From IMG/VR virus record IMGVR_UViG_3300036860_000167, positions 1-49,434 of that record: DNA of 49,434 bases. One strand, written 5' to 3'. A model generated the notes under the pieces. The model did no database searches, had not been told where the DNA came from, and worked only from the letters and a program-made list of their open reading frames with translations. The first letter of the stretch is position 1. Every line of letters starts with the position of its first letter. Shown here in pieces: positions 1 to 49,434 of this stretch. This DNA is from a virus. The position numbers and the translations under genes were made by a program.

Positions 1-34
1 GCCGTCCGGTTTGTGTGTGATCGAAAAGTTCTAG
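1..34 (+). CDS. 3' end of a small zinc-type protein, if the ends join
   Basis: Ten codons and a TAG stop at 32-34. They are in frame with the ORF leaving the right edge at 49343, whose last two bases plus base 1 make AAG. Joined, the product is a 41-residue protein with an N-terminal CPTCG motif and the tail PSGLCVIEKF, ending 10 bases before the small terminase start. That spacing matches the tight packing elsewhere. This depends on circularity, which the sequence suggests but does not prove. Confidence 0.5.
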   Translation, partial: PSGLCVIEKF

Positions 35-43
35 GCGGCCAAG

Positions 44-463
44 ATGGTCAAGCGTGGCAAGGTTGAGTTGGCGGTTGGCCGGGATCTCCGCACGCTGACT
101 CCCGAGGCGCGGCGGTCTGGGCTGGCCGCGGCCGCGGTGGCGTTGGCGCAGCTGCTGGATGGTGAGTTCGTCGGGGTGTGCCGGTCCTGCCAGGAGGACG
201 TGACGATGGCCGTGGAGGCTTCCGCGCGGGATGCCGCCGCTGTCGCCCGGGAGTTGCGCGCGACGTTGACGACGTTGCGGGAGGTGGGTGATGACAGCGC
301 TGCTGGAGCCGCGCTCGCAGCTCGACTGTCCTCCCCGGTGGACATCCCCACGATCACCCGGGCGGCAGACGCTCGGCGGGCGGATCGCGGAGGTCGCGGA
401 TCTGTTGGGGACGCCGCTGATGCCGTGGCAGCGCCACGTCGCCGACGTCGCACTGGAACTTGA
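44..463 (+). CDS. Terminase small subunit
   Basis: A 139-residue basic protein directly upstream of the large terminase, the usual place of the DNA-recognition subunit that selects phage DNA for packaging. Residues 15-95 are Ala/Arg/Leu-rich and predicted helical (LTPEARRSGLAAAAVALAQLLDGEF is typical of actinophage small terminases; quoted here only in outline). The in-frame TAG at 32-34 fixes ATG 44 as the first start, although its ribosome binding site is weak. The last 58 codons overlap the large terminase in another frame and end in a run of arginines, which could contact DNA or may simply be a consequence of the overlap. The assignment rests on position and composition. Confidence 0.65.
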   Translation: MVKRGKVELAVGRDLRTLTPEARRSGLAAAAVALAQLLDGEFVGVCRSCQEDVTMAVEASARDAAAVARELRATLTTLREVGDDSAAGAALAARLSSPVDIPTITRAADARRADRGGRGSVGDAADAVAAPRRRRRTGT

Positions 464-1745
464 TCCCGCGACGGGTCTGCTGGCGTACCGGGAGGTGGTC
501 CTGACCGTCCCGCGGCAGTCGGGGAAGACGACGCTGCTGCTGGCGGTGATGGTCCACCGGGCGCTCGGGTTCGGGAGCCGCCAGAAGATCATGTACACCG
601 CGCAGGACCGGCTGTCGGCTCGGAAGAAGTGGGAGGACGAGCATGTGCTGGTCCTCGAGCAGTCACCGGTCCGGGCGATGTTCAACGTCCGCCGGCAGAT
701 CGGCCAGGAAGCTATCCGCTGGCATAACGGCTCCCTCCACGGGCTGACCGCCCCCAGTGAGAAGGCGGTCCACGGGGACACGTTGGACCTTGGTGTGATC
801 GATGAGGCGTTCGCGCGGGAGGATGACCGGGTCGAGCAGGGCATGAAGCCGGCGATGGTGACCCGCCCGCAGCCGCAACTGTGGGTTGTGTCGACGGCTG
901 GGACGCTCAAGTCGGTCTATCTGCGGGAGAAGGTCGAGGCTGGGCGGCTTGCCGCGCAGGCGGGGATCACGTCGGGGGTTTGCTCGTTCGAGTGGTCCGC
1001 CCCGCCGGATGCGGACCCGGGCGATCCGGCGACGTGGTATGGGTGCATGCCGGCGTTGGGGCGCACCGCCCGCGTGGAGGCGATCCGGGCGGATTTCCAG
1101 ACGATGAAGCTGGATGAGTTCCGCCGCGCATATCTGAATCAGTGGCCGTCGGAGGCCCCGGATGAGTGGCTGGTCGTCGGCCGGGACGAGTGGCAGGCGC
1201 TGACCGATCCGCGTTCCCAGATCGACGGTCGGGTCGCGTTCGCGGCGGATATCACCCCGGACCGGTCGACCGGGTCGATTGCGGTGGCGGGTCTGCGGGC
1301 GGATGGGTTGCGGCATGTGGAGAGTGCGGTGGATCCGCAGCGTGGGACAAGCTGGATCGCCCCAGAGCTGCTTCGCCTGGTCGCCGAGCACAAGCCGTGC
1401 GCGGTGGTGATTGATGGGGCCGGGGAGGCTGGGTCGCTGATCGCGCCGCTGGAGGCCGCCGGTGTTGAGGTGGTTAAGCCGACGTTGCGTGAGGCGACCC
1501 AGGCGTGTGGCCAGTTCTATGAGCTGGTGACCGACTCAAAAGCGTTGCGGCATCGGGGCGAGCCGGCCCTGACCGCGGCGCTGGCGGGAGCTCGGAAGCG
1601 GGAGATCCAGGATGCGTGGCTGTGGGCCCGGAAGGGCTTGGCGGTGAATATCTCGCCGCTGGTCGCCTCGACGCTGGCGCTGTGGGGCTTTGCCACTAGG
1701 GGTCACATCACCCCGGAATCTGCCCCAGCCCCTGACATTTTCTAG
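288..1745 (+). CDS. Terminase large subunit (packaging ATPase/nuclease)
   Basis: The motor that translocates DNA into the procapsid and cuts the concatemer. The 485 residues match the HK97-like actinophage family in length. The N-terminal ATPase carries the adenine-side motif PLMPWQRHVADVALE (about 44-58), a Walker A VPRQSGKTT (74-82) and a Walker B DLGVIDEAF (167-175); the C-terminal half has the RNase H-like nuclease acidic residues around VAFAADITPDRS and VVIDGAGEAGS. The start is GTG ATG at 288/291; GGGAGG at 279-284 suits the ATG at 291 better. It overlaps the small subunit gene by about 175 bases, far more than the usual 1-4. Confidence 0.95.
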   Translation: MMTALLEPRSQLDCPPRWTSPRSPGRQTLGGRIAEVADLLGTPLMPWQRHVADVALELDPATGLLAYREVVLTVPRQSGKTTLLLAVMVHRALGFGSRQKIMYTAQDRLSARKKWEDEHVLVLEQSPVRAMFNVRRQIGQEAIRWHNGSLHGLTAPSEKAVHGDTLDLGVIDEAFAREDDRVEQGMKPAMVTRPQPQLWVVSTAGTLKSVYLREKVEAGRLAAQAGITSGVCSFEWSAPPDADPGDPATWYGCMPALGRTARVEAIRADFQTMKLDEFRRAYLNQWPSEAPDEWLVVGRDEWQALTDPRSQIDGRVAFAADITPDRSTGSIAVAGLRADGLRHVESAVDPQRGTSWIAPELLRLVAEHKPCAVVIDGAGEAGSLIAPLEAAGVEVVKPTLREATQACGQFYELVTDSKALRHRGEPALTAALAGARKREIQDAWLWARKGLAVNISPLVASTLALWGFATRGHITPESAPAPDIF

Positions 1746-1759
1746 CCGAAAGGCGCGCA

Positions 1760-2092
1760 ATGCCCCGCAGAATCATGGCGATCGGTGCTGCCGTGGCCGG
1801 AATCTTCATGCTAGCCGGGCCGGGTTGGGCGCTGCTCACTCTGGCTCTGCTGGTGGAGATCGGCTGGCCACGGGACCGTTCCGTGTGGGTGGAGGCAGCC
1901 CGCCGGCGGGCGCTTGAGGTATGGCCGCGCGTGCGAGCGATCCCGCAGCAGATCGCCGCGGCGGTCGGCACCGGGTCCAGTTTGGTGCTCATCCCAGTTG
2001 GGGTTGGCGTGTTCGCGGGGTGGGGGCTGGCGGTGCTGGTACTTGGGGTGCTGACGCTGAGCCTGGGGCTGCTGCTTGATCGGACGGCGTGA
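1760..2092 (+). CDS. Small membrane protein between terminase and portal
   Basis: A 110-residue protein with hydrophobic segments at about 5-35 (GAAVAGIFMLAGPGWALLTLALLVEI) and 75-105, separated by an Arg-rich amphipathic stretch (WVEAARRRALEVWPRVRAIPQ). GAAAGG lies 7 bases before the ATG, and the stop overlaps the portal GTG start. I do not recognise a family. Membrane genes at this position are uncommon; a role in anchoring or superinfection is only a guess. Confidence 0.7.
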   Translation: MPRRIMAIGAAVAGIFMLAGPGWALLTLALLVEIGWPRDRSVWVEAARRRALEVWPRVRAIPQQIAAAVGTGSSLVLIPVGVGVFAGWGLAVLVLGVLTLSLGLLLDRTA

Positions 2093-3501
2093 TGGGGTGG
2101 CTGACCGGACGGAAGACGATCGGGCTGCAGGTCCCCTCCGGCGACCAGAACGTCATCAGCATCCCCCCGTTCGGTGGTGGTAAGCCGAACCTGGACGGGG
2201 CCCTCTATCCGGACTCGAGCTATGAGACGTTCGCGCGGAATGGGTATGGCCGCAACGAACTCGTCTATGCGTGCATCACGGAAAAAGCCACTTCCCTGCC
2301 GCAGTCGATTCTGCGGGTGTATCCGACGGGGAAGATGGGGGGGGAGCCGCTCGAGGACCACAGGCTCCGCAGGCTGATCAGCCAGCCGAACCCGGTGACC
2401 AACGAGTTCGAGTTCTTCGAGCTCGGCGTCACCTACCTGGACCTTGCCGGGAATACCCCGATCCTGATCCAGCGGGCCCGTGACGGCCTCCCGGCGGAGC
2501 TGTGGCCACTCCGGCCGGACTTGCTGCGGGTGTTCCCGACGAACAATCCGCGGGTGTGGGATTACGGCTATTCGCTGGACCCGTCCGCGGGGGTGCGGGG
2601 GTCGCTGATGGATGTGGTCCCGATCCCCCGTGGGGATCTGATCCACATCAAGTACCCGAATCCGTTGGATCAGTATTTCGGGCAGCCACCACTCCGTCCC
2701 GCCGCGACGGCGACGTCGCTGGACAACTCCGCATCGGATTTCGTGGAGACGCTGCTCCGCAACCATGCCGTCCCGGGGATTGTGGTGACGACCGCGGAGG
2801 CGACCAACGACGAGGTCACCAAGAAACTCAAAGAGAAGTGGCGGCGTGCGTTCGGCGGGTCACGGCGGGGGGAGCCGGCGTTCCTCCAGCAGGGCATGGA
2901 CGTGAAGATGCTCGGCCTGAACCTCCGCGACCTTGAGTTCCCCGACCTGCGTGCGACGACGGAAAGCCACATCTGCATGGTCCTTGGTGTCCCTCCCATA
3001 CTCATTGGTGCCAAAGTAGGGCTAGATAGGTCAACCTTCACGAACTACCGCGAAGCCCGCGCGTCGTTTTGGGAGGAGACGGTGATCCCGCTGCAACGCC
3101 GCTTCCTCGAGCCGGTGAAAACCAGGCTGCTGCCGGAGTTCTCCGGGGTTGGCAGGTCGCGGGTTGAGGTGCGCTGGGACAACTCCGAGGTCCTCGCCCT
3201 GCAGGAGTCCGTGCAGGCGAAGTGGGAACGGGCCACCAACGCGCTCGCGCGGGGCGGGATCACGCTCAACGACTTCCGCCGCACCGTCGAGCTCGACCCG
3301 GTCACCGGTGGGGACGTGTTCCTGATCCCCGCAGGGGTGACCGCAAGTCCTGCCGACCAGATCGGCGCACCGCCAGCAGTGCCGCCAGCTCCGGACCAGC
3401 AGCAGCCACCGCAACTGCAGGCGGCCAGCTATGCGGACGAGTTCCTGGCCCGCAAGGCCGCGATGAACGGGGGTCGGCGTGCCCTGGAAGCTCGTTCATA
3501 A
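2089..3501 (+). CDS. Portal protein, HK97 family
   Basis: The dodecameric ring at the capsid vertex through which DNA passes. The 470 residues fit the Phage_portal family. Recognisable blocks are VYACITEKATSLPQS near the N-terminus, LRNHAVPGIVVTT, the basic KKLKEKWRRAFGG segment, VLGVPPILIGAK and the WDNSEVLALQES stretch near the C-terminus, followed by a Pro/Gln-rich tail. The start is GTG ATG at 2089/2092, overlapping the previous stop. The 3' end overlaps the protease gene by 23 bases, consistent with translational coupling in the head operon. Confidence 0.95.
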   Translation: MMGWLTGRKTIGLQVPSGDQNVISIPPFGGGKPNLDGALYPDSSYETFARNGYGRNELVYACITEKATSLPQSILRVYPTGKMGGEPLEDHRLRRLISQPNPVTNEFEFFELGVTYLDLAGNTPILIQRARDGLPAELWPLRPDLLRVFPTNNPRVWDYGYSLDPSAGVRGSLMDVVPIPRGDLIHIKYPNPLDQYFGQPPLRPAATATSLDNSASDFVETLLRNHAVPGIVVTTAEATNDEVTKKLKEKWRRAFGGSRRGEPAFLQQGMDVKMLGLNLRDLEFPDLRATTESHICMVLGVPPILIGAKVGLDRSTFTNYREARASFWEETVIPLQRRFLEPVKTRLLPEFSGVGRSRVEVRWDNSEVLALQESVQAKWERATNALARGGITLNDFRRTVELDPVTGGDVFLIPAGVTASPADQIGAPPAVPPAPDQQQPPQLQAASYADEFLARKAAMNGGRRALEARS

Positions 3502-4498
3502 CCATCCGGCGTGCCGCTCGGGTGAGTGGGCGGTCGTCAACCAGCAGGCCGAAGCCGAAGGCCGCCACTCGATCGAGGGGTGCCACGGCACCCGTGACGA
3601 GGCGCTCGCGCAACAGCGCGCGCTGTACGCGAAGGAGCCACAGATGAGCTTGAGGCAGCTCACCGTCTCGATCGAGCAGAAGGACATCAGCGACGCCGGG
3701 TCCGGTGAGATCACCGGCCTGGCCGCGGTGTACGGCAACGTCGACCTCCAGGACGACATGGTCGAGGGCGACGCGGCGAAAAAGACGGTGTCGGACTGGT
3801 CCCGGGCCAAGCAGCGGGTACCGCTGCTGGACTGGCATGGCGACTCGATCAGCCGGATCATCGGGTCGGTCAAGGAGATGAAGTCCGTCCCCCAGGGTGT
3901 GTGGTTCCGCGCCGGATTCACCAGCGACGAGCAGGGCCAGCGGGCCCGCCAACTCGCCAAGGACGGCCACCTGACCGGCGTGTCGATCGGGTATCAGCCG
4001 ATCCGCCAGTCGATGAAGATGATCGGCGACCGGATGGTCCGGGTGCTGCATGAGATCCGCATCCACGAGATCAGCCTCACCCCGGTCCCCGCGAACCCGC
4101 AGGCGCAGCTCGCCTCCGTGAAGTCCGTCGAGGTGGCCACCATCGGCCTGGACTTCGACCAGTTCACCATCGCGGCGCGGAAGGCCGGGGAACTCCCCGA
4201 CATTGCGTACAAGGCGGCAATGGCCGTGCTGCTCGATCACTATCAGCCGCAGGCAGCCGAGCTCACCGAACAGGCCGAGTCCACTGCCGAACCAGCAACC
4301 GCAGCCGCCACCACCCCTCCAGGGCCGGCCGGCACTGCCCCCGACGCCGCCCATGCGGGCACGTCACCGTCGGTCCCGCTCACCCCACGCGAGTACGTCG
4401 ACAGCGTGCTGCAACGGGTCGAGCAGGCAGACGGATCGCCGGCAAGCCTCGACCAGCTCGAGGCGAGAATCCGCCAGTCCCTTGGAGGGACAACATGA
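3479..4498 (+). CDS. Prohead maturation protease (U35-like) with N-terminal extension
   Basis: Cleaves the scaffold-like N-terminus of the capsid protein during head maturation. The protease core spans about residues 60-210, with the catalytic pattern LLDWHGD (His120), LTGVSIGY (Ser169) and HEISLTPVPANP (Glu197 region). Residues 1-55 form the extra domain seen in actinophage proteases (PWKLVHNHPAC...GCHGTRDEALAQQRALYA, in outline). The C-terminal 100 residues are Ala/Pro/Thr-rich and may act as an internal scaffold. GTG start inside the portal gene; the stop overlaps the capsid ATG. Confidence 0.93.
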   Translation: MPWKLVHNHPACRSGEWAVVNQQAEAEGRHSIEGCHGTRDEALAQQRALYAKEPQMSLRQLTVSIEQKDISDAGSGEITGLAAVYGNVDLQDDMVEGDAAKKTVSDWSRAKQRVPLLDWHGDSISRIIGSVKEMKSVPQGVWFRAGFTSDEQGQRARQLAKDGHLTGVSIGYQPIRQSMKMIGDRMVRVLHEIRIHEISLTPVPANPQAQLASVKSVEVATIGLDFDQFTIAARKAGELPDIAYKAAMAVLLDHYQPQAAELTEQAESTAEPATAAATTPPGPAGTAPDAAHAGTSPSVPLTPREYVDSVLQRVEQADGSPASLDQLEARIRQSLGGTT

Positions 4499-5748
4499 GT
4501 CAGGAACGACAGAAGCAGCTCACCGACCTGGCCTTGCAGTGCATCAAGAAGGCCCGTGACATCAACGACCGCCACGAGGACCCGACCGCGCTCACCCTTG
4601 AGGAGCGTCGGCAGCGCAAGGCGCTCCTGGATGAGGCGACCCGTCTGCAGCAGCTCGCCGAGGACGAGAAGCAGGAGAACGCGCTGGACGCGTGGGCGAC
4701 CGCTCCTGATGACACCCAGCCTGTGCTGGCCGCGCAGGCGTCCAAGAATGCCGGGCAGGTTGTCGACGGGGAGATGTACTCCGAGGCATCAAAGCGGCTG
4801 AACATGCAGCGGTTCGCCAAGGCGCTCCGCGGCGGGGTCGGCGCGCTCACGCTGGAGGAGAAGGCCGCGATCGTGGAGAACGCGACCGGTCAGATCATTG
4901 TTCCGCATGATCTTGCTGGTCCGATTTTTCTCACTTTGCCCCGCCTCGGAGTGCTGAGGAATCTCGCGCTGATCCGTCCGACCACCTCGAACCTCGTCGA
5001 CGTCCGCGCGCTCACGCAGGCGACCGCCGGGTGGGGTCAGCTCGAGCTCGGCGCGACCCCCCCGACCGACGCGGCGCTCGCGGCGACCGGCCCGAACACC
5101 ATCACCGTCCAGGACCTTGTCGCGCGGGTCCAGGTCGGCGTGGACGAGCTGATGGACACCGACGCGAACCTCGTGTCGCTGGTGCAGGAGATCGTTGGGC
5201 AGCAGTTCGCGCAGATGGAGGATGATGCGTTCGCGTTCGGGAACGGCACTTCCAAGCCGTTCGGGATCGCTACCAGGGCGACGGTCGGCGGTGCCATTCC
5301 GGCGGCGCAGGGGGTTACCGCGGCCGCGTCGGCGGTCAACCCTGACCAGTTGAAGAGCATGCAATACCTGATCCTGTCGCGGTTCGCCAACAATGGCGTC
5401 TACCTCGCCAGCGACGACGCGACCCAGGCGATCGCGCTGCTGAAGGACTCCACGTCGAACTACCTGTGGCAGCCTTCCAACCAGGCTGGCCAGCCGGACA
5501 TGCTGTTCGGCAAGCCGTTCTACCGCCTGTCCGGCCTCCCGTCGATGGCGGCGACGACCACGTTCGTCGACCCGGCGATCCTGTTCGGCGACCTGCAGTC
5601 CGGCTACATGATCGCGGACCGGCAGCGGATCACTGTCCAGCGTCTCGATGAGGTCTACGCCGACCAGGGTCTGGTCGGGTTCATCTTCCGCCAGCGTGTC
5701 GGCGGCGACGTCATCAGGCCGGCCGCGTTCGCGAAGTACCTGCTCTGA
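4495..5748 (+). CDS. Major capsid protein, HK97 fold
   Basis: A 417-residue shell protein. Residues 1-65 are charged and helical (delta/scaffold-like, with KALLDEATRLQQLAEDEKQ), followed by a linker likely to be cut by the upstream protease. From about residue 120 the HK97 core is clear: IIVPHDLAGPIF, the E-loop region TTSNLVDVRAL, the spine helix MDTDANLVSLVQEIVGQQFAQMEDDAF, GNGTSKPFGI, and the C-terminal ILFGDLQSGYMIADRQ...GFIFRQRVGGDVIRP pattern. The ATG overlaps the protease stop. A terminator-like hairpin 450 bases downstream fits high expression of this unit. Confidence 0.96.
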   Translation: MSQERQKQLTDLALQCIKKARDINDRHEDPTALTLEERRQRKALLDEATRLQQLAEDEKQENALDAWATAPDDTQPVLAAQASKNAGQVVDGEMYSEASKRLNMQRFAKALRGGVGALTLEEKAAIVENATGQIIVPHDLAGPIFLTLPRLGVLRNLALIRPTTSNLVDVRALTQATAGWGQLELGATPPTDAALAATGPNTITVQDLVARVQVGVDELMDTDANLVSLVQEIVGQQFAQMEDDAFAFGNGTSKPFGIATRATVGGAIPAAQGVTAAASAVNPDQLKSMQYLILSRFANNGVYLASDDATQAIALLKDSTSNYLWQPSNQAGQPDMLFGKPFYRLSGLPSMAATTTFVDPAILFGDLQSGYMIADRQRITVQRLDEVYADQGLVGFIFRQRVGGDVIRPAAFAKYLL

Positions 5749-5762
5749 CAGGAGGAGCACAC

Positions 5763-5969
5763 ATGGCCAAGCAGAGCGCGGGTCGTCCGATTCCGGCACT
5801 CCCGCCGGCGGTGCGCAACTCCAGGGGCAACCCGGACGGCAACCCGTCCCGCGAGGCGCCGCGTCCCGCGCCGATGGTGGATGGCAAGCCGGTCAGCCCG
5901 GCGGTCGCCCGGACCCGTGCTGGCGGCGCTGCCGCGCAGGGTCACGGCAACTCGGGGGGTGGCAAGTGA
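5763..5969 (+). CDS. Small Pro/Arg/Gly-rich protein of unknown function
   Basis: A 68-residue basic, probably disordered protein (PNLPPAV-type Pro stretches, Gly-rich C-terminus HGNSGGGK). AGGAGG at 5751-5756 sits at good distance from the ATG. The stop shares bases with the GTG of the next gene. Its place right behind the capsid gene suggests a head-associated role, but no family is recognised. Confidence 0.75.
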   Translation: MAKQSAGRPIPALPPAVRNSRGNPDGNPSREAPRPAPMVDGKPVSPAVARTRAGGAAAQGHGNSGGGK

Positions 5970-6184
5970 AGATCGTCATCCATGGCCCACTGGCCGGGTA
6001 CGGTCCCGACGGGACCATCCACTCGTGGGCGCCGGACACCGAGGTGGAGGTGGACGACAAGGATGCCAAGGCGGTCGCCTGGGCGAGGGGCTGGGGCGCC
6101 ACGCCCCACGCGACCCTCGTCGAGGATGCGCCGGCCAAGGAGCCAGCCAAGCCAACCACATCCGCAGCCAAGGCGACCAAGTAA
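5966..6184 (+). CDS. Small head-region protein
   Basis: 72 residues from a GTG that overlaps the preceding stop (GTGA). The N-terminus MKIVIHGPLAGYGPDGTIHSWAPD is compact and mixed strand/turn; the middle has DDKDAKAVAWARGWG; the tail is Lys/Ala/Pro-rich. Small proteins of this layout (a short beta domain followed by a K/A tail) are common just after actinophage capsid genes, but their function is not known to me. It is the last gene before the hairpin at 6195-6230. Confidence 0.75.
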   Translation: MKIVIHGPLAGYGPDGTIHSWAPDTEVEVDDKDAKAVAWARGWGATPHATLVEDAPAKEPAKPTTSAAKATK

Positions 6185-6194
6185 CCCAAGAGGT

Positions 6195-6230
6195 TGGGAG
6201 CCCCCGTCCCCTCCGGTGCGGGGGCTCCCA
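6195..6230 (+). terminator. Hairpin after the capsid unit
   Basis: A perfect 11-bp stem: TGGGAGCCCCC (6195-6205) pairs with GGGGGCTCCCA (6220-6230) around a 14-base loop. No T-run follows, as is common for hairpins in high-GC actinophages. It lies 10 bases after the last capsid-unit stop and 24 before the next gene, so it probably attenuates transcription or protects the 3' end of the capsid message. Confidence 0.75.
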
Positions 6231-6254
6231 CATATCCGGGAAAGAGGACCACCT

Positions 6255-6416
6255 ATGACGTTCCGACTCGGCCAGGACATTACCGAAGGCCAGCAGGTTG
6301 ATATCGCTGCGGGTATTGTCCTCCCTGCTGAGAATGGTCGCTGGATGATGGCGGAGAACGGCAACGCTGGCCAGCCGGTGCTGTTCATCGATTCGACCAT
6401 CCGGATCCTGCGCTGA
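6255..6416 (+). CDS. 53-residue protein, possibly head-associated
   Basis: ATG with AAAGAGG at 6241-6247. The product (MTFRLGQDITEGQQVDIAAG... FIDSTIRILR in outline) is short, acidic to neutral, with alternating beta-type residues and no membrane segment. The stop overlaps the glycosyltransferase ATG (TGATG). No family recognised; a decoration-type small beta protein is possible from position and size. Confidence 0.7.
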   Translation: MTFRLGQDITEGQQVDIAAGIVLPAENGRWMMAENGNAGQPVLFIDSTIRILR

Positions 6417-8353
6417 TGAAGATTCTCTGGCACAGCGTCGCGCCCTGGGCGCCCACAGGGTACGGGCAGCAGACCGGCGTGTTCGCGCCCCGCATCAAGG
6501 CGCTCGGCCATGACATCGCCCTGTCCGCCTACTACGGCCATCAGGGCAGTGAGATGGTCTGGAATGACATCAAGGTCTACCCGTCCTACTCCGCCCCGTA
6601 TGGCTCCGACGTGATCGTCCCCAACGCGCTGCACCACTTTGACGCGCACAACTCCAGGGGCCTGCATGAGGCGTCCTGCCGCGGGATCATCATCACCCTG
6701 GGGGACGTGTGGACGTTCGAGTCGCCGTTATTGGATCAGCTCGCCGTCGGCGCGTGGGTGCCCGTCGACCATCTTGAGGTTCCCGACGTGGTCCGTCGCT
6801 GGTTCGAGGTGGTGAGCGCCGTCCCGATCGCCATGAGCCGATTCGGTGAGGCGGCACTGCAGCGTGCCAATCTCAACCCGATGTACGTCCCCCACGGCAT
6901 CGACCTCACGGTGTTCCGTCCTGGCGACAAGGCGGCCGCCCGCAAGGGCGTGGGTTTGCCGGAGGACGCGTTCGTGGTGGGGATGGTCGCCAACAACGTC
7001 GGCCGGGACGGGAACCGCAAGGCGTTCTCGGAGCAGATCGCCGCGTTTGCCGAACTCAGACGCAAGCACTCTGACGCGATGCTGGTGCTGCACTGCGATG
7101 TCGACCAGCCCGCCGGGATGCGGCTACGACCGTTCCTAGAGCGGACCTTGCCGAAGGGGAGCTACACGTACACCGACATCTACGCCTACCGCAAAGGGTT
7201 GAACCCCGCGGCGGTTGCAGAGATCCACCGCGCCGCCGACGTCCTCTCCAACTGCTCCTACGGGGAGGGGTTCGGCATCCCCATCATCGAAGCGCAAGCG
7301 TGCGGTACCCCGGTCATCGTCACCGACGCGACCGCGATGCCGGAACTGGTCGGGGCGGGCTGGAAGGTCGGCTACGAGCGGCTGTGGCACGACTCCCAGG
7401 GCGCCTGGGCGGCCAAGCCCCGTATCGGGGAGATCATCGACGCGTACGAGGAAGCGTACGACCGGGCCCGCGATGAGGACCTGCGGGCGATGGCATGGGC
7501 GTTCGCGCAGGACTACGACGCTGACGTGGTGACCGAGCGGTACTGGAAGCCGGTGCTGGAGCGGTTCGAGGAGGCCCTGGAGCGCCGCCGCGAAGACCTC
7601 AACCGTGCCCCCGACCCTGCGCGGCTGCCGGTGCGGATCCGTGAGGCGGATGGGCTGCTGTGGGTCGACCGTGGCGGCAAAGCCGGCGACCAGCTCGGCC
7701 CGGACCCGCACGAGGCCGATCTCTGGCCAATCCTTGAGGGCCTCCTGCCGGAAGGTGGCGTGTTCCTGGACGTGGGCGCGCACGTGGGCCACTGGTCCCT
7801 GCGGCTCGCACACAAGGCATCCAAGGTCATCTCGATCGAAGCGAACCCCGTGACCGCGTCCACACTGCGCCGCAACATCGCCCTCAACGACCTTGGCCAC
7901 AAGGTCGAGGTCATCCAGATGGCCGCCTGGGACGAGCCAACCCGACTGCGGCTGTTCGACCCCTATAACCAGGTCGCCGGCGGGTCGACGCGGGTGTTGC
8001 CTGCCGACAACGGCGACGGGACGGTGGAGGCAGGGCGGCTCGACGAGGCACTGTTCGATGAGCCGCACATCGACCTGATCAAGCTGGACGTGGAAGGCGC
8101 CGACATCCACGCGATCGACGGGATGGCCGGCCTCCTCAAGCGGCTCCGGCCGGCCCTGTTCATCGAGCTACACGACATCTACGGCTACTACACCCGCGCC
8201 GAGCTCAAGGCATGCCTGGCCCGTAACGGCTACACGTGGGAGGTCGCCCACACCATCCCAACCACGTGGATGCCGGACGGGGAAAGCGACGTGGTCCAGC
8301 AGGCCGACTATCTCCTTGCCACCCCTGCTCTGGTCCCAACGAAAGGAACCTGA
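6416..8353 (+). CDS. Glycosyltransferase fused to FkbM-type methyltransferase
   Basis: 645 residues in two domains. Residues 1-385 look like a GT-B family 4 glycosyltransferase: N-terminal Rossmann segment (MKILWHSVAPWAPTGYGQQT), VPHGIDLTVFRPG at about 158-169, and the sugar-nucleotide E-x7-E motif E284-GFGIPII-E292 followed by ACGTPVIVTD. Residues 405-640 form a SAM-dependent FkbM methyltransferase: FLDVGAHVGH (450-459), ISIEANP (472-478), IKLDVEGADIHAIDG (555-569). Such enzymes O-methylate sugars. The likely job is adding and capping a sugar on virion proteins or on the host surface. It is coupled to the previous gene and sits next to the capsid, where glycosylation enzymes of other actinophages occur; the target is inferred. 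Confidence 0.9.
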   Translation: MKILWHSVAPWAPTGYGQQTGVFAPRIKALGHDIALSAYYGHQGSEMVWNDIKVYPSYSAPYGSDVIVPNALHHFDAHNSRGLHEASCRGIIITLGDVWTFESPLLDQLAVGAWVPVDHLEVPDVVRRWFEVVSAVPIAMSRFGEAALQRANLNPMYVPHGIDLTVFRPGDKAAARKGVGLPEDAFVVGMVANNVGRDGNRKAFSEQIAAFAELRRKHSDAMLVLHCDVDQPAGMRLRPFLERTLPKGSYTYTDIYAYRKGLNPAAVAEIHRAADVLSNCSYGEGFGIPIIEAQACGTPVIVTDATAMPELVGAGWKVGYERLWHDSQGAWAAKPRIGEIIDAYEEAYDRARDEDLRAMAWAFAQDYDADVVTERYWKPVLERFEEALERRREDLNRAPDPARLPVRIREADGLLWVDRGGKAGDQLGPDPHEADLWPILEGLLPEGGVFLDVGAHVGHWSLRLAHKASKVISIEANPVTASTLRRNIALNDLGHKVEVIQMAAWDEPTRLRLFDPYNQVAGGSTRVLPADNGDGTVEAGRLDEALFDEPHIDLIKLDVEGADIHAIDGMAGLLKRLRPALFIELHDIYGYYTRAELKACLARNGYTWEVAHTIPTTWMPDGESDVVQQADYLLATPALVPTKGT

Positions 8354-8772
8354 TGCGACGCATCCTCACCACCCTCGCCCTGGCCGCCACACTCACCCTC
8401 GGGGTAGCTGGCACTGCGCTGGCGGGCAGTCCCCACTTCGTTGACGGCACCCTCACCGCGACCCGCACCGGTGACACGCTCACCGTCAGCGGCAAAGAGG
8501 CGGGGTTGGGCGACGAGACGCAGATCACCGTCGAGGCGACGTCGACGGCGGCGTGTCTGAATCCGGGGCAGCAGTTCCCCCAGGCCGCGAACAAGGAATC
8601 GGTGACCGCCAGCGCCGTGGTGCCCGTGCAGAACGGGAAGGCGTACTTCTCCCTGGACCTGGTCGCGACGTTCCAGCCGTCCTGCTCCCCGCCAATGAGT
8701 GTGGTCTTCGGTGATGTCACGGTCACTGACACCACCAACGGCATCACGGCGACGATCCCTGGCACGTTCTGA
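8353..8772 (+). CDS. Secreted protein with cleavable signal peptide
   Basis: 139 residues. Start ATG 8353 overlaps the preceding stop, with GAAAGGAA before it. Residues 1-24 are a classic Sec signal: RR, hydrophobic core LTTLALAATLTLGVAG, cleavage after TALA. The mature part is a beta-rich domain (GTLTATRTGDTLTVSGKEAG in outline) with two cysteines (AACLNPG, PSCSPP) that could form a disulfide. It would leave the host cell, so it is more likely a lysogenic-conversion or surface protein than a virion part. Family unknown to me. Confidence 0.75.
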   Translation: MRRILTTLALAATLTLGVAGTALAGSPHFVDGTLTATRTGDTLTVSGKEAGLGDETQITVEATSTAACLNPGQQFPQAANKESVTASAVVPVQNGKAYFSLDLVATFQPSCSPPMSVVFGDVTVTDTTNGITATIPGTF

Positions 8773-8777
8773 GACCC

Positions 8778-9476
8778 GTGACGCCGTACTACGACGACGG
8801 GACCTGCACTATCTACTTGGGTGACTGCCGCGACGTGCTCCCCGAGTTGATCGCCGACGTGGTCATCACTGATCCGCCGTACGGGATCAATGACAGGCCA
8901 CTAGGTCCAGCCAAGGGCCGACGATTGCATTGGTCGCCAGATGGGCACCAAGTCTCGAACACCTGGCATCCAGCCTCGACCTGGGATGACGAGATCGACC
9001 CCGCTTGGCCGGCTCTGGTTTGCGTGACAGCTCCGGTGGTCGCTTGGTTCGGCCAGTGGCGTAAGCGGGAGGAAGTTGCTGCGGCGATGCCGTGGCCACT
9101 CCGAGCGGAAATCATCTGGGCTAAGGATCGCCACGTCGGCGCTCCCACGCCGCTTGCTCCTCGCGACGAGCGGATTTGGCTGTTCAGCGCGCAAGGGATC
9201 AAGCCGAGAACGTTCGAGACCACCGTTTGGGACGTTGCCGGGGTTCCTTCCTGGGCGCACAAGGACCACAAGAACGAGAAACCGATCTCGCTATTGTGTC
9301 GCCTCGCGGCATTGCTCACCGATCCTGGCCAACTGATCCTTGACCCGTTCATGGGTTCCGGCACCACGCTGCGCGCCGCGAAGGACCTCGGCCGCCGCGC
9401 GATCGGGATCGAGATCGAGGAACGCTACTGCGAGATCGCCGCCCGCCGGCTCGGCCAAGAAGTATTGGCCCTCTGA
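8778..9476 (+). CDS. DNA methyltransferase (N4-cytosine/N6-adenine, beta-class order)
   Basis: Transfers methyl from SAM to an exocyclic amino group in DNA. 232 residues. The catalytic motif DPPYG (32-36) lies N-terminal and the SAM-binding motif DPFMGSGTT (189-197) C-terminal, with EKPISLLCRLAALLTDPGQ between. No restriction endonuclease is adjacent, so protection of phage DNA from host restriction is the likely role. GTG start; six bases after the previous stop. An unusual position for such a gene, within the structural region. Confidence 0.92.
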   Translation: MTPYYDDGTCTIYLGDCRDVLPELIADVVITDPPYGINDRPLGPAKGRRLHWSPDGHQVSNTWHPASTWDDEIDPAWPALVCVTAPVVAWFGQWRKREEVAAAMPWPLRAEIIWAKDRHVGAPTPLAPRDERIWLFSAQGIKPRTFETTVWDVAGVPSWAHKDHKNEKPISLLCRLAALLTDPGQLILDPFMGSGTTLRAAKDLGRRAIGIEIEERYCEIAARRLGQEVLAL

Positions 9477-9514
9477 TCGTCACCTGCTGATTTCCACACG
9501 CAAAGGGGGCGCGT

Positions 9515-10879
9515 ATGCGTCGCCTTATTTTTGTGCTGCTGCTGGTCGCCGGGCTCGGGTTGGCGTTCGCCATCGCGGTCGCCCCCGCCGGGACCGGCTC
9601 GCTGGCTGCCCTGACCAAGCCGACCAAACGCACGACTACGACGGTGGCGGCGACCACGACCACGGCCGCCGCCACGACGACGACGCTGGCGGCAACGACC
9701 ACCACCGCAGCACCGACCACCACGATCGCGCCTACCACCACGGTGGCCGACACGACCACGACGACGGAGTTGCCGACCACCACGACCGAAGTCCCGACGA
9801 CGACTGAGCCGCCCACGACCACGACGGAGCCGCCGACCACGACCGGGGCGACCACGACCACGGTCGCGCCGACGACCACGACGACCGGCCCGCCACCGCC
9901 CCCGCCGTTGCGCTTCCCCCGACCCGCCAGCTATGCCACCGCGCCCATCTACTACGTCACTACCGCCTCGAACGTCGTCAATGTTCCAGCCGGCACTGAC
10001 GCCAACGTGAAGTGCGCCGACCCGGTCACCCATGTTCCAGCGATCATGCACAAGCGGCCGGTTATCAACGGCGGCCGGGACGTGTACGTGGTCGGCTGCG
10101 ACGTCGACGTCAACCAGACCTGGCCGAACCCCGACGACCAGAATGCTGTCGGGTTCGGTGGGCAGACCCGCCTGGTGTGGTTCGAGGGCGTCTTTGCGCA
10201 CGGCGACTTCATCAACGACGGGCTCAAGGGTTGTGCGGGAGCAGCACGTTGGGTCGCGCAGAACGACCGGATCGGCCCGCTGCACGGCTCGCAGTCCGGC
10301 TACCACTCCGATGTGTTCCAGCCTTACTGTGGGTTCACTGACCCAGCGCCAAGCGATCCGTCCATCGGTGGATTCGATATCGACAACGTCACCGGTATGG
10401 GCGAGTTCCAGTGCCTGATGGTCAAGTCGGACAGCTCGACCTACATGTGGAACGAGACCAACATCGGTCGGCTCGACTGCCATGACACCCAGGCCCCCGG
10501 CAGTGACACGACCGCGCGGCTGCTGAACCTCGTCACCAACGGCACCATCCGCGGGCCGATCCACTACAGCCACTTCGGCTCCGACGAGTTCTTCATCGAG
10601 CCAAGGCCCAACACCCTCACCGATCAGAACGCCGGCAACGTCGACCTGAAGAACTCGATCGCCCCGGCCGCATGCTTTGTGATCGCCGGCACTGTGGCGA
10701 GCCCGACGCAGGTCGCCACACCCATTTCACCTGCCGGGAGTTGCCTCCCATCCGACACGACGCTCGTGTCTGACGGTCATGTCAGGGAGATGCAGCAGCA
10801 GGAAGCCATCCCGAACACGGGCTGGTTCGAGTACGTCCCAGCCTCCGGGAACGTCGGGCTGGGCTACGTCCTGCCATAG
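9515..10879 (+). CDS. Secreted Thr-rich stalk protein with beta-helix-like domain
   Basis: 454 residues. AAAGGGGG precedes ATG 9515. Residues 1-30 are a signal peptide or anchor (RRLIFVLLLVAGLGLAFAIAV). Residues 40-124 are a low-complexity linker of TTT runs broken by A, V, P and E, followed by a poly-Pro run: a mucin-like stalk. The C-terminal 320 residues (from about 133) have repeating short strands (NGGRDVYVVGCDVDVNQ, RLVWFEGVFAHGD, ARWVAQNDRIG) suggestive of a right-handed beta-helix, with several cysteines. It is probably displayed or released outside the host and is a plausible O-glycosylation target for the enzyme at 6416. Function not known. Confidence 0.75.
   Translation: MRRLIFVLLLVAGLGLAFAIAVAPAGTGSLAALTKPTKRTTTTVAATTTTAAATTTTLAATTTTAAPTTTIAPTTTVADTTTTTELPTTTTEVPTTTEPPTTTTEPPTTTGATTTTVAPTTTTTGPPPPPPLRFPRPASYATAPIYYVTTASNVVNVPAGTDANVKCADPVTHVPAIMHKRPVINGGRDVYVVGCDVDVNQTWPNPDDQNAVGFGGQTRLVWFEGVFAHGDFINDGLKGCAGAARWVAQNDRIGPLHGSQSGYHSDVFQPYCGFTDPAPSDPSIGGFDIDNVTGMGEFQCLMVKSDSSTYMWNETNIGRLDCHDTQAPGSDTTARLLNLVTNGTIRGPIHYSHFGSDEFFIEPRPNTLTDQNAGNVDLKNSIAPAACFVIAGTVASPTQVATPISPAGSCLPSDTTLVSDGHVREMQQQEAIPNTGWFEYVPASGNVGLGYVLP
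9632..9886 (+). repeat. Thr-codon microsatellite encoding the stalk
   Basis: About 255 bases made mostly of ACC and ACG codons in runs of three to five, interspersed with GCC/GCG, CCG and GAG. It codes for residues 40-124 of the secreted protein and is the most repetitive stretch of the window, prone to length change. Confidence 0.8.
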
Positions 10880-10885
10880 CGTGGA

Positions 10886-10928
10886 GCCCTGGCGGGCGAC
10901 GCCGGTTGAGACCGCCGCCCGCCAGGGC
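10886..10928. terminator. Bidirectional hairpin between convergent genes
   Basis: A perfect 13-bp stem: GCCCTGGCGGGCG (10886-10898) with CGCCCGCCAGGGC (10916-10928), loop 17 bases. It lies between the rightward stalk-protein gene and the leftward gene ending at 10940, where a terminator serving both strands is expected. Confidence 0.8.
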
Positions 10929-10939
10929 CGCCTTGGAGG

Positions 10940-11185
10940 CTACGGGGTGATGATGGCGGGGACCAGCTCATGCTGGGTGGTCCCGGTGGGGCAGTTCCCC
11001 TGGCTCTTGTCGAGCGCGTAGATCGTCTTGTACGGCTGCGGCTGGTTGGCGGTGCAGACGTAGAACGTGTGGGACGGGTCGGGGCTGGAGGGGGTCGCGT
11101 CGGGGATGTCGGCCAGGGCTGTCCCGCCGAGGGCGAGGATCGCGCCGGCCAGCACGCCCAGCAGTGGGCCGCGTAGCTTCCGCAC
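10940..11185 (-). CDS. Antisense secreted small protein
   Basis: 81 residues from a GTG at 11185, with AAGGA 8 bases upstream. A signal peptide (MRKLRGPLLGVLAGAILALGG, cleavage after TALA, residue 25) precedes a 56-residue mature domain with two cysteines (FYVCTANQ, GNCPTGTT). The mature part resembles the short secreted actinobacterial domain with Cys-x(15-20)-Cys and a Thr/Gln-rich end, but I cannot name a family. It is a lone leftward gene inside the rightward structural block, flanked by the hairpin at 10886, which suggests an independently expressed cargo gene. Confidence 0.75.
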   Translation of the reverse strand: MRKLRGPLLGVLAGAILALGGTALADIPDATPSSPDPSHTFYVCTANQPQPYKTIYALDKSQGNCPTGTTQHELVPAIITP

Positions 11186-11244
11186 GTCAGTGTCCTTCCT
11201 GTCGAGGATTGATCGGTTCCGTCGTACCCCGGGAGGGGTTGGGT

Positions 11245-13338
11245 ATGCCGCTGTCGCTTGACACGATCCAGGTGCAGCCGTCCAACTCCGGCAGCTTCAC
11301 CGGAGCGTCGGGTAGCGCGACCCTGCCCAATGGCACTGCTGCCGGGTCGACGGTGCTGATCGTCGTCTCCACGAACTCGGTGCTAATGAGCTCGCCCGGG
11401 TTCACTGACGATTCCGGGTCGCAGAGCGGCAACTCGCGGGTGTTCATCCTCGGCAAGTCGAACGTGGGCGCCGGGGAGACCTCGTGGGCGCTGACCGCCA
11501 GCGCTGGCACGTTCAGCCGCTGGACCGTCTATGAGCTGGCCGGCCTGGACCCTGTCGCTCGGGTCGATGTGAAGAAGACCTCCACCACCGCCACCACGTC
11601 TGGGACCAGCGCGTCGACGGGGACGCTGCCCCGCTCCACCGCCTACGACGTGCTGGTGGTGGCCGCCCATGCCAGCTACAACTCGGTCTCGACGGCCCCG
11701 ACGACCTTCTTCGCCCACACCAACGGGTTCACGGAGGTGGATGAGGGGTCAGCCGACGATGGGGTGAGCAAGGCGGTCAACCTGTCGGTGGCGATGAAAA
11801 CCACCGAGGTGCTGGACACGTTCGAGTGTGCCGCGACCGCCTCGGCCACGTTGACGGGGACCAGCTCGGCCAGCGCGACGATCGTGTGCTACGCCGCGGA
11901 GGGTGCCAAGCGGGAGCCGAACATTGCGCACTTCTGGGGGTTCTTCCCAGGCGTGTCGTCGACACCGGCGGGCCTTGGCGTCGGCAACGCCAGCTCCCGC
12001 TATTTCGAGACGGTGGTCGGTGTCCCGGCGATCACCGCTGACGGGTTGCAGCTGACCGGGGCGGCGTCGGCGCAGAATGTGGCTGCCGCGTCGATCACCA
12101 CCGCGTTGCAGGCCGCGAAGGCGCATGTGGGCTGGATCCGGTTCCGGCTCGACTCGCTGTCGGGGGACCTGGAACTGGGGACGCTGACCGACAGCGGCGG
12201 TGCCAGCACCGTCGTCCGCTACGTGTCGGCGAGCCAGAAGATCGGGGTGAAGGTCGGCACCGGCACCGAGGTTGTGTCGGATGCCACGGTGACGACCGGG
12301 GTGTTGTACACCCTTGACGTGCGGGCGATGGGGACCACGACCGCACGGACGGTCGACTGGCAGCTGGACTATGGTGCCGGCCCGGTCGTCCAGACCCAGG
12401 CGACCTTCACTGCCGGGGCGATCCTCGGGTCGCTGGTCCCGGTGCTTGGCTGGTCGGCCGCGCAGACCGGGACGGTCACCTACGCGAGACCTGCGCTGTT
12501 CTCGATTATCGCGGGGCACTACCCGCTCGGGGCAAGCGACTGGACGAGTGCGTTCCTGAAGGTCGACCCGGCCGGGACCCTCACTATCTCGGGAACCAGC
12601 ACCAACTTCGCGCTGATGGCCAGCAACGCCACCGGTGGGGCGTGGAACGCGACCACCGCCCGCGACTCGATCGACGAGGTCCCCCCAACGGTCGGCGCAA
12701 GCGCTGACGGGTTCTGCCAGGTCACCGCCGCCGTCACCGACTACGTTGAGATCCCGATGGAGACCTGGCAGGCCGCCCCCACCGGCAATATCCGGGCGGT
12801 GCGGATGTGCGTGTGCGGGTGGGCCGCCGCCGCGACCGCCGCGACGATCGGGTTCCGCGGCTGGGAAGGATCAGCCGAGACGACCCTCCTCGCCGCCACC
12901 GACACCAACTTCGACAACACCTCCACCCCCGCGTGGGTATGCCAGATGTACCGGCCCGCGAACGGGTGGACACAGGCAAAACTGGATGCGCTTGCGTTCC
13001 GGGTCGGGTTCTCCGACGACGCCACCCCCGACATCGGCATCCACGCGATCTACGCGGAAGTCGCCGTGCAGACCACCACTACCCAAGCCATGTTCGGGAC
13101 GAGTGGGGATGTGACGGTGAGCGCGGCCTATGACGTGGTGACCGGTGGGGTCAGCGGCCTAGCCACCGCCACCCCGGCGGAGCGGGGCATCACACTGCAT
13201 TACGAGATCAACACCAGCCCGACGGATGTGGCCGTGGGCGCCGCCTCGTCCGACACACGAACCATCGACGCGCCGGACCATCCGACCACCAACTACGTGG
13301 CGATCTACCCCGACCCTGAGCCGGGCTCGGTCACCTAG
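11245..13338 (+). CDS. Large Ala/Thr/Gly-rich virion-type protein
   Basis: 697 residues; start ATG 11245 follows GGGAGG at good spacing, and no signal peptide is seen. Composition (Ala, Thr, Ser, Gly, Val) and short alternating strands suggest a string of beta domains: an N-terminal one (MPLSLDTIQVQPSNSGSFTG in outline, ending at ATIVCYAAEG, residue 240), a lectin/LamG-like middle with VGWIRFRLDSLSGDLELG and TLDVRAM, and a C-terminal part with WQLDYGAG and FRVGFSDD. Likely a surface appendage, decoration or adhesin. Its location before the connectors is odd for a tail fibre. The stop overlaps that of the antisense gene at 13335. Confidence 0.75.
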   Translation: MPLSLDTIQVQPSNSGSFTGASGSATLPNGTAAGSTVLIVVSTNSVLMSSPGFTDDSGSQSGNSRVFILGKSNVGAGETSWALTASAGTFSRWTVYELAGLDPVARVDVKKTSTTATTSGTSASTGTLPRSTAYDVLVVAAHASYNSVSTAPTTFFAHTNGFTEVDEGSADDGVSKAVNLSVAMKTTEVLDTFECAATASATLTGTSSASATIVCYAAEGAKREPNIAHFWGFFPGVSSTPAGLGVGNASSRYFETVVGVPAITADGLQLTGAASAQNVAAASITTALQAAKAHVGWIRFRLDSLSGDLELGTLTDSGGASTVVRYVSASQKIGVKVGTGTEVVSDATVTTGVLYTLDVRAMGTTTARTVDWQLDYGAGPVVQTQATFTAGAILGSLVPVLGWSAAQTGTVTYARPALFSIIAGHYPLGASDWTSAFLKVDPAGTLTISGTSTNFALMASNATGGAWNATTARDSIDEVPPTVGASADGFCQVTAAVTDYVEIPMETWQAAPTGNIRAVRMCVCGWAAAATAATIGFRGWEGSAETTLLAATDTNFDNTSTPAWVCQMYRPANGWTQAKLDALAFRVGFSDDATPDIGIHAIYAEVAVQTTTTQAMFGTSGDVTVSAAYDVVTGGVSGLATATPAERGITLHYEINTSPTDVAVGAASSDTRTIDAPDHPTTNYVAIYPDPEPGSVT

Positions 13339-13508
13339 CCAGGATTGGCAGCGACCCACTCGCGGGCCAGCCGCCACGGGCACGTCTGCTCATGGGATTG
13401 AGGTGGGTCTAGCCGGCCAACGTCCGCGCGGCAGAACAGGCACCAAAGATCGGGGCCAATCGGCGGGTCTTCCTCGGCCAGCATCCGAACGATCTGCTCA
13501 GAGTCCAT
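13335..13508 (-). CDS. Antisense 57-residue zinc-type protein, paralog of the 72-residue protein at 33294
   Basis: Opens MDSEQIVRMLAEEDPP, has a CLFC pair, a histidine and then CPWRLAREWV, ending AANPG. The protein at 33294-33512 opens MTAEQIVRALTAADAP, has CLLC, HKPGCPWRLAREWVEQHP. The shared start, CxxC, His-x(3-4)-C and CPWRLAREWV make a gene much more likely than a chance antisense ORF. Probably a Zn-binding small protein. It fills the 180-base gap between two rightward genes and its stop overlaps the stop of the upstream gene. No good ribosome binding site is visible. Confidence 0.65.
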   Translation of the reverse strand: MDSEQIVRMLAEEDPPIGPDLWCLFCRADVGRLDPPQSHEQTCPWRLAREWVAANPG

Positions 13509-13519
13509 GTGAGGAGTGT

Positions 13520-14233
13520 ATGCCGCCTACTGTCGTGGCCGTGGGTGCGGTCGCCTCTAGCGTCTCGGCGATCACCCCGCCTGCGCCCGCTGGGACCATC
13601 GCCGATGATATCTGGGTCACCGTCGCGGAGTGTGAGGGGGTCACCGCCCCCGGCGCGTACACCCTCCCATCCGGGTGGGCGCACATCACCGGGAGTCCGG
13701 TGCAGGAAGGGACGAACACGAGGCTGTGGGTGATCTGGCGTCGCTACGACGGCGTGTTCACCGCTCCCAGCCTCGGGGACGCGGGGGATCACAACGTCGG
13801 CCGGATGATCGCGATCCGTGGTTGCCCGACCGCTGGGAACCCGTGGGATGTTGCCGCTTCAGCGGTCGAGGCGACTTCGGACGCGAGCGCGACGTGGCCG
13901 GGCGTGACGACAACAGTGGACGACTGCCTGATCCTGGAGATCATCTCGACCGGCGCGGACATCGCCACCGCGCAGCTGACCACGCTGACCAACGGTAACT
14001 ACAGCTCCATCACCAAGCAGATGGACAACTGGGTGATCACCGGGAACGGCGGCGGCGTCGGAATGTTCTCAGGGATCAAGGCGACCGCCGGCGCGACCGG
14101 CCAGTCGACCGCGACCATCACCACCGCCTCATCCAAAGCGCTCATGACCCTGGCGATGCGGCCCGTGCCAGCCGACATGTCGTGGTGGCGACGGCCGGGA
14201 CAGCGACCCAGGGTCGCCCGATGGGGACTGTAG
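13520..14233 (+). CDS. Virion-type beta protein
   Basis: 237 residues; GAGGAG lies just before ATG 13520. The domain (VAVGAVASSVSAITPPAPAG, WVTVAECEG, LPSGWAHITGSP, LWVIWRRYDG, VDDCLILEIISTG) resembles in order and spacing the N-terminal domain of the protein at 11245, so both may come from one domain family. The C-terminus is basic (SWWRRPGQRPRVARWGL). Probably a structural or surface protein; unnamed family. Confidence 0.75.
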   Translation: MPPTVVAVGAVASSVSAITPPAPAGTIADDIWVTVAECEGVTAPGAYTLPSGWAHITGSPVQEGTNTRLWVIWRRYDGVFTAPSLGDAGDHNVGRMIAIRGCPTAGNPWDVAASAVEATSDASATWPGVTTTVDDCLILEIISTGADIATAQLTTLTNGNYSSITKQMDNWVITGNGGGVGMFSGIKATAGATGQSTATITTASSKALMTLAMRPVPADMSWWRRPGQRPRVARWGL

Positions 14234-14243
14234 GAGGCATGAC

Positions 14244-14714
14244 GTGACCAGACGGTTCGCCGCAATCTGGAACTCGGTCTCACTGACCGCGGCCACCGCC
14301 AAGACGATCCTCGAGTTACCGACGATCGCCAACGTGCCGATCCTCATCGACGAGATATTCATCGGCTCCTCCGCATCGGCGGCGGGGAACATGAGCATCG
14401 AGCTTGGTGTGTTCACCACCACCGGGACCGGCACGGCGCTCACCCCACAGCCGTGGGGATCCGACCAGGGCGCCTCCAAGCTGACCACCGGGAAGATCGC
14501 CGACTCGGCCGAGCCGACCGGGTTCACTCAAGGCACCCTTGGCGGCACGATCCGTCCGGCGATCAACATTCCGCTGCCCGGCTACTTCGCCTATCAGGCG
14601 GTGCCAGGCAAGGAGTACTACGTCATCGACACGCCGATCAACTTCGCCGTGCGGCTGACCTCCTCGATCACCAACACCACGTTCGGGTGGATCGCTTGGA
14701 CTGAAAGGGCCTGA
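14244..14714 (+). CDS. Virion-type protein
   Basis: 156 residues from GTG 14244 with AGGAGG at 14232-14237. The sequence (FAAIWNSVSLTAATAKTILEL, IDEIFIGSSASAAGNMSIELGV, FGWIAWTERA) is compatible with a single jelly-roll-like domain: alternating strands, no signal peptide, no cysteine. It is in the same run as the proteins on either side and is probably a component of the same appendage or capsid decoration. Confidence 0.7.
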   Translation: MTRRFAAIWNSVSLTAATAKTILELPTIANVPILIDEIFIGSSASAAGNMSIELGVFTTTGTGTALTPQPWGSDQGASKLTTGKIADSAEPTGFTQGTLGGTIRPAINIPLPGYFAYQAVPGKEYYVIDTPINFAVRLTSSITNTTFGWIAWTERA

Positions 14715-14717
14715 CCG

Positions 14718-16370
14718 GTGCCGCTGCCCGGCTGGCGGCGGATCCCGCACCGCCAGATCGCCTGGCGGCCGCAGCCGGCCGTCGTCACCCCGCCGGTCAC
14801 GGTCGCCAACACGCTGGAAGGTGGCACCGACGGGGTCACCGTCACCACCGGCAACTCCGGCGGCGCCAGCGGCGACATCTTCCAGTCCGTCCAGACCGGC
14901 ACCGGCGCGACCAACGCGTTCTCGGCCACCCACACCCGCGGCACGATGGCGGTCATGTTCGCCACCGGCGGGACCGCAGCAACCCCAGCCGACGGGTGGA
15001 CAACCGCCATCGGCACCCAGACCGAGATCTGGTACCGCTGCTACATCTACTTCACCGCCAACCCGGCCGCCGCCCACCGCATTCTGCACGTCCACTCCGG
15101 CGCGTCGCAGCGATGCAGCGTCGAGCTGGAGACCACCGGGTTGCTGCAGATGCTCGACTCGTCCGGCAGCACGCTGCCCGCAGACCGCACCACCACTGCG
15201 ATCGCGTTGAACGCGTGGAACCGGGTCGAATTCCACGCCATCCTGTCGGCCACGGTCGGCCAATACGAGCTCCGCCTCTACAAGACCAACCCTGACGCGG
15301 CCATCGCCAGCTACGACGAGCAGGTCTCCTCGGCGGCCAACAAGAACCTCGGTGGGGCTGGGGACACCTACAGGTTCGGGGTTACCGGGAGCCCCGTCGC
15401 CAATGTGGTGGCGTGGTGGGCTGACGACCTATCGGTGTCCACGGCAGGGTGGATCGGCCCGAGCGCTGGCGGCCCGGCGACCATCACCGCCGACGCGACA
15501 GTGGCCGCCACCGCCACGATCGCCGCAGCCGGGCTCGCCATCACCGCAGGCGCAGGGACGATCCCCGCCACCGCCACGATCGCGGCCGCCGGGACCGTCA
15601 TCCAGCCGGCCACCGGCACCATCAGCGCAACGGCGACCATCGCCGCAGCAGCCACCGTCATCCAACCTGCGGTCGCGACGATCCCGGCGACCGGCACCAT
15701 CGCGGCCGCTGGCATCGTCATCCAACCCGCGACGGGCACCATCACAGCCACGGCGACCATCGCTGCGGATGGGACGGTCGTCCCGGCTGGCCCGGCAACG
15801 ATCCTCGCGGTCGGCTCAATTCCAGCTACCGCAACGATCAGCGCCGCCGGGACCGTCATCCAGCCGGCCACCGCCAATATCGCGGCGACCGCAACGATCG
15901 CCGCCGCCGGTACCCAGATCCAACCCGGCACCGCCACGGTCAGCGCCGCCGCAACGATCCAGGCGGCCGGGCTGCGAATCGCGGTTGCCACTGGGCAGAT
16001 CACCGCGACTGGAACGATCGCTGGGACCGGCCTGCGGATCGTCCTGGCCACCGCGACGATCAGCGCAACTGCGACCATCGTTGGCTCGCCTGTTGAGGTC
16101 CAACAGGCCATCGGCACTATCCCGGCGACCGGCACCATCGCCGCGACCGGGGTGACGTTCAAGTACGTCCCTGCGGTCGCGACGATCCCCGCCACCGCCA
16201 CCGTCGCGGCGGTCGGCAGTGTCGAGGTGCCCCCACCCGTCCCACCCCCCCGCTGGGTCGAAGGCGCGACCTCGGCCACCACCCTGGTCGACGCAGTGTC
16301 CAGCAGCAGCGGGCAGATCGAAGGGGCCATGGCCGGAGCGGGGCTCGTCGAAGGATCAAGCAGCCTCTGA
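14718..16370 (+). CDS. LamG-like protein with about twelve 20-residue repeats
   Basis: 550 residues from GTG 14718. Residues 30-245 look like a concanavalin/LamG-type sheet domain (TEIWYRCYIYFTANP, RILHVHSG, WNRVEFHAILSA, ELRLYKTN, WWADDLSV). Residues 252-504 are about twelve copies of a 20-residue unit with consensus GTIPATATIAAAGTVIQPAT, beta-solenoid-like in pattern. A short C-terminal part repeats EGA/VEG (WVEGATSA, QIEGAMAG, LVEGSSS). Carbohydrate binding plus a repetitive shaft would fit a virion fibre or a capsid-attached adhesin. Confidence 0.8.
   Translation: MPLPGWRRIPHRQIAWRPQPAVVTPPVTVANTLEGGTDGVTVTTGNSGGASGDIFQSVQTGTGATNAFSATHTRGTMAVMFATGGTAATPADGWTTAIGTQTEIWYRCYIYFTANPAAAHRILHVHSGASQRCSVELETTGLLQMLDSSGSTLPADRTTTAIALNAWNRVEFHAILSATVGQYELRLYKTNPDAAIASYDEQVSSAANKNLGGAGDTYRFGVTGSPVANVVAWWADDLSVSTAGWIGPSAGGPATITADATVAATATIAAAGLAITAGAGTIPATATIAAAGTVIQPATGTISATATIAAAATVIQPAVATIPATGTIAAAGIVIQPATGTITATATIAADGTVVPAGPATILAVGSIPATATISAAGTVIQPATANIAATATIAAAGTQIQPGTATVSAAATIQAAGLRIAVATGQITATGTIAGTGLRIVLATATISATATIVGSPVEVQQAIGTIPATGTIAATGVTFKYVPAVATIPATATVAAVGSVEVPPPVPPPRWVEGATSATTLVDAVSSSSGQIEGAMAGAGLVEGSSSL
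15471..16229 (+). repeat. Tandem 60-bp coding repeats
   Basis: About twelve degenerate units of around 60 bp encode the 20-residue repeat. The most conserved stretches are the ACSGCSACSATC-type codons for ATATI and GTCATCCA for VIQ; units in the middle (15590-15770 and 15840-15920) are closest to each other. Divergence rises toward the 3' end. Confidence 0.85.
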
Positions 16371-16382
16371 ACGGGAGCATCC

Positions 16383-16511
16383 ATGAGCGAAACCGAAGCC
16401 GAGCCCACCGCCAAGATCGAAATCGGCGCCAACGCTGAAGTCATCCCGGCCGCACAGGTCCAGGCCGAAAAGGAAGCCGAAAAGGAAGCGGAAGAGGAGG
16501 AGTCCGAGTGA
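16383..16511 (+). CDS. Short acidic protein
   Basis: 42 residues, MSETEAEPTAKIEIGANAEV in its first half and a Lys/Glu-rich end (AEKEAEKEAEEEESE). GGGAG precedes the ATG and the stop overlaps the next GTG (GTGA), so it is embedded in the operon. Highly acidic, probably helical. Function unknown. Confidence 0.65.
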   Translation: MSETEAEPTAKIEIGANAEVIPAAQVQAEKEAEKEAEEEESE

Positions 16512-16939
16512 TCCTGCTGACCGTCGGCAAGCTCCTGGTCGCCAAGTACCTCCTCGACCTGGACGCGATCCTCACCACCGAACGCGACTCGATCCTCAAT
16601 GCGTACTGCCGCGGCACCTCCTACGCCGGCAACGCCTCGCTGTTCCTGAGCCTCCACACCGCTGATCCCGGCAACACTGGCGCGTCGGAGTACACCACCT
16701 ATACCGGTACTCGCCCGGCGATCGCGTTCAACGTTGCGGCGTCGCAGAGCTGCGGGAACACCTCGCAGATCGACTTCGCTGCGATGGGTGCGACCACCAT
16801 CACCTACGTCGGCCTGTGGACCGCCACCTCCGCTGGCACGTTCAAGGGCGGCGGCGCACTGTCGGCGTCCAAGACAACCGCCTCTGGGGACACGCTCCGG
16901 TTCGTGGCTTCCACGGGCGTGACGGTGACGTTGGCCTGA
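16508..16939 (+). CDS. Phage virion protein with LHTADPG domain
   Basis: 143 residues from a GTG overlapping the previous stop. After an N-terminal helix (MILLTVGKLLVAKYLLDLDAIL) comes a domain seen in many siphophages: LHTADPGNTGASEYTTYTGTRPAI, a TAQIDFAAM-like segment (SQIDFAAMGATTITYVGLW), then GALSASKTTASGDTLRF and TVTLA. Homologs are usually annotated as minor structural or fibre proteins. The stop overlaps the ATG of the connector gene. Confidence 0.75.
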   Translation: MILLTVGKLLVAKYLLDLDAILTTERDSILNAYCRGTSYAGNASLFLSLHTADPGNTGASEYTTYTGTRPAIAFNVAASQSCGNTSQIDFAAMGATTITYVGLWTATSAGTFKGGGALSASKTTASGDTLRFVASTGVTVTLA

Positions 16940-17844
16940 TGGCTGCCATCCAGGCCCTCAAGGGCACCAGCGTCACCGTCACCGAAACGTTCAGCGTGGA
17001 TGGTGCCCCCATCGATCTCGACGCGGGCGTCCCCACCGTCCACGCGTTCTTCTCGAACGGCACCGAGCTCTCCCCACAGCCGACCGCGTCCGGCGCGTGG
17101 ACGGGCCGCACCACCGGCCAGTACCGGATCGTCCTGGACGCCCAGGCCGAAGTGACCTACCTGGATCCGATCACCTGGGTCGGCACCATCGGGGGAAAGC
17201 AGCAGACCCTGTACTCCAGGATCGAATGGGTCGGCGACCTCCTATTCGCGCTGGCCGCGCTTCGGGCCGTGAAAGTTGCCGGCGGTACCCCGTTCGCCAG
17301 CACGACCGACTATCCGAACCAGATGCTGCTGGACCGCCGCGTGGAGGTCACCGACGACTTCGAGCAGCGGACCGGGTACAGCTTCATCCCCCGGTTCGCC
17401 CGAGAGACGTTCGACGGTGCCGGACAGACCTCCCTGATCCTCAGCAGGTACCTGTGCCAGCGGTTGTTGAGCGTGACTATCGACGGGGCCGTCCAGACCG
17501 CCACCGATTACGTGCTGGCCGACACGGGACTGCTGCAGCGGAAGACCGGTGGAACGTTCCCCGCCACCACGCCACAGAACGTCGTGGTCGAGTATGTCTA
17601 CGGTTTCACAAGGGCCCCTGCGGAGATCAGCGAGGTCGGGCTGGCACGCGCCGCATCCCTACTGCTGCCAAGCCAGGCTGGCTCGACCGTCAGTTCGTGG
17701 ACCACCCCGGATGGCACCACGTACAGCTACGACCAGGCCGGCCAGTCGTTCGGTGGTGGGCGCCGCTACTACGGCATCCCCAAGATCGACAGTGTCCTCT
17801 CCGACCCGGCCTACAACGCGCGGCGTGGTGGGGTGTTCGCCTGA
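16939..17844 (+). CDS. Head-tail connector/adaptor
   Basis: 301 residues from ATG 16939 (TGATG overlap). Residues 1-100 are a beta domain (TVTETFSVDGAPIDLD, HAFFSNGTEL, YRIVLDAQAEVTYLDP) as in proteins fused ahead of connectors; residues 100-301 have the gp6-like adaptor look, with helices around MLLDRRVEVTDDFEQRTGYSF and ISEVGLARAASLLLPS, and ILSRYLCQRLLSVTIDG. It presumably docks on the portal ring. From here the gene order returns to the standard head-tail joining sequence. Confidence 0.75.
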   Translation: MAAIQALKGTSVTVTETFSVDGAPIDLDAGVPTVHAFFSNGTELSPQPTASGAWTGRTTGQYRIVLDAQAEVTYLDPITWVGTIGGKQQTLYSRIEWVGDLLFALAALRAVKVAGGTPFASTTDYPNQMLLDRRVEVTDDFEQRTGYSFIPRFARETFDGAGQTSLILSRYLCQRLLSVTIDGAVQTATDYVLADTGLLQRKTGGTFPATTPQNVVVEYVYGFTRAPAEISEVGLARAASLLLPSQAGSTVSSWTTPDGTTYSYDQAGQSFGGGRRYYGIPKIDSVLSDPAYNARRGGVFA

Positions 17845-18335
17845 TGGCCACCGAGACCGCCCCGGCGGTCATGGTGGGCCTCGCCACACGACTTGCTGCC
17901 CGCCCGGCCCTCACCGGCCCACCGGCAGTCCCTATCTACCCGGTCAACCTCGGCGTCCAGACCGACCCCGAGGCGATCGTATGGACCCTGGCCACCATCA
18001 CCGGCGCCCGGTTCCTCGGCTGGGGCTCCGGCCCCGGCAGCGGCACCACTGTCCAGCCGCTCACCCTGAACGGCTACCTGTTCACCGCCGTCGGCGGCAA
18101 CGACACCACCAAAGCAGCCACCGCGCTGGACCGCGCGGGGGTGCTGCTCGGCGAGATCGCGCAGGAACTCCGCGACCATCCCGACATCGGCGGCGCGCTC
18201 GACCAGACCCACCGTTGGCAGCAGCCGCTGCTCACCTCCGCGGCGTTCCTGCCGTGGATGGCGGACGTGAATGGCACCTCGGTCGCCCGGGTCCGGGTCG
18301 AATTCACGATCACCTGGCAGGCACTCGACGTCTAG
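17844..18335 (+). CDS. Head-tail joining protein (closure or tail terminator type)
   Basis: 163 residues; ATG overlaps the previous stop. Contains PVNLGVQTDPEAIVWTLATITG, AATALDRAGVLLGEIAQELRDHPDIGG and a C-terminal strand RVRVEFTITWQALDV. Size and position between adaptor and major tail protein point to a neck or tail-completion component. AGGAGG follows at 18333, serving the next gene. Confidence 0.6.
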   Translation: MATETAPAVMVGLATRLAARPALTGPPAVPIYPVNLGVQTDPEAIVWTLATITGARFLGWGSGPGSGTTVQPLTLNGYLFTAVGGNDTTKAATALDRAGVLLGEIAQELRDHPDIGGALDQTHRWQQPLLTSAAFLPWMADVNGTSVARVRVEFTITWQALDV

Positions 18336-18343
18336 GAGGAACC

Positions 18344-18589
18344 ATGGCAGAGGTCGCCCATCCCGGCATGGGCCAGGACGAGAAGGACCGCATCGGGCAG
18401 GCCGACATGACCCGCCGACGTCTCGAAGCGGGCGAGCAGCTCCCCGACGACCAACTCAGCAACCTCACCAAGGACGAGCTCGCCGGCCTGGCACGCCGCC
18501 GCGGCATTGACGTCAAGCCGGGCGCATCCAAGCCGGAGATCCTGAACGCGCTGCGCGGCGTGGCCGCCAAGCCAGCCGAGGGGGCATAG
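18344..18589 (+). CDS. Small protein with SAP/Rho-N-like helix-extended-helix motif
   Basis: 81 residues; AGGAGGAA precedes the ATG. Residues 38-72 (LSNLTKDELAGLARRRGIDVKPGASKPEILNALR, in outline) match the SAP/Rho N-terminal pattern, a short nucleic-acid-binding fold often found as small ORFs in head-tail modules. The N-terminal part is charged. Binding partner unknown. Confidence 0.7.
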   Translation: MAEVAHPGMGQDEKDRIGQADMTRRRLEAGEQLPDDQLSNLTKDELAGLARRRGIDVKPGASKPEILNALRGVAAKPAEGA

Positions 18590-18592
18590 CCG

Positions 18593-18922
18593 ATGGCCGC
18601 CTACACCATCTACACCACCGACCTGACAGGGGACTCCAAGGCGTACGTGACCCCCGCCAACGGCGACACGTTCACCAACGACGGGCACACCTTCCTGCAC
18701 GTGAAGAACGGTAACGCCGGCACCTGCACCATGGTCATCAACTCGGTGAAGCCATGCGATCAGGGCGTCGACCACGACCCCTCCATCGTCGTGGCCGCGA
18801 CCACCGGCGACGAGATGATCGGCCCGTTCCCGATCGCCAGGTTCGGGTCGCCGGTCACCGTGATCAGCTACTCGGTCACCGCCACGGTGTCGGTCGCCGC
18901 GATCTCCATCCCGCAGTCCTAG
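18593..18922 (+). CDS. Structural protein of the head-tail region
   Basis: 109 residues, all beta in pattern: TFTNDGHTFLHVKNGNAG, CTMVINSVKP, DPSIVVAATTGDEMIGPFPIARFG, VISYSVTATVSVAAISI. The FLHVKNG...IGPFP...VTVAAI order is common in small structural proteins of siphophages, sometimes described as head decoration or tail-tube-like. Four bases separate it from the previous stop. Confidence 0.65.
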   Translation: MAAYTIYTTDLTGDSKAYVTPANGDTFTNDGHTFLHVKNGNAGTCTMVINSVKPCDQGVDHDPSIVVAATTGDEMIGPFPIARFGSPVTVISYSVTATVSVAAISIPQS

Positions 18923-18949
18923 CAAGCCGTTCAACGATAGGAGGAACCC

Positions 18950-19507
18950 ATGGCGGGGATCACCGCCGGAGAGATCAGGGTCGGCGGAACCGGCACCGTC
19001 TACATCGCACCATCGGGGACTGCCGTGCCGGCCAACATCGGCGCCGCCTGGACATCCTTTGTGAACATCGGCTACACCACCGAGGACGGCGTCAAGCTCA
19101 GCCGGTCGATGGACACCAACCAGATCAAGGGCTGGCAGTCCATCTCCACCCTCCGCTACCTCATCACCGGGGTCGGCCTCACCGCCGCGTTCACGCTGCT
19201 GCAGAGCGACAAGGACATCCTGCCGCTGTACTTCGGCGGCGGGACCGTCATCTCCCAAGGTGGCGGCAGCTACAAGCTCGACATCTCCTCGACACCGACC
19301 GTGGACGAGCGGGTGCTCGGGATCGAATGGATCGACGGGGCATTCACGTCCCGGTTCCTACTGCCCCGCTGCATGGTCACCGACACCGGCGAGACCACCG
19401 TCGGCCGCAACGACGCGATCCAATGGCCGTTCACAATCTCCGCGATGAGCCCGGCCAGCGGCAGCGTGCTCGGCACGTTCCTAACGAACGACACGGCCTT
19501 CGCTTAA
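18950..19507 (+). CDS. Major tail protein (tail tube)
   Basis: 185 residues, following AGGAGGAA. Tube-type sequence: EIRVGGTGTVYIAPSGTAVP, AAWTSFVNIGYTTEDGVKLSRSMDTNQIKGWQS (in outline), LTAAFTLLQSD, LDISSTPTVDERVLGIEWI, and PFTISAMSPASGSVLGTFLTND. Homologs polymerise as hexameric rings to form the siphophage tail tube. Two genes upstream of the chaperones, the canonical place. The stop overlaps the next ATG (TAATG). Confidence 0.85.
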   Translation: MAGITAGEIRVGGTGTVYIAPSGTAVPANIGAAWTSFVNIGYTTEDGVKLSRSMDTNQIKGWQSISTLRYLITGVGLTAAFTLLQSDKDILPLYFGGGTVISQGGGSYKLDISSTPTVDERVLGIEWIDGAFTSRFLLPRCMVTDTGETTVGRNDAIQWPFTISAMSPASGSVLGTFLTNDTAFA

Positions 19508-19956
19508 TGGCCAACGTCCGCATCAATCCGAACCTTGAGGCGGAGGTCACCGGCCATCTCGCCTCCCATGGGGAGATGGAACGCGTGCTCGGCCATCAGG
19601 CCGAGCTGATCGCATGGCGGGCCAGGATGATCGCTCGTGCCGAGTTCTACCGCACCGGCGCCTACTCGCGCAGCATCCAGGCCGAGCATGGGATGGACGA
19701 GCAGGGCCAGCTTGTCGGCCGGGTATTCGCGACCGATTGGAAGGCGCATTGGGCGGAATTCGGCTGGGGTCCCCGTACCGGCGGGACCCGCGCCCGCCAT
19801 GTGCTGGCCAGGGCGGCGCAGCAGGTCGGCTTCACGGTCCTGGCCGGCCATGCCGGCGGGGTCGCCAACATCCTCGGCGGTGCCGCGGCGCGGCGCGCAC
19901 TCGGCGGCGGACGACCAGCGCTCAGCGGCGGCCGTGGCGCGATCACAGGGAGGTAG
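19507..19956 (+). CDS. Tail-completion protein, HK97 gp10-like
   Basis: 149 residues. Typical pattern: MERVLGHQAELIAWRARMIA, FYRTGAYSRSIQ, FATDWKAHWAEFGWGPRTGG and RHVLARAAQQVG. The EFGxGPR...H.L..A layout is that of HK97 gp10-like minor proteins involved in tail completion, usually encoded before the major tail protein; here it comes after. The Gly/Ala/Arg-rich C-terminus is probably flexible. Confidence 0.65.
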   Translation: MANVRINPNLEAEVTGHLASHGEMERVLGHQAELIAWRARMIARAEFYRTGAYSRSIQAEHGMDEQGQLVGRVFATDWKAHWAEFGWGPRTGGTRARHVLARAAQQVGFTVLAGHAGGVANILGGAAARRALGGGRPALSGGRGAITGR

Positions 19957-19960
19957 ATGC

Positions 19961-20467
19961 ATGGCCCAAGTGCTGGACCTGAACGCCCGCCGCGCCGCCC
20001 GCAGCGAGGCGGAGAACATCCCCCACAAGGTCGCGCTCGGATTCAACGCTGATGGGACCCCGCGGGTGTTCGAGCTGAAGCCGGTGATGCCGGTCGAGTA
20101 CATGGACCTGCTCGGCGCTGGGCAGCTCGGCGCGGCACTGCGGATCCTGCTGGTCGATCCAGACCAGTGGGAGCAGTTCCGCATGGGGGAGCCGAACAGC
20201 GATGATCTCGAGGCGATCACGCAGCTGTACGCGGTGAGCGTCCCGGAATCCGATGGCTCGCCGAGCTTCTCGACCAACGGTGGGCCGACCTCGAATGTGA
20301 CTTCGCTTCCTGCTACCGACTTGATCTCGCGGACGCCTGCTATGGTCCAGGAACTGTCGGGATTCGACGGCTCGCAACCCTCATCCGGGGGCTCCCCCCG
20401 GACTCGCGGATCGCGCGGGCCGTCAACGGGGCGCCGTGGGGCGACCGGGAAGAGCTCGCAGCCCTGA
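19961..20467 (+). CDS. Tail assembly chaperone (gpG-like), upstream frame
   Basis: 168 residues from ATG 19961. Residues 1-95 are protein-like (HKVALGFNADGTPRVFELKPV, LLGAGQLGAALRILLVDPDQWEQF, DLEAITQLYAVSVPE); beyond that this frame turns Ser/Thr/Pro/Gly-rich while the -1 frame becomes coding. It therefore behaves as the G part of a gpG/gpGT pair that coats the tape measure before tube assembly. Located between major tail and tape measure genes, the classic place. Confidence 0.75.
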   Translation: MAQVLDLNARRAARSEAENIPHKVALGFNADGTPRVFELKPVMPVEYMDLLGAGQLGAALRILLVDPDQWEQFRMGEPNSDDLEAITQLYAVSVPESDGSPSFSTNGGPTSNVTSLPATDLISRTPAMVQELSGFDGSQPSSGGSPRTRGSRGPSTGRRGATGKSSQP

Positions 20468-20676
20468 CCGTTGAGCACCTCCAGGTGATCGGCAGCCTGC
20501 TGCACCACGCCTGGTTCAAGGGGCCGCATCCCGAGCCGGTCCCGATCCCGCGGCCGGGCCGGAACGGGCAGGACGTGCCACAGGAGATGGTCGAGCCGCC
20601 GAAGAGCAGCAGCAAAGAAGAGATCCGCGCGTTCTTCGGCGGCGCCGGCGTGCAGACGGTCTACTCGGAGAGCTGA
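20206..20676 (+). CDS. gpT-like extension of the chaperone, reached by -1 frameshift
   Basis: The frame one base back from gpG is open from 20206 to a TGA at 20674-20676 with no convincing start of its own early on. It reads RWLAELLDQRWADLECDF, YRLDLADACYG, LATLIRGLPPDSRIARAVNG, EELAALTVEHLQVIGSLLHHAWFKG: the usual T-domain pattern. Switching is expected between 20206 and about 20290; GTCCCGGAATCC (20240-20251) is the best candidate but not a canonical X-XXY-YYZ heptamer. The fused product would be about 238 residues. Confidence 0.7.
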   Translation, partial: SRGDHAAVRGERPGIRWLAELLDQRWADLECDFASCYRLDLADACYGPGTVGIRRLATLIRGLPPDSRIARAVNGAPWGDREELAALTVEHLQVIGSLLHHAWFKGPHPEPVPIPRPGRNGQDVPQEMVEPPKSSSKEEIRAFFGGAGVQTVYSES

Positions 20677-20774
20677 CGCAGCCCCTTGAGCGCGGTGAGG
20701 ATCCGCTGCTCACGCTGCTCCCGTTCGAGCAGCCGGATGGCACCGTCGAGGATTGCCAGGATCTTGGCGCTCAT
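20661..20774 (-). CDS. 37-residue antisense helical protein
   Basis: ATG at 20774 overlaps the stop of the HTH gene (ATGA). The product MSAKILAILDGAIRLLEREQ plus REQRILTALKGLRQLSE is a single amphipathic, charged helix, coiled-coil in pattern. Its 3' end overlaps the end of the gpT frame on the other strand by 16 bases. Probably the third gene of the leftward cassette; function unknown. Confidence 0.5.
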   Translation of the reverse strand: MSAKILAILDGAIRLLEREQREQRILTALKGLRQLSE

Positions 20775-20947
20775 CTGATCCCCCTCTTCTGCTCAGCGAT
20801 CCATTGGTCGAGGTCTGCGCGGTCATAGAGCACACGCCGGCCAAGCTTCATGGACGTGGGGCCGCGACGCTGTGACCGCCACTTGCGGAGCGTACCGATC
20901 GGGAGGTTGAGGTAGGCGGCGGCTTGGGTGATGTCCAGCAGTGGCAT
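20771..20947 (-). CDS. MerR/excisionase-type helix-turn-helix protein
   Basis: 58 residues with AGGAGG at ideal distance before ATG 20947. The whole protein is one HTH_17-type domain: LLDITQAAAYLNLPIGTLRKW (helix-turn-helix), the basic wing RSQRRGPTSMKLGRRVLY and DRADLDQWIAEQ. Such proteins act as excisionases (recombination directionality factors) or small repressors. It lies far from the integrase at 34674, so it could equally regulate its own cassette (lipoprotein upstream, 37-residue protein downstream). Confidence 0.85.
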   Translation of the reverse strand: MPLLDITQAAAYLNLPIGTLRKWRSQRRGPTSMKLGRRVLYDRADLDQWIAEQKRGIR

Positions 20948-20955
20948 GGCGCCTC

Positions 20956-21534
20956 CTAGAAGGTCCAGGTGGCGATCTTGGAGTTGTCGGACGGGTCGGC
21001 GAGGACGATCGTGCCGTGGCGGGCGGGCACATCAAAAATGAGCCAGCCTTCGCTCGTCTCGCCGGCGTTCAGGTCGTTGTAGTCGAGGGAAGGCTTGAAC
21101 CCGTCGGGGCAGCAGGCGTCACCGTTGTAGTGGTGACCCCGCATGGTCACGTAGATGTCGCCCCACAGCGAGGTCTGCCCGTCGGCGAGCGCCTTGGTCT
21201 TGATGTAGACGCCGAGCCACTGGCCCCGTTCGGGCTTATTGAACTCGTCGCCCTGGCTGAACTTGACCTTCACGGCGGCGACATCGGCTGCGGGGCCGTC
21301 GGAGTTGGACAGCTCAACGACCTGGCCGATCTTGCCGCCGGCGATGTCTGGCTTCGTGGTCTCGGTGACGCCCTCGTCGGGGAAGGTCTCGTCGGCGGGA
21401 GTAGAGGTAGCCGGTTGGGTGGTGACGCTCGGGGTGGCTGTCTTGGCGGTGGTCCCGCCACCGCAGGCAGCGGCACCGACGGCGGTGACGGTCAGGAGCG
21501 CGCCAACGATGAGCAGGCGCTTGACGGTGAGCAT
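20956..21534 (-). CDS. Secreted lipoprotein, DUF4352-like
   Basis: 192 residues from ATG 21534 with AAGGAA 7 bases upstream. Residues 1-24 are a lipoprotein signal (VKRLLIVGALLTVTAVGAAAC, lipid attachment at Cys24, slightly non-canonical box AAAC). A Thr/Pro/Ser-rich linker runs to about 60. The rest is an Ig-like beta domain of DUF4352 type: VVELSNSDGPAADVAAVKVKF, WLGVYIKTKALADG, LNAGETSEGWLIFDVPA, a CC pair at DACCPDG. It would sit on the outer face of the host membrane. Phage lipoproteins in this niche can block superinfecting DNA entry; that role is inferred. A weak promoter may lie near AGTATG (21570-21575, read leftward as CATACT). Confidence 0.8.
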   Translation of the reverse strand: MLTVKRLLIVGALLTVTAVGAAACGGGTTAKTATPSVTTQPATSTPADETFPDEGVTETTKPDIAGGKIGQVVELSNSDGPAADVAAVKVKFSQGDEFNKPERGQWLGVYIKTKALADGQTSLWGDIYVTMRGHHYNGDACCPDGFKPSLDYNDLNAGETSEGWLIFDVPARHGTIVLADPSDNSKIATWTF

Positions 21535-21633
21535 CGGGGTTCCTTCCCCTGGAAAGTTTCCGTGCTCACAGTATGGCACTACTGCGCGTAAATAAGCAGC
21601 CTTGTTCGGTAACGTTCCTGCATCGGAGTTGTC

Positions 21634-24483
21634 TTGGCTGTCTCAGCGGGCGACGCCTACCTCGACATCCACTCAAAGCTGGCGGCCAACTTCGGCCGGC
21701 AGCTTTTCAGTCAGGTCCAGGCGCCCGTCACCAAGGCCGGGGAGCAGGCGTCCCACCACTTCGCTCGCAGCTTCGGCCATGGGCTCAGCGCGGTCGGGAA
21801 GGGCATCGGCGCGGGGATCGCTGGCGGGCTCGGCCTGGCGGTCCTCGCCGCGGTCAAGCTCACCCCGGTCCTCAAGCAGTCCGTGCAGGGCTACCGCGAC
21901 CATCTGAAGGTGGTCGCGGACACGGCTGCGGCGCTCAAATCGATGGGGCACGTCGCTGGTGTGTCGGTGAAGGACATCAACCGGCTGAGCGATGCGCTGG
22001 AGCGAAAGACCGGCGTCGACGGAGACGTCATCCAAAGCGGACAGAACGTACTTTTGACGTTCGGCAATATCGCCAACAAAGTGGGCAAGGGTAACGACAT
22101 CTTCAACCAGGCTTCGGCGGCTGCGGTGGACATGTCGGCCCGGTTTAAGCAGGATGTCAACTCATCGTTCGTCCAGCTCGGCAAGGCCCTGGACAACCCT
22201 GTCAAGGGGCTCACAGCGCTCTCGCGTATCGGCGTGAGTTTCAGTGCCAGCGAGACCAAGCAAATCAAGTCGCTGGTCGCCCACAACAAGGTTCTCGACG
22301 CGCAGAAGATCATCCTTGCTGCTGTCAATCGGCAGGTGGCCGGCAGCGCGGCGGCGCAGATGACCGCCAGCGACCGGATGCAGGTCGCTTGGCGGCAGCT
22401 CCAGGACACCATCGGCAGCGTGCTGCTGCCGGTCGTGGACCGATTCGAGAACAGCCTTGGGAAGAAGGTCATTCCCGACCTGAACGTGCTGGCCACCAAG
22501 TACGGCCCGGCCATCCAGTCCACGCTGCTCCGCTGGGTCGACGGGTTCAACCGTACGCTCCCGTCGGTCGATCAACTCGGTGTGGGCCTGCGGGTCTTGG
22601 CCGCCGCGTTCGCCGGCAGGGTTCTGCAGGTTCAGGCGACCGGGTTCACTGCGGTGATGGAGCGGCTGGGCGCGACCGGTCGGAAGGTCGTGGACTGGGC
22701 CAAAGGCTTCGGTCCCATGCTGGAACGGATCGGGCAGAGCTTCGGCAAGCTGTTCACCTCATCCAGCCAGGTCGGTCCCGCGCTGCAGCAGGCCGGCGGT
22801 GGCGGCCACGCGTTCGCCAACAGCCTACTCATCATCGGGCCGATCCTGGACGTGGTCGCCCGCAACCTCCACAACATCCTCCCGTGGCTCCCCGCGATCC
22901 TGGCCGGGTTCCTCGCGTTCGGCGCGATCAAGCGGGTCACTACTCCGCTGGTCCAGGTCGGTGAGCTGATCGGCAACATCGCCGCGCCGTTCCGGATCGC
23001 GGCGCTGTTCGGGCAGAAGCGGGCGTTGCAGGCCCACACCACCGCGCTGATGGAGAACACCGCTGCGCTTGGGGGGAATACGGTCGCCGCCGAGGCGTCC
23101 ACCGTCGCCGGGAAGGTCGGTATCCTCACCTCGTTGCGGGCGCGGGCCGCGATGATCGGCCAGGCCATTGCCGCCAAGGCGGTGGCGGTCGCGTCGAAAG
23201 CGTGGGCGGCGGTGCAGTGGCTGGTCAACGCGGCGCTGACCGCCAACCCGATCGGGATCGTGATCGTCGCCATCGCGGCACTGGCCGCAGGGATCGTGAT
23301 CGCCTACAAGCGAAGCGACACGTTCCGGCGGGTTGTCGACACCGTCTTCAGAGCCATCCGTGGCGCGGTCGGCACCGCGGTCAACTTCATCATCGGGCTC
23401 CTGCGGAGCTGGCTGGATGTGCAGTTCAACGTGGTCGCCGGGATCCTGCGGGTCATGGGGAAGCTCCCCGGCCCGATGGGCGCACCGTTCCGCAAGGCGG
23501 AGGAGGCAGTCCGAGGCGCGAAGAAAACCATCGACACTCAGCTCGATGGTGTCCAGAAGCGGGTCAACCGGCTGACCGGCAAGACGATCGACATCAAGGC
23601 CCGCACCGACGTGGAGATCACCAAGTCGGTCCGCCAGTACCTGGCCGCCTCTAACGTGCCCGGGTTCCATGCGCGGGGTGACATCATCCGCAGGCCGACG
23701 CTGGCGGTGGTCGGTGAGGGCCGCGCGCCGGAGTCGGTGATCCCTTGGGACCCCGCCTATCGGACCAGAGCGCTGGACCTGTGGACGACGACCGGGCGGC
23801 AGCTCGGCGTGCCCGGGTTCCAGATGGGTGCGCTGGCCGGCCGCTTCCGCACTCCGACGATTGATGAGACCCGCCGGATCGGGATCTCCGAGGGACGCGT
23901 CGCCGCTGCGGTCATCCGGCAGCTGTTCAACGTGCCCGGCAGCCGCGGCGCGGTCGATCAGGTCGCCAAGTGGACTGCGGCGATCCTCGGCCGGGCCGGG
24001 GAATGGGCGGCGTGGGCGCGGCGCATCATGTTCGAGTCGGGTGGGAACTGGTCGGCGGTGAACCGGACCGACTCGAACTGGCGCGCCGGCCACCCGTCGG
24101 TGGGTGGGGCGCAGGTGATCCGGGGGACGTTCGCGGCCAATGCGGGCCGGTTCCGCAACGTCGGCCCGTTCCTGTATGGCGTGTCGATCAACCCGTATGC
24201 CAACAGCTACGCTGGCGGGCACTACGCGATCGGCCGGTACGGCAGCCTGGCGGCCGTGGATCCGCTTCACCGCGCGATGGGCTACGACCAGGGCGGCTGG
24301 CTCCCGCCAGGTAGGCTGGCACTCAACACCACCGGACGGCCTGAAGCGCTCGGATTCGACTACGACAAGCTCGGCCAGGCGGTCGCCAAGGCACTCCGCG
24401 AACAGCCACCACGTGTAACGGTCGATGACATCGCAGCCGGGCAGGCACGAGCAAGCCGGCGTGTCGGTGGGGTCAGCCGCTGA
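21634..24483 (+). CDS. Tape measure protein with C-terminal lysozyme-like domain
   Basis: 949 residues; an in-frame TAA upstream leaves TTG 21634 (after CGGAG) as the likely start. Sets tail length, roughly 140 nm by the 1.5 angstrom per residue rule. Features: N-terminal beta segment VSAGDAYLDIHSKL, Gly/Ala transmembrane-like helices at about 50-75 and 540-570 (ANPIGIVIVAIAALAAGIVI), long helical stretches, a REGXV-type turn region GFHARGDIIRRPTLAVVGEG near 690, and near 790-890 a transglycosylase-like domain: ARRIMFESGGNWSAVNRTDSN (in outline), GGAQVIRGTFAANAG and YANSYAGGHYAIGRYGS. The last would open peptidoglycan during DNA entry. Confidence 0.93.
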   Translation: MAVSAGDAYLDIHSKLAANFGRQLFSQVQAPVTKAGEQASHHFARSFGHGLSAVGKGIGAGIAGGLGLAVLAAVKLTPVLKQSVQGYRDHLKVVADTAAALKSMGHVAGVSVKDINRLSDALERKTGVDGDVIQSGQNVLLTFGNIANKVGKGNDIFNQASAAAVDMSARFKQDVNSSFVQLGKALDNPVKGLTALSRIGVSFSASETKQIKSLVAHNKVLDAQKIILAAVNRQVAGSAAAQMTASDRMQVAWRQLQDTIGSVLLPVVDRFENSLGKKVIPDLNVLATKYGPAIQSTLLRWVDGFNRTLPSVDQLGVGLRVLAAAFAGRVLQVQATGFTAVMERLGATGRKVVDWAKGFGPMLERIGQSFGKLFTSSSQVGPALQQAGGGGHAFANSLLIIGPILDVVARNLHNILPWLPAILAGFLAFGAIKRVTTPLVQVGELIGNIAAPFRIAALFGQKRALQAHTTALMENTAALGGNTVAAEASTVAGKVGILTSLRARAAMIGQAIAAKAVAVASKAWAAVQWLVNAALTANPIGIVIVAIAALAAGIVIAYKRSDTFRRVVDTVFRAIRGAVGTAVNFIIGLLRSWLDVQFNVVAGILRVMGKLPGPMGAPFRKAEEAVRGAKKTIDTQLDGVQKRVNRLTGKTIDIKARTDVEITKSVRQYLAASNVPGFHARGDIIRRPTLAVVGEGRAPESVIPWDPAYRTRALDLWTTTGRQLGVPGFQMGALAGRFRTPTIDETRRIGISEGRVAAAVIRQLFNVPGSRGAVDQVAKWTAAILGRAGEWAAWARRIMFESGGNWSAVNRTDSNWRAGHPSVGGAQVIRGTFAANAGRFRNVGPFLYGVSINPYANSYAGGHYAIGRYGSLAAVDPLHRAMGYDQGGWLPPGRLALNTTGRPEALGFDYDKLGQAVAKALREQPPRVTVDDIAAGQARASRRVGGVSR

Positions 24484-26861
24484 TGGTGGCGTTCGCCGAT
24501 CGTCTCGAAATTGCGTGGACGACCCAGCCGCTGGACCCCTCCCCGGTCTGGAGCGACGTGAGCGCCTACCTCCTCCCCCCTGAGATCAGCGCCAACAATC
24601 ATGGCCGCCCCGACGAGTTCACCGACACCAGCCCGACGGTGCTGACCTTCACCCTCGACAACACCGACGGGCGGTTCACCCGCTTCCGGGCCGCCTCGCC
24701 GCTGTACCCCAATGTCCGCAACGGCCGCCGGATCCGCTGGACCCGCGTGTTCATCCTGCGCAACTGGGTGACCAACCCGACCTTCGACGTCGACACCTCG
24801 GGGTGGGTCGTGGGCGGGTCGGTCCCCCCGGTCTTGACGCGGACGACCAGTATGACCCATTCGGGTGCTGGGGCGGGGCTGATCACGTGGGGGACCGGTG
24901 GGACGTTCCCGCAGATCGCCACCACCCTGACCGATCTGACGATCGGGAAGACCTACACGGCGTCGGCGTGGGTGAACGCGCCGGCCACCAACCCGGCGCT
25001 GAAACTGGTCATCGGTGGGATCGGGATCGGCAGCCCCTCCACGATCACCGGGGCGTACCAGCAGATCACGCTCACGTTCGTGGCGACCGCGACCACCCAC
25101 AGCCTGCAGGTCTGGCCCGACACCAGTCCCACCAGCGGGCAGACCGGCCGGGTCGACGACATCCAGGTCGAAGAGGGCAGCGTGGCGACCACCTTCGATG
25201 GGACCCCGCCGCTGGTGTCGATCCGGTTCGACGGGCACGTCAACGAGTTCCCAACGACCTGGGACGCCCCGCTTGGCCAGTATGTTCCCGCGACGATCAC
25301 CGCGACCGACCGGATGAAACGCTTCGGCCGGCCCGGTACGCTCCGCTCCATGCTCGAGGAGGAGATCCTCCGCGACACGGTCGCGGCGTTCGGGACCGGA
25401 TCCGCGTATTACCCGCTGTCGGAGCCCACCGGCGCGACGTCGGCGGCCAGCATCACCGCGTCGCCGCAGGGACCCGCCGCGCTCACCCAGGCCGGGTCGG
25501 GGGGGACGCTCGAGTTCGCGCAGGGGACCGGGCCGGGCACCGATGACCTGTCCGCGCCGGTGCTCACGCCCGCGTCGCCGACGGCCGGGAAGTACCTGCT
25601 GGCGCCGCTGGGCACCCCGGTCGGGTTCTTCGGGATCACCCTTGAGGCGTGGATCCGGACCGCGACGACCTCCACCGTGTCCCGGACGGTCGCGGTGGTC
25701 TACGACGGCAGCGGCAACGCGACCATGCTGTCCATCAACGAGTTCGGGGAGGCGGAGGCGGCCGGGGCCCGCGCGGCCGGTAAGGAGACCTACGCGATCG
25801 CGTGGGCGTCCAACAACGTCGGCGACGGCCGCACCCACCATCTGGTGGTCACCGAGTCGATCTCGGGGACGACGGTGACGGTGCGCCTGTACGTCGACGG
25901 GATCCAGCGGTCGACGACGACGTTCACGTCGACCGCGCTGCCAGCCTACCGGTACCTCGGGATCGGCTGGTGGAAGTCCAACCCGTCCGGCTACGGGATC
26001 TTCAACGGCACGCTCGCCCACGTCGCCGCGCACTCGGGCGCGCTGGCCGCCGGCCGGATCGCCGACCATTTCAACGCCGGCAGCAACGGGCTGGCCGGCG
26101 AGCGGACCGACCAGCGGATCGGCCGGATCGCCGACTGGGCCAACCTCCCTACTGCCGACCGCGCGCTGGACGTGGGTGACTCCACCGTCGGGGCGCAGTC
26201 GACCAGCGGGCAGCAGCCCGCCGACGTGGCACGCCAAGTCGCCGCCACCGAAAGCGGGATCGTGTTCTTCGGCCGGTCCGGGCTCCTCACCTTCCACAAC
26301 CGATCCCGCCGCTACAACCAGACCCCCGTGTTCACCTTGGACGCCGCCGCAGGCCACCTCGCCGACGAGCTCGACTTCCCAGGCGACGACTTCGCCCTCA
26401 CCAACGATTTCAGCGTGACCCGCGCGGGCGCCGCGACCGCCCGGGCGCTGGACCAAGCCAGCATCGACGAGCACGGCCTGTACCGGGACACAGCAGAGAT
26501 CGTCGCTGCGACCGACACGCAGGCGCAGGCCGCGGCGGACTGGCGGGTCAACACCTACGGTGACCTGCGGGTCCGGGTCCCGCAGGTCACCGTCGACGTG
26601 GTCAACCTCGCCCTGCAGTCCCCGACGCTGGCCGCGGCGGTCATCGCCGCGGACCTGTCAACCAAGCTGCGCCTTGCGAACCTGCCAGCGGCGGCGCCAG
26701 CCGCGACAGTGGACCTGTTCGTGGAGGGCTACTCGGAGACAGCCTCGCTCGGGCACTGGCTGATCGGCTTCAACTGCTCCCCCGGCGACGTCGGCGATGT
26801 GTGGCAGCTCGGCGTGGCTGGCTACTCGGAGCTGGGTGTGACGACGAGATTGGGACAATAG
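24483..26861 (+). CDS. Minor tail protein with carbohydrate-binding and LamG-type insertions
   Basis: 792 residues; ATG overlaps the tape measure stop. The frame is that of actinophage distal-tail/hub proteins: VWSDVSAYLLPPEISANN, LTFTLDNTDGRFTRFRAASPLYP near the N-terminus and GRIADWANLPTADRALD, SLGHWLIGFNCSPGDVGD near the C-terminus. Residues 95-195 form a CBM4-like module (NPTFDVDTSGWVVGGS, YTASAWVNAPATNPALKL, DDIQVEEGS). Residues 305-535 form a LamG-like module (AYYPLSEPTGATSAASI, GITLEAWIRTA, HHLVVTESISGTTVTVRLYVDG, GTLAHVAAHSGALAAGRIADHF). Probably binds cell-wall sugars. Confidence 0.87.
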   Translation: MVAFADRLEIAWTTQPLDPSPVWSDVSAYLLPPEISANNHGRPDEFTDTSPTVLTFTLDNTDGRFTRFRAASPLYPNVRNGRRIRWTRVFILRNWVTNPTFDVDTSGWVVGGSVPPVLTRTTSMTHSGAGAGLITWGTGGTFPQIATTLTDLTIGKTYTASAWVNAPATNPALKLVIGGIGIGSPSTITGAYQQITLTFVATATTHSLQVWPDTSPTSGQTGRVDDIQVEEGSVATTFDGTPPLVSIRFDGHVNEFPTTWDAPLGQYVPATITATDRMKRFGRPGTLRSMLEEEILRDTVAAFGTGSAYYPLSEPTGATSAASITASPQGPAALTQAGSGGTLEFAQGTGPGTDDLSAPVLTPASPTAGKYLLAPLGTPVGFFGITLEAWIRTATTSTVSRTVAVVYDGSGNATMLSINEFGEAEAAGARAAGKETYAIAWASNNVGDGRTHHLVVTESISGTTVTVRLYVDGIQRSTTTFTSTALPAYRYLGIGWWKSNPSGYGIFNGTLAHVAAHSGALAAGRIADHFNAGSNGLAGERTDQRIGRIADWANLPTADRALDVGDSTVGAQSTSGQQPADVARQVAATESGIVFFGRSGLLTFHNRSRRYNQTPVFTLDAAAGHLADELDFPGDDFALTNDFSVTRAGAATARALDQASIDEHGLYRDTAEIVAATDTQAQAAADWRVNTYGDLRVRVPQVTVDVVNLALQSPTLAAAVIAADLSTKLRLANLPAAAPAATVDLFVEGYSETASLGHWLIGFNCSPGDVGDVWQLGVAGYSELGVTTRLGQ

Positions 26862-27257
26862 ATGCCGTTCAAGACCGGGAAGGACTATGTGCGACCCGGG
26901 GTCGCTGACCGGGGTGCCGCCACGATCATCGAGCTGCTCCGCGCCAGAGGGCACCTTGACGAACTCGGCCAGCCCGTGCCCGACCCCACCTTGGGCGCGC
27001 CGACCGGGTCGGGCGTGGTGGCACGGCTGAATCATGGCCGCTGGCTCGGCGACTGCAACCTCCAGGACACCATCCGGGGTCGGACCTGTCTGAACGCGCA
27101 GCTCCTAGACCCGGATGATCCGCGGTTCTTCTGCGTCGAATGCTTCAACGGCGCCAACGGTGGGCGGTGGCGGCCGGTGACCTGGCCGGCCAACCGCGCC
27201 GGGATCGAGGCGCAACTGGAGGCACGCCAGCAGCCTGAGCAGAACTGGGAGCCGTAA
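26862..27257 (+). CDS. Tail-region protein with four-cysteine motif
   Basis: 131 residues, starting immediately after the preceding stop. A Cys-rich centre (GDCNLQDTIRGRTC, then RFFCVECFNG) could hold one zinc ion; downstream is WRPVTWPANRAGIEAQLEAR. Conserved neighbours of minor tail genes in actinophages often have this shape, but I cannot name a function. Confidence 0.7.
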   Translation: MPFKTGKDYVRPGVADRGAATIIELLRARGHLDELGQPVPDPTLGAPTGSGVVARLNHGRWLGDCNLQDTIRGRTCLNAQLLDPDDPRFFCVECFNGANGGRWRPVTWPANRAGIEAQLEARQQPEQNWEP

Positions 27258-27802
27258 TGGGCGTTCCAACGCCGAGGACGTACGTCGCCGCTGAGTTCGA
27301 AACGGCTACGATCCTGAATGGGGATATTAGGGATACGGCCAATTTTCTGCTCGGGCCGCCGCACTGCTACGCCTACCGCGCCACCGACGTGTCCATCCCG
27401 ACCAGTGGGGTCTGGGCGCTGGCCAGCCTCACCGGGGAGCTCTACGACTCCACCACCACGATGCACTCCACCGCGTCGAACCAGTCCAGGATCATCGCGG
27501 CGGAGACCGGCCTGTACACCATCAAGGCGCACGCCCGGTTCGCTGCCAACGCCACCGGCGCCCGCGGGATCAACATCCGCAAGAACGCCGCCGGGGACCA
27601 GACGCTTGGCACCGACCTGTTCTTCACATTCAGCCTGCCGTCCAGCGGCAACATCGGCTACGTGTTCGGCAGCATCGACGTGCAGTTGAATGCGACCGAC
27701 TACGTCGAAATGTTCGTGAACCAGTCAAGCGGTGGGGCGTTGAACCTGCTCGGCGGGGTCACCGAATCGTTCATGAGCGCACGCTGGGTCAGCAAGCTGT
27801 AG
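27257..27802 (+). CDS. Tail fibre/receptor-binding-type protein with C1q-like domain
   Basis: 181 residues; ATG overlaps the previous stop. After an N-terminal attachment-like stretch (PRTYVAAEFETATILNGDIRD) comes a C1q/TNF-like jelly roll: AYRATDVSIPTSGVWALASLT, SRIIAAETGLYTIKAHARF, RGINIRKNAAGDQTLG, DYVEMFVNQSSGGALNLLGG, FMSARWVSKL. Such domains trimerise at the tips of actinophage tails and bind surface sugars. Last gene of the tail module; AGGAGGG follows for the next. Confidence 0.8.
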   Translation: MGVPTPRTYVAAEFETATILNGDIRDTANFLLGPPHCYAYRATDVSIPTSGVWALASLTGELYDSTTTMHSTASNQSRIIAAETGLYTIKAHARFAANATGARGINIRKNAAGDQTLGTDLFFTFSLPSSGNIGYVFGSIDVQLNATDYVEMFVNQSSGGALNLLGGVTESFMSARWVSKL

Positions 27803-27810
27803 GAGGGCCA

Positions 27811-27894
27811 ATGATCCTTGGGCTACTGCTCATCTGGGGACTGCTGTGGGTCGGGATCGCGGAGTGCCTTGATGAGCGGATGGGCCGCCGATGA
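27811..27894 (+). CDS. 27-residue single-span membrane peptide
   Basis: AGGAGGG lies upstream of the ATG. MILGLLLIWGLLWVGIAECL is one hydrophobic helix followed by DERMGRR. ATGA overlap with the next 27-residue ORF. Probably part of the membrane/lysis cassette. Confidence 0.5.
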   Translation: MILGLLLIWGLLWVGIAECLDERMGRR

Positions 27895-27974
27895 TCCGCT
27901 ACTTCCTGCTCGACCTCGACCACAAGATTGCCCTTGTAATCGAGTGGGTGCGACGCTTGTTGGGACGCAGATGA
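27891..27974 (+). CDS. 27-residue amphipathic peptide
   Basis: MIRYFLLDLDHKIALVIEWV followed by RRLLGRR: a charged, amphipathic helix. Both ends overlap neighbours by ATGA, so three genes are chained in this way. Function unknown. Confidence 0.45.
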   Translation: MIRYFLLDLDHKIALVIEWVRRLLGRR

Positions 27975-28252
27975 TCGCCGTTGACCAGCCACTCTCTGAC
28001 CCGATCGGATGGCTGGTGAACCTCGGCGTCGCCGGGGTGTGGCTGATCGCGTTCATCACCGGGAAGGTCCGCCCCGGGAAAGAAGTCGAAAGCCTCGAAG
28101 CACGGCTGGCGGTCAAGGACACGATCATCGCGCAGAAGGACGCGCAGATCGCGTCGCTGTCGGCCGGGATGATGGAACGGGCAATCCCCGTGGTCGAACG
28201 TGCCACCCAGGTGATGGAACGGCTCGTACCGTTCCTGAACGGGAAGACGTGA
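27971..28252 (+). CDS. Membrane protein with coiled coil, holin/spanin-like candidate
   Basis: 93 residues. One transmembrane helix at about 12-30 (IGWLVNLGVAGVWLIAFITG) is followed by a basic KVRPGKE and a long heptad-type helix (VESLEARLAVKDTIIAQKDAQI in outline). Position upstream of the endolysin fits a holin or membrane regulator of lysis. Both ends are coupled by ATGA or TGATG overlaps. Confidence 0.65.
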   Translation: MIAVDQPLSDPIGWLVNLGVAGVWLIAFITGKVRPGKEVESLEARLAVKDTIIAQKDAQIASLSAGMMERAIPVVERATQVMERLVPFLNGKT

Positions 28253-28485
28253 TGGCAATGGTGCTGCCCTGGACCCGCCGGCGGCTGCTGCTCCAGACCC
28301 AGCGTGAGACGGAGGAGCAGTTGGTCAGCGTCGGCGATCAGCTCCTGGAGGTCGGCCAGATCGTCGGCCGGCTGGACGCGGTCGCGTCCCGGTTCGAGGA
28401 AACGACGGCACGGCTCATGGAACGGCTCGACCAAGAGGAGAACGATGAGCACGGGGACGGGACCACGGCCGGCGGAACGCGATGA
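28252..28485 (+). CDS. Coiled-coil protein of the lysis cassette
   Basis: 77 residues, helical: a basic N-terminus (LPWTRRRLLLQTQRETEEQL), then GDQLLEVGQIVGRLDAVASRF and an acidic end. No membrane span. The last 41 bases overlap the next gene in another frame. Probably partners one of the adjacent membrane proteins through its coiled coil; that is inference. Confidence 0.6.
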   Translation: MAMVLPWTRRRLLLQTQRETEEQLVSVGDQLLEVGQIVGRLDAVASRFEETTARLMERLDQEENDEHGDGTTAGGTR

Positions 28486-28870
28486 GCGGCGGTCCGAAGC
28501 GATCCAGCTCCGCGACGCGGTCCAGGATCTGGCCGGCAAGGTCGACGTCGCGCAGCGGCAGACGAAACTGCTCCGACGGCTGACGTTGGTGGTCACCGCG
28601 CTGGCGCTGGCCGCGATGATCAGCGGGGGGATCCTCGGGATCTTGCTGTTCCAGCAGAATCAGCGCACCAACGCGTTCCTGGAGGAGGGTGGGAAGAGCC
28701 GCCAGTCCATCGCGCTGGTCCGGGACTGTGTCGACCCGAAGGGTGCGTGCTACAAGCGGCAGCAGGCCAACACCGCCAAGGTCATCGGCCAGATCGTGGA
28801 CAGCAATGGGAATGGTGTTCCGGACAGCAAGGAGGTCCTCGACGCCATCAAGGCACTGAAGGGTAAGTAG
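28445..28870 (+). CDS. Membrane protein with EF-hand-like loop
   Basis: 141 residues from ATG 28445 in a cytoplasmic helix (SEAIQLRDAVQDLAGKVD), then a transmembrane helix at 46-69 (LTLVVTALALAAMISGGILG), then an outside domain with DCVDPKGACYKRQ (a likely disulfide) and, at 119-130, DSNGNGVPDSKE, which fits a Ca-binding EF-hand/dockerin loop. Similar membrane proteins are found beside lysins in actinophages; role in lysis unproven. Confidence 0.7.
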   Translation: MSTGTGPRPAERDERRSEAIQLRDAVQDLAGKVDVAQRQTKLLRRLTLVVTALALAAMISGGILGILLFQQNQRTNAFLEEGGKSRQSIALVRDCVDPKGACYKRQQANTAKVIGQIVDSNGNGVPDSKEVLDAIKALKGK

Positions 28871-28892
28871 GAGCCCGCTTCCCGGCGGGTCA

Positions 28893-28927
28893 GGACGACC
28901 CGGGTTCCTCCGTGGCCCGGGTCGTCC
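28893..28927 (+). terminator. Hairpin before the endolysin gene
   Basis: A perfect 12-bp stem, GGACGACCCGGG (28893-28904) with CCCGGGTCGTCC (28916-28927), loop 11 bases, no T-run. A smaller CCCGC/GCGGG stem precedes it. It separates the tail/membrane unit from the endolysin. Confidence 0.75.
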
Positions 28928-28955
28928 GCAACTTGGGACACGGAGAGAACGGAGG

Positions 28956-29915
28956 ATGCCTGTGCCAATCGAGGGCGTAGATTATTCGTTCACGAGACCT
29001 TCCCCGACCGGGCTGAAGGCGGCCGGCAAGCACTTCGCGGTCCGCTACATCGGCACCCCCACCAGCGGGAAGAACCTCACCAAGGCCGAAGCCCAAGCGC
29101 TCCAGGCCGCCGGCCTCGACGTCGTCTCGAACTATGAGGCCGGCAACGCCGGGTGGATGCACGGTGGCCGCACGGTCGGGGTGGACGCCGCCAAAGCCGC
29201 CCACGCCGACGCCATCGCCTGCGGCATGCCACCAGACCGGCCCATCTACTTCAGCGCGGACTGGAACGCGACGCTGGACGAGTACCAGACCCAGATCCGC
29301 CCGTGCCTCCAAGGTGCCGCCGACGTGCTCGGCGGATCGGGCCGGGTCGGGGTGTACGGGTCGGTGTACGTGGTCACCTGGGCGATGCAAGACAACGTCG
29401 CGGATTGGGGCTGGGGAACCTATGCCTGGTCGTTTGGGCAGTGGCCACCCAGCGGGCAGCTCCGGCAGTACAAGAACGGGGTCGCGCTGGCCGGGGGGAT
29501 CGTCGACCTGTGCCTCGCTGTCACTACCGATTTCGGCCAGTGGGCCGGCCAACCAGAGGAGACATTCATGGCTTTGACTGATGCGCAAGAGCTGGAGATC
29601 CTCAATGCGGCCCGCCAGATCAACGGGGCCGTTGCCGCCGGGCAGCTCAACTTCTCCGGCACGATCGAGGCGACCCTCGGCGCGGTCCAGAACCTCACCA
29701 ACATCGTCAAGGGTGGACAGGGATCGCTGGCCGCCGGCATCAGCGACGTGCGGTCCGCGATCCTGGGGGCGGTCGCCGCGCTGCCCCCGCCGGAGACCCC
29801 GGAGCAGGCGCAGGAGCAGACCCAGAAGATCCTCGACGCGCTGGCCGGCCTCGGGATCGAGGGTGTGTCCGCTAGCGCGCTGCTGGACGCCTTGTCGGCG
29901 AGGTTGGCCTCATGA
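28956..29915 (+). CDS. Endolysin with DUF1906 (Rv2525c-like glycoside hydrolase-like) domain
   Basis: 319 residues. The N-terminal ~200 residues match DUF1906: GVDYSFTRP, KHFAVRYIGTPT, AQALQAAGLDVVSNYEAG, PIYFSADWNAT, GVYGSVYVVTWA, WQPY-like FGQWPPSGQLRQYKNGVALAGGIVDLCL, a TIM-barrel related to GH25 enzymes. The C-terminal ~110 residues are helical with QLNFSGTIEATLGAVQNL and may direct wall binding or oligomerisation. ATG 28956 can use GGAGAG; GTG 28962 has the better GGAGG spacing. The stop overlaps the next ATG. Confidence 0.85.
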   Translation: MPVPIEGVDYSFTRPSPTGLKAAGKHFAVRYIGTPTSGKNLTKAEAQALQAAGLDVVSNYEAGNAGWMHGGRTVGVDAAKAAHADAIACGMPPDRPIYFSADWNATLDEYQTQIRPCLQGAADVLGGSGRVGVYGSVYVVTWAMQDNVADWGWGTYAWSFGQWPPSGQLRQYKNGVALAGGIVDLCLAVTTDFGQWAGQPEETFMALTDAQELEILNAARQINGAVAAGQLNFSGTIEATLGAVQNLTNIVKGGQGSLAAGISDVRSAILGAVAALPPPETPEQAQEQTQKILDALAGLGIEGVSASALLDALSARLAS

Positions 29916-30256
29916 ACGAGCATGTCTGCGACCCGTCCAACCCGGACTGCGCCGCCTACCTGCACTATGCGGACCCAGCCAATCGGCAGCCGGCTGAAGA
30001 TGCCCAGATCTACGTGCCCCCGCGTCGTCCGAGGCGGCTCACCAGCCATGTCCCGATCCGCTTCCGGCCGGAGGTGATCGAGCAGGCGAAGGCCATCGCT
30101 GAGGATGAGGGTCTGACCGTCAGCTCCTGGATTCGGCGGCTGGTGGATCGCGAGGTAACGCGGCACGCCCAGCGGTCGGACTCCTACATCGGCACCACAA
30201 CCACCACCAGCACGATCCCGGGTGCCAAGGTCACCTACAAGCAGGTCGACCGATGA
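29912..30256 (+). CDS. Ribbon-helix-helix type DNA-binding protein
   Basis: 114 residues. Residues 40-85 form an Arc/CopG-like pattern: HVPIRFRPEVIEQAKAIAEDE, GLTVSSWIRRLVDREV. The N-terminus has a CDPSNPDC pair; the tail is Thr-rich (IGTTTTTSTIPG). Possibly a regulator of late genes or a DNA-associated protein; the target is unknown. It overlaps both the endolysin and the nuclease gene by 4 bases. Confidence 0.75.
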   Translation: MNEHVCDPSNPDCAAYLHYADPANRQPAEDAQIYVPPRRPRRLTSHVPIRFRPEVIEQAKAIAEDEGLTVSSWIRRLVDREVTRHAQRSDSYIGTTTTTSTIPGAKVTYKQVDR

Positions 30257-30573
30257 CGACCTGGACGGTCCCCGCCACGGTTGTCCGCGTGGTCGACGCG
30301 GACACCCTCCTCCTCGACCTGGACCTTGGCTGGCGAATTACCTACCGGGCCCGCTGCCGCCTCGCCGCGGTGAACGCGCCGGAGCTCAGCACCGAAGAGG
30401 GCGTGGCGGCGAAGGTGTTCGTGGATGGGCTATGCCCGCCGGGGTGTACGGTCACGTTCGTTTCCAAGCAGCTCGATAATTACGGCAGACCGCTGGGTAC
30501 GGTGCGGCTCCCCGACGGGTCGTACCTGGCGGAGCAGCTGCTGGCCGCCGGCCATGCGGTCCCCTACCCGTAG
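30253..30573 (+). CDS. Staphylococcal-nuclease-like (thermonuclease) protein
   Basis: 106 residues, a minimal SNase OB-fold: VVRVVDADTLLLDLDLGW, YRARCRLAAVNAPEL with Arg36 and Glu44 in the catalytic places, DNYGRPLGTVRL with Arg79, and LAEQLLAAGHAVPY. All three key residues of the SNase active site have counterparts, so activity on DNA or RNA is plausible; a Ca-dependent host-DNA degrading or DNA-processing role is inferred. Confidence 0.85.
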   Translation: MTTWTVPATVVRVVDADTLLLDLDLGWRITYRARCRLAAVNAPELSTEEGVAAKVFVDGLCPPGCTVTFVSKQLDNYGRPLGTVRLPDGSYLAEQLLAAGHAVPYP

Positions 30574-30591
30574 AGGTTGGGGGCGGGGCCA

Positions 30592-30608
30592 GGAGGTTTC
30601 TCACCTCC
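30592..30608 (+). terminator. Small hairpin after the nuclease gene
   Basis: GGAGGT (30592-30597) pairs with ACCTCC (30603-30608) over a 5-base loop, preceded by a G-rich run. Weak as a terminator; it could also sequester the GGAGG as a false ribosome binding site. The rest of the gap 30574-30718 shows nothing recognisable. Confidence 0.35.
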
Positions 30609-30718
30609 ATACCGCCGGCACGGCATCGCGCGGCCCTACCCGAACACGGCTCGTTCCCGCTCGAGCGGAGGACGTGCCGGGCCGGATCTCACTGCCAAGC
30701 ATACCCGGAGGTGCAACC

Positions 30719-30886
30719 ATGTTCGCTGTGCTCGCGTTCATCGCCCTGCTGATCGGCCTGATCGTCCATCTCGTCAAGGCCGGGTTCGACCTGGGCGACG
30801 TGACCCTGTGGCTGCTACTCGGCTTGGATCTGCTCGCCGCGCACTTCGCCTTTGGGTGGCCCCCGGCTTTGGCTCGGCGAGCCTGA
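30719..30886 (+). CDS. Two-span membrane protein, holin candidate
   Basis: 55 residues, CGGAGGTGCAACC before the ATG. Two hydrophobic helices (MFAVLAFIALLIGLIVHLV and VTLWLLLGLDLLAAHFAFG) around KAGFDLGD, ending ARRA. Size and topology fit small actinophage holins or their partners. Followed by the promoter-leader at 30895. Confidence 0.65.
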   Translation: MFAVLAFIALLIGLIVHLVKAGFDLGDVTLWLLLGLDLLAAHFAFGWPPALARRA

Positions 30887-30894
30887 CTGTCCCA

Positions 30895-30948
30895 CTGACC
30901 TGCGATAATGCAGCTAGTGGCCCGGCGGCGATTTCGGCGCCCCGGGCC
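30895..30948 (+). promoter_or_regulatory. Extended -10 promoter with 5' stem-loop (copy A)
   Basis: TGC plus GATAAT (30901-30909) forms an extended -10; CTGACCTGCG (30895-30904) overlaps it. Nine bases further, GGCCCGG (30919-30925) pairs with CCGGGCC (30942-30948) over a 16-base loop containing GCGATTTCGG. The element at 47493-47560 has the same parts. Downstream are GGGAGG and the GTG start of the HNH gene. No good -35 box is visible. Confidence 0.55.
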
Positions 30949-30976
30949 CGGCCGACACCCGTAGGGAGGGGTCGAC

Positions 30977-31435
30977 GTGGGTAAGCTTATTGGACGTCCG
31001 CCGCGTCCAGCGGAAGAACGCTTCTGGTCGAAGGTCGACAAGGATGGCCCGGGCGGCTGCTGGGAATGGACGGCCGGTAAGGATTGGGATGGCTACGGGA
31101 TCTTCCACGAGAGCCATCGGCGCAGCCGCCGCGCCCACCGTTACGCCTACGAACTGCTCGTAGGGCCAATCCCCGAAGGTCTGACGACAGACCACCTTTG
31201 CAGGAACCGGGGTTGCGTCAACCCGACTCACCTTGAGCTGGTTACGCCTGTCGAGAACGTCATGCGTGGTGAGAGCGACGCAGCGAAGAACGCTCGGAAG
31301 GGCACCTGCAAGGCTGGCCATCCACTGAGCGGGCCGAACCTGAGCATCTACGCGCGCGATGGTTCTCGCGTCTGCCTGGAATGCCGACGCAGGACAAGTG
31401 TGGCGTATCGCAAGCGAAAGAAGATGAGGTCATGA
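30977..31435 (+). CDS. HNH homing-type endonuclease
   Basis: 152 residues from GTG 30977 with GGGAGG upstream. The HNH core is HRYAYELLVGPIPEGLTTDHLC (in outline), then RNRGCVNPTHLELVTPVENVMRG, with D72-H73, N82 and H85 as metal/catalytic residues and C75/C80 structural. A second zinc site, TCKAGHPLSG plus RVCLECRRR, follows, as in phage HNH proteins with a C-terminal finger. It has its own promoter. Many such genes are free-standing homing endonucleases; a packaging role is less likely because it is far from the terminase. Confidence 0.88.
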   Translation: MGKLIGRPPRPAEERFWSKVDKDGPGGCWEWTAGKDWDGYGIFHESHRRSRRAHRYAYELLVGPIPEGLTTDHLCRNRGCVNPTHLELVTPVENVMRGESDAAKNARKGTCKAGHPLSGPNLSIYARDGSRVCLECRRRTSVAYRKRKKMRS

Positions 31436-31479
31436 CGCACATGAACTGGCCGGTCGCGTTCCCCGGGAGACGAGCATGA
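31432..31479 (+). CDS. 15-residue ORF between HNH and the next gene
   Basis: MTHMNWPVAFPGRRA, overlapping the HNH stop (ATGA) and the next start (ATGA). It may be a real coupling peptide or a remnant of the duplicated gene boundary at 31463. Confidence 0.25.
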   Translation: MTHMNWPVAFPGRRA

Positions 31480-31481
31480 AG
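31463..31481 (+). repeat. 19-bp gene-boundary repeat, first copy
   Basis: CCGGGAGACGAGCATGAAG, identical at 31627-31645. Each copy carries the ribosome binding site, the ATG and codon 2 of the following gene, and the codons GRRA plus stop of the preceding one. Confidence 0.8.
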
Positions 31482-31643
31482 TGGTTGCTGGATCCCTATG
31501 CCCGCACGGTCCGGCTGGGTCGTTGGTGGGGCGATGTGCTCTATCGCTGGTACATGCTGCGCCATCAGCTGGGTATCCCGAAGGCTGACCCGACCGCCCG
31601 CTACGTCCCTCCCGCGAAGGTGCGATCCGGGAGACGAGCATGA
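31476..31643 (+). CDS. 55-residue basic aromatic-rich protein
   Basis: ATG 31476 after GGGAGA. MKWLLDPYARTVRLGRWWGD then VLYRWYMLRHQLGIPKADPT: Trp/Tyr/Arg-rich, amphipathic, with no clear membrane span. Ends SGRRA with an ATGA overlap to the holin-like gene. Function unknown; possibly a lysis accessory because of its neighbours. Confidence 0.6.
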   Translation: MKWLLDPYARTVRLGRWWGDVLYRWYMLRHQLGIPKADPTARYVPPAKVRSGRRA

Positions 31644-31645
31644 AG
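31627..31645 (+). repeat. 19-bp gene-boundary repeat, second copy
   Basis: Identical to 31463-31481; supplies the ribosome binding site and start of the holin-like gene. Confidence 0.8.
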
Positions 31646-31825
31646 CTCGCGCAGAAGGCCAAGGCCATCGCGGCGCTGGTGGTCGTCGGCGCCGGCGAGG
31701 CGATCACCTACGGGATCCTCCCAGAGAGCTGGCGACCCTGGGCCCAAGTGGTCGTCGCCGTCGGCGCTGCTGCTGGCGTCTATCAGACGAGGAACGCGCC
31801 GGCAACGGTCCCGCCCAAGGGGTAA
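31640..31825 (+). CDS. Holin-like membrane protein
   Basis: 61 residues. KLAQKAKAIAALVVVGAGEAI, then LPESWRPWAQVVVAVGAAAG and VYQTRNAPATVPP match the shape of small actinophage holins: basic N-terminus, two hydrophobic segments split by an x-EW/SW turn and a polar Pro/Asn-rich tail after VY. It would form the membrane lesion that releases the endolysin. Last gene before the terminator. Confidence 0.7.
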   Translation: MKLAQKAKAIAALVVVGAGEAITYGILPESWRPWAQVVVAVGAAAGVYQTRNAPATVPPKG

Positions 31826-31859
31826 GATCCCTTCGCCGTATCGGCCGATCGGCACCTTC

Positions 31860-31892
31860 AACGCCCTGCCCGGGCACATCGGGTGGGGCGTT
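31860..31892. terminator. Hairpin between late rightward and leftward operons
   Basis: AACGCCC (31860-31866) pairs with GGGCGTT (31886-31892), with an inner CCCG/CGGG stem. It lies between convergent transcription units (rightward holin-like gene, leftward gene ending at 31908), so it may work in both directions. Confidence 0.65.
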
Positions 31893-31907
31893 GTTGCATG
31901 TCCGGGG

Positions 31908-32000
31908 TCAGAGGCCGACGGGGGCAACCCGGATGAACAGCCACACCAGCGCGGCCATGCACGCCACTGTCACCACCACCGCCACGACGTTACGGATCAT
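31908..32000 (-). CDS. 30-residue membrane peptide
   Basis: GGAGGAGGACAACTG precedes ATG 32000. MIRNVVAVVVTVACMAALVW plus LFIRVAPVGL is a single hydrophobic helix. Last gene of the leftward operon. Confidence 0.55.
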   Translation of the reverse strand: MIRNVVAVVVTVACMAALVWLFIRVAPVGL

Positions 32001-32036
32001 CAGTTGTCCTCCTCCAGGTCGACCGGTCAGGGTCAC

Positions 32037-32333
32037 TCACGGTCTGATCCCCTCGACCCGGATGCGCCGCGCCCGCTGGAGAAGGAATAGGTCCTCGGTG
32101 CCTGGAACCCACTCGAAGCCGGCCTGCGGTCGGACGGTGAATGTCTGGACGATCAGCGGCTGCCCCTGCCCGTCGTAGAGCGTCAGCACGGTCAGTTGCC
32201 CAGCGTTGCGGAGACGTTCGATTTCGGTGACCAGCCAGTCGGCGTTGTCTTGGGTTATGTAGGGTGGCCGGCCTGATTGCCGGGACCACTCCATGTTCTC
32301 CTTGATCAACGAAAGCCGGTCGGGGTCGCTCAC
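32037..32333 (-). CDS. 98-residue protein of unknown function
   Basis: Start GTG 32333 overlaps the stop of the upstream gene. Helical first half (LSLIKENMEWSRQSGRPPYI, NADWLVTEIERLRNAG) and beta second half (LTVLTLYDGQGQPLIVQTFTV, GFEWVPGTEDLFLLQRARRI). The second half resembles small phage domains with a WVPGTE turn, but I cannot name one. Confidence 0.65.
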   Translation of the reverse strand: MSDPDRLSLIKENMEWSRQSGRPPYITQDNADWLVTEIERLRNAGQLTVLTLYDGQGQPLIVQTFTVRPQAGFEWVPGTEDLFLLQRARRIRVEGIRP

Positions 32334-32512
32334 TGGTCGTCCTCCGGGTCGGTGTCGTGTCGCGGTGGCGTGTGGTGGATCTCCATCTCCTCGACCTCGA
32401 GCGGGTCGACGCTCAGCTCGGCATGTTGCCGGGCGGCCTGCTCGTTGTCGTAGAGGGCGATGACCTCGGGTGGGTCGTAGTTGCCGTACCGCACGGCCCA
32501 CACAGTGTTCAT
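32330..32512 (-). CDS. 60-residue acidic protein
   Basis: GGAGGAGCC precedes ATG 32512. MNTVWAVRYGNYDPPEVIAL, YDNEQAARQHAEL form an alpha/beta mini-domain common in phage accessory genes (WxVRYG...I.LYDNEEAA), followed by an acidic tail ending RHDTDPEDDQ. The tail resembles the C-terminus of the protein at 32980. Function unknown. Confidence 0.7.
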   Translation of the reverse strand: MNTVWAVRYGNYDPPEVIALYDNEQAARQHAELSVDPLEVEEMEIHHTPPRHDTDPEDDQ

Positions 32513-32552
32513 GGCTCCTCCGGTTCGTCATGCCGCTCGAACGGCGGGTCGA

Positions 32553-32990
32553 TCAATGGAATTCCACATCCTCGTCAGCATCAGCGGCTTTCCGTAGGCC
32601 CGCGATGAACCGTTCGGTGACGCCGCGCATCGACCAGATGTGCCCGCCGCTCTGGCTCTCGTCCAGCTTGGGTAGCAGGCCTTCTAGACGCTTGGCGAGA
32701 TGCCGGCCTTCCTTCGGATGGATCACCCCGTCACAGTCCGAGTGGACGATCAGGTACAGCAGCGGATCATCACCGGGTGGACGGTCCCACTCACCCTGAT
32801 AGTTCTTGTCCTCGAACACGTCCCAGTCCAGGTCGACGTATGGGCCCATGTAGTCGGGGTTGCCGTCTTCACGGGTGTAGATGCCACCCTCATGGATTGT
32901 GTAGCCGGCCGCCACAGCGACCGCGTGGCGCCAGCGGGTGAACGCCGAGTACGCGCCGTGCCAGCAATTGTGGGTCGTGTCAAGGCCCAT
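32553..32990 (-). CDS. 145-residue acidic protein, C-terminus possibly frameshifted
   Basis: Starts MGLDTTHNCWHGAYSAFTRW and contains GDDPLLYLIVHSDCDGVIHPKEG, LAKRLEGLLPKLDESQSGGH and a helical end. Its WHGAYSAFxRWR and HSDCDGxI motifs are found in phage and bacterial proteins of unknown function. After its TGA, the next frame reads LIDPPFERHDEPEEP and ends exactly on the ATGA of the next gene, as if a single-base change had cut off 15 residues. It starts 11 bases inside the upstream gene. Confidence 0.7.
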   Translation of the reverse strand: MGLDTTHNCWHGAYSAFTRWRHAVAVAAGYTIHEGGIYTREDGNPDYMGPYVDLDWDVFEDKNYQGEWDRPPGDDPLLYLIVHSDCDGVIHPKEGRHLAKRLEGLLPKLDESQSGGHIWSMRGVTERFIAGLRKAADADEDVEFH

Positions 32991-33234
32991 TGTCGCCGTC
33001 CTTCGGGTCGGTGTCGTATCGCTCGAGCGGCGGGTCGGTCCACATGCCAGCCCGACGCGCGCCCTCCCTGCGGACCTGGTCTGGGTAGTGCTGCAGGGCA
33101 GCGTAGGCGTAGTCCACCAGGTTGGGTGGGGGGACGCCGAGCATGCTGGAGTCCGACAGGAGTGTGTTGGTGTCCACCAGCCACCGATCCCACCGGTCGG
33201 CTAGCGCGAGATAGTCTGACTGTGTGGCTGCCAA
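32980..33234 (-). CDS. 84-residue protein of unknown function
   Basis: Start TTG 33234, with AAGGAG six bases upstream, is preferred because a strong hairpin lies just above; longer starts would read through it. AATQSDYLALADRWDRWLVD, VPPPNLVDYAYAALQHYPDQ, then a charged tail DPPLERYDTDPKDGDNGP that overlaps the next gene. The tail repeats in neighbouring gene ends. Confidence 0.6.
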   Translation of the reverse strand: MAATQSDYLALADRWDRWLVDTNTLLSDSSMLGVPPPNLVDYAYAALQHYPDQVRREGARRAGMWTDPPLERYDTDPKDGDNGP

Positions 33235-33256
33235 GGGGGTCTCCTTGGTGGTCGCA

Positions 33257-33289
33257 GCCCCCCGCGCCGTTCGCAGCGGAGCGGGGGGC
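33257..33289 (-). terminator. Hairpin inside the leftward operon
   Basis: A perfect 9-bp stem, GCCCCCCGC (33257-33265) with GCGGGGGGC (33281-33289), loop 15. It follows the 72-residue gene and precedes the TTG-started gene in the leftward direction, so it probably attenuates expression of the distal genes. Confidence 0.7.
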
Positions 33290-33293
33290 ACTT

Positions 33294-33512
33294 TCATGTC
33301 TTGGGATGCTGCTCGACCCACTCACGGGCGAGCCGCCAAGGGCAGCCTGGCTTGTGATCAGCCGGATCGTTCCCGTCGGCCTCGTCCCACGCCAACTGGG
33401 GACCCGGCCGGAGGTGGCGGAACGCCATTCCGCACAGCAGGCACTCGGCCCTCTCTGCGTCAACCGGCGCGTCGGCGGCGGTCAGTGCTCGAACGATCTG
33501 CTCAGCGGTCAT
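33294..33512 (-). CDS. 72-residue zinc-type protein
   Basis: MTAEQIVRALTAADAPVDAE, then ECLLCGMAFRHL, an acidic middle, and DHKPGCPWRLAREWVEQHP. CxxC, His and CPW could form one zinc site. It is a paralog of the antisense 57-residue protein at 13335. It overlaps the stop of the upstream gene by 11 bases. Confidence 0.75.
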   Translation of the reverse strand: MTAEQIVRALTAADAPVDAERAECLLCGMAFRHLRPGPQLAWDEADGNDPADHKPGCPWRLAREWVEQHPKT

Positions 33513-33705
33513 CGTTTTGGCTGCCTTCCTCTTCGGCCTCGCCGAGGAGCATCAGGTCGATCTTCTCCTCCTCGGCCTGGAGGTCGAGGAGACGGTCCGG
33601 GTCGGCGACGCGGACGGGTGGCAGCGGATGCTCGTACCGTTCGCGCATCGCTTGGGGGAGGTCGGCGGAGACGGGCAGCGGGACGGGTGGCAGCGGATAG
33701 GTCAT
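33502..33705 (-). CDS. 67-residue Pro-rich/acidic protein
   Basis: MTYPLPPVPLPVSADLPQAM, RERYEHPLPPVRVADPDRLL, then an acidic helix EEEKIDLMLLGEAEEEG. ATGA overlap with the upstream gene. No family recognised. Confidence 0.65.
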   Translation of the reverse strand: MTYPLPPVPLPVSADLPQAMRERYEHPLPPVRVADPDRLLDLQAEEEKIDLMLLGEAEEEGSQNDDR

Positions 33706-34163
33706 CGGGACCCCTCAATCTCGCGGAGTTCGCGGACATTGGTGATGGCTTGACGGGACTGCTCGATCGCGGGGCTGACCTTCTCCAGCACGGTCGCCCC
33801 ATCCGGCAGGACCACGTCGGCGAGAAACTCCCTCTCGAGGCTGGTGATGCCCTCGTCGACCGCGACGAGCTTGGCTTTGACGACCAGCAGCAGCGCCCGC
33901 CAGCGGCGTTTGACCTCCTCGTCGTAGCGTGCCTGGCCGGACACCTTGACGCCGTTGCGGGCGCGGTAGTCGGGGAAGTCGCCAGGGTCGGGCATGGGAA
34001 GGTCCATGCGGACCTGGAGGCCCTTCAGGGTGAACGCGATGACATTGCGCTGCCCATCGCGGTTGTAGCCGAACGCGCTCGCGCCACGCTTCTCCAGTTC
34101 GTGCTCGATCTCGGCGCGGGTCCGCGAGGGCGCGACGGTGGTGCGCGTGGCATAGCCGCTCAT
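33702..34163 (-). CDS. Conserved phage protein of unknown function
   Basis: 153 residues. The pattern TRAEIEHELEKRGASAFGYN, VIAFTLKGLQVRMDLPMPDP, RRWRALLLVVKAKLVAVDEG, ITSLEREFLADVVLPDGATV is one I have seen in many siphophages as a conserved hypothetical. First gene of the leftward operon, 31 bases below the promoter at 34194. The GAGAGGAA box upstream supports ATG 34163. Confidence 0.8.
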   Translation of the reverse strand: MSGYATRTTVAPSRTRAEIEHELEKRGASAFGYNRDGQRNVIAFTLKGLQVRMDLPMPDPGDFPDYRARNGVKVSGQARYDEEVKRRWRALLLVVKAKLVAVDEGITSLEREFLADVVLPDGATVLEKVSPAIEQSRQAITNVRELREIEGSR

Positions 34164-34193
34164 CGGGGTTCCTCTCGGGTGGACACTGCAACC

Positions 34194-34222
34194 ATTATCA
34201 GGGTAACCTGAAAGTCCGTCAA
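34194..34222 (-). promoter_or_regulatory. Sigma-70-type leftward promoter with operator-like palindrome
   Basis: Read leftward: TTGACG (34222-34217), 17-base spacer, GATAAT (34199-34194), 31 bases before the conserved phage gene. The spacer and -10 edge hold TCAGG-GTAA-CCTGA (34198-34211), a near-perfect palindrome that could bind a repressor. Confidence 0.75.
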
Positions 34223-34242
34223 GCCGTCAAGAAGGAGCGACG

Positions 34243-34455
34243 ATGCCCTCACACCCACTTGAAGGGTTCCGCCGCACCCTGCTCCTGGACCACATCCGCA
34301 AGGCCCGCGAAGCCGCCGCCGACCATCAGCGCTACCTCGACGAGCTGGTCGCCCAGGCCCGCGACGAAGGCGCATCCTGGAAGGAGATCGGCATGGCGCT
34401 TGGGGTGACCTATCAGGCGGCGTGGGAACGGTACGGCCCCAAGGTCGAGGAGTAG
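34243..34455 (+). CDS. Small helix-turn-helix protein (sigma region 4-like)
   Basis: 70 residues; AAGGAG precedes the ATG. N-terminal helix LLLDHIRKAREAAADHQRYL, then ARDEGASWKEIGMALGVTYQAAWERYG, the pattern of the sigma-70 region 4/HTH proteins found in actinobacteria and their phages. It is divergent from the promoter at 34194 and may regulate it through the palindrome there. Confidence 0.75.
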   Translation: MPSHPLEGFRRTLLLDHIRKAREAAADHQRYLDELVAQARDEGASWKEIGMALGVTYQAAWERYGPKVEE

Positions 34456-34458
34456 ACC

Positions 34459-34659
34459 ATGAGCGAACGCGATGAGCTGCTTCCCTTCCTGACGCCGATC
34501 TCCGGGCTGATGGACGGCGATGGCTGCGAATGGGACTGCCGCGACCCGTTGGACCTGCTCAGCCGTGAGGAGCGTGAGGCGCTCTGGGCGCAGCTTGAGG
34601 AGATCAGCGACTGCCAGGATCGGGCCCTGTTCAACGCCAGGTTCACCTATCTTCATTGA
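34459..34659 (+). CDS. 66-residue acidic protein
   Basis: MSERDELLPFLTPISGLMDG, then CEWDCRDPLDLLSREEREAL and ISDCQDRALFNARF: acidic, three cysteines, helical. Three bases after the HTH gene. Ends 14 bases from the integrase stop on the other strand. Could be a DNA-mimic-type or toxin-partner protein by charge alone; no evidence for either. Confidence 0.6.
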   Translation: MSERDELLPFLTPISGLMDGDGCEWDCRDPLDLLSREEREALWAQLEEISDCQDRALFNARFTYLH

Positions 34660-34673
34660 CCAGCGGGGTCGCC

Positions 34674-35594
34674 TCACCGGCTGGCACCGTCGCCCAGCGG
34701 ATCGGGAATCCCCGCGACCGCGCCAGCCACGTCCCAGTTGTAACCGGAAACGTACAATCGGGTGGTCCGATCCGAGGCGTGGCCGAGTAGCTCCCGGACC
34801 TCCTCGAGGTTGCGGCCCTTCGCCGCGGTGAGCGCCAGGGTCGCGCCGGAGTGGCGCAGCCAGTGCGCGCTCCCCTTCCCCGCGACCTCCCCGATGAACG
34901 CGGACAGCTCCTTGCTGAGCGTGTTGGCCTTCACTGGGCGGTCGGGGTGGCGGCGCTGCCCGATCAGCGGCCCCGAGGATGGCCGTTTGGCCAGCAGCAT
35001 GGTGAGTGTCGTGAGCACCTCGGCGTGCATGAGCGGCACCCACCGCTGTTTGCCGCCCTTGCCGTGCCGAACATGCAGACGCGGCCGGCCGTCATAGAGA
35101 TAGACGTCCTCGATCCGCAGCGCGGCGACCTCCCCGATGCGGAGGCATGCGGCGTAGCAGAGCCAGCACACCAGGTACAGCCGCCCGTCGGGGACGGCAG
35201 ACAGCAGCAGATGCCGCAGCACGTCGGGGGGCAGGGAGCGGGGCGAACCACCACGGACCCTGGGGGTCCGCACCCCGAGCATCCGGTCCGATGACAGCCA
35301 GCCTTCGGTCGCGGCGACCTGATAGAACTGGCGCACTGCTACGGTCTTAGCGGCCGCTGCGGCGGCGGACAGGGGTTGCCCGCGGCGCCGGCCGGACTGG
35401 CACGGCCGGGCAAGGAACGCCTTCAGGTCCGTGCGGGTTGCCCGATGCCACCCGCGGCCACGCCGCTCCGCGAACGCCCAGAAGTCGAACAGGATCAGCC
35501 GCCACGTCGAGATCGTCGACCGGGCGCAGCCACGCTCAGTGAGCAGATACACACGATACTGACCCCAGACCGCCACGTTGGATATGGCCGACAT
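34674..35594 (-). CDS. int: Tyrosine integrase
   Basis: Integrates and excises the phage genome. From ATG 35594 the product is 306 residues. SAM-like arm/core-binding domain at 5-100 (WGQYRVYLLTERGCARSTIS, TRTDLKAFLA). The catalytic domain has R152 (ACLRIGEVAAL), K179 (HGKGGKQRWVPL), H244 and R247 (AHWLRHSGAT), H272 and nucleophile Y281 (LLGHASDRTTRLYV): a full set. ATGs at 35648 and 35714 are in frame but add a Ser/Gly-rich stretch; GGGGGG before 35594 favours the short form. Last gene of the leftward lysogeny operon. No att core could be identified. Confidence 0.92.
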   Translation of the reverse strand: MSAISNVAVWGQYRVYLLTERGCARSTISTWRLILFDFWAFAERRGRGWHRATRTDLKAFLARPCQSGRRRGQPLSAAAAAAKTVAVRQFYQVAATEGWLSSDRMLGVRTPRVRGGSPRSLPPDVLRHLLLSAVPDGRLYLVCWLCYAACLRIGEVAALRIEDVYLYDGRPRLHVRHGKGGKQRWVPLMHAEVLTTLTMLLAKRPSSGPLIGQRRHPDRPVKANTLSKELSAFIGEVAGKGSAHWLRHSGATLALTAAKGRNLEEVRELLGHASDRTTRLYVSGYNWDVAGAVAGIPDPLGDGASR

Positions 35595-35725
35595 GCCGTT
35601 CCCCCCACCCACGGTTGACAAACCGAGCGGGTCGGATACTTGCGACATGCCCTGGGATGGGCCACCTGCGGATGGCGTAGACCGGGATGCGGCATCTGCG
35701 GAGAGATTCCTCATGAGGACACCCC

Positions 35726-35742
35726 CATGCGGCCACCAACTC
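35726..35742 (-). repeat. 17-bp repeat with one mismatch, also at 35983-35999
   Basis: Read leftward GAGTTGGTGGCCGCATG; the other copy is GAGCTGGTGGCCGCATG, which carries the last codons of the repressor gene and the ATG of the next gene. The copy here lies just upstream of the integrase start region, so it looks like a duplicated gene junction. The remaining gap 35595-35754 holds nothing else clear. Confidence 0.6.
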
Positions 35743-35754
35743 CCCGACTGGTCA

Positions 35755-35985
35755 TCAGGCTTCCGTCGTGTTCGCCAGCGTGATAGGGCGGACCAGCGCA
35801 CACCTGAAAGCTGGCTGCTGCGCTAACTCCTCGACCAACAGGAACCTTTGGCTTTCCACCTTGGCGACTCGGTAGGCGATGCTGGCGAAGCCATTCGGGC
35901 TGCGGAACCAGACCAATTCGCCAACCTCGATTTGGTGCCGCTGCGGCTCAATTGCGACACGCCGAGCCGTCCTAATCGTTGTCAT
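35755..35985 (-). CDS. 76-residue protein of the lysogeny operon
   Basis: ATG 35985 overlaps the repressor stop. MTTIRTARRVAIEPQRHQIE, VGELVWFRSPNGFASIAYRV, FLLVEELAQQPAFRCALV: a small beta-barrel-like sequence with a GxLVWFRSPNG turn. Family unknown. Its location between repressor and integrase suggests a role in lysogeny. Confidence 0.65.
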   Translation of the reverse strand: MTTIRTARRVAIEPQRHQIEVGELVWFRSPNGFASIAYRVAKVESQRFLLVEELAQQPAFRCALVRPITLANTTEA

Positions 35986-36404
35986 GCGGCCACCAGCTCT
36001 GGGACCAGGTGCAGGCTGCGGCGGTCCCGCCGGCGGCGGTCAGGGCCGCGTCGCTGACCAGGCCACCGACCAGAACGTCCAGTGTTCGGGTTGTGCTGGT
36101 CGGAAGGAGCACCCACGACCGCCAGACGGTGACGGTACCGGCGATAGTCCTCGATGGTCAGGTCGGGTGGCCACAGGCCGGCCGCATGCCATGCTTCCTC
36201 CTCAGGGAGGTCGAGCGCGGCGATCAGGCGCTGGACCAGCTCGTGGGTGAGCTTGCGGATTCCTTCGACGATGCGACGGATCTGGGTCGCATCGAGCGCT
36301 GAGCCGTCGTCGAGGACGCCGACCATGACGGCGAGCTTGCTGCGAGTCCAGCCCCGCTTCAGGCGTTCGGCCTCGATCAGTGCGCCGAACTCTTGGGCTC
36401 CCAT
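35982..36404 (-). CDS. XRE-type repressor (probable immunity repressor)
   Basis: 140 residues. An N-terminal helix-turn-helix domain: FGALIEAERLKRGWTRSKLA, MVGVLDDGSALDATQIRRIV, EGIRKLTHELVQRLIAALDL. The middle EEEAWHAAGLWPPDLTIEDY resembles phage repressors of this class; the C-terminus is Arg-rich with no peptidase motifs, so it is not a LexA-type self-cleaving protein. AAAGGAGA precedes the start. Divergent from the Cro-like gene and first in an operon with the integrase. Confidence 0.8.
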   Translation of the reverse strand: MGAQEFGALIEAERLKRGWTRSKLAVMVGVLDDGSALDATQIRRIVEGIRKLTHELVQRLIAALDLPEEEAWHAAGLWPPDLTIEDYRRYRHRLAVVGAPSDQHNPNTGRSGRWPGQRRGPDRRRRDRRSLHLVPELVAA

Positions 36405-36450
36405 CGTGCTGTCTCTCCTTTGTTGCCAAGGGGGTGGCCCCCCCGGGCTC

Positions 36451-36487
36451 GACAGACGGTAAGTCTACAGGCGTACGCCCGTCTGTC
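36451..36487. promoter_or_regulatory. Operator-like inverted repeat in the switch
   Basis: GACAGACGG (36451-36459) and CCGTCTGTC (36479-36487) are perfect 9-base arms 19 bases apart, enclosing the palindrome GGCGTACGCC (36470-36479). The leftward -10 and -35 boxes lie inside or at its edge. A related half-site GGGCGTACG occurs at 36561-36569 over the rightward -10. Confidence 0.65.
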
Positions 36488-36489
36488 AA
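36462..36489 (-). promoter_or_regulatory. Leftward repressor/integrase promoter
   Basis: Read leftward: TTGACA (36489-36484), 16-base spacer with GGGCGTACGCC, TAGACT (36467-36462), 58 bases before the repressor start. Exact -35 consensus. Confidence 0.75.
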
Positions 36490-36542
36490 CAGGGGGATCC
36501 TCATGCATTCGCCGTAGTCATGAGTGATTCGGTCTGACACTC

Positions 36543-36571
36543 TTGACACTCTATGCTGTCGGGCGTACGTT
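36543..36571 (+). promoter_or_regulatory. Rightward early promoter
   Basis: TTGACA (36543-36548), 17-base spacer, TACGTT (36566-36571), 33 bases before the Cro-like GTG. The motif GGGCGTACG (36561-36569) overlaps the -10, where a bound repressor would block it. Confidence 0.7.
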
Positions 36572-36603
36572 CACCGTCTCATCCACCGACGGGAGGGCAG
36601 GGC

Positions 36604-36816
36604 GTGAACGGAGCGAAGCTGGCGAGGTTGCGACTGGCGAAGGGGTGGAGTCAGCAACGCCTCGCTGTCGAGGCCGGCGTCCACGTCATGACCGTGAGCT
36701 CCGCCGAACGCGGGGCCAAGGAACCACTGCTCGCCACGGTCGAGGCCCTCGCCCGCGCGCTCGACGTGCCCATCCCTGAACTGCTCAAGCCGGAGCCGGA
36801 AGAGGCGACAGCATGA
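36604..36816 (+). CDS. Cro-like XRE helix-turn-helix protein
   Basis: 70 residues from GTG 36604, with GGGAGG seven bases upstream. One HTH_3 domain: GAKLARLRLAKGWSQQRLAV, EAGVHVMTVSSAERGAKEPL, LATVEALARALDVPIPELL. Divergent from the repressor and first gene of the early rightward operon, so it is placed like Cro; whether it represses, as here assumed, or activates cannot be read from sequence. ATGA overlap with the next gene. Confidence 0.85.
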   Translation: MNGAKLARLRLAKGWSQQRLAVEAGVHVMTVSSAERGAKEPLLATVEALARALDVPIPELLKPEPEEATA

Positions 36817-37496
36817 CAACGACACTCGAACCAAGCATCAACACCCAACTCGATGACTTCGAGTACGAGGCCACTCTGGCGCGGTTGCGTGACTACCGAC
36901 ACCAACTCGACGAGGCCGACCGTAAGGCAGACACGGGAAGCCTTGACCGCGCCGGCGATATGACCCGCGTACTCCTGGACCGCCGCTGGGCCACCGACGG
37001 GACGTTGCCGCCGCCGAAGAAGAGCCACTTCAAGCCGGTCGACCCCTACAGCCGTAGCCGGTTCGCGACCTGGATCAAGGCCAAGCTCGACTACCAGCCC
37101 CGCCACTGCTACCAGCTACTCAACGCCGAGCAGGTGGCGAGTAATTTGCGCCGGGCGCAACTTACTCCGGGCGAGGGCGAGCGTGCGCTCCGGACTCTCT
37201 CACCGTTGCTCCGCAAGGGCCGCGAGCATGAGATCCCAGCGATCTGGGAGCGTGCCGTCAAGCTCGCCCGTGGCGGTATTCCCAACACGGCACAGGTTCG
37301 GCAGGCGCTCGTTGACCACAACAAGGCGACCGGCTTTACCGCACCGCCACGTCAGAAGGTCCGCAAGGCCGAGACCTACCGCAAGAAGCACAGGACCGAC
37401 TGGGAGAACTTCCTCGAGTACGGCAGCCGCGAAGACGCCAAGGCTGAGCTTCAGTGGATGGTCAAGCAGTTCAAGGCCCGGGCCGGCACGTCGTGA
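36813..37496 (+). CDS. ParB/replication-type DNA-associated protein, tentative
   Basis: 227 residues. Helical N-terminus (EYEATLARLRDYRHQLDEAD), a basic centre SRSRFATWIKAKLDYQPRHC, YQLLNAEQVASNLRRAQL, then PGEGERALRTLSPLLRKG, IPAIWERAVKLARGGIPNTA and a Lys/Arg-rich tail. The order (a chromosomal-HTH-like YxLLxAxxVxxNL followed by xAxxLxxL and WxxAV) is that of plasmid/phage proteins distantly related to ParB. Early gene; exact function unknown. Confidence 0.6.
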   Translation: MTTTLEPSINTQLDDFEYEATLARLRDYRHQLDEADRKADTGSLDRAGDMTRVLLDRRWATDGTLPPPKKSHFKPVDPYSRSRFATWIKAKLDYQPRHCYQLLNAEQVASNLRRAQLTPGEGERALRTLSPLLRKGREHEIPAIWERAVKLARGGIPNTAQVRQALVDHNKATGFTAPPRQKVRKAETYRKKHRTDWENFLEYGSREDAKAELQWMVKQFKARAGTS

Positions 37497-37876
37497 CCGC
37501 CAAGCGAGTGGAAGGCTGGCAGCCCGGCGACCCACTGCCAGCGCCTGGAACGATCGTCGGGGACATATCCCTTCACGCGCCGGGTGTCAGGTTCGGTGTG
37601 GTCCTCGCGCCCGAATCATCTGACCGTGTCAAGCGCATCACCTCCGACGACCCTGCCATCTGGAAGCCCGCCATCGCTGAGTACACCGGAGCCGTCTGGT
37701 CCCGCGATGAGCAACGGGCCGCCAAGGACCTCGAAGAGGCCCAGCAGCGCCGCTACGGAGTCACCGGCATGGCGATCCTCGGCATCGACGAGGACGAGGA
37801 GGCCGCCAAGCGCGACGCCGAATGGGCGGCCCCCATGATCGACGACGACCTCGAAGCCCTACTCGCTGACCTCTAG
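37493..37876 (+). CDS. Early protein of unknown function
   Basis: 127 residues from GTG 37493 overlapping the previous stop. A beta-rich start (KRVEGWQPGDPLPAPGTIVG, FGVVLAPESSD) and an acidic helical end (DEDEEAAKRDAEWAAP, DDDLEALLADL). No recognised domain. Confidence 0.6.
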   Translation: MTAKRVEGWQPGDPLPAPGTIVGDISLHAPGVRFGVVLAPESSDRVKRITSDDPAIWKPAIAEYTGAVWSRDEQRAAKDLEEAQQRRYGVTGMAILGIDEDEEAAKRDAEWAAPMIDDDLEALLADL

Positions 37877-37889
37877 GAAGGAACGGGCT

Positions 37890-38144
37890 ATGGCACTGAA
37901 CAAGATCGAGCAGATCGCCGCACTGTCCCTGCTCGCCAACAACGACCACAAGCAACTCGCCTGGCTGGTGGAGACCACCAACCACCTCCCCGCCAAGCAG
38001 AAGGTCACCGCCCTCGCCGCGCTGGTCCGCATCACCACCGACCGCGACGACAACGAGTCCCGCAAGCAGCTACTCGGGGTCCTGACCGACCCGGGTCCCA
38101 AGGTCATCTCGTTCGTCCGACCGACAGAGCAGGCGACCGGCTAA
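37890..38144 (+). CDS. 84-residue helical early protein
   Basis: AGGAAGG precedes the ATG. NKIEQIAALSLLANNDHKQL, AWLVETTNHLPAKQKVTALA, ALVRITTDRDDNESRKQLL: three amphipathic helices. No family recognised. Confidence 0.65.
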   Translation: MALNKIEQIAALSLLANNDHKQLAWLVETTNHLPAKQKVTALAALVRITTDRDDNESRKQLLGVLTDPGPKVISFVRPTEQATG

Positions 38145-38148
38145 CGCC

Positions 38149-38409
38149 ATGACCGGCTACTACCCGGGCAGCATCGACTTGGCATCCCGCGCGGAGCGCG
38201 TCCCGAACCTGAACGGTGGTGCCGGCCAAGACCGCCGGACCGGCGACCAGTACCGCGCCGCCCTCGCCCGCGAAACCGAAGCCAGCCTGCGCCGCTCGGC
38301 GTCGTGGCGGAACGGCTGCCCCCTCCTCGAAGAGGAACGCTGGCCGACCATCACCAGCTCCGCCCTCGGCGGCCGTGGCGACCGGCCCGACAAAGGCCGG
38401 TGGGCCTGA
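38149..38409 (+). CDS. 86-residue early protein
   Basis: MTGYYPGSIDLASRAERVPN, then DQYRAALARETEASLRRSAS, a basic and Arg/Gly-rich chain. Four bases after the previous stop; TGATG overlap with the next gene. Function unknown. Confidence 0.6.
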   Translation: MTGYYPGSIDLASRAERVPNLNGGAGQDRRTGDQYRAALARETEASLRRSASWRNGCPLLEEERWPTITSSALGGRGDRPDKGRWA

Positions 38410-38834
38410 TGAGCACCATCAAGACGGCCCACGTCTCGCATGGCCGGACCGATGATCGGCATAGCTGGCGCGTCCACGTCGATGAGGTCTCGCTGTGGCG
38501 CATCTGGGTCAGCGAAACACTGCTGGCCGTCATGCACACCCTCGGCGTCTGCTGCGGCAGCCGGCTGTTCGCATGGGCGCGACACGCGCCGGACTGGGTC
38601 GCATTCCCCTTCTACTTCGTCACCTACCGGTGCGTGAACTGGGCCGCCCGCATCGACAACGGCTGGCTCCATGAGCGCTACAGCTTCGACGTGACCGACG
38701 ACTGGGTGAAGGAACACGCAGCCGAGTTCTGGGCAGACATGCACGACGTGTACGCCGACGAGGATGAAGGCGTCCCGCCAATCCCTTGGGAGCAGGTCAA
38801 GGCCGAACTCGACGAGGAGACGCGCCTGCCATGA
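38409..38834 (+). CDS. 141-residue early protein with hydrophobic centre
   Basis: ATG 38409 overlaps the previous stop. WRIWVSETLLAVMHTLGVCC and WVAFPFYFVTYRCVNWAARI are hydrophobic/aromatic segments that may touch or cross the membrane; the C-terminal half (DDWVKEHAAEFWADMHDVYA, EDEGVPPIPWEQVKAELDEE) is acidic and helical. Unknown function. Confidence 0.6.
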   Translation: MSTIKTAHVSHGRTDDRHSWRVHVDEVSLWRIWVSETLLAVMHTLGVCCGSRLFAWARHAPDWVAFPFYFVTYRCVNWAARIDNGWLHERYSFDVTDDWVKEHAAEFWADMHDVYADEDEGVPPIPWEQVKAELDEETRLP

Positions 38835-39187
38835 GCCGCGACTGGTCCTGGTGGGACGCGTGGAAGGGCGGCAACGCCGACGAGTCCAAACGCGCCCTCG
38901 ACGCCGAAACCGACAAGTCGTTGGCGAAGGACCCGGGCCGCTGGTCGTGGGGCAAACGGGTCGAGGAGACCGTCGAGGACGAGCCGACCATCACCCGCCA
39001 CCGTGGCAGCCGCGGTGGGCATGTCGCCGACCGGCGCCACCACACCGGCAAGGGCCGCGTCTCCAAGGGCGAGTCGGGGGAGCGGACCACTTGGAGGGAC
39101 AGCGAATGGCGTAACGCCCGTGAGGACTACGACCGGCAGAACCCGCGGCCCTATGAGCGGTGGCCAGGGGAGGACGACCGCCGATGA
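38831..39187 (+). CDS. 118-residue Arg/Trp/Asp-rich early protein
   Basis: MSRDWSWWDAWKGGNADESK, WSWGKRVEETVEDEPTITRH, then a highly charged Arg/Gly/His stretch ending RPYERWPGEDDRR. Probably disordered. ATGA overlaps at both ends. Confidence 0.55.
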   Translation: MSRDWSWWDAWKGGNADESKRALDAETDKSLAKDPGRWSWGKRVEETVEDEPTITRHRGSRGGHVADRRHHTGKGRVSKGESGERTTWRDSEWRNAREDYDRQNPRPYERWPGEDDRR

Positions 39188-39279
39188 CCCGACTCGACCC
39201 GTACGAGCCAGCAACCCCGGACACCAACGGCGAACCACCACTCACCCCGATGCCCGACGAACCCGAGGTCCCAGAGTGA
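39184..39279 (+). CDS. 31-residue acidic Pro-rich peptide
   Basis: MTRLDPYEPATPDTNGEPPL and a tail TPMPDEPEVPE. Coupled at both ends by 4-base overlaps; likely translated but of unknown role. Confidence 0.45.
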   Translation: MTRLDPYEPATPDTNGEPPLTPMPDEPEVPE

Positions 39280-39374
39280 GGGTCGCCCTGATCGTGATGG
39301 CCGTCTACCTGGGCCTGGTCCTGCTCGGCATCGCGGTCGGCAAGTTCATCGCCGCAGGACGAGGTCCCCGATGA
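39276..39374 (+). CDS. 32-residue single-span membrane peptide
   Basis: GTG start in the GTGA overlap. VALIVMAVYLGLVLLGIAVG is a clear transmembrane helix, followed by KFIAAGRGPR on the positive (inner) side. Confidence 0.5.
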   Translation: MRVALIVMAVYLGLVLLGIAVGKFIAAGRGPR

Positions 39375-39550
39375 CGCCGTTCATCCGGATCACCCGGGGC
39401 TTGAGTTCCCGTTGGTTCGTCCATCGCTGGCACGCCGCCCGGGAGTTTCACGCATGGCACGACCGCCGTGCGCGTGTCGGCGCCACGATCAGCGTCGGTT
39501 CCTGGCGGGTCAACATGGCCATCCTCCGCACGAAAGCGCGGCCCCGATGA
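39371..39550 (+). CDS. 59-residue basic protein
   Basis: MTPFIRITRGLSSRWFVHRW, HAAREFHAWHDRRARVGATI: strongly basic with many His/Trp/Arg residues; could bind nucleic acid. Overlaps both neighbours by 4 bases. Confidence 0.5.
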   Translation: MTPFIRITRGLSSRWFVHRWHAAREFHAWHDRRARVGATISVGSWRVNMAILRTKARPR

Positions 39551-40542
39551 GCCACCCCACCTTCCTCTCACTGTTCGCCGGCATCGGCGGCCTCGACCTC
39601 GGCCTCGAACGCGCAGGGTGGTCGTGCGTCGGCCAGGTCGAGATCGACCCGTACTGCCAGCGGGTGCTCGCCCGGCACTGGCCGGAGGTGCCTCGCTGGG
39701 GCGACATCAAGGAGCTGCATCCGGATGAGCTGCCCCGAGCCGACCTCATCGCCGGAGGTTTTCCCTGCCAGCCGTTCAGCAGCGCCGGCCATCGGGGAGG
39801 CATTGCCGACGAACGGTGGCTCTGGCCAAAGTTCGCGCGCATCGTTCGCGCACTACGACCCACCTACGTCCTCATGGAGAACGTCCCAGGGCTCCTTGCT
39901 GAGCACGGAGGCATGGGGATCATCCTTGGCGACCTGGCCGAGAGCGGGTATGACGCGGAATGGGACTGCATACCTGCTGCGGCCGTCGGTGCCCCTCACC
40001 TCCGTGATCGGGTCTGGTTGGTTGCCTACCCCAACGGTTCATCCCGGACCGCAGACGAACGGCAACACCCGGCGGTGGAACGGCCTGAACAGCCTGCAGG
40101 TGATGGCCAAGGCCGGCTGGTGGCCCACCCCGACGGTCAAGGGCAACTACAACCGCCGCGGCGCTTCGGCCAAGAGTGGGGACGGCCTTGCCACTGCCGT
40201 TGGTGGGACGTTGAACCCGCCGTGGCTCGAGTGGGTCATGGGATTTCCCGCCGGGTGGACAGAGAGCGCACCCTCGGCAACGCCGTCGTCCCCCAGGTCG
40301 CCGAGCACATCGGCCGGCTGATCCTCCAACAGATTCCCGGGGCGGCCGCGAGGCCGGTGTCCGTCCGGCCCACCACCAGTCCGAACGCGGAGGGCGTTCC
40401 TGGCGAGTCGGCGGCCGCCCCGGTTCACCAGTCCAAGACGGAGGTAGCAGAGCGTCCGCGGAGAGTGCGGCCGGCTCTCTTCTTGTCGGAGAGGCCTACC
40501 TCCGTCTTGGACGTCACCCACACCACCCGAGGTACCCCATGA
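39547..40542 (+). CDS. C5-cytosine DNA methyltransferase
   Basis: 331 residues from ATG 39547. Ordered motifs: I FAGIGGLDLGL (10-20), II VEIDPYC, IV GGFPCQPFS with catalytic C74, VI ENVPG (111-115), VIII HLRDRVWLVAYP (151-162), X TLGNAVVPQVAEHIGRLI (242-259), with WWDVEPAVARVGHGISRRVD in the variable/target region. No cognate endonuclease is adjacent; it probably protects phage DNA from restriction. The 70-residue tail after motif X is not part of the enzyme fold and contains a 17-bp inverted repeat. The central and 3' part also has an open second frame with methyltransferase-like text. Confidence 0.92.
   Translation: MSHPTFLSLFAGIGGLDLGLERAGWSCVGQVEIDPYCQRVLARHWPEVPRWGDIKELHPDELPRADLIAGGFPCQPFSSAGHRGGIADERWLWPKFARIVRALRPTYVLMENVPGLLAEHGGMGIILGDLAESGYDAEWDCIPAAAVGAPHLRDRVWLVAYPNGSSRTADERQHPAVERPEQPAGDGQGRLVAHPDGQGQLQPPRRFGQEWGRPCHCRWWDVEPAVARVGHGISRRVDRERTLGNAVVPQVAEHIGRLILQQIPGAAARPVSVRPTTSPNAEGVPGESAAAPVHQSKTEVAERPRRVRPALFLSERPTSVLDVTHTTRGTP
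40431..40512. repeat. Perfect 17-bp inverted repeat around an inner hairpin
   Basis: GTCCAAGACGGAGGTAG (40431-40447) and CTACCTCCGTCTTGGAC (40496-40512) are exact complements 48 bases apart. Inside, AGAGC (40450-40454) can pair with GCTCT (40474-40478). It lies in the 3' tail of the cytosine methyltransferase gene, 30 bases before its stop. Confidence 0.9.
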
Positions 40543-40763
40543 GCGCGAAAACGCATTCGGTTCGCTGCGCCGGGCAGACGCGCTATTTCCCGATCACCCT
40601 TGGAGATTCGGCTCCGATGCAAGAGCCCTCATGCGGCTGGAGGGGGCGACGGCGCAACGACCGCGAATACTTCGGCCCTCACGGGATGGAATGGGCCGCT
40701 GAGATCGAGCCCTGTCCCCGCTGCGGCGGCCGGGTCGAACTGATCAAGGCCGGTGTCCCGTGA
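40539..40763 (+). CDS. 74-residue zinc-ribbon-like protein
   Basis: ATGA overlap with the methyltransferase. KTHSVRCAGQTRYFPITLGD, PSCGWRGRRRNDREYFGPHG, EIEPCPRCGGRVELI: Cys at C-x(n)-C and CPRCG suggest one zinc site. Function unknown. Confidence 0.65.
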   Translation: MSAKTHSVRCAGQTRYFPITLGDSAPMQEPSCGWRGRRRNDREYFGPHGMEWAAEIEPCPRCGGRVELIKAGVP

Positions 40764-40891
40764 GCGTGGTGCTTGGCGGGCTGGTCCTGGCCGTGTGCGC
40801 CCTCCAAGCCCTCGGCTTCGCGATCGCCGGCTTCATCGTCCTCGGCGACCACACCCGCCACCACTGGAGGAGACGCCAGGCCAGGTCCTGA
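40760..40891 (+). CDS. 43-residue membrane peptide
   Basis: GTG start in a GTGA overlap. MSVVLGGLVLAVCALQALGF AIAGFIVLG is one long hydrophobic helix, then a basic tail HTRHHWRRRQARS. The 72-base gap that follows has no recognisable feature besides the next ribosome binding site. Confidence 0.55.
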   Translation: MSVVLGGLVLAVCALQALGFAIAGFIVLGDHTRHHWRRRQARS

Positions 40892-40963
40892 ACGAAGCAA
40901 GCGGCGCCAACCCCTCACCCGGAGACCGGCGCCGCACACGACCTACAAGAGGAAGGATACCCG

Positions 40964-41152
40964 ATGCGCGAAGTCACCCTACCCGCCAGCGACAACCACC
41001 CGAGGTTGCAACTGGTCGTGCCCGGTAACGGCGAGGATGGCGCCACGCTCTACGTCTACCTCACCAGGCAGCCGGACGCGTGGCATCTGCCCGCCATCGA
41101 ACTCGTCGAGTTGCGTGATGCGCTCGAGCGGCTGATCGGCGGTGCGTCGTGA
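40964..41152 (+). CDS. 62-residue early protein
   Basis: AGAGGAAGGA upstream. MREVTLPASDNHPRLQLVVP, ATLYVYLTRQPDAWHLPAIE, LVELRDALERLIGG: a beta-beta-alpha mini-fold. Unknown function; coupled to the next gene by a GTGA overlap. Confidence 0.6.
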   Translation: MREVTLPASDNHPRLQLVVPGNGEDGATLYVYLTRQPDAWHLPAIELVELRDALERLIGGAS

Positions 41153-41343
41153 CCGCCCCGGCGACGGTGGAGGTGCCCACCGCCGACGAGATCGTCATCA
41201 CAGCGCTGGAACGGCTCGACTGGGCGGCCAAGCACCTTGAGAAGCCCCTCACTGTCGCGCGAGTCCACGTGATCAAAGGTCATATCGCCGCCGCTCGGGC
41301 CGCGCTGCTCACCCCACCGGTCCGACCAGAGGAGATGAGCTAG
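41149..41343 (+). CDS. 64-residue helical early protein
   Basis: GTG start overlapping the previous stop. VPTADEIVITALERLDWAAK, HLEKPLTVARVHVIKGHIAA: two helices. Unknown function. Confidence 0.55.
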   Translation: MTAPATVEVPTADEIVITALERLDWAAKHLEKPLTVARVHVIKGHIAAARAALLTPPVRPEEMS

Positions 41344-41691
41344 ATGCTCGACCTCGACGCGATCCATGTCCGTGCTGGCGATGCTCTGATGCTTCGTACG
41401 ATCGCCCGGCCGGAGACTGCTGTCGGTGACGCGATCCTAGCTGGCGCGGCTGCGCTTGAGGTCCAGCCGGCCCTGGTCGCCGAGGTGCGCGCCGCCAGGG
41501 AGGAATTGCAGCGACCAGCAGAGGAGCGCGCCGCCCGCACGATGGTTTACGCCCAGAGGTTTGCCGATCAAATCCTGGACGAGGCCAAGGTCAAAGCCAA
41601 GGCGATGGTCGCTGAGGCCGAGACCCGCGCCCGCAACATCGTCGAGGTCGCGCAGGAGCGCGCCTTCGAGATCGCCAGGGAGGCCCGCTGA
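41344..41691 (+). CDS. 115-residue coiled-coil early protein
   Basis: Starts directly after the previous stop. Acidic N-terminus, then a long Ala/Glu/Arg helix (VQPALVAEVRAAREELQRPA, FADQILDEAKVKAKAMVAEA, RARNIVEVAQERAFEIAREA) typical of coiled coils. Unknown role. Confidence 0.6.
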   Translation: MLDLDAIHVRAGDALMLRTIARPETAVGDAILAGAAALEVQPALVAEVRAAREELQRPAEERAARTMVYAQRFADQILDEAKVKAKAMVAEAETRARNIVEVAQERAFEIAREAR

Positions 41692-41933
41692 TGCCGCACC
41701 TGCTCGGGCCCGCCGGCAGCCCACTGCCGCCCTCCCGGAACGAGGTGCTGTTGCGGGAGGCGCTGGACCGGCTCCGCGCCCAACTCGACGCCGCCCGTCA
41801 GGTCATCAATGTCGGTCGGTCGCATGTCCGCGCCGAAGAACTGGACAGCAGCATGGCCGCCGCTACTTGGTCCGATCTGCGCGACGCCATTGCCGCCTAC
41901 GACAAGGTCGTAAAGGAGCTGACCGTCCAATGA
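41691..41933 (+). CDS. 80-residue protein sharing a motif with the protein at 44485
   Basis: LLREALDRLRAQLDAARQVI followed by AEELDSSMAAATWSDLRDAI. The C-terminal part of the protein at 44485 reads QLRAFVDAAREF then AEELDSSWSAPAWASLKVAL. The shared AEELDSS...W..L block points to duplication. Function unknown. Confidence 0.6.
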   Translation: MPHLLGPAGSPLPPSRNEVLLREALDRLRAQLDAARQVINVGRSHVRAEELDSSMAAATWSDLRDAIAAYDKVVKELTVQ

Positions 41934-42541
41934 CGCAGGCCATGATCAGCGCGCCGCCGAAGCGCTCGCTCACCCCCGCCCAGCGACGCCTCCGCAAAGC
42001 CGACCCGACCATGGCCACCCGCATGGACGAGTTCGCGGTCGAGATGGACCAGACCCTCGACCGGTTCCAGGCCGCCCTGGACCGCGAATACGACCTCGCC
42101 GCGGCCGTCGACCCGCCCCCGCCGATCCTGGACTCGGAGGTCGCATTGGCGACCGAGGGATGGCGGCTCGTCGACACCGTCGCGGTCCTGTACGCCACCG
42201 TCGACGACCTGCAGACCACCGCCGACGCGGCCCGGTTCGCGCTGGCTCGGCTCGCGTTGGAGACGCTGCCTGCCTACACGACCTACCAGCAGCCCGCCCT
42301 CCCACCCCCGCCAGACTCGTTCGACGATGGGGACCCCACCGAGAACTTCCACAGGATGCGCGCTGACGGGCCGAACATGGACACGCTCATCCGCGAGGCC
42401 TCCGAGACCCCCGACGACGCCGACCGTCCAGGCTGGTGGCCTGCCCTCGCCACCAAGGTCGAGCGGTGGTGGCCACGACTCCGCGGGTGGGGACGGCAGC
42501 TCCGCGCCGCCACCACGCTGCTCCTGGCGGGGGTGGGCTAG
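41930..42541 (+). CDS. 203-residue early protein
   Basis: ATG 41930 overlaps the previous stop. Basic start (PPKRSLTPAQRRLRKADPT), then helices MDEFAVEMDQTLDRFQAALD, LVDTVAVLYATVDDLQTTAD, a Pro-rich linker and an amphipathic, Trp/Arg-rich C-terminus (RWWPRLRGWGRQLRAATTLL). Possibly membrane-peripheral. No family recognised. Confidence 0.6.
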   Translation: MTQAMISAPPKRSLTPAQRRLRKADPTMATRMDEFAVEMDQTLDRFQAALDREYDLAAAVDPPPPILDSEVALATEGWRLVDTVAVLYATVDDLQTTADAARFALARLALETLPAYTTYQQPALPPPPDSFDDGDPTENFHRMRADGPNMDTLIREASETPDDADRPGWWPALATKVERWWPRLRGWGRQLRAATTLLLAGVG

Positions 42542-42835
42542 GTGGCGTTCGAGACGGAGGTCGCGCGGGGTATCGCCCTGCTGGACGAGAAGGTCCCGGG
42601 GTGGCGGGAGCTGATCGATCTGGACCGGCTCGACATGGAGATGGCCGAGCGGCGAGAGAACGGCTGCTGCTGCATCCTCGCGCAACTCTACGGCGGGTAC
42701 ATCGCCGGGCTTGAAGCGATCGGACTCGATGACGAGGAAGACAGCCCCTACGGCTTCGACGATATCGACGATGCGGATTACCCCGCCCTGACCGATGCGT
42801 GGCGTCGTGCCCTCACTCCGGATGGTGCGCCATGA
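42542..42835 (+). CDS. 97-residue acidic early protein
   Basis: GTG start right after the previous stop. EVARGIALLDEKVPGWRELI, DLDRLDMEMAERRENGCCCI, LAQLYGGYIAGLEAIGLDDE: this pattern (GxxLLDxxxPGWxxxIDLxxLDLxxxxxCVLGQ) occurs in small proteins of many actinophages, function unknown. The CCC run is unusual. Confidence 0.75.
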   Translation: MAFETEVARGIALLDEKVPGWRELIDLDRLDMEMAERRENGCCCILAQLYGGYIAGLEAIGLDDEEDSPYGFDDIDDADYPALTDAWRRALTPDGAP

Positions 42836-42888
42836 CCTGGCTGGTGCTGTGGCACACCACACTGCTTCTCGCGGGGGTGGTGGGGTGA
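42832..42888 (+). CDS. 18-residue hydrophobic peptide
   Basis: MTWLVLWHTTLLLAGVVG, overlapping both neighbours (ATGA, TGATG). Could be translated by coupling; equally could be only a spacer. Confidence 0.3.
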   Translation: MTWLVLWHTTLLLAGVVG

Positions 42889-43103
42889 TGCGCCGCCGCC
42901 TCGACCAGGCACTGATGGTCACCATGCTCGCCCTGGCAGTCGTCAGTCTCATCCGTCTGGACTGGCCGTACGTGCTCATCAGCCTGCTCGGTGCCATCGT
43001 CGCCGGCCTGAGTATCCGCATCGACCGGCTTGAGGCCGAGATCGTGGTGCTGCGTATCAACGATCTCCTCGGCCCTGAGAACAGCAGCCATAAGGAGCAC
43101 TGA
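42888..43103 (+). CDS. 71-residue two-span membrane protein
   Basis: ALMVTMLALAVVSLIRLDWP and YVLISLLGAIVAGLSIRIDR form two hydrophobic segments, then a helix RLEAEIVVLRINDLL. Small early membrane protein, role unknown. Confidence 0.6.
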   Translation: MRRRLDQALMVTMLALAVVSLIRLDWPYVLISLLGAIVAGLSIRIDRLEAEIVVLRINDLLGPENSSHKEH

Positions 43104-43327
43104 TGGGCGAGACCCCACCCGTCCGCTCCATCTGCTCCCACTGCAATGGGACCGGAGTGGCTGGCCGGAAGCTACGCAGTCGCGGTGAATGCCCAGCGCG
43201 CTGGTGGGACATGACCCGCGAGCCGTTTGAGGAGTGGACCTGCGGCCGGCCGCTCGCCCCCGGCGCGCGTCACTGCCTCGAGCATGAACGGCAGATCGCC
43301 TTCCTCGCCGAACAGAGGAGCCCCTGA
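43103..43327 (+). CDS. 74-residue zinc-binding protein
   Basis: AAGGAG before the ATG. RSICSHCNGTGVAG, GECPARWWDM, WTCGRPLAPGARHCLEHERQ: CxxC pairs and CxxH, probably two knuckles. Coupled by TGATG to the next. Confidence 0.65.
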   Translation: MGETPPVRSICSHCNGTGVAGRKLRSRGECPARWWDMTREPFEEWTCGRPLAPGARHCLEHERQIAFLAEQRSP

Positions 43328-43506
43328 TGACCGCCGACCCGATCCCCGCCGTCATCTACGGCACCTGCATCCATTGCGCGCGGCTCCGCCCCCTCCAAGC
43401 CGACGGGGTACTCGCGATCCACTACCTACGGCACAAGACCAGCGGACGGGACCGACGGCGCCGCTGCCCAGGCAGCCGCCACCTTCCCCGAGAGGACACG
43501 CGATGA
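43327..43506 (+). CDS. 59-residue basic zinc-type peptide
   Basis: IYGTCIHCARLRPLQADG then RRRRCPGSRHLPRED. CxxC plus C and H could hold zinc. Ends in an ATGA overlap with the recombinase gene. Confidence 0.55.
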   Translation: MTADPIPAVIYGTCIHCARLRPLQADGVLAIHYLRHKTSGRDRRRRCPGSRHLPREDTR

Positions 43507-44528
43507 CTGAACTCACGATCCACCGGTCCAACAGCGACACTGTTAGCTTCGAGCCGATCTCAGGGGAACGGAAAGCGCTCCTGAAAAGGACGATCGCCAA
43601 GGACCTCACCGACGACGAGATGGACCTCTTCGTCGCCGTCTGTAATCGCCGCCGCCTCGACCCGTTCGTGAAGCAGATCCACGCGGTCAAACGGCGGCAG
43701 TGGAACTCGAAACTGAACGACGGCAAGGGCGGCTACGAAGAGGTCATGGTCATCCAGACCGGCATCGACGGGTACCGGCTCGTCGCCGACCGGACCCACC
43801 AACGCGACGGGGTCGAAGGGCCTTGGTGGTGCGACGACTCCGGCGAATGGAGGGACGTGTGGCTCGCCGACGGTCACCCCTCCGCCGCGAAGATCATCGT
43901 CTACCGCAAAGGCCACACCCGCGGGTACGTCGGGATCGCGCACTGGGCCGAGTACGTCCAGACCTACAAGGACAAGCAGGGCAACTGGGTGCCGGTGCAG
44001 ATGTGGCAGAGCATGCCCGCCGGGCAGCTCGCCAAATGCGCGGAGGCACTGGCATCACGCAAAGCGTTCCCGGAGGAGCTCGGTGGGATCTACACCGATG
44101 AGGAGATGGGCCAGGCCGAGGAGGGTCCCATCGCCGGCGCAGTGACGCCGACGCCTGCGCCGGCGATGGCCGCCACCGGCAGTGTGCCAACCATCCAGCA
44201 GATCCAGCGGCTTCGCAGCAAGGATGAGGCCACTGACCTCGTCAGAGCGCACCGCGGATTTAGCGCGTACGTGTCTCGAGCCATCACAGAGATGCATGGC
44301 ATCGGCCCGGAAGTCGACTGGTGGCCACGCGCAAGCGTCCGTGAACGCCGGGAGGTCCTTGAGTACGCGGTCGAGCTCGCCGACCAGCAGGAACATGAGA
44401 CCGTCGGAGCGGGGCCCTCCCCCGACCCCGCTCCGGCACCCACGTCCGATCCGGCCTCTGGTTCTGTAAGGGGAAGGCAGAACCATGCCGGGTCGGACGA
44501 ACAAGGCGGTGACGCCGATGGTGGCTGA
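43503..44528 (+). CDS. recT: RecT-family single-strand annealing recombinase
   Basis: 341 residues. The RecT/Bet core is clear: LLKRTIAKDLTDDEMDLFVA, RRLDPFVKQIHAVKRRQWNS, EEVMVIQTGIDGYRLVADRT, IAHWAEYVQTYKDKQGNWVP, MWQSMPAGQLAKCAEALASR KAFPEELGGIYTDEEM. The C-terminal third is Pro/Ala-rich with a helical segment (YVSRAITEMHGIGPEVDWWP). Anneals single strands during phage recombination and replication. No exonuclease partner is obvious nearby. The end overlaps the next gene by 44 bases. Confidence 0.92.
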   Translation: MTELTIHRSNSDTVSFEPISGERKALLKRTIAKDLTDDEMDLFVAVCNRRRLDPFVKQIHAVKRRQWNSKLNDGKGGYEEVMVIQTGIDGYRLVADRTHQRDGVEGPWWCDDSGEWRDVWLADGHPSAAKIIVYRKGHTRGYVGIAHWAEYVQTYKDKQGNWVPVQMWQSMPAGQLAKCAEALASRKAFPEELGGIYTDEEMGQAEEGPIAGAVTPTPAPAMAATGSVPTIQQIQRLRSKDEATDLVRAHRGFSAYVSRAITEMHGIGPEVDWWPRASVRERREVLEYAVELADQQEHETVGAGPSPDPAPAPTSDPASGSVRGRQNHAGSDEQGGDADGG

Positions 44529-45171
44529 GCTGTGCAAGTGCGGCCACGACCTGGCCGCGCATACCGGCAGCGGCGTCGCCGGCATCCCCTGCAACGTGTG
44601 CGGGGTCAACCGCCGAGGCTGGCCCACCGGGTACTGCATGGGCTGGGACCCACCGCGGCGTCTCATCGGCTACCACACCGCCGACGGCAGGGCCTACCAG
44701 CCCGAGGACGTTGCACTCGTCTACGAGGCCGACGATGCCGATGTGACCGGGCCGGCCGGGGCGACCACCCCCACGGAACCCCCGGCCGGCCCCCACCCAT
44801 TCGTTGGCCGGCAAGACCGATGGTGCGAACAGTGCCACCGGCCGGACCGCGACCCGATCCATGCCCCGGCCGGCCCCCCCGACCTCACCCACGCCATCCA
44901 CGCCGCTGCCCAGGCGCTTTATGCCGGGAGCCATTGGAAGCTGAACTCGGACGACGCCGCCCGGATCGCGGTGCAGGCAGCGTGGCCTCAGATGGAACGT
45001 GACCTGCGCGTCGCACAAACCCAGATCGACCAGCTCCGCGCCTTCGTCGACGCGGCCCGGGAATTCGTCCACGCGGAGGAACTCGACAGTTCTTGGTCAG
45101 CGCCAGCGTGGGCATCACTCAAGGTCGCGCTGGCCGCCCTCGACCAGGCGGCACCGGAGCAGCACCCATGA
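44485..45171 (+). CDS. 228-residue zinc-type protein with a duplicated C-terminal block
   Basis: AGGGGAAGG precedes ATG 44485 (inside recT); ATG 44518 would give a start exactly at the zinc domain. LCKCGHDLAAHTGSGVAGIP CNVCG and WCEQCHRPDRDPIH are two zinc-type sites. The C-terminus (QTQIDQLRAFVDAAREFVHA EELDSSW) repeats the motif of the protein at 41691. Probably nucleic-acid- or protein-binding; unknown. Confidence 0.65.
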   Translation: MPGRTNKAVTPMVAELCKCGHDLAAHTGSGVAGIPCNVCGVNRRGWPTGYCMGWDPPRRLIGYHTADGRAYQPEDVALVYEADDADVTGPAGATTPTEPPAGPHPFVGRQDRWCEQCHRPDRDPIHAPAGPPDLTHAIHAAAQALYAGSHWKLNSDDAARIAVQAAWPQMERDLRVAQTQIDQLRAFVDAAREFVHAEELDSSWSAPAWASLKVALAALDQAAPEQHP

Positions 45172-45368
45172 CCACCCTCCAGCGCAAGGCGTGTCCCCGC
45201 TGCCAACGGGTCGTCGCCTGGCGGGTCATCCGCGGTCCCCGCGTGAATCGTGGACGACCCATCCCGGCACTGTCCCAACCCGTCCCACACAAGCAGCCAG
45301 CAATGGATGACGACGGCGTAACCGACGAGCCGGCATGGTGCATCCCAACCAAGGCAGAGCGGTCATGA
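45168..45368 (+). CDS. 66-residue zinc-type protein
   Basis: TTLQRKACPRCQRVVAWRVI starts with a CxxC; a later Cys (AWCIPTKAERS) and His could complete the site. The last bases overlap the next gene (ATGA). Confidence 0.55.
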   Translation: MTTLQRKACPRCQRVVAWRVIRGPRVNRGRPIPALSQPVPHKQPAMDDDGVTDEPAWCIPTKAERS

Positions 45369-45385
45369 CCGCCACGCCCAACCCC
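45365..45385 (+). repeat. 21-bp gene-start repeat family (five copies)
   Basis: The first 21 bases of the genes at 45365, 45829, 46059, 46361 and 46585, coding MTATPNP, are identical but for one base in the copy at 46361 (Ala to Ser). Copies at 45829 and 46585 agree for 27 bases. The sequence before the ATG is not shared. Confidence 0.95.
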
Positions 45386-45832
45386 CAGGGTGACCTCCGC
45401 ATTGTCCCCGTCAGCTTCCGGGAAGCCCAAGCGTTCATCGCCGCGTGGCATCGTCACCACAAGCCACCCCGCGGCATGAAGTTCTGCCTTGGCGCCGCCG
45501 ATGGTGATGTCCTCGTCGGCGTCGCAACCGTCGGCCGTCCAGTTGCCCGCGCCTTCGACAACGGCAAAACGCTGGAGGTCAACCGGACCTGCGCCGACGG
45601 CACCCCACACGTGAACTCGATGCTGTATGGCGCCTGCTGGCGTGCCGCGAAAGCGCTCGGCTATGAGCGGCTCATCACCTACACCCAAGAAGGCGAATCC
45701 GGAGCGTCATTGCGTGCAGCTGGATGGCGGATTATTGCGGAACTGCCAGCCCGCGGCCCGTGGAAATACGCCAGCCAACCCAGAGACCCATCCACCGGCG
45801 GAATCCAGCGCACGCTCTGGGAGGCACCATGA
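45365..45832 (+). CDS. XF1762-like GNAT-type acetyltransferase; first MTATPNP gene
   Basis: 155 residues. After the MTATPNP leader comes a domain I recognise from phages and bacteria: IVPVSFREAQAFIAAWHRHH, GVATVGRPVARAFDNGKTLE, VNRTCADGTPHVNSMLYGAC, WRAAKALGYERLITYTQEGE, SGASLRAAGWRII. The GNAT-like fold is known for this family; substrate is not. The leader MTATPNPQG is not part of the family and appears added. Confidence 0.85.
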   Translation: MTATPNPQGDLRIVPVSFREAQAFIAAWHRHHKPPRGMKFCLGAADGDVLVGVATVGRPVARAFDNGKTLEVNRTCADGTPHVNSMLYGACWRAAKALGYERLITYTQEGESGASLRAAGWRIIAELPARGPWKYASQPRDPSTGGIQRTLWEAP

Positions 45833-46062
45833 CCGCCACGCCCAACCCCAAGATCACCCGGGCAACCGACGAACGTGACTACTTCCAGGCGGCCATGCAC
45901 CGCATGCGGGAGGCGTTCGCTGGCGTGCGGCAGGGCCGGTTCACTTGGGAGCAGGGCAACGACGAGTTCTTCGACGGCTACCAGCAGGCAAAACAAGTCT
46001 TCGCCGCGGTCCTGCTGCAACGCGATGTGCATGCCGCCAAAGGCAAGGATGCGAAGCCATGA
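45829..46062 (+). CDS. 77-residue helical protein; second MTATPNP gene
   Basis: After the leader, ITRATDERDYFQAAMHRMRE, AFAGVRQGRFTWEQGNDEFF, DGYQQAKQVFAAVLLQRDVH: helical, aromatic-rich. GGGAGG precedes the ATG. Unknown function. Confidence 0.65.
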   Translation: MTATPNPKITRATDERDYFQAAMHRMREAFAGVRQGRFTWEQGNDEFFDGYQQAKQVFAAVLLQRDVHAAKGKDAKP

Positions 46063-46364
46063 CCGCCACGCCCAACCCCCAGCGGCCACTCTGGCACCAG
46101 CGATGCCGACTACCACTGGCCGACGGGTTCGACGCTGCCGTCATGATCTGCCCCAGCCACGAATGGGTCATCGAAGACCGCACCCCACCAGGCCGCCAGC
46201 AAGGCGACCCCTGGTACATCGTCTGCGTGTGCATGAACTGCCACGCCGCCCGCTGCGGCCACACGGGCGACCCGAACCCGTGCAAGCTCGCCCGCCACCA
46301 TGTGCTCGAGTGGCACCACTACGCCGACGGGGCGATGGAACCAATCGGCGGTGTCGTCACATGA
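46059..46364 (+). CDS. 101-residue Cys/His-rich protein; third MTATPNP gene
   Basis: After the leader: LWHQRCRLPLADGFDAAVMI, CPSHEWVIEDRTPP, IVCVCMNCHAARCGHTGDPN PCKLARHHVLEWHHYADG. At least seven Cys and several His in pairs, likely two zinc sites. Unknown function. Confidence 0.65.
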   Translation: MTATPNPQRPLWHQRCRLPLADGFDAAVMICPSHEWVIEDRTPPGRQQGDPWYIVCVCMNCHAARCGHTGDPNPCKLARHHVLEWHHYADGAMEPIGGVVT

Positions 46365-46588
46365 CCTCCACGCCCAACCCCCAGGTGCAGCGGGACACTG
46401 TCTACACCGCCGCAGCGATGGCCATGCTGCCCTGGGCCGACGACGCGGAACTCGACGTGTTCGAGTGGCGCCCCTGCCAGCAATGCCCACACCCAGGCTT
46501 CGCGTGCCCATGCTCCGGCCGGCCCTGGCCAAGCGCCGCAGTCCGTGCAGCCATCGACGCAGCACTCGCCACGCGAGACACACCATGA
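46361..46588 (+). CDS. 75-residue Cys-rich protein; fourth copy (MTSTPNP)
   Basis: After the leader: VQRDTVYTAAAMAMLPWADD, AELDVFEWRPCQQCPHPGFA CPCSGRPWP and a helical end. CxxC...CxC suggests one zinc site. There is no Shine-Dalgarno sequence before this ATG, so it relies on coupling. Confidence 0.65.
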   Translation: MTSTPNPQVQRDTVYTAAAMAMLPWADDAELDVFEWRPCQQCPHPGFACPCSGRPWPSAAVRAAIDAALATRDTP

Positions 46589-46740
46589 CCGCCACGCCCA
46601 ACCCCAAGATCGAGCAGGCCCCCCTCTGCCCCTGCCACGACTGGCCCATGATTGAGCGCACCGGCCACCTCGGATGGGTCTGTTTGTGGTGCGGCACCAC
46701 CATCGAACAGGACGGAAGGTCGGGACGGTGGCGCCCATGA
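46585..46740 (+). CDS. 51-residue zinc-ribbon-like protein; fifth MTATPNP gene
   Basis: After the leader: EQAPLCPCHDWPMIERTGHL, GWVCLWCGTTIEQDGRS. CPC/H and CLWC make a small zinc ribbon. ATGA overlap with the MT-A70 gene. Confidence 0.65.
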   Translation: MTATPNPKIEQAPLCPCHDWPMIERTGHLGWVCLWCGTTIEQDGRSGRWRP

Positions 46741-47477
46741 CCTGGGATGGGCTTTCGCCGCCGTACGCGACCATCGTCGCCGACCCACCATGGCCATACG
46801 ACGCCAACCCGCTCGGCTACCAGCGTAGCCACGGGATCAGGAAATTCATCCCCTACTCCGAGATGCCCGTCGACCACATCAAGGCGATGCCCGTCGCGGA
46901 CCTCGCAACTCCGGCAGCACATCTCTACCTCTGGACTACACAGCGTTTCCTCTGGACTGCCAGGGACGTTGCCGACGCTTGGGGGTTCAAGGTTGGCCCG
47001 GTCCTCATCTGGTGTAAGGAGCCGATGGGGCTGGGCGGCGGACCAGCTTTCACGCCGACCACCGAGTTCGCGTTGTTCTGTCGCGCACGGATGGGGCCGC
47101 TCATCAAGGCCGCTCGAGAGATTGCCGGATTGGGCCGAGGTGACCTGCACCGCCTGCTACGGGACGACAAACCGACGGGCATCGTGTACCGCTGGGAAGA
47201 GGATGCTTGCCTGCCGACCCCGCTGGATTGGGCAAAGCTTCGCAGCGTCCTACCAAGCCTTGCCGAACTGCCAGACCTTGCCGACAACCCGCGCCGTACG
47301 GATACGACGTGGTGGAAGTGGAAACGTGGCGGGCACTCTGCGAAACCGCCTGCCTTCATCGACCTCGTTGAGCGAGTCTCACCGTTCCCCTATGTGGAGC
47401 TGTTCGCCCGGCAGCCCCGCCTCGGGTGGGACTCCTGGGGTCGTGGGTTCGAGCACCTCGGGAAGGTCGCCCCATGA
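46737..47477 (+). CDS. MT-A70-family N6-adenine DNA methyltransferase with inserted helical domain
   Basis: 246 residues. The MT-A70 pattern: YATIVADPPWPYD with catalytic DPPW (16-19), IPYSEMPVDHIKAMPVADLA, LYLWTTQRFLWTARDVADAW GFK, VLIWCKEPMGLGGGPAF, TEFALFC, then SAKPPAFIDLVERVSP, YVELFARQPRLGWDSWG. Between TEFALFC and KWKRGGHSAKP (about residues 118-190) is an extra block (ARMGPLIKAAREIAGLGRGD, WEEDACLPTPLDWAKLRSVL) that looks like a DNA-binding helical domain and also occurs in other phage adenine methylases. Likely protects DNA from restriction or marks it. Confidence 0.9.
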   Translation: MTWDGLSPPYATIVADPPWPYDANPLGYQRSHGIRKFIPYSEMPVDHIKAMPVADLATPAAHLYLWTTQRFLWTARDVADAWGFKVGPVLIWCKEPMGLGGGPAFTPTTEFALFCRARMGPLIKAAREIAGLGRGDLHRLLRDDKPTGIVYRWEEDACLPTPLDWAKLRSVLPSLAELPDLADNPRRTDTTWWKWKRGGHSAKPPAFIDLVERVSPFPYVELFARQPRLGWDSWGRGFEHLGKVAP

Positions 47478-47492
47478 CCGCGCGTATGCCCT

Positions 47493-47560
47493 CTGACCTG
47501 CGGTTTTGTGCTATGATCGGGGCAGTTAGCGGCCCCGCGCGACCCGAAATCGCCGGGGCC
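47493..47560 (+). promoter_or_regulatory. Extended -10 promoter with 5' stem-loop (copy B)
   Basis: CTGACCTGCG (47493-47502), TGC plus TATGAT (47509-47517) as an extended -10, then GGCCCCG (47531-47537) pairing with CGGGGCC (47554-47560) over a 16-base loop that contains CCGAAATCGC, the reverse complement of the decamer GCGATTTCGG in copy A at 30895. A promoter for replication genes. Confidence 0.6.
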
Positions 47561-47590
47561 ATGGCCCCCAACCTACGGAGAGGTGGGAGC

Positions 47591-47659
47591 GTGGTTCATC
47601 GTACCTGCGTGCAGCTGCCTCCTCACCCCCTGCTCAACCGGTCCACTGAGGAGGTGTGA
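47591..47659 (+). CDS. 22-residue leader peptide before the replication initiator
   Basis: GTG 47591 after GAGAGGTGGGAG, coding MVHRTCVQLPPHPLLNRSTE then EV; its TGA overlaps the initiator ATG (TGATG), and GAGGAGG near its end is the initiator's ribosome binding site. Its translation could therefore control initiator synthesis. No homology is expected for so short a peptide. Confidence 0.4.
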   Translation: MVHRTCVQLPPHPLLNRSTEEV

Positions 47660-48645
47660 TGCCGCGGAACTACTTCAAGCTCGACCTGTACTTCTTTGAG
47701 CACCCCAAGGCCGTTGACCTCTCCCACGCGGCCACGGTGCTCTTCTTGGCGTCCATCGCCTACGCCAACCGCCGGGAGACGGACGGGTTCATCGCCCGTC
47801 CTGTCGTCCGCAAGCTCGTTGACATTGAGGACGCCTACGACCAGGATCCGCCGACCCATGATGAGCTCGCGGCTTGCCTTGTGAAGGCGAATCTGTGGGA
47901 GCCGGTTGAGGGTGGCTGGCAGATCCACGACTTCGCCGACCACAACGACACCAGCGATGAGCGGGCCGCCAAGCGCGCTGACGACGCGGCCCGTAAACGC
48001 AAGCAGCGTCATCGTGAGTCCACTTCCGGCCAGGTCACACCGGGACAGGATGTGACGCCTGCCGATGTCACACCGAGTCACAACGGACGTGTCACAGCGT
48101 CACACGCTATAGAAGTAGAAGTAGAAGTAGAAGTAACAGAAGCAGAGAAGAGAAATATCAACACCGTCGTCGAGCAAGCTCGACCGGTCGGCGTCCACCC
48201 CGCCGCTGTCCAGCAGGTCTTCGACGCCTGGCAGCACTCGACCGGCAAGCACAAGGCCCGCCTAGACGACAAGCGGCGCCGCAAGATCCAGCAGGCTCTC
48301 AAGACCTACCCGCTCGAGGACATCCTCGATGCCGTCCAGGGCTGGCGTAATTCACCCCACCACTGCGGCCAGAACGACCGCGGCACCGTCTACAACGACC
48401 TTGAGCTACTACTCCGCGACGCGCAGCACATCGAGGCGTTCCGTGACCTCGCGCGGGATGGTCCCGGAGTCCCCATCGGCAAACGCACCCAGCAGCTTCT
48501 CAACCACCAGCAGGGCATGCATGCCGTCGGCATGGCGAAGGGGGTGATCGGCAATGGCAATGGCCTGGCCCCAATGGGAGCACCTGGTCGCCCGGATCAA
48601 CGCGAGCTGGCCCGACCAGCAGATCGAACCGCTGACAGCAGGTGA
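47659..48645 (+). CDS. Replication initiator (O-like/DnaD-type) with internal origin
   Basis: 328 residues from ATG 47659 (GTG 47656 also possible). The N-terminal winged-helix-type domain (NYFKLDLYFFEHPKAVDLSH, ATVLFLASIAYANRRETDGF, VVRKLVDIEDAYD, ACLVKANLWEPVEGGWQIHD FADHN) is typical of phage replisome organisers. Basic linker AAKRADDAARKRKQRHRES, then a linker whose DNA holds GTCACA iterons and an AT-rich EVEVEVEVTEAEKRN stretch. The C-terminal domain (VFDAWQHSTGKHKARLDDKR RRKIQQALKTYP, LEDILDAVQGW, NDLELLLRDAQHIEAF) is the conserved initiator C-terminus. It would open the origin and recruit the helicase. Confidence 0.88.
   Translation: MPRNYFKLDLYFFEHPKAVDLSHAATVLFLASIAYANRRETDGFIARPVVRKLVDIEDAYDQDPPTHDELAACLVKANLWEPVEGGWQIHDFADHNDTSDERAAKRADDAARKRKQRHRESTSGQVTPGQDVTPADVTPSHNGRVTASHAIEVEVEVEVTEAEKRNINTVVEQARPVGVHPAAVQQVFDAWQHSTGKHKARLDDKRRRKIQQALKTYPLEDILDAVQGWRNSPHHCGQNDRGTVYNDLELLLRDAQHIEAFRDLARDGPGVPIGKRTQQLLNHQQGMHAVGMAKGVIGNGNGLAPMGAPGRPDQRELARPADRTADSR
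48034..48166. other. Candidate replication origin inside the initiator gene
   Basis: Six GTCACA sites at 48034, 48051 (inverted), 48067, 48077, 48091 and 48099 in 71 bases, followed by an AT-rich purine-strand stretch 48107-48166 containing four exact GAAGTA hexamers (48112-48135). Iterons next to an easily melted region within the initiator gene is the lambda O arrangement. Confidence 0.65.
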
Positions 48646-48958
48646 GTGGTACGACGACCTCGCCCATCTGGACCCCGAGCTGCTCGGCCAGGCCGTCCGG
48701 AACCTCCGCCGCGAACATGACTACCGCCCGGCCCTGGCCGCGCTCCTCCGCGAGGTCGGCCAGCTCCGCGCCAACCTGCCCCAGCCATCCAGCAGCCGAC
48801 CCCGCGTCGACCACGACACATTCCGGCAGATCCTCATGTTCGACCCCGCCGCGCAGAACACCCCCGCCGGCGTCAACCTCAGCGACCACACCTGCATCCC
48901 CAACCAGACCCGCGCCGAGGAATGGCTCAAGTTCCAGGTCGAGCAGGCCGTCCCGTGA
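48554..48958 (+). CDS. Probable helicase loader
   Basis: 134 residues, overlapping the initiator gene by 92 bases. WPQWEHLVARINASWPDQQI, EPLTAGEWYDDLAHLDPELL, GQAVRNLRREHDYRPALAAL LREV resembles loaders that pair with DnaB-type helicases (the G39P/G40P-inhibitor type N-terminus: short helices, W-x-x-L-x-D-x-D). The C-terminal half is Pro-rich with FRQILMFDP. Position after the initiator supports the role. No helicase is in the window, so the host DnaB is probably recruited. Confidence 0.65.
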   Translation: MAMAWPQWEHLVARINASWPDQQIEPLTAGEWYDDLAHLDPELLGQAVRNLRREHDYRPALAALLREVGQLRANLPQPSSSRPRVDHDTFRQILMFDPAAQNTPAGVNLSDHTCIPNQTRAEEWLKFQVEQAVP

Positions 48959-49008
48959 CCTTCGTCGTCGCCAAGGTCGACCACCCACCCACCAAGGAGA
49001 CCCCATGA
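48955..49008 (+). CDS. 17-residue ORF
   Basis: GTG start coding MTFVVAKVDHPPTKETP, with GTGA and ATGA overlaps at its ends. May serve only to carry ribosomes across; AAGGAG in its 3' part is the next gene's ribosome binding site. Confidence 0.25.
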   Translation: MTFVVAKVDHPPTKETP

Positions 49009-49130
49009 GCGAGTGGTATCCAGGTACCGACATATTCAGCGTCACGCCACCTGAACCGATCGACACGCCGCTCGAGGAAGTGATGGCGTCCACGATCCCA
49101 CCGGAGCTTCAAGAGCCCACCGATGGCTGA
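49005..49130 (+). CDS. 41-residue acidic peptide
   Basis: AAGGAG 6 bases before the ATG. MSEWYPGTDIFSVTPPEPID and TPLEEVMASTIPPELQEPTD: acidic, Pro-rich. Function unknown. Confidence 0.5.
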   Translation: MSEWYPGTDIFSVTPPEPIDTPLEEVMASTIPPELQEPTDG

Positions 49131-49167
49131 CCGTCCCATGACCGTCCCGGAGGTCCTGACCCCATGA
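49123..49167 (+). CDS. 14-residue ORF
   Basis: MADRPMTVPEVLTP, starting inside the previous gene and ending in an ATGA overlap. CGGAGG within it is the next gene's ribosome binding site. Translation uncertain. Confidence 0.2.
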   Translation: MADRPMTVPEVLTP

Positions 49168-49346
49168 GCAACATCGCCCGGAAACCCAACATCGAGATCC
49201 GCCGGAAGGTCGGCTCCGGCTATTACCGGACCTACGGGCACCTGTACTGGCGACCCTTCATCGTCGTCGCGTTTGGTCGGGTCCTCGTCGGCCGGAAGCG
49301 GCTGGCACGGTCATGGGCCACCCCCGACCGGCGGGAGACCCCATGA
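49164..49346 (+). CDS. 60-residue basic protein
   Basis: MSNIARKPNIEIRRKVGSGY YRTYGHLYWRPFIVVAFGRV then LVGRKRLARSWATPDRR: strongly basic, aromatic, beta-type. Possibly nucleic-acid-binding. ATGA overlap with the last gene. Confidence 0.6.
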   Translation: MSNIARKPNIEIRRKVGSGYYRTYGHLYWRPFIVVAFGRVLVGRKRLARSWATPDRRETP

Positions 49347-49434
49347 GCATCGACGACCGGGAACGCTGCCCGACTTGCGGTCAGCTGCTACCGGTCACCC
49401 ACTCGGGCACCCGCAACCGTGAAGTCGAGTACAA
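49343..49434 (+). CDS. Small CPTCG-motif protein running off the right edge
   Basis: MSIDDRERCPTCGQLLPVTH SGTRNREVEY, incomplete at the window end. In a circular molecule it continues in frame at base 1 (KPSGLCVIEKF) to the stop at 32-34, giving 41 residues and a possible third cysteine. GGGAGA precedes the ATG. Confidence 0.6.
   Translation, partial: MSIDDRERCPTCGQLLPVTHSGTRNREVEY

Follow-up and report, generated by a model that had tools for sequence, protein, structure and literature searches.

The SAS of cluster K mycobacteriophages is a 13-bp motif (GGGATAGGAGCCC) that lies 3-7 bp before the start codon and contains the ribosome-binding core AGGAG (PMC3203893), and similar upstream start motifs (SAS/ESAS) are found in cluster EF Microbacterium phages (PMC7302621). 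In T4, a short N-terminal capsid-targeting sequence is carried by the internal proteins, which are highly diverse and some of which are anti-restriction proteins (PMC3012670). In T4-type phages, PeSL (promoter early stem-loop) cassettes are short repeats found between accessory genes and are reported, in work cited in PMC4503421, to mediate gene shuffling. No literature on common N-termini of unrelated phage genes was found among open-licence papers.

Here we analysed a virus record of 49,434 bases with 67% GC (IMGVR_UViG_3300036860_000167; this whole stretch is referred to as the window). Five adjoining ORFs, starting at 45365, 45829, 46059, 46361 and 46585, open with ATGACC[G/T]CCACGCCCAACCCC[C/A]AG, encoding the peptide MT[A/S]TPNP[Q/K] (the leader), and the bodies behind the five shared starts differ. 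The array and its neighbours are as follows.

43503..44528, + strand: RecT single-strand annealing protein, 0.8 kb upstream of the array (Pfam PF03837, E 8.6e-27; PHROG 2780, E 8.2e-60)
45168..45368, + strand: 66-aa ORF preceding the array, ATGA-coupled, without leader
45365..45388, + strand: leader copy 1, MTATPNPQ
45365..45832, + strand: ORF A, 155 aa, leader plus Mom-like (XF1762 family) DNA-modification protein (NCBIfam NF045478, PHROG 1384, fold match)
45829..45852, + strand: leader copy 2, MTATPNPK
45829..46062, + strand: ORF B, 77 aa, relatives not found (best codon score among six frames)
46059..46082, + strand: leader copy 3, MTATPNPQ
46059..46364, + strand: ORF C, 101 aa, Cys/His-rich by sequence (CPSHEW, CVCMNCH), relatives not found
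46361..46384, + strand: leader copy 4, MTSTPNPQ, one base changed
46361..46588, + strand: ORF D, 75 aa, Cys-rich by sequence (CQQCPHPGFACPC), relatives not found
46585..46608, + strand: leader copy 5, MTATPNPK
46585..46740, + strand: ORF E, 51 aa, CPCH...CLWC motif by sequence, relatives not found
46737..47477, + strand: ORF F, MT-A70-type DNA methyltransferase, ATGA-coupled to ORF E, without leader (Pfam PF05063, E 2e-16; PHROG 359, E 2.9e-30)

A preliminary description of this DNA had reported five consecutive genes with the same 21-bp start, and we recovered this start at all five positions. The 21 bp are identical in four of the five copies; the exception, at 46361, has the single differing base noted earlier, a non-silent change of G to T that turns Ala3 into Ser. 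At leader position 22 the base is C (Gln) or A (Lys), positions 23-24 are AG in 5/5 copies, and the copies at 45829 and 46585 (ORFs B and E) have 27 bp in common (...AAGATC). Likeness among the copies begins at the ATG and is over after 24-27 bases. Upstream of the starts it is at background level (4-10 of 18 bases), in agreement with the earlier statement that the upstream sequences differ. All copies are coding, have a common reading frame and orientation, and sit at gene boundaries. No further copy was observed on either strand of the 49,434-base window, nor was the leader observed on the structural genes of the phage. None of 100 shuffled windows contained a match to the motif, which rules out chance as the origin of the repeat. 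An assembly artefact, the other concern raised at the outset, is unlikely because two positions vary among the copies and none of the ORFs is interrupted between them. The next-best true start in the window after the five copies belongs to a small ORF before recT (43327-43506); it reads ATGACCGCCGACCCGATCCCC (MTADPIP), is like the leader at 16 of 21 bases and is possibly a decayed copy, or a chance likeness.

The five leader ORFs are arranged head-to-tail with zero intergenic space. To the preliminary description we add that each leader start forms the second half of a 4-bp ATGA overlap with the preceding stop. The array is part of a same-strand gene run in which recT (43503-44528) and two small ORFs precede it and the MT-A70-type methyltransferase gene (46737-47477) follows. 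Most starts of this run are ATGA overlaps, with or without the leader, and the leaderless neighbours at 43503, 45168, 46737 and 47474 have the same overlap. Frame and overlap define the coding status of ORFs B-E, together with the codon score for B and D, and this status is weaker for C and E than for B and D.

The nearest annotated relatives of the terminase are mostly from actinophages (~35% identity) and the phage also encodes a head maturation protease, a portal and a major head protein; the record represents an uncultured, actinophage-like bacterial virus. Contig IMGVR_UViG_3300036854_000026 (L119/L122) is 99.98% identical over window positions 1-12079 and 48008-49434, and L122 joins the window end to the window start via 1,397 bases absent from the window. 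The genome is therefore ~50.8 kb, circular or permuted, and the array lies ~5 kb before the terminase gene. L122 ends at window position 48008 and lacks the array region, so it gives no confirmation of the array. Three separate DNA methyltransferase-like genes (8778-9476, 39547-40542 and 46737-47477) and the Mom-like gene are present in this one phage. Coding repeats were also seen at 15486-16223 (60-bp tandem repeats inside ORF 14718-16370) and at 9633-9901 (Thr-rich and of low complexity, inside ORF 9515-10879).

ORF A matched NCBIfam model NF045478 (E 3.6e-61; score 205 with a cutoff of 50 bits) and PHROG 1384 (E 7e-41), and its score against Pfam PF25680 (27 bits) was just below the cutoff of 27.1. 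The best PDB fold match of its structural model was Mom of phage Mu (8bv8; Foldseek, E 7e-09). By these family models and the modelled fold, ORF A is a member of the XF1762/Mom-like DNA-modification family. Mom-like proteins are linked to escape from restriction, and in prophages of Mycobacterium abscessus a gene of this Mom-like kind is likewise found among chained small ORFs together with DNA methylases. The match to NF045478 starts only at residue 13 of ORF A, and the leader was found upstream of the conserved core in none of the 32 viral relatives inspected, most of which have a possible start codon only a few residues from the core. In the AlphaFold prediction, built on a 28-row alignment, residues 1-10 are coil (mean pLDDT 62) and most of the core is at or above 90. 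On the evidence of the family model, the 32 relatives and the predicted coil, the leader is an addition outside the ORF A protein family. The alternative named in the preliminary description, that the leader would prove to be a family trait of homologous proteins, is thereby rejected for ORF A.

No relatives of ORFs B-E were found in viral contigs or phage records, nor of B and C in plasmid records. The five proteins had been described as unrelated, which in the strict sense is not certain. Most pairs of bodies are not alike; the exception is a weak common CPxHxW...RT patch with Cys/His pairs in C (46146-46184) and E (46624-46662), equalled in score by 2 of 500 shuffles. Judging from these motifs, ORF C may bind zinc, ORF E may be a zinc ribbon and the two are possibly zinc-ribbon relatives.

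The leader was not found in a second phage. Its DNA gave no exact match in IMG/VR viral contigs, close kin possibly excepted, and the exact DNA search of 84,980 genomes returned six isolated, chance-like matches, most of them in short or implausible frames. The preliminary description had proposed looking for MTATPNP starts in related phages; this yielded 42 peptide-level matches, all isolated, and no locus with two. In 115 comparison loci (1.0 Mb), a set of at least three ORFs with a common start was seen in a single instance, where locus L041 has a collagen-like repeat. No second multi-copy case was observed in IMG/VR, in the 84,980 genomes by exact DNA or in the 1.0 Mb of comparison loci. 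Relatives were found via the RecT, methyltransferase, Mom-like and replication-type proteins, none of them with a comparable shared-start array.

Given the codon usage of the phage, the probability that the copies would agree at all silent positions is ~1e-7, and two of the codons used in the leader, ACG (0.31) and CCC (0.30), are not the commonest for their amino acids. This silent-site identity rejects convergence on one peptide and shows that the leader was copied, or has been conserved, as nucleotide sequence. Such identity is predicted by recent copying, by homogenisation or by a function at the RNA or DNA level; it is not predicted by a protein signal alone.

We tentatively favour, while stopping short of calling it probable, that recombination has spread the leader, as a start cassette, through the ATGA-chained operon that holds recT. 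The ATG and the six or seven codons after it (21-24 bp) would have been copied as DNA between neighbouring small genes. Each copy ends one ORF, begins the next in frame and would also supply a stretch of homology, so that recombination between copies could remove, duplicate or swap whole ORFs without breaking the frame; the RecT-type annealing protein, whose gene lies just upstream, might for instance mediate this. In this way the joint may give small accessory genes a place to insert next to a DNA methyltransferase gene. The leader itself, G-poor, lightly structured as RNA and probably disordered as protein, would be tolerated or even favoured, starting translation of the following gene and leaving the downstream fold alone. 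Consistent with this, the leader lies outside the one protein family in which this could be assessed, is identical at silent sites, begins at the ATGA and is confined to five consecutive ORFs, and recT is in the same gene run. Of the three readings offered in the preliminary description (a translation-initiation cassette, an N-terminal signal and a recombination tag), the last fits this anatomy best. However, no relative with different genes behind the leader was found among the sequences searched and exchange itself was not observed; recent tandem copying without later shuffling would look identical. A homology of 21-24 bp is also short for homologous recombination. Moreover, copying by recombination only might leave ragged left edges, and the sharp edge at the ATG in 5/5 copies is equally expected from a purely translational or protein-level function.

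That edge is one of the points in favour of a translation element, in which G-poor, weakly folded first codons would aid ribosome restart at the ATGA overlaps of a 67% GC operon and selection at the RNA level would keep the copies identical. Codons 2-8 of the leader genes contain 2-3 G, whereas 30 other starts average 5.9, and at 46361 and 46585 there are weak Shine-Dalgarno matches of 3 bases. Over the region -25 to +40, the mean predicted folding energy is -13.9 compared with -18.2 kcal/mol (Mann-Whitney P 0.04), a small difference drawn from five starts that are not independent of each other. The local unpaired probability is not clearly above that of other starts, ATGA-coupled genes without the leader exist in the same operon, and a folding benefit needs no identical sequence. 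We consider this explanation rather unlikely. A site for a nucleic-acid-binding factor, be it an operator, a stoperator-like site or a small-RNA target at gene starts through which one factor controls five genes, would likewise account for a short, asymmetric repeat in a single orientation at gene boundaries, and repeated motifs linked to gene starts, with no assigned role, have been described in actinophages (PMC3203893, PMC7302621). Yet all copies are coding and in the same frame, with none in non-coding sequence or elsewhere in the window, the array region has no Rfam match, and one transcript normally needs only one such site, which makes this reading improbable.

A signal at the protein level is unlikely, and marginally more doubtful than a translational role. 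MTATPNP would then act as an N-terminal tag sending the five proteins to one place, for example the virion, by analogy with the T4 capsid-targeting sequence. In ORF A the leader is modelled as coil outside the fold, one of the bearers is Mom-like and so of a kind linked to restriction escape, and the phage encodes a head maturation protease. The T4 internal proteins, too, have only the targeting sequence in common and are otherwise highly diverse (PMC3012670). A protein signal does not, however, require identity at silent sites; the genes lie in an early-type recT/methyltransferase region and not in the head region, none of the structural genes of the phage has the tag, and no cleavage-site motif was recognised by eye. 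Should the tag explanation prove correct, it would represent a new targeting signal common to a Mom-like protein and four small proteins. Far less credible is an origin of the five ORFs by ancient tandem duplication of a single gene with the leader, after which the bodies diverged and the leader persisted. The weak Cys/His patch common to C and E is compatible with such an origin, but the other body pairs are not alike, and ORF A is modelled with a Mom fold and has relatives in its family that lack the leader. Had divergence been strong enough to erase the bodies, silent positions would also have changed unless there were constraint or homogenisation at the nucleotide level.

Returning to the recombination-spread start cassette, it is an open question how small accessory genes enter tightly packed phage operons without disrupting them, and a short translated joint would be a simple answer. 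It is conceivable, if doubtful, that coding recombination joints of this kind are a feature of phage accessory-gene arrays, with one translated start cassette, joined to an ATGA overlap, repeated on every gene and with whole genes added, lost or swapped by annealing while frame, stop and start are kept.

Similar to SAS/ESAS, the leader is a short, highly conserved repeat at the starts of unrelated, mostly non-structural actinophage genes. The contrast with the cluster K SAS drawn in the preliminary description was correct: that motif precedes the start codon by 3-7 bp (PMC3203893), whereas the leader has the ATG as its first codon, is translated and has no conserved upstream sequence. Nor does the leader repeat (ATGACCGCCACGCCCAACCCC), from which AGGAG is absent, resemble the 13-bp GGGATAGGAGCCC-like consensus with its AGGAG core. 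In contrast to PeSL, which are promoter/stem-loop elements and non-coding, the leader is coding and its genes overlap by 4 bp. The leader thus lacks the defining features of both SAS and PeSL. With the T4 capsid-targeting sequence it has in common a shared N-terminal peptide on five proteins with mostly unlike bodies; it differs in that its genes are in an early-type region and its identity is at the DNA level. The decisive feature of the T4 sequence is packaging of its bearers into the virion, where the head protease removes the leader; the present phage does encode a head maturation protease. The leader is therefore nearest to PeSL in its proposed effect and nearest to the capsid-targeting sequence in its form.

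Follow-up and report, generated by a model that had tools for sequence, protein, structure and literature searches.

Inside the replication initiator gene of a phage, six GTCACA repeats are followed by an AT-rich tract, which raises the question of whether this DNA serves as a replication origin or is only what the protein requires. The DNA analysed here (the window) is a 49,434-bp IMG/VR virus record (IMGVR_UViG_3300036860_000167). The original prediction compared the arrangement with the lambda origin in gene O and proposed that the protein text of the linker is driven by DNA function. From our analysis, the array is very probably the phage's own replication origin, placed within the linker of the initiator gene in the manner of lambda and SPP1, where binding, melting, helicase loading and firing would all take place.

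Genome and initiator protein

The window encodes a structural set (terminase, portal, head protease, major head protein and tape measure) together with an endolysin, an integrase match, a Mom-like protein, a RecT-type annealing protein and an MT-A70 methyltransferase. Judged from this gene content, it is a high-GC temperate tailed phage. One contig (L001) matches the right end of the window (100 % over 1,427 nt) and extends for 1,397 nt more to the left end; since it bridges both ends, it closes the genome to a length of about 50.8 kb. No DNA similar to that of the window was found in the phage collection searched. The only near relatives found were this near-identical contig and L017 (domain 68-70 % identical).

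The gene had been predicted to encode an initiator, and this was borne out by a match of residues 5-238 (of 328) to phrog_2447, 'replication initiation protein', with an E-value of 2.9 × 10−26. The match covers the N-terminal domain and the linker and places the protein in this family; the weaker matches behind it are further initiator families. When the protein was modelled using AlphaFold2, block-mean pLDDT values of 91-98 (residues 11-120), 44-72 (121-180) and 66-96 (181-290) were obtained. The array is encoded by residues 121-180, a low-confidence linker between two confident domains, so its predicted location in the linker agrees with the disorder in the model. Approximately residues 20-96 resemble winged-helix domains in VIA-align (Z 6-8) with no single family prominent. 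The best score (Rio2, Z 8.3) indicates only the common winged-helix arrangement, and 4pql_B, which we take to be a plasmid RepA N-terminal domain, is one among many rows at Z 6.3. The fold search with the model gave no PDB match at E ≤ 0.001, and in a profile search of solved structures the sole match at E-values up to 1 was a designed protein. Family searches with the downstream 134-aa ORF (Table 1) gave no informative match. In cellular genomes no close relatives were found, as none of 232 pattern matches was confirmed by tblastn.

Other repeats were also observed in the window. Longer degenerate tandem repeats with periods near 39 and 60 occur in the structural region (about 9631-9896 and 15567-15959). 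Five successive ORFs (45365, 45829, 46059, 46361 and 46585) have near-identical first 23 bases, ATGACC(G/T)CCACGCCCAACCCC(A/C)A, encoding M-T-(A/S)-T-P-N-P-(Q/K); this start-associated repeat resembles those of some mycobacteriophages.

Iteron cluster and AT-rich tract

Table 1 Features of the initiator locus in window coordinates
Feature	Position	Strand	Basis and remarks
Initiator gene, 328 aa	47659..48645	+	phrog_2447, AlphaFold2, VIA-align
Initiator domains: winged-helix N-terminal, disordered linker, helical C-terminal	about residues 10-124, 125-180, 181-267	+	AlphaFold2 model
Iteron cluster, GTCACA x6 in 71 bp	48034-48104	+ at 48034, 48067, 48077, 48091, 48099; − at 48051-48056	
Tandem purine/AT-rich tract, GAAGTA x4	48112-48135	+	(TAGAAG)4.3 at 48110-48135 by Tandem Repeats Finder; encodes (EV)4
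Predicted DNA unwinding element, 50-mer	48108..48158		Nearest-neighbour stability profile
Inverted repeat GTCGAGC-AA-GCTCGAC, 3' of the tract (tentative)	48169..48184		7-bp arms
Downstream ORF, 134 aa, overlapping the initiator gene	48554..48958	+	Gene order alone makes it a candidate helicase loader

The six predicted GTCACA sites are present within 71 bases, with the correction that one is inverted and that the spacing is irregular (18, 15, 10, 14 and 8). Three forward sites and the inverted one lie in frame 0, one in frame 1 and one in frame 2, and the region encodes the linker text ...SGQVTPGQDVTPADVTPSHNGRVTASHAIEVEVEVEVTEAEK.... The whole window contains 14 copies of GTCACA on both strands, six of them in the cluster. 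When the window was shuffled (300 first-order shuffles), the largest GTCACA cluster per 71 bp had three copies, and when all hexamers were scanned, five or more copies per 71 bp were reached in 0 of 100 shuffles. In the real window only GTCACA reaches six copies, while five are reached by five hexamers of one tandem array located at 9.8 kb. Outside the cluster GTCACA is scarcer than expected (8 sites vs about 27 in shuffles); codon bias against ACA, or avoidance of stray initiator binding, may lie behind this scarcity.

The four GAAGTA copies also occur as predicted, in 54 nt of 67 % AT within a gene whose GC content is 63 %. Nowhere in the 49.4 kb is a 50-mer less stable than at 48108, where the mean is −1.153 kcal/mol per step compared to −1.324 for the next site. 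The tract is also readable as TAG/AAG triplets, reminiscent of the DnaA-trio that accompanies DnaA boxes in host-type origins. The inverted repeat that follows may be due to chance, as arms of at least 7 bp were also found in 13 of 619 control segments.

GC skew had been suggested as a check on the origin. In the closed 50.8 kb, the cumulative minimum lies at the end of the sequence, about 2.7 kb from the array, whereas the maximum falls at 4 kb and not opposite. GC skew thus weakly favours an origin at the array, but is ambiguous and not decisive.

Recoding of the linker

The protein sequence was kept unchanged and the gene was recoded synonymously 20,000 times under each of two nulls, one drawing on the codon usage of the genome and the other on the gene's own codons. 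Under both nulls, six GTCACA, four GAAGTA and the AT-richness of the 54-nt stretch were each reached in 0 of 20,000 recodings. The tract is written in rare codons, all 17 having a joint log10 probability of −16.1. By a generic tract score, however, the window tract was not significant against codon permutation (P 0.09). The pentamer GTCAC was rejected as evidence on its own: because Val-Thr is easily written as GTCAC, six copies were reached by 2,087 recodings with genome codon usage and 2,088 with the gene's own codons. Judged at the sequence level, it is the DNA and not the protein that is under selection at the array, and for this the comparative evidence from the relatives is decisive.

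Repeats and tracts in related phages

When the N-terminal domain of BritBrat was used as a tblastn query, the domain was found in 517 phage records, from phages of Mycobacterium, Gordonia, Streptomyces, Arthrobacter, Microbacterium, Propionibacterium and Mycolicibacterium. Nineteen of these records were examined (four Gordonia phages and 15 more), and 12 of 31 records on a separate match list were taken for reading. An alignment search gave 79 viral contigs, to which 16 named loci (one being the lambda control) and the four Gordonia phages were added. After 10 near-duplicates had been dropped from a set of 100 genes, 90 remained, and removal of 12 that were too short left 78 (lambda included) for codon permutation.

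In the Gordonia phages Murp, Vasanti, DumpsterDude and BritBrat, whose aligned domain is 37-38 % identical to that of the window, GTCAC sites occur in the same linker, mostly at 12-bp spacing around a dyad GTCAC...GTGAC; their 12/7/12 pattern differs from the irregular spacing in the window. Warren and Verity also have GTCAC clusters in the linker. Other relatives carry GTAAC, CGAAC, CTAGC, CCAGCG or CGAAGC at the same site. In the iteron region of L017, the closest relative (domain 70 % identical), ten GTCC/GGAC and zero GTCAC were found, so the iteron motif is unstable even between close relatives; the tract ATAGAAGTAGAAGTAACAGAA is retained there in two copies, compared to four in the window. 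On the DNA-binding-domain tree the iteron classes are clustered, with 32 changes against a shuffled mean of 38.6 (as low in 0 of 200 shuffles), in a classification that holds 48 of 89 rows as class 'other'. GTCAC alone still needs 12 changes on this tree, so the motif has been switched often. The order of the elements is not universal either, since L019, L026 and L040 have a (CCATT)n tract on the 5' side of their GTCAC array. Toto and Faith1 have the same domain and no repeat array in the zone analysed below; their origin should lie elsewhere. The C-terminal halves differ among relatives that share one N-terminal domain. In a distant relative (L002), AACGTT-centred repeats and a GAGGAGAGGAGAGAAG tract were observed at about 1370-1500, ahead of a C-terminal domain that is in another reading frame.

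Codon permutation of the 78 genes gave P ≤ 0.01 for a tandem tract in 32, for the best iteron hexamer in 21 and for either element in 46; at P ≤ 0.05 either element was found in 63. Of 88 relatives (window and lambda excluded), 58 have tandem tracts of period 4-7 in a zone that spans nt 300-620 counted from the gene start, at a density of 2.11 per kb, compared to three tracts in 239 kb of flanking sequence (0.013 per kb). This zone was picked after the first set had been viewed and was then held fixed for 17 later loci, 11 of which had a tract in it (2.02 per kb vs 0.096 per kb outside). The later loci were taken from 38 of the 39 ids L112-L150 (L127, a contig of L039, was omitted), of which 19 overlapped the first set and two were duplicates. 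At least four GTCAC per 190 nt were present in 11 of 70 zones and in 5 of 1,010 control windows, and in 61 of 89 genes the least stable 40-mer had its centre at 380-640 nt, where a uniform distribution would place 27.

Most of the tracts in the relatives are C-rich on the coding strand, permutations of (CCCGA)n accounting for 26 of 58, and their 5-nt repeat units are out of step with codons. A G-quadruplex motif was found on the template strand in 52 of the 88 zones (1.97 per kb vs 0.038 outside) and once on the coding strand in the zone. Behind 42 C-rich tracts the AT content climbs to 0.58. Hairpins with arms of at least 8 within about 60 nt of the tract were observed in 20 of 61 tract-bearing genes, compared to 2 of 619 control segments. 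We nevertheless rejected a 3' hairpin as a general part of the arrangement, as such arms occur in only these 20 genes, the hairpins of L026 and L040 are iteron dyads, and the window has arms of 7. A G-quadruplex was also ruled out for the window's own tract, which is without G-runs, and the idea is therefore confined to the relatives.

It is conceivable, though we regard it as doubtful, that the actinophages share an origin module, translated or not, directly 3' of the winged-helix domain. Such a module would consist of family-specific iterons, a strand-specific tract (with a template-strand G-quadruplex in most lineages) and often a hairpin that is rich in AT and has a CTAACG-like loop; capture of one strand as a G-quadruplex would replace the AT-rich unwinding element, and the window lineage would have swapped in (GAAGTA)n. 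If this were true, a G-quadruplex-capable tract acting as unwinding element would be a new way of opening a phage origin in GC-rich DNA.

Arrays outside coding frames

In several relatives the DNA-binding domain alone forms a stand-alone gene. The L038 gene stops at nt 342 and is followed by ten GTCAC at 343-451, mostly 12 bp apart, and then by (CCAGA)6; all three forward frames are closed by stops between the gene end and the tract end. Reverse-strand ORFs overlap this array, as expected in GC-rich DNA, and were not taken for genes. L060 has ten GTCAC past the stop codon with one forward frame open, and Anatole has GTAAGC/AAGCAA repeats and (CCCGTA)4 past the stop codon, also with one frame open. 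As (CCCGTA)n is outside the annotated gene in Anatole but coding (PVPVPVP) in L035, it occurs in both states.

The same kind of array is thus present in homologous initiators and, in L038, beyond any forward frame, which upholds the description of the array as origin-like. Together with the failure of synonymous recoding to reproduce it, this also sustains the proposal that DNA function drives the protein text of the linker. The locus would be a clean case of an overlapping DNA function dictating protein text, with the non-coding homologues as a natural control.

In addition, a common stretch like AGAACTACTCACC was observed past the repeats, 3' of the stand-alone domain gene, in L024, L037, Barkley26 (L105), Dori (L106) and Tweety (L107); in several of these a stretch like TTACGT...CAACGCGC comes next.

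Origin function and alternative explanations

We infer the working of the proposed origin by analogy with lambda O and SPP1 gp38. The N-terminal winged helix would bind the GTCACA iterons, several bound protomers would put strain on the adjoining AT-rich purine tract and so open it, the C-terminal domain would recruit the helicase loader or the helicase, and replication forks would depart from the opened tract. The initiator might instead bind GTCACA for autorepression or handcuffing, with replication starting elsewhere. Plasmid iterons have a part in both control and initiation, many winged-helix proteins are regulators, and MntR, diphtheria toxin repressor and TtgV are among the VIA-align rows. 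However, the sites are found some 375-446 nt into the gene and not at its promoter, the weakest duplex of the window follows them, and the pairing of iterons with a tract recurs in the relatives, which makes a mere operator or copy-control site unlikely.

A low-complexity linker (VT-, EV- or PD-rich) that tolerates replication slippage could also produce repeats as a by-product of protein evolution, with no DNA function. The protein text does bring GTCAC alone within reach, the number of tract copies differs between the window and L017, and the generic tract score falls short of significance in the window. We consider this explanation very unlikely all the same, given that GTCACA occurs in three frames and on two strands, that the full hexamer and GAAGTA were never recovered by recoding, that 5-nt units do not fit codons, and that stand-alone genes carry arrays after the stop codon. 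Hardly any weight is given to an element that serves packaging (pac-like) or recombination (a hot spot for the exchange of initiator domains). The initiator is about 2.8 kb from the terminase region once L001 closes the genome, and one N-terminal domain is found with different C-terminal halves, but such a site would leave unexplained both the unwinding tracts and the fact that the iteron type follows the DNA-binding domain. An origin within the initiator gene is the reading that we prefer.

In the open-access literature, we found no lytic origin described for these phages, despite the 517 domain-bearing records, and neither an origin module of this kind in actinophages nor a G-quadruplex-capable tract at such an origin. 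The present analysis offers a predicted origin place and binding motif in BritBrat, Murp, Verity, Warren, Anatole and Tweety.

Comparison with known systems

Origins inside initiator genes are already known, with experimental precedents in lambda and SPP1. The lambda origin lies within gene O (PMC7466680, PMC3349717), and lambda O is described as binding double-stranded iterons and a single-stranded AT-rich region (PMC7466680). When the lambda region was used as a control, the proposed parallel held for the layout, that is, an origin midway along the initiator gene with iterons 5' of an AT-rich, purine-biased tract (PMC7466680, PMC3349717). It did not extend to the iteron itself, as lambda has four inverted-repeat iterons of 18-19 bp whereas the window has a 6-bp core at irregular spacing. 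The proteins differ as well. Lambda O has its own DNA-binding domain family and matches phrog_277 at 1.2 × 10−152, a family absent from the 13 listed for the window protein at E-values up to 1. Two families, phrog_345 and phrog_18020, are common to both proteins but align to different parts of each, and no PHROG match relates the two N-terminal domains.

SPP1 oriL, in gene 38, is described as direct repeats with an AT-rich unwinding element, at which initiation requires gp38, the loader gp39 and the helicase gp40 (PMC6316719). Its likeness to the window is one of layout, namely repeats and an unwinding element inside the initiator gene (PMC6316719). SPP1 differs in having a second origin, oriR, whereas the window has one GTCACA cluster only.

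For the extrachromosomal prophages of mycobacteriophages Miko, Rachaly and Jeeves, an origin upstream of or within repA was suggested by analogy with lambda (PMC7157519). These differ from the window in that the account of the region examined there reports no repeated motifs and in that their RepA is related to plasmid initiators (PMC7157519).

A further comparison is with the phrog_2447 or 'RepA-like replication initiator' genes of actinophages (BritBrat, Warren, Verity and others), whose N-terminal domain is homologous to that of the window. As second element they mostly carry a C-rich pentanucleotide tract, in contrast to the AT-rich purine tract of the window, and their C-terminal halves differ. 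The window itself has what characterizes an intragenic origin: short repeats clustered in the initiator gene and, adjacent to them, an easily melted AT-rich element.
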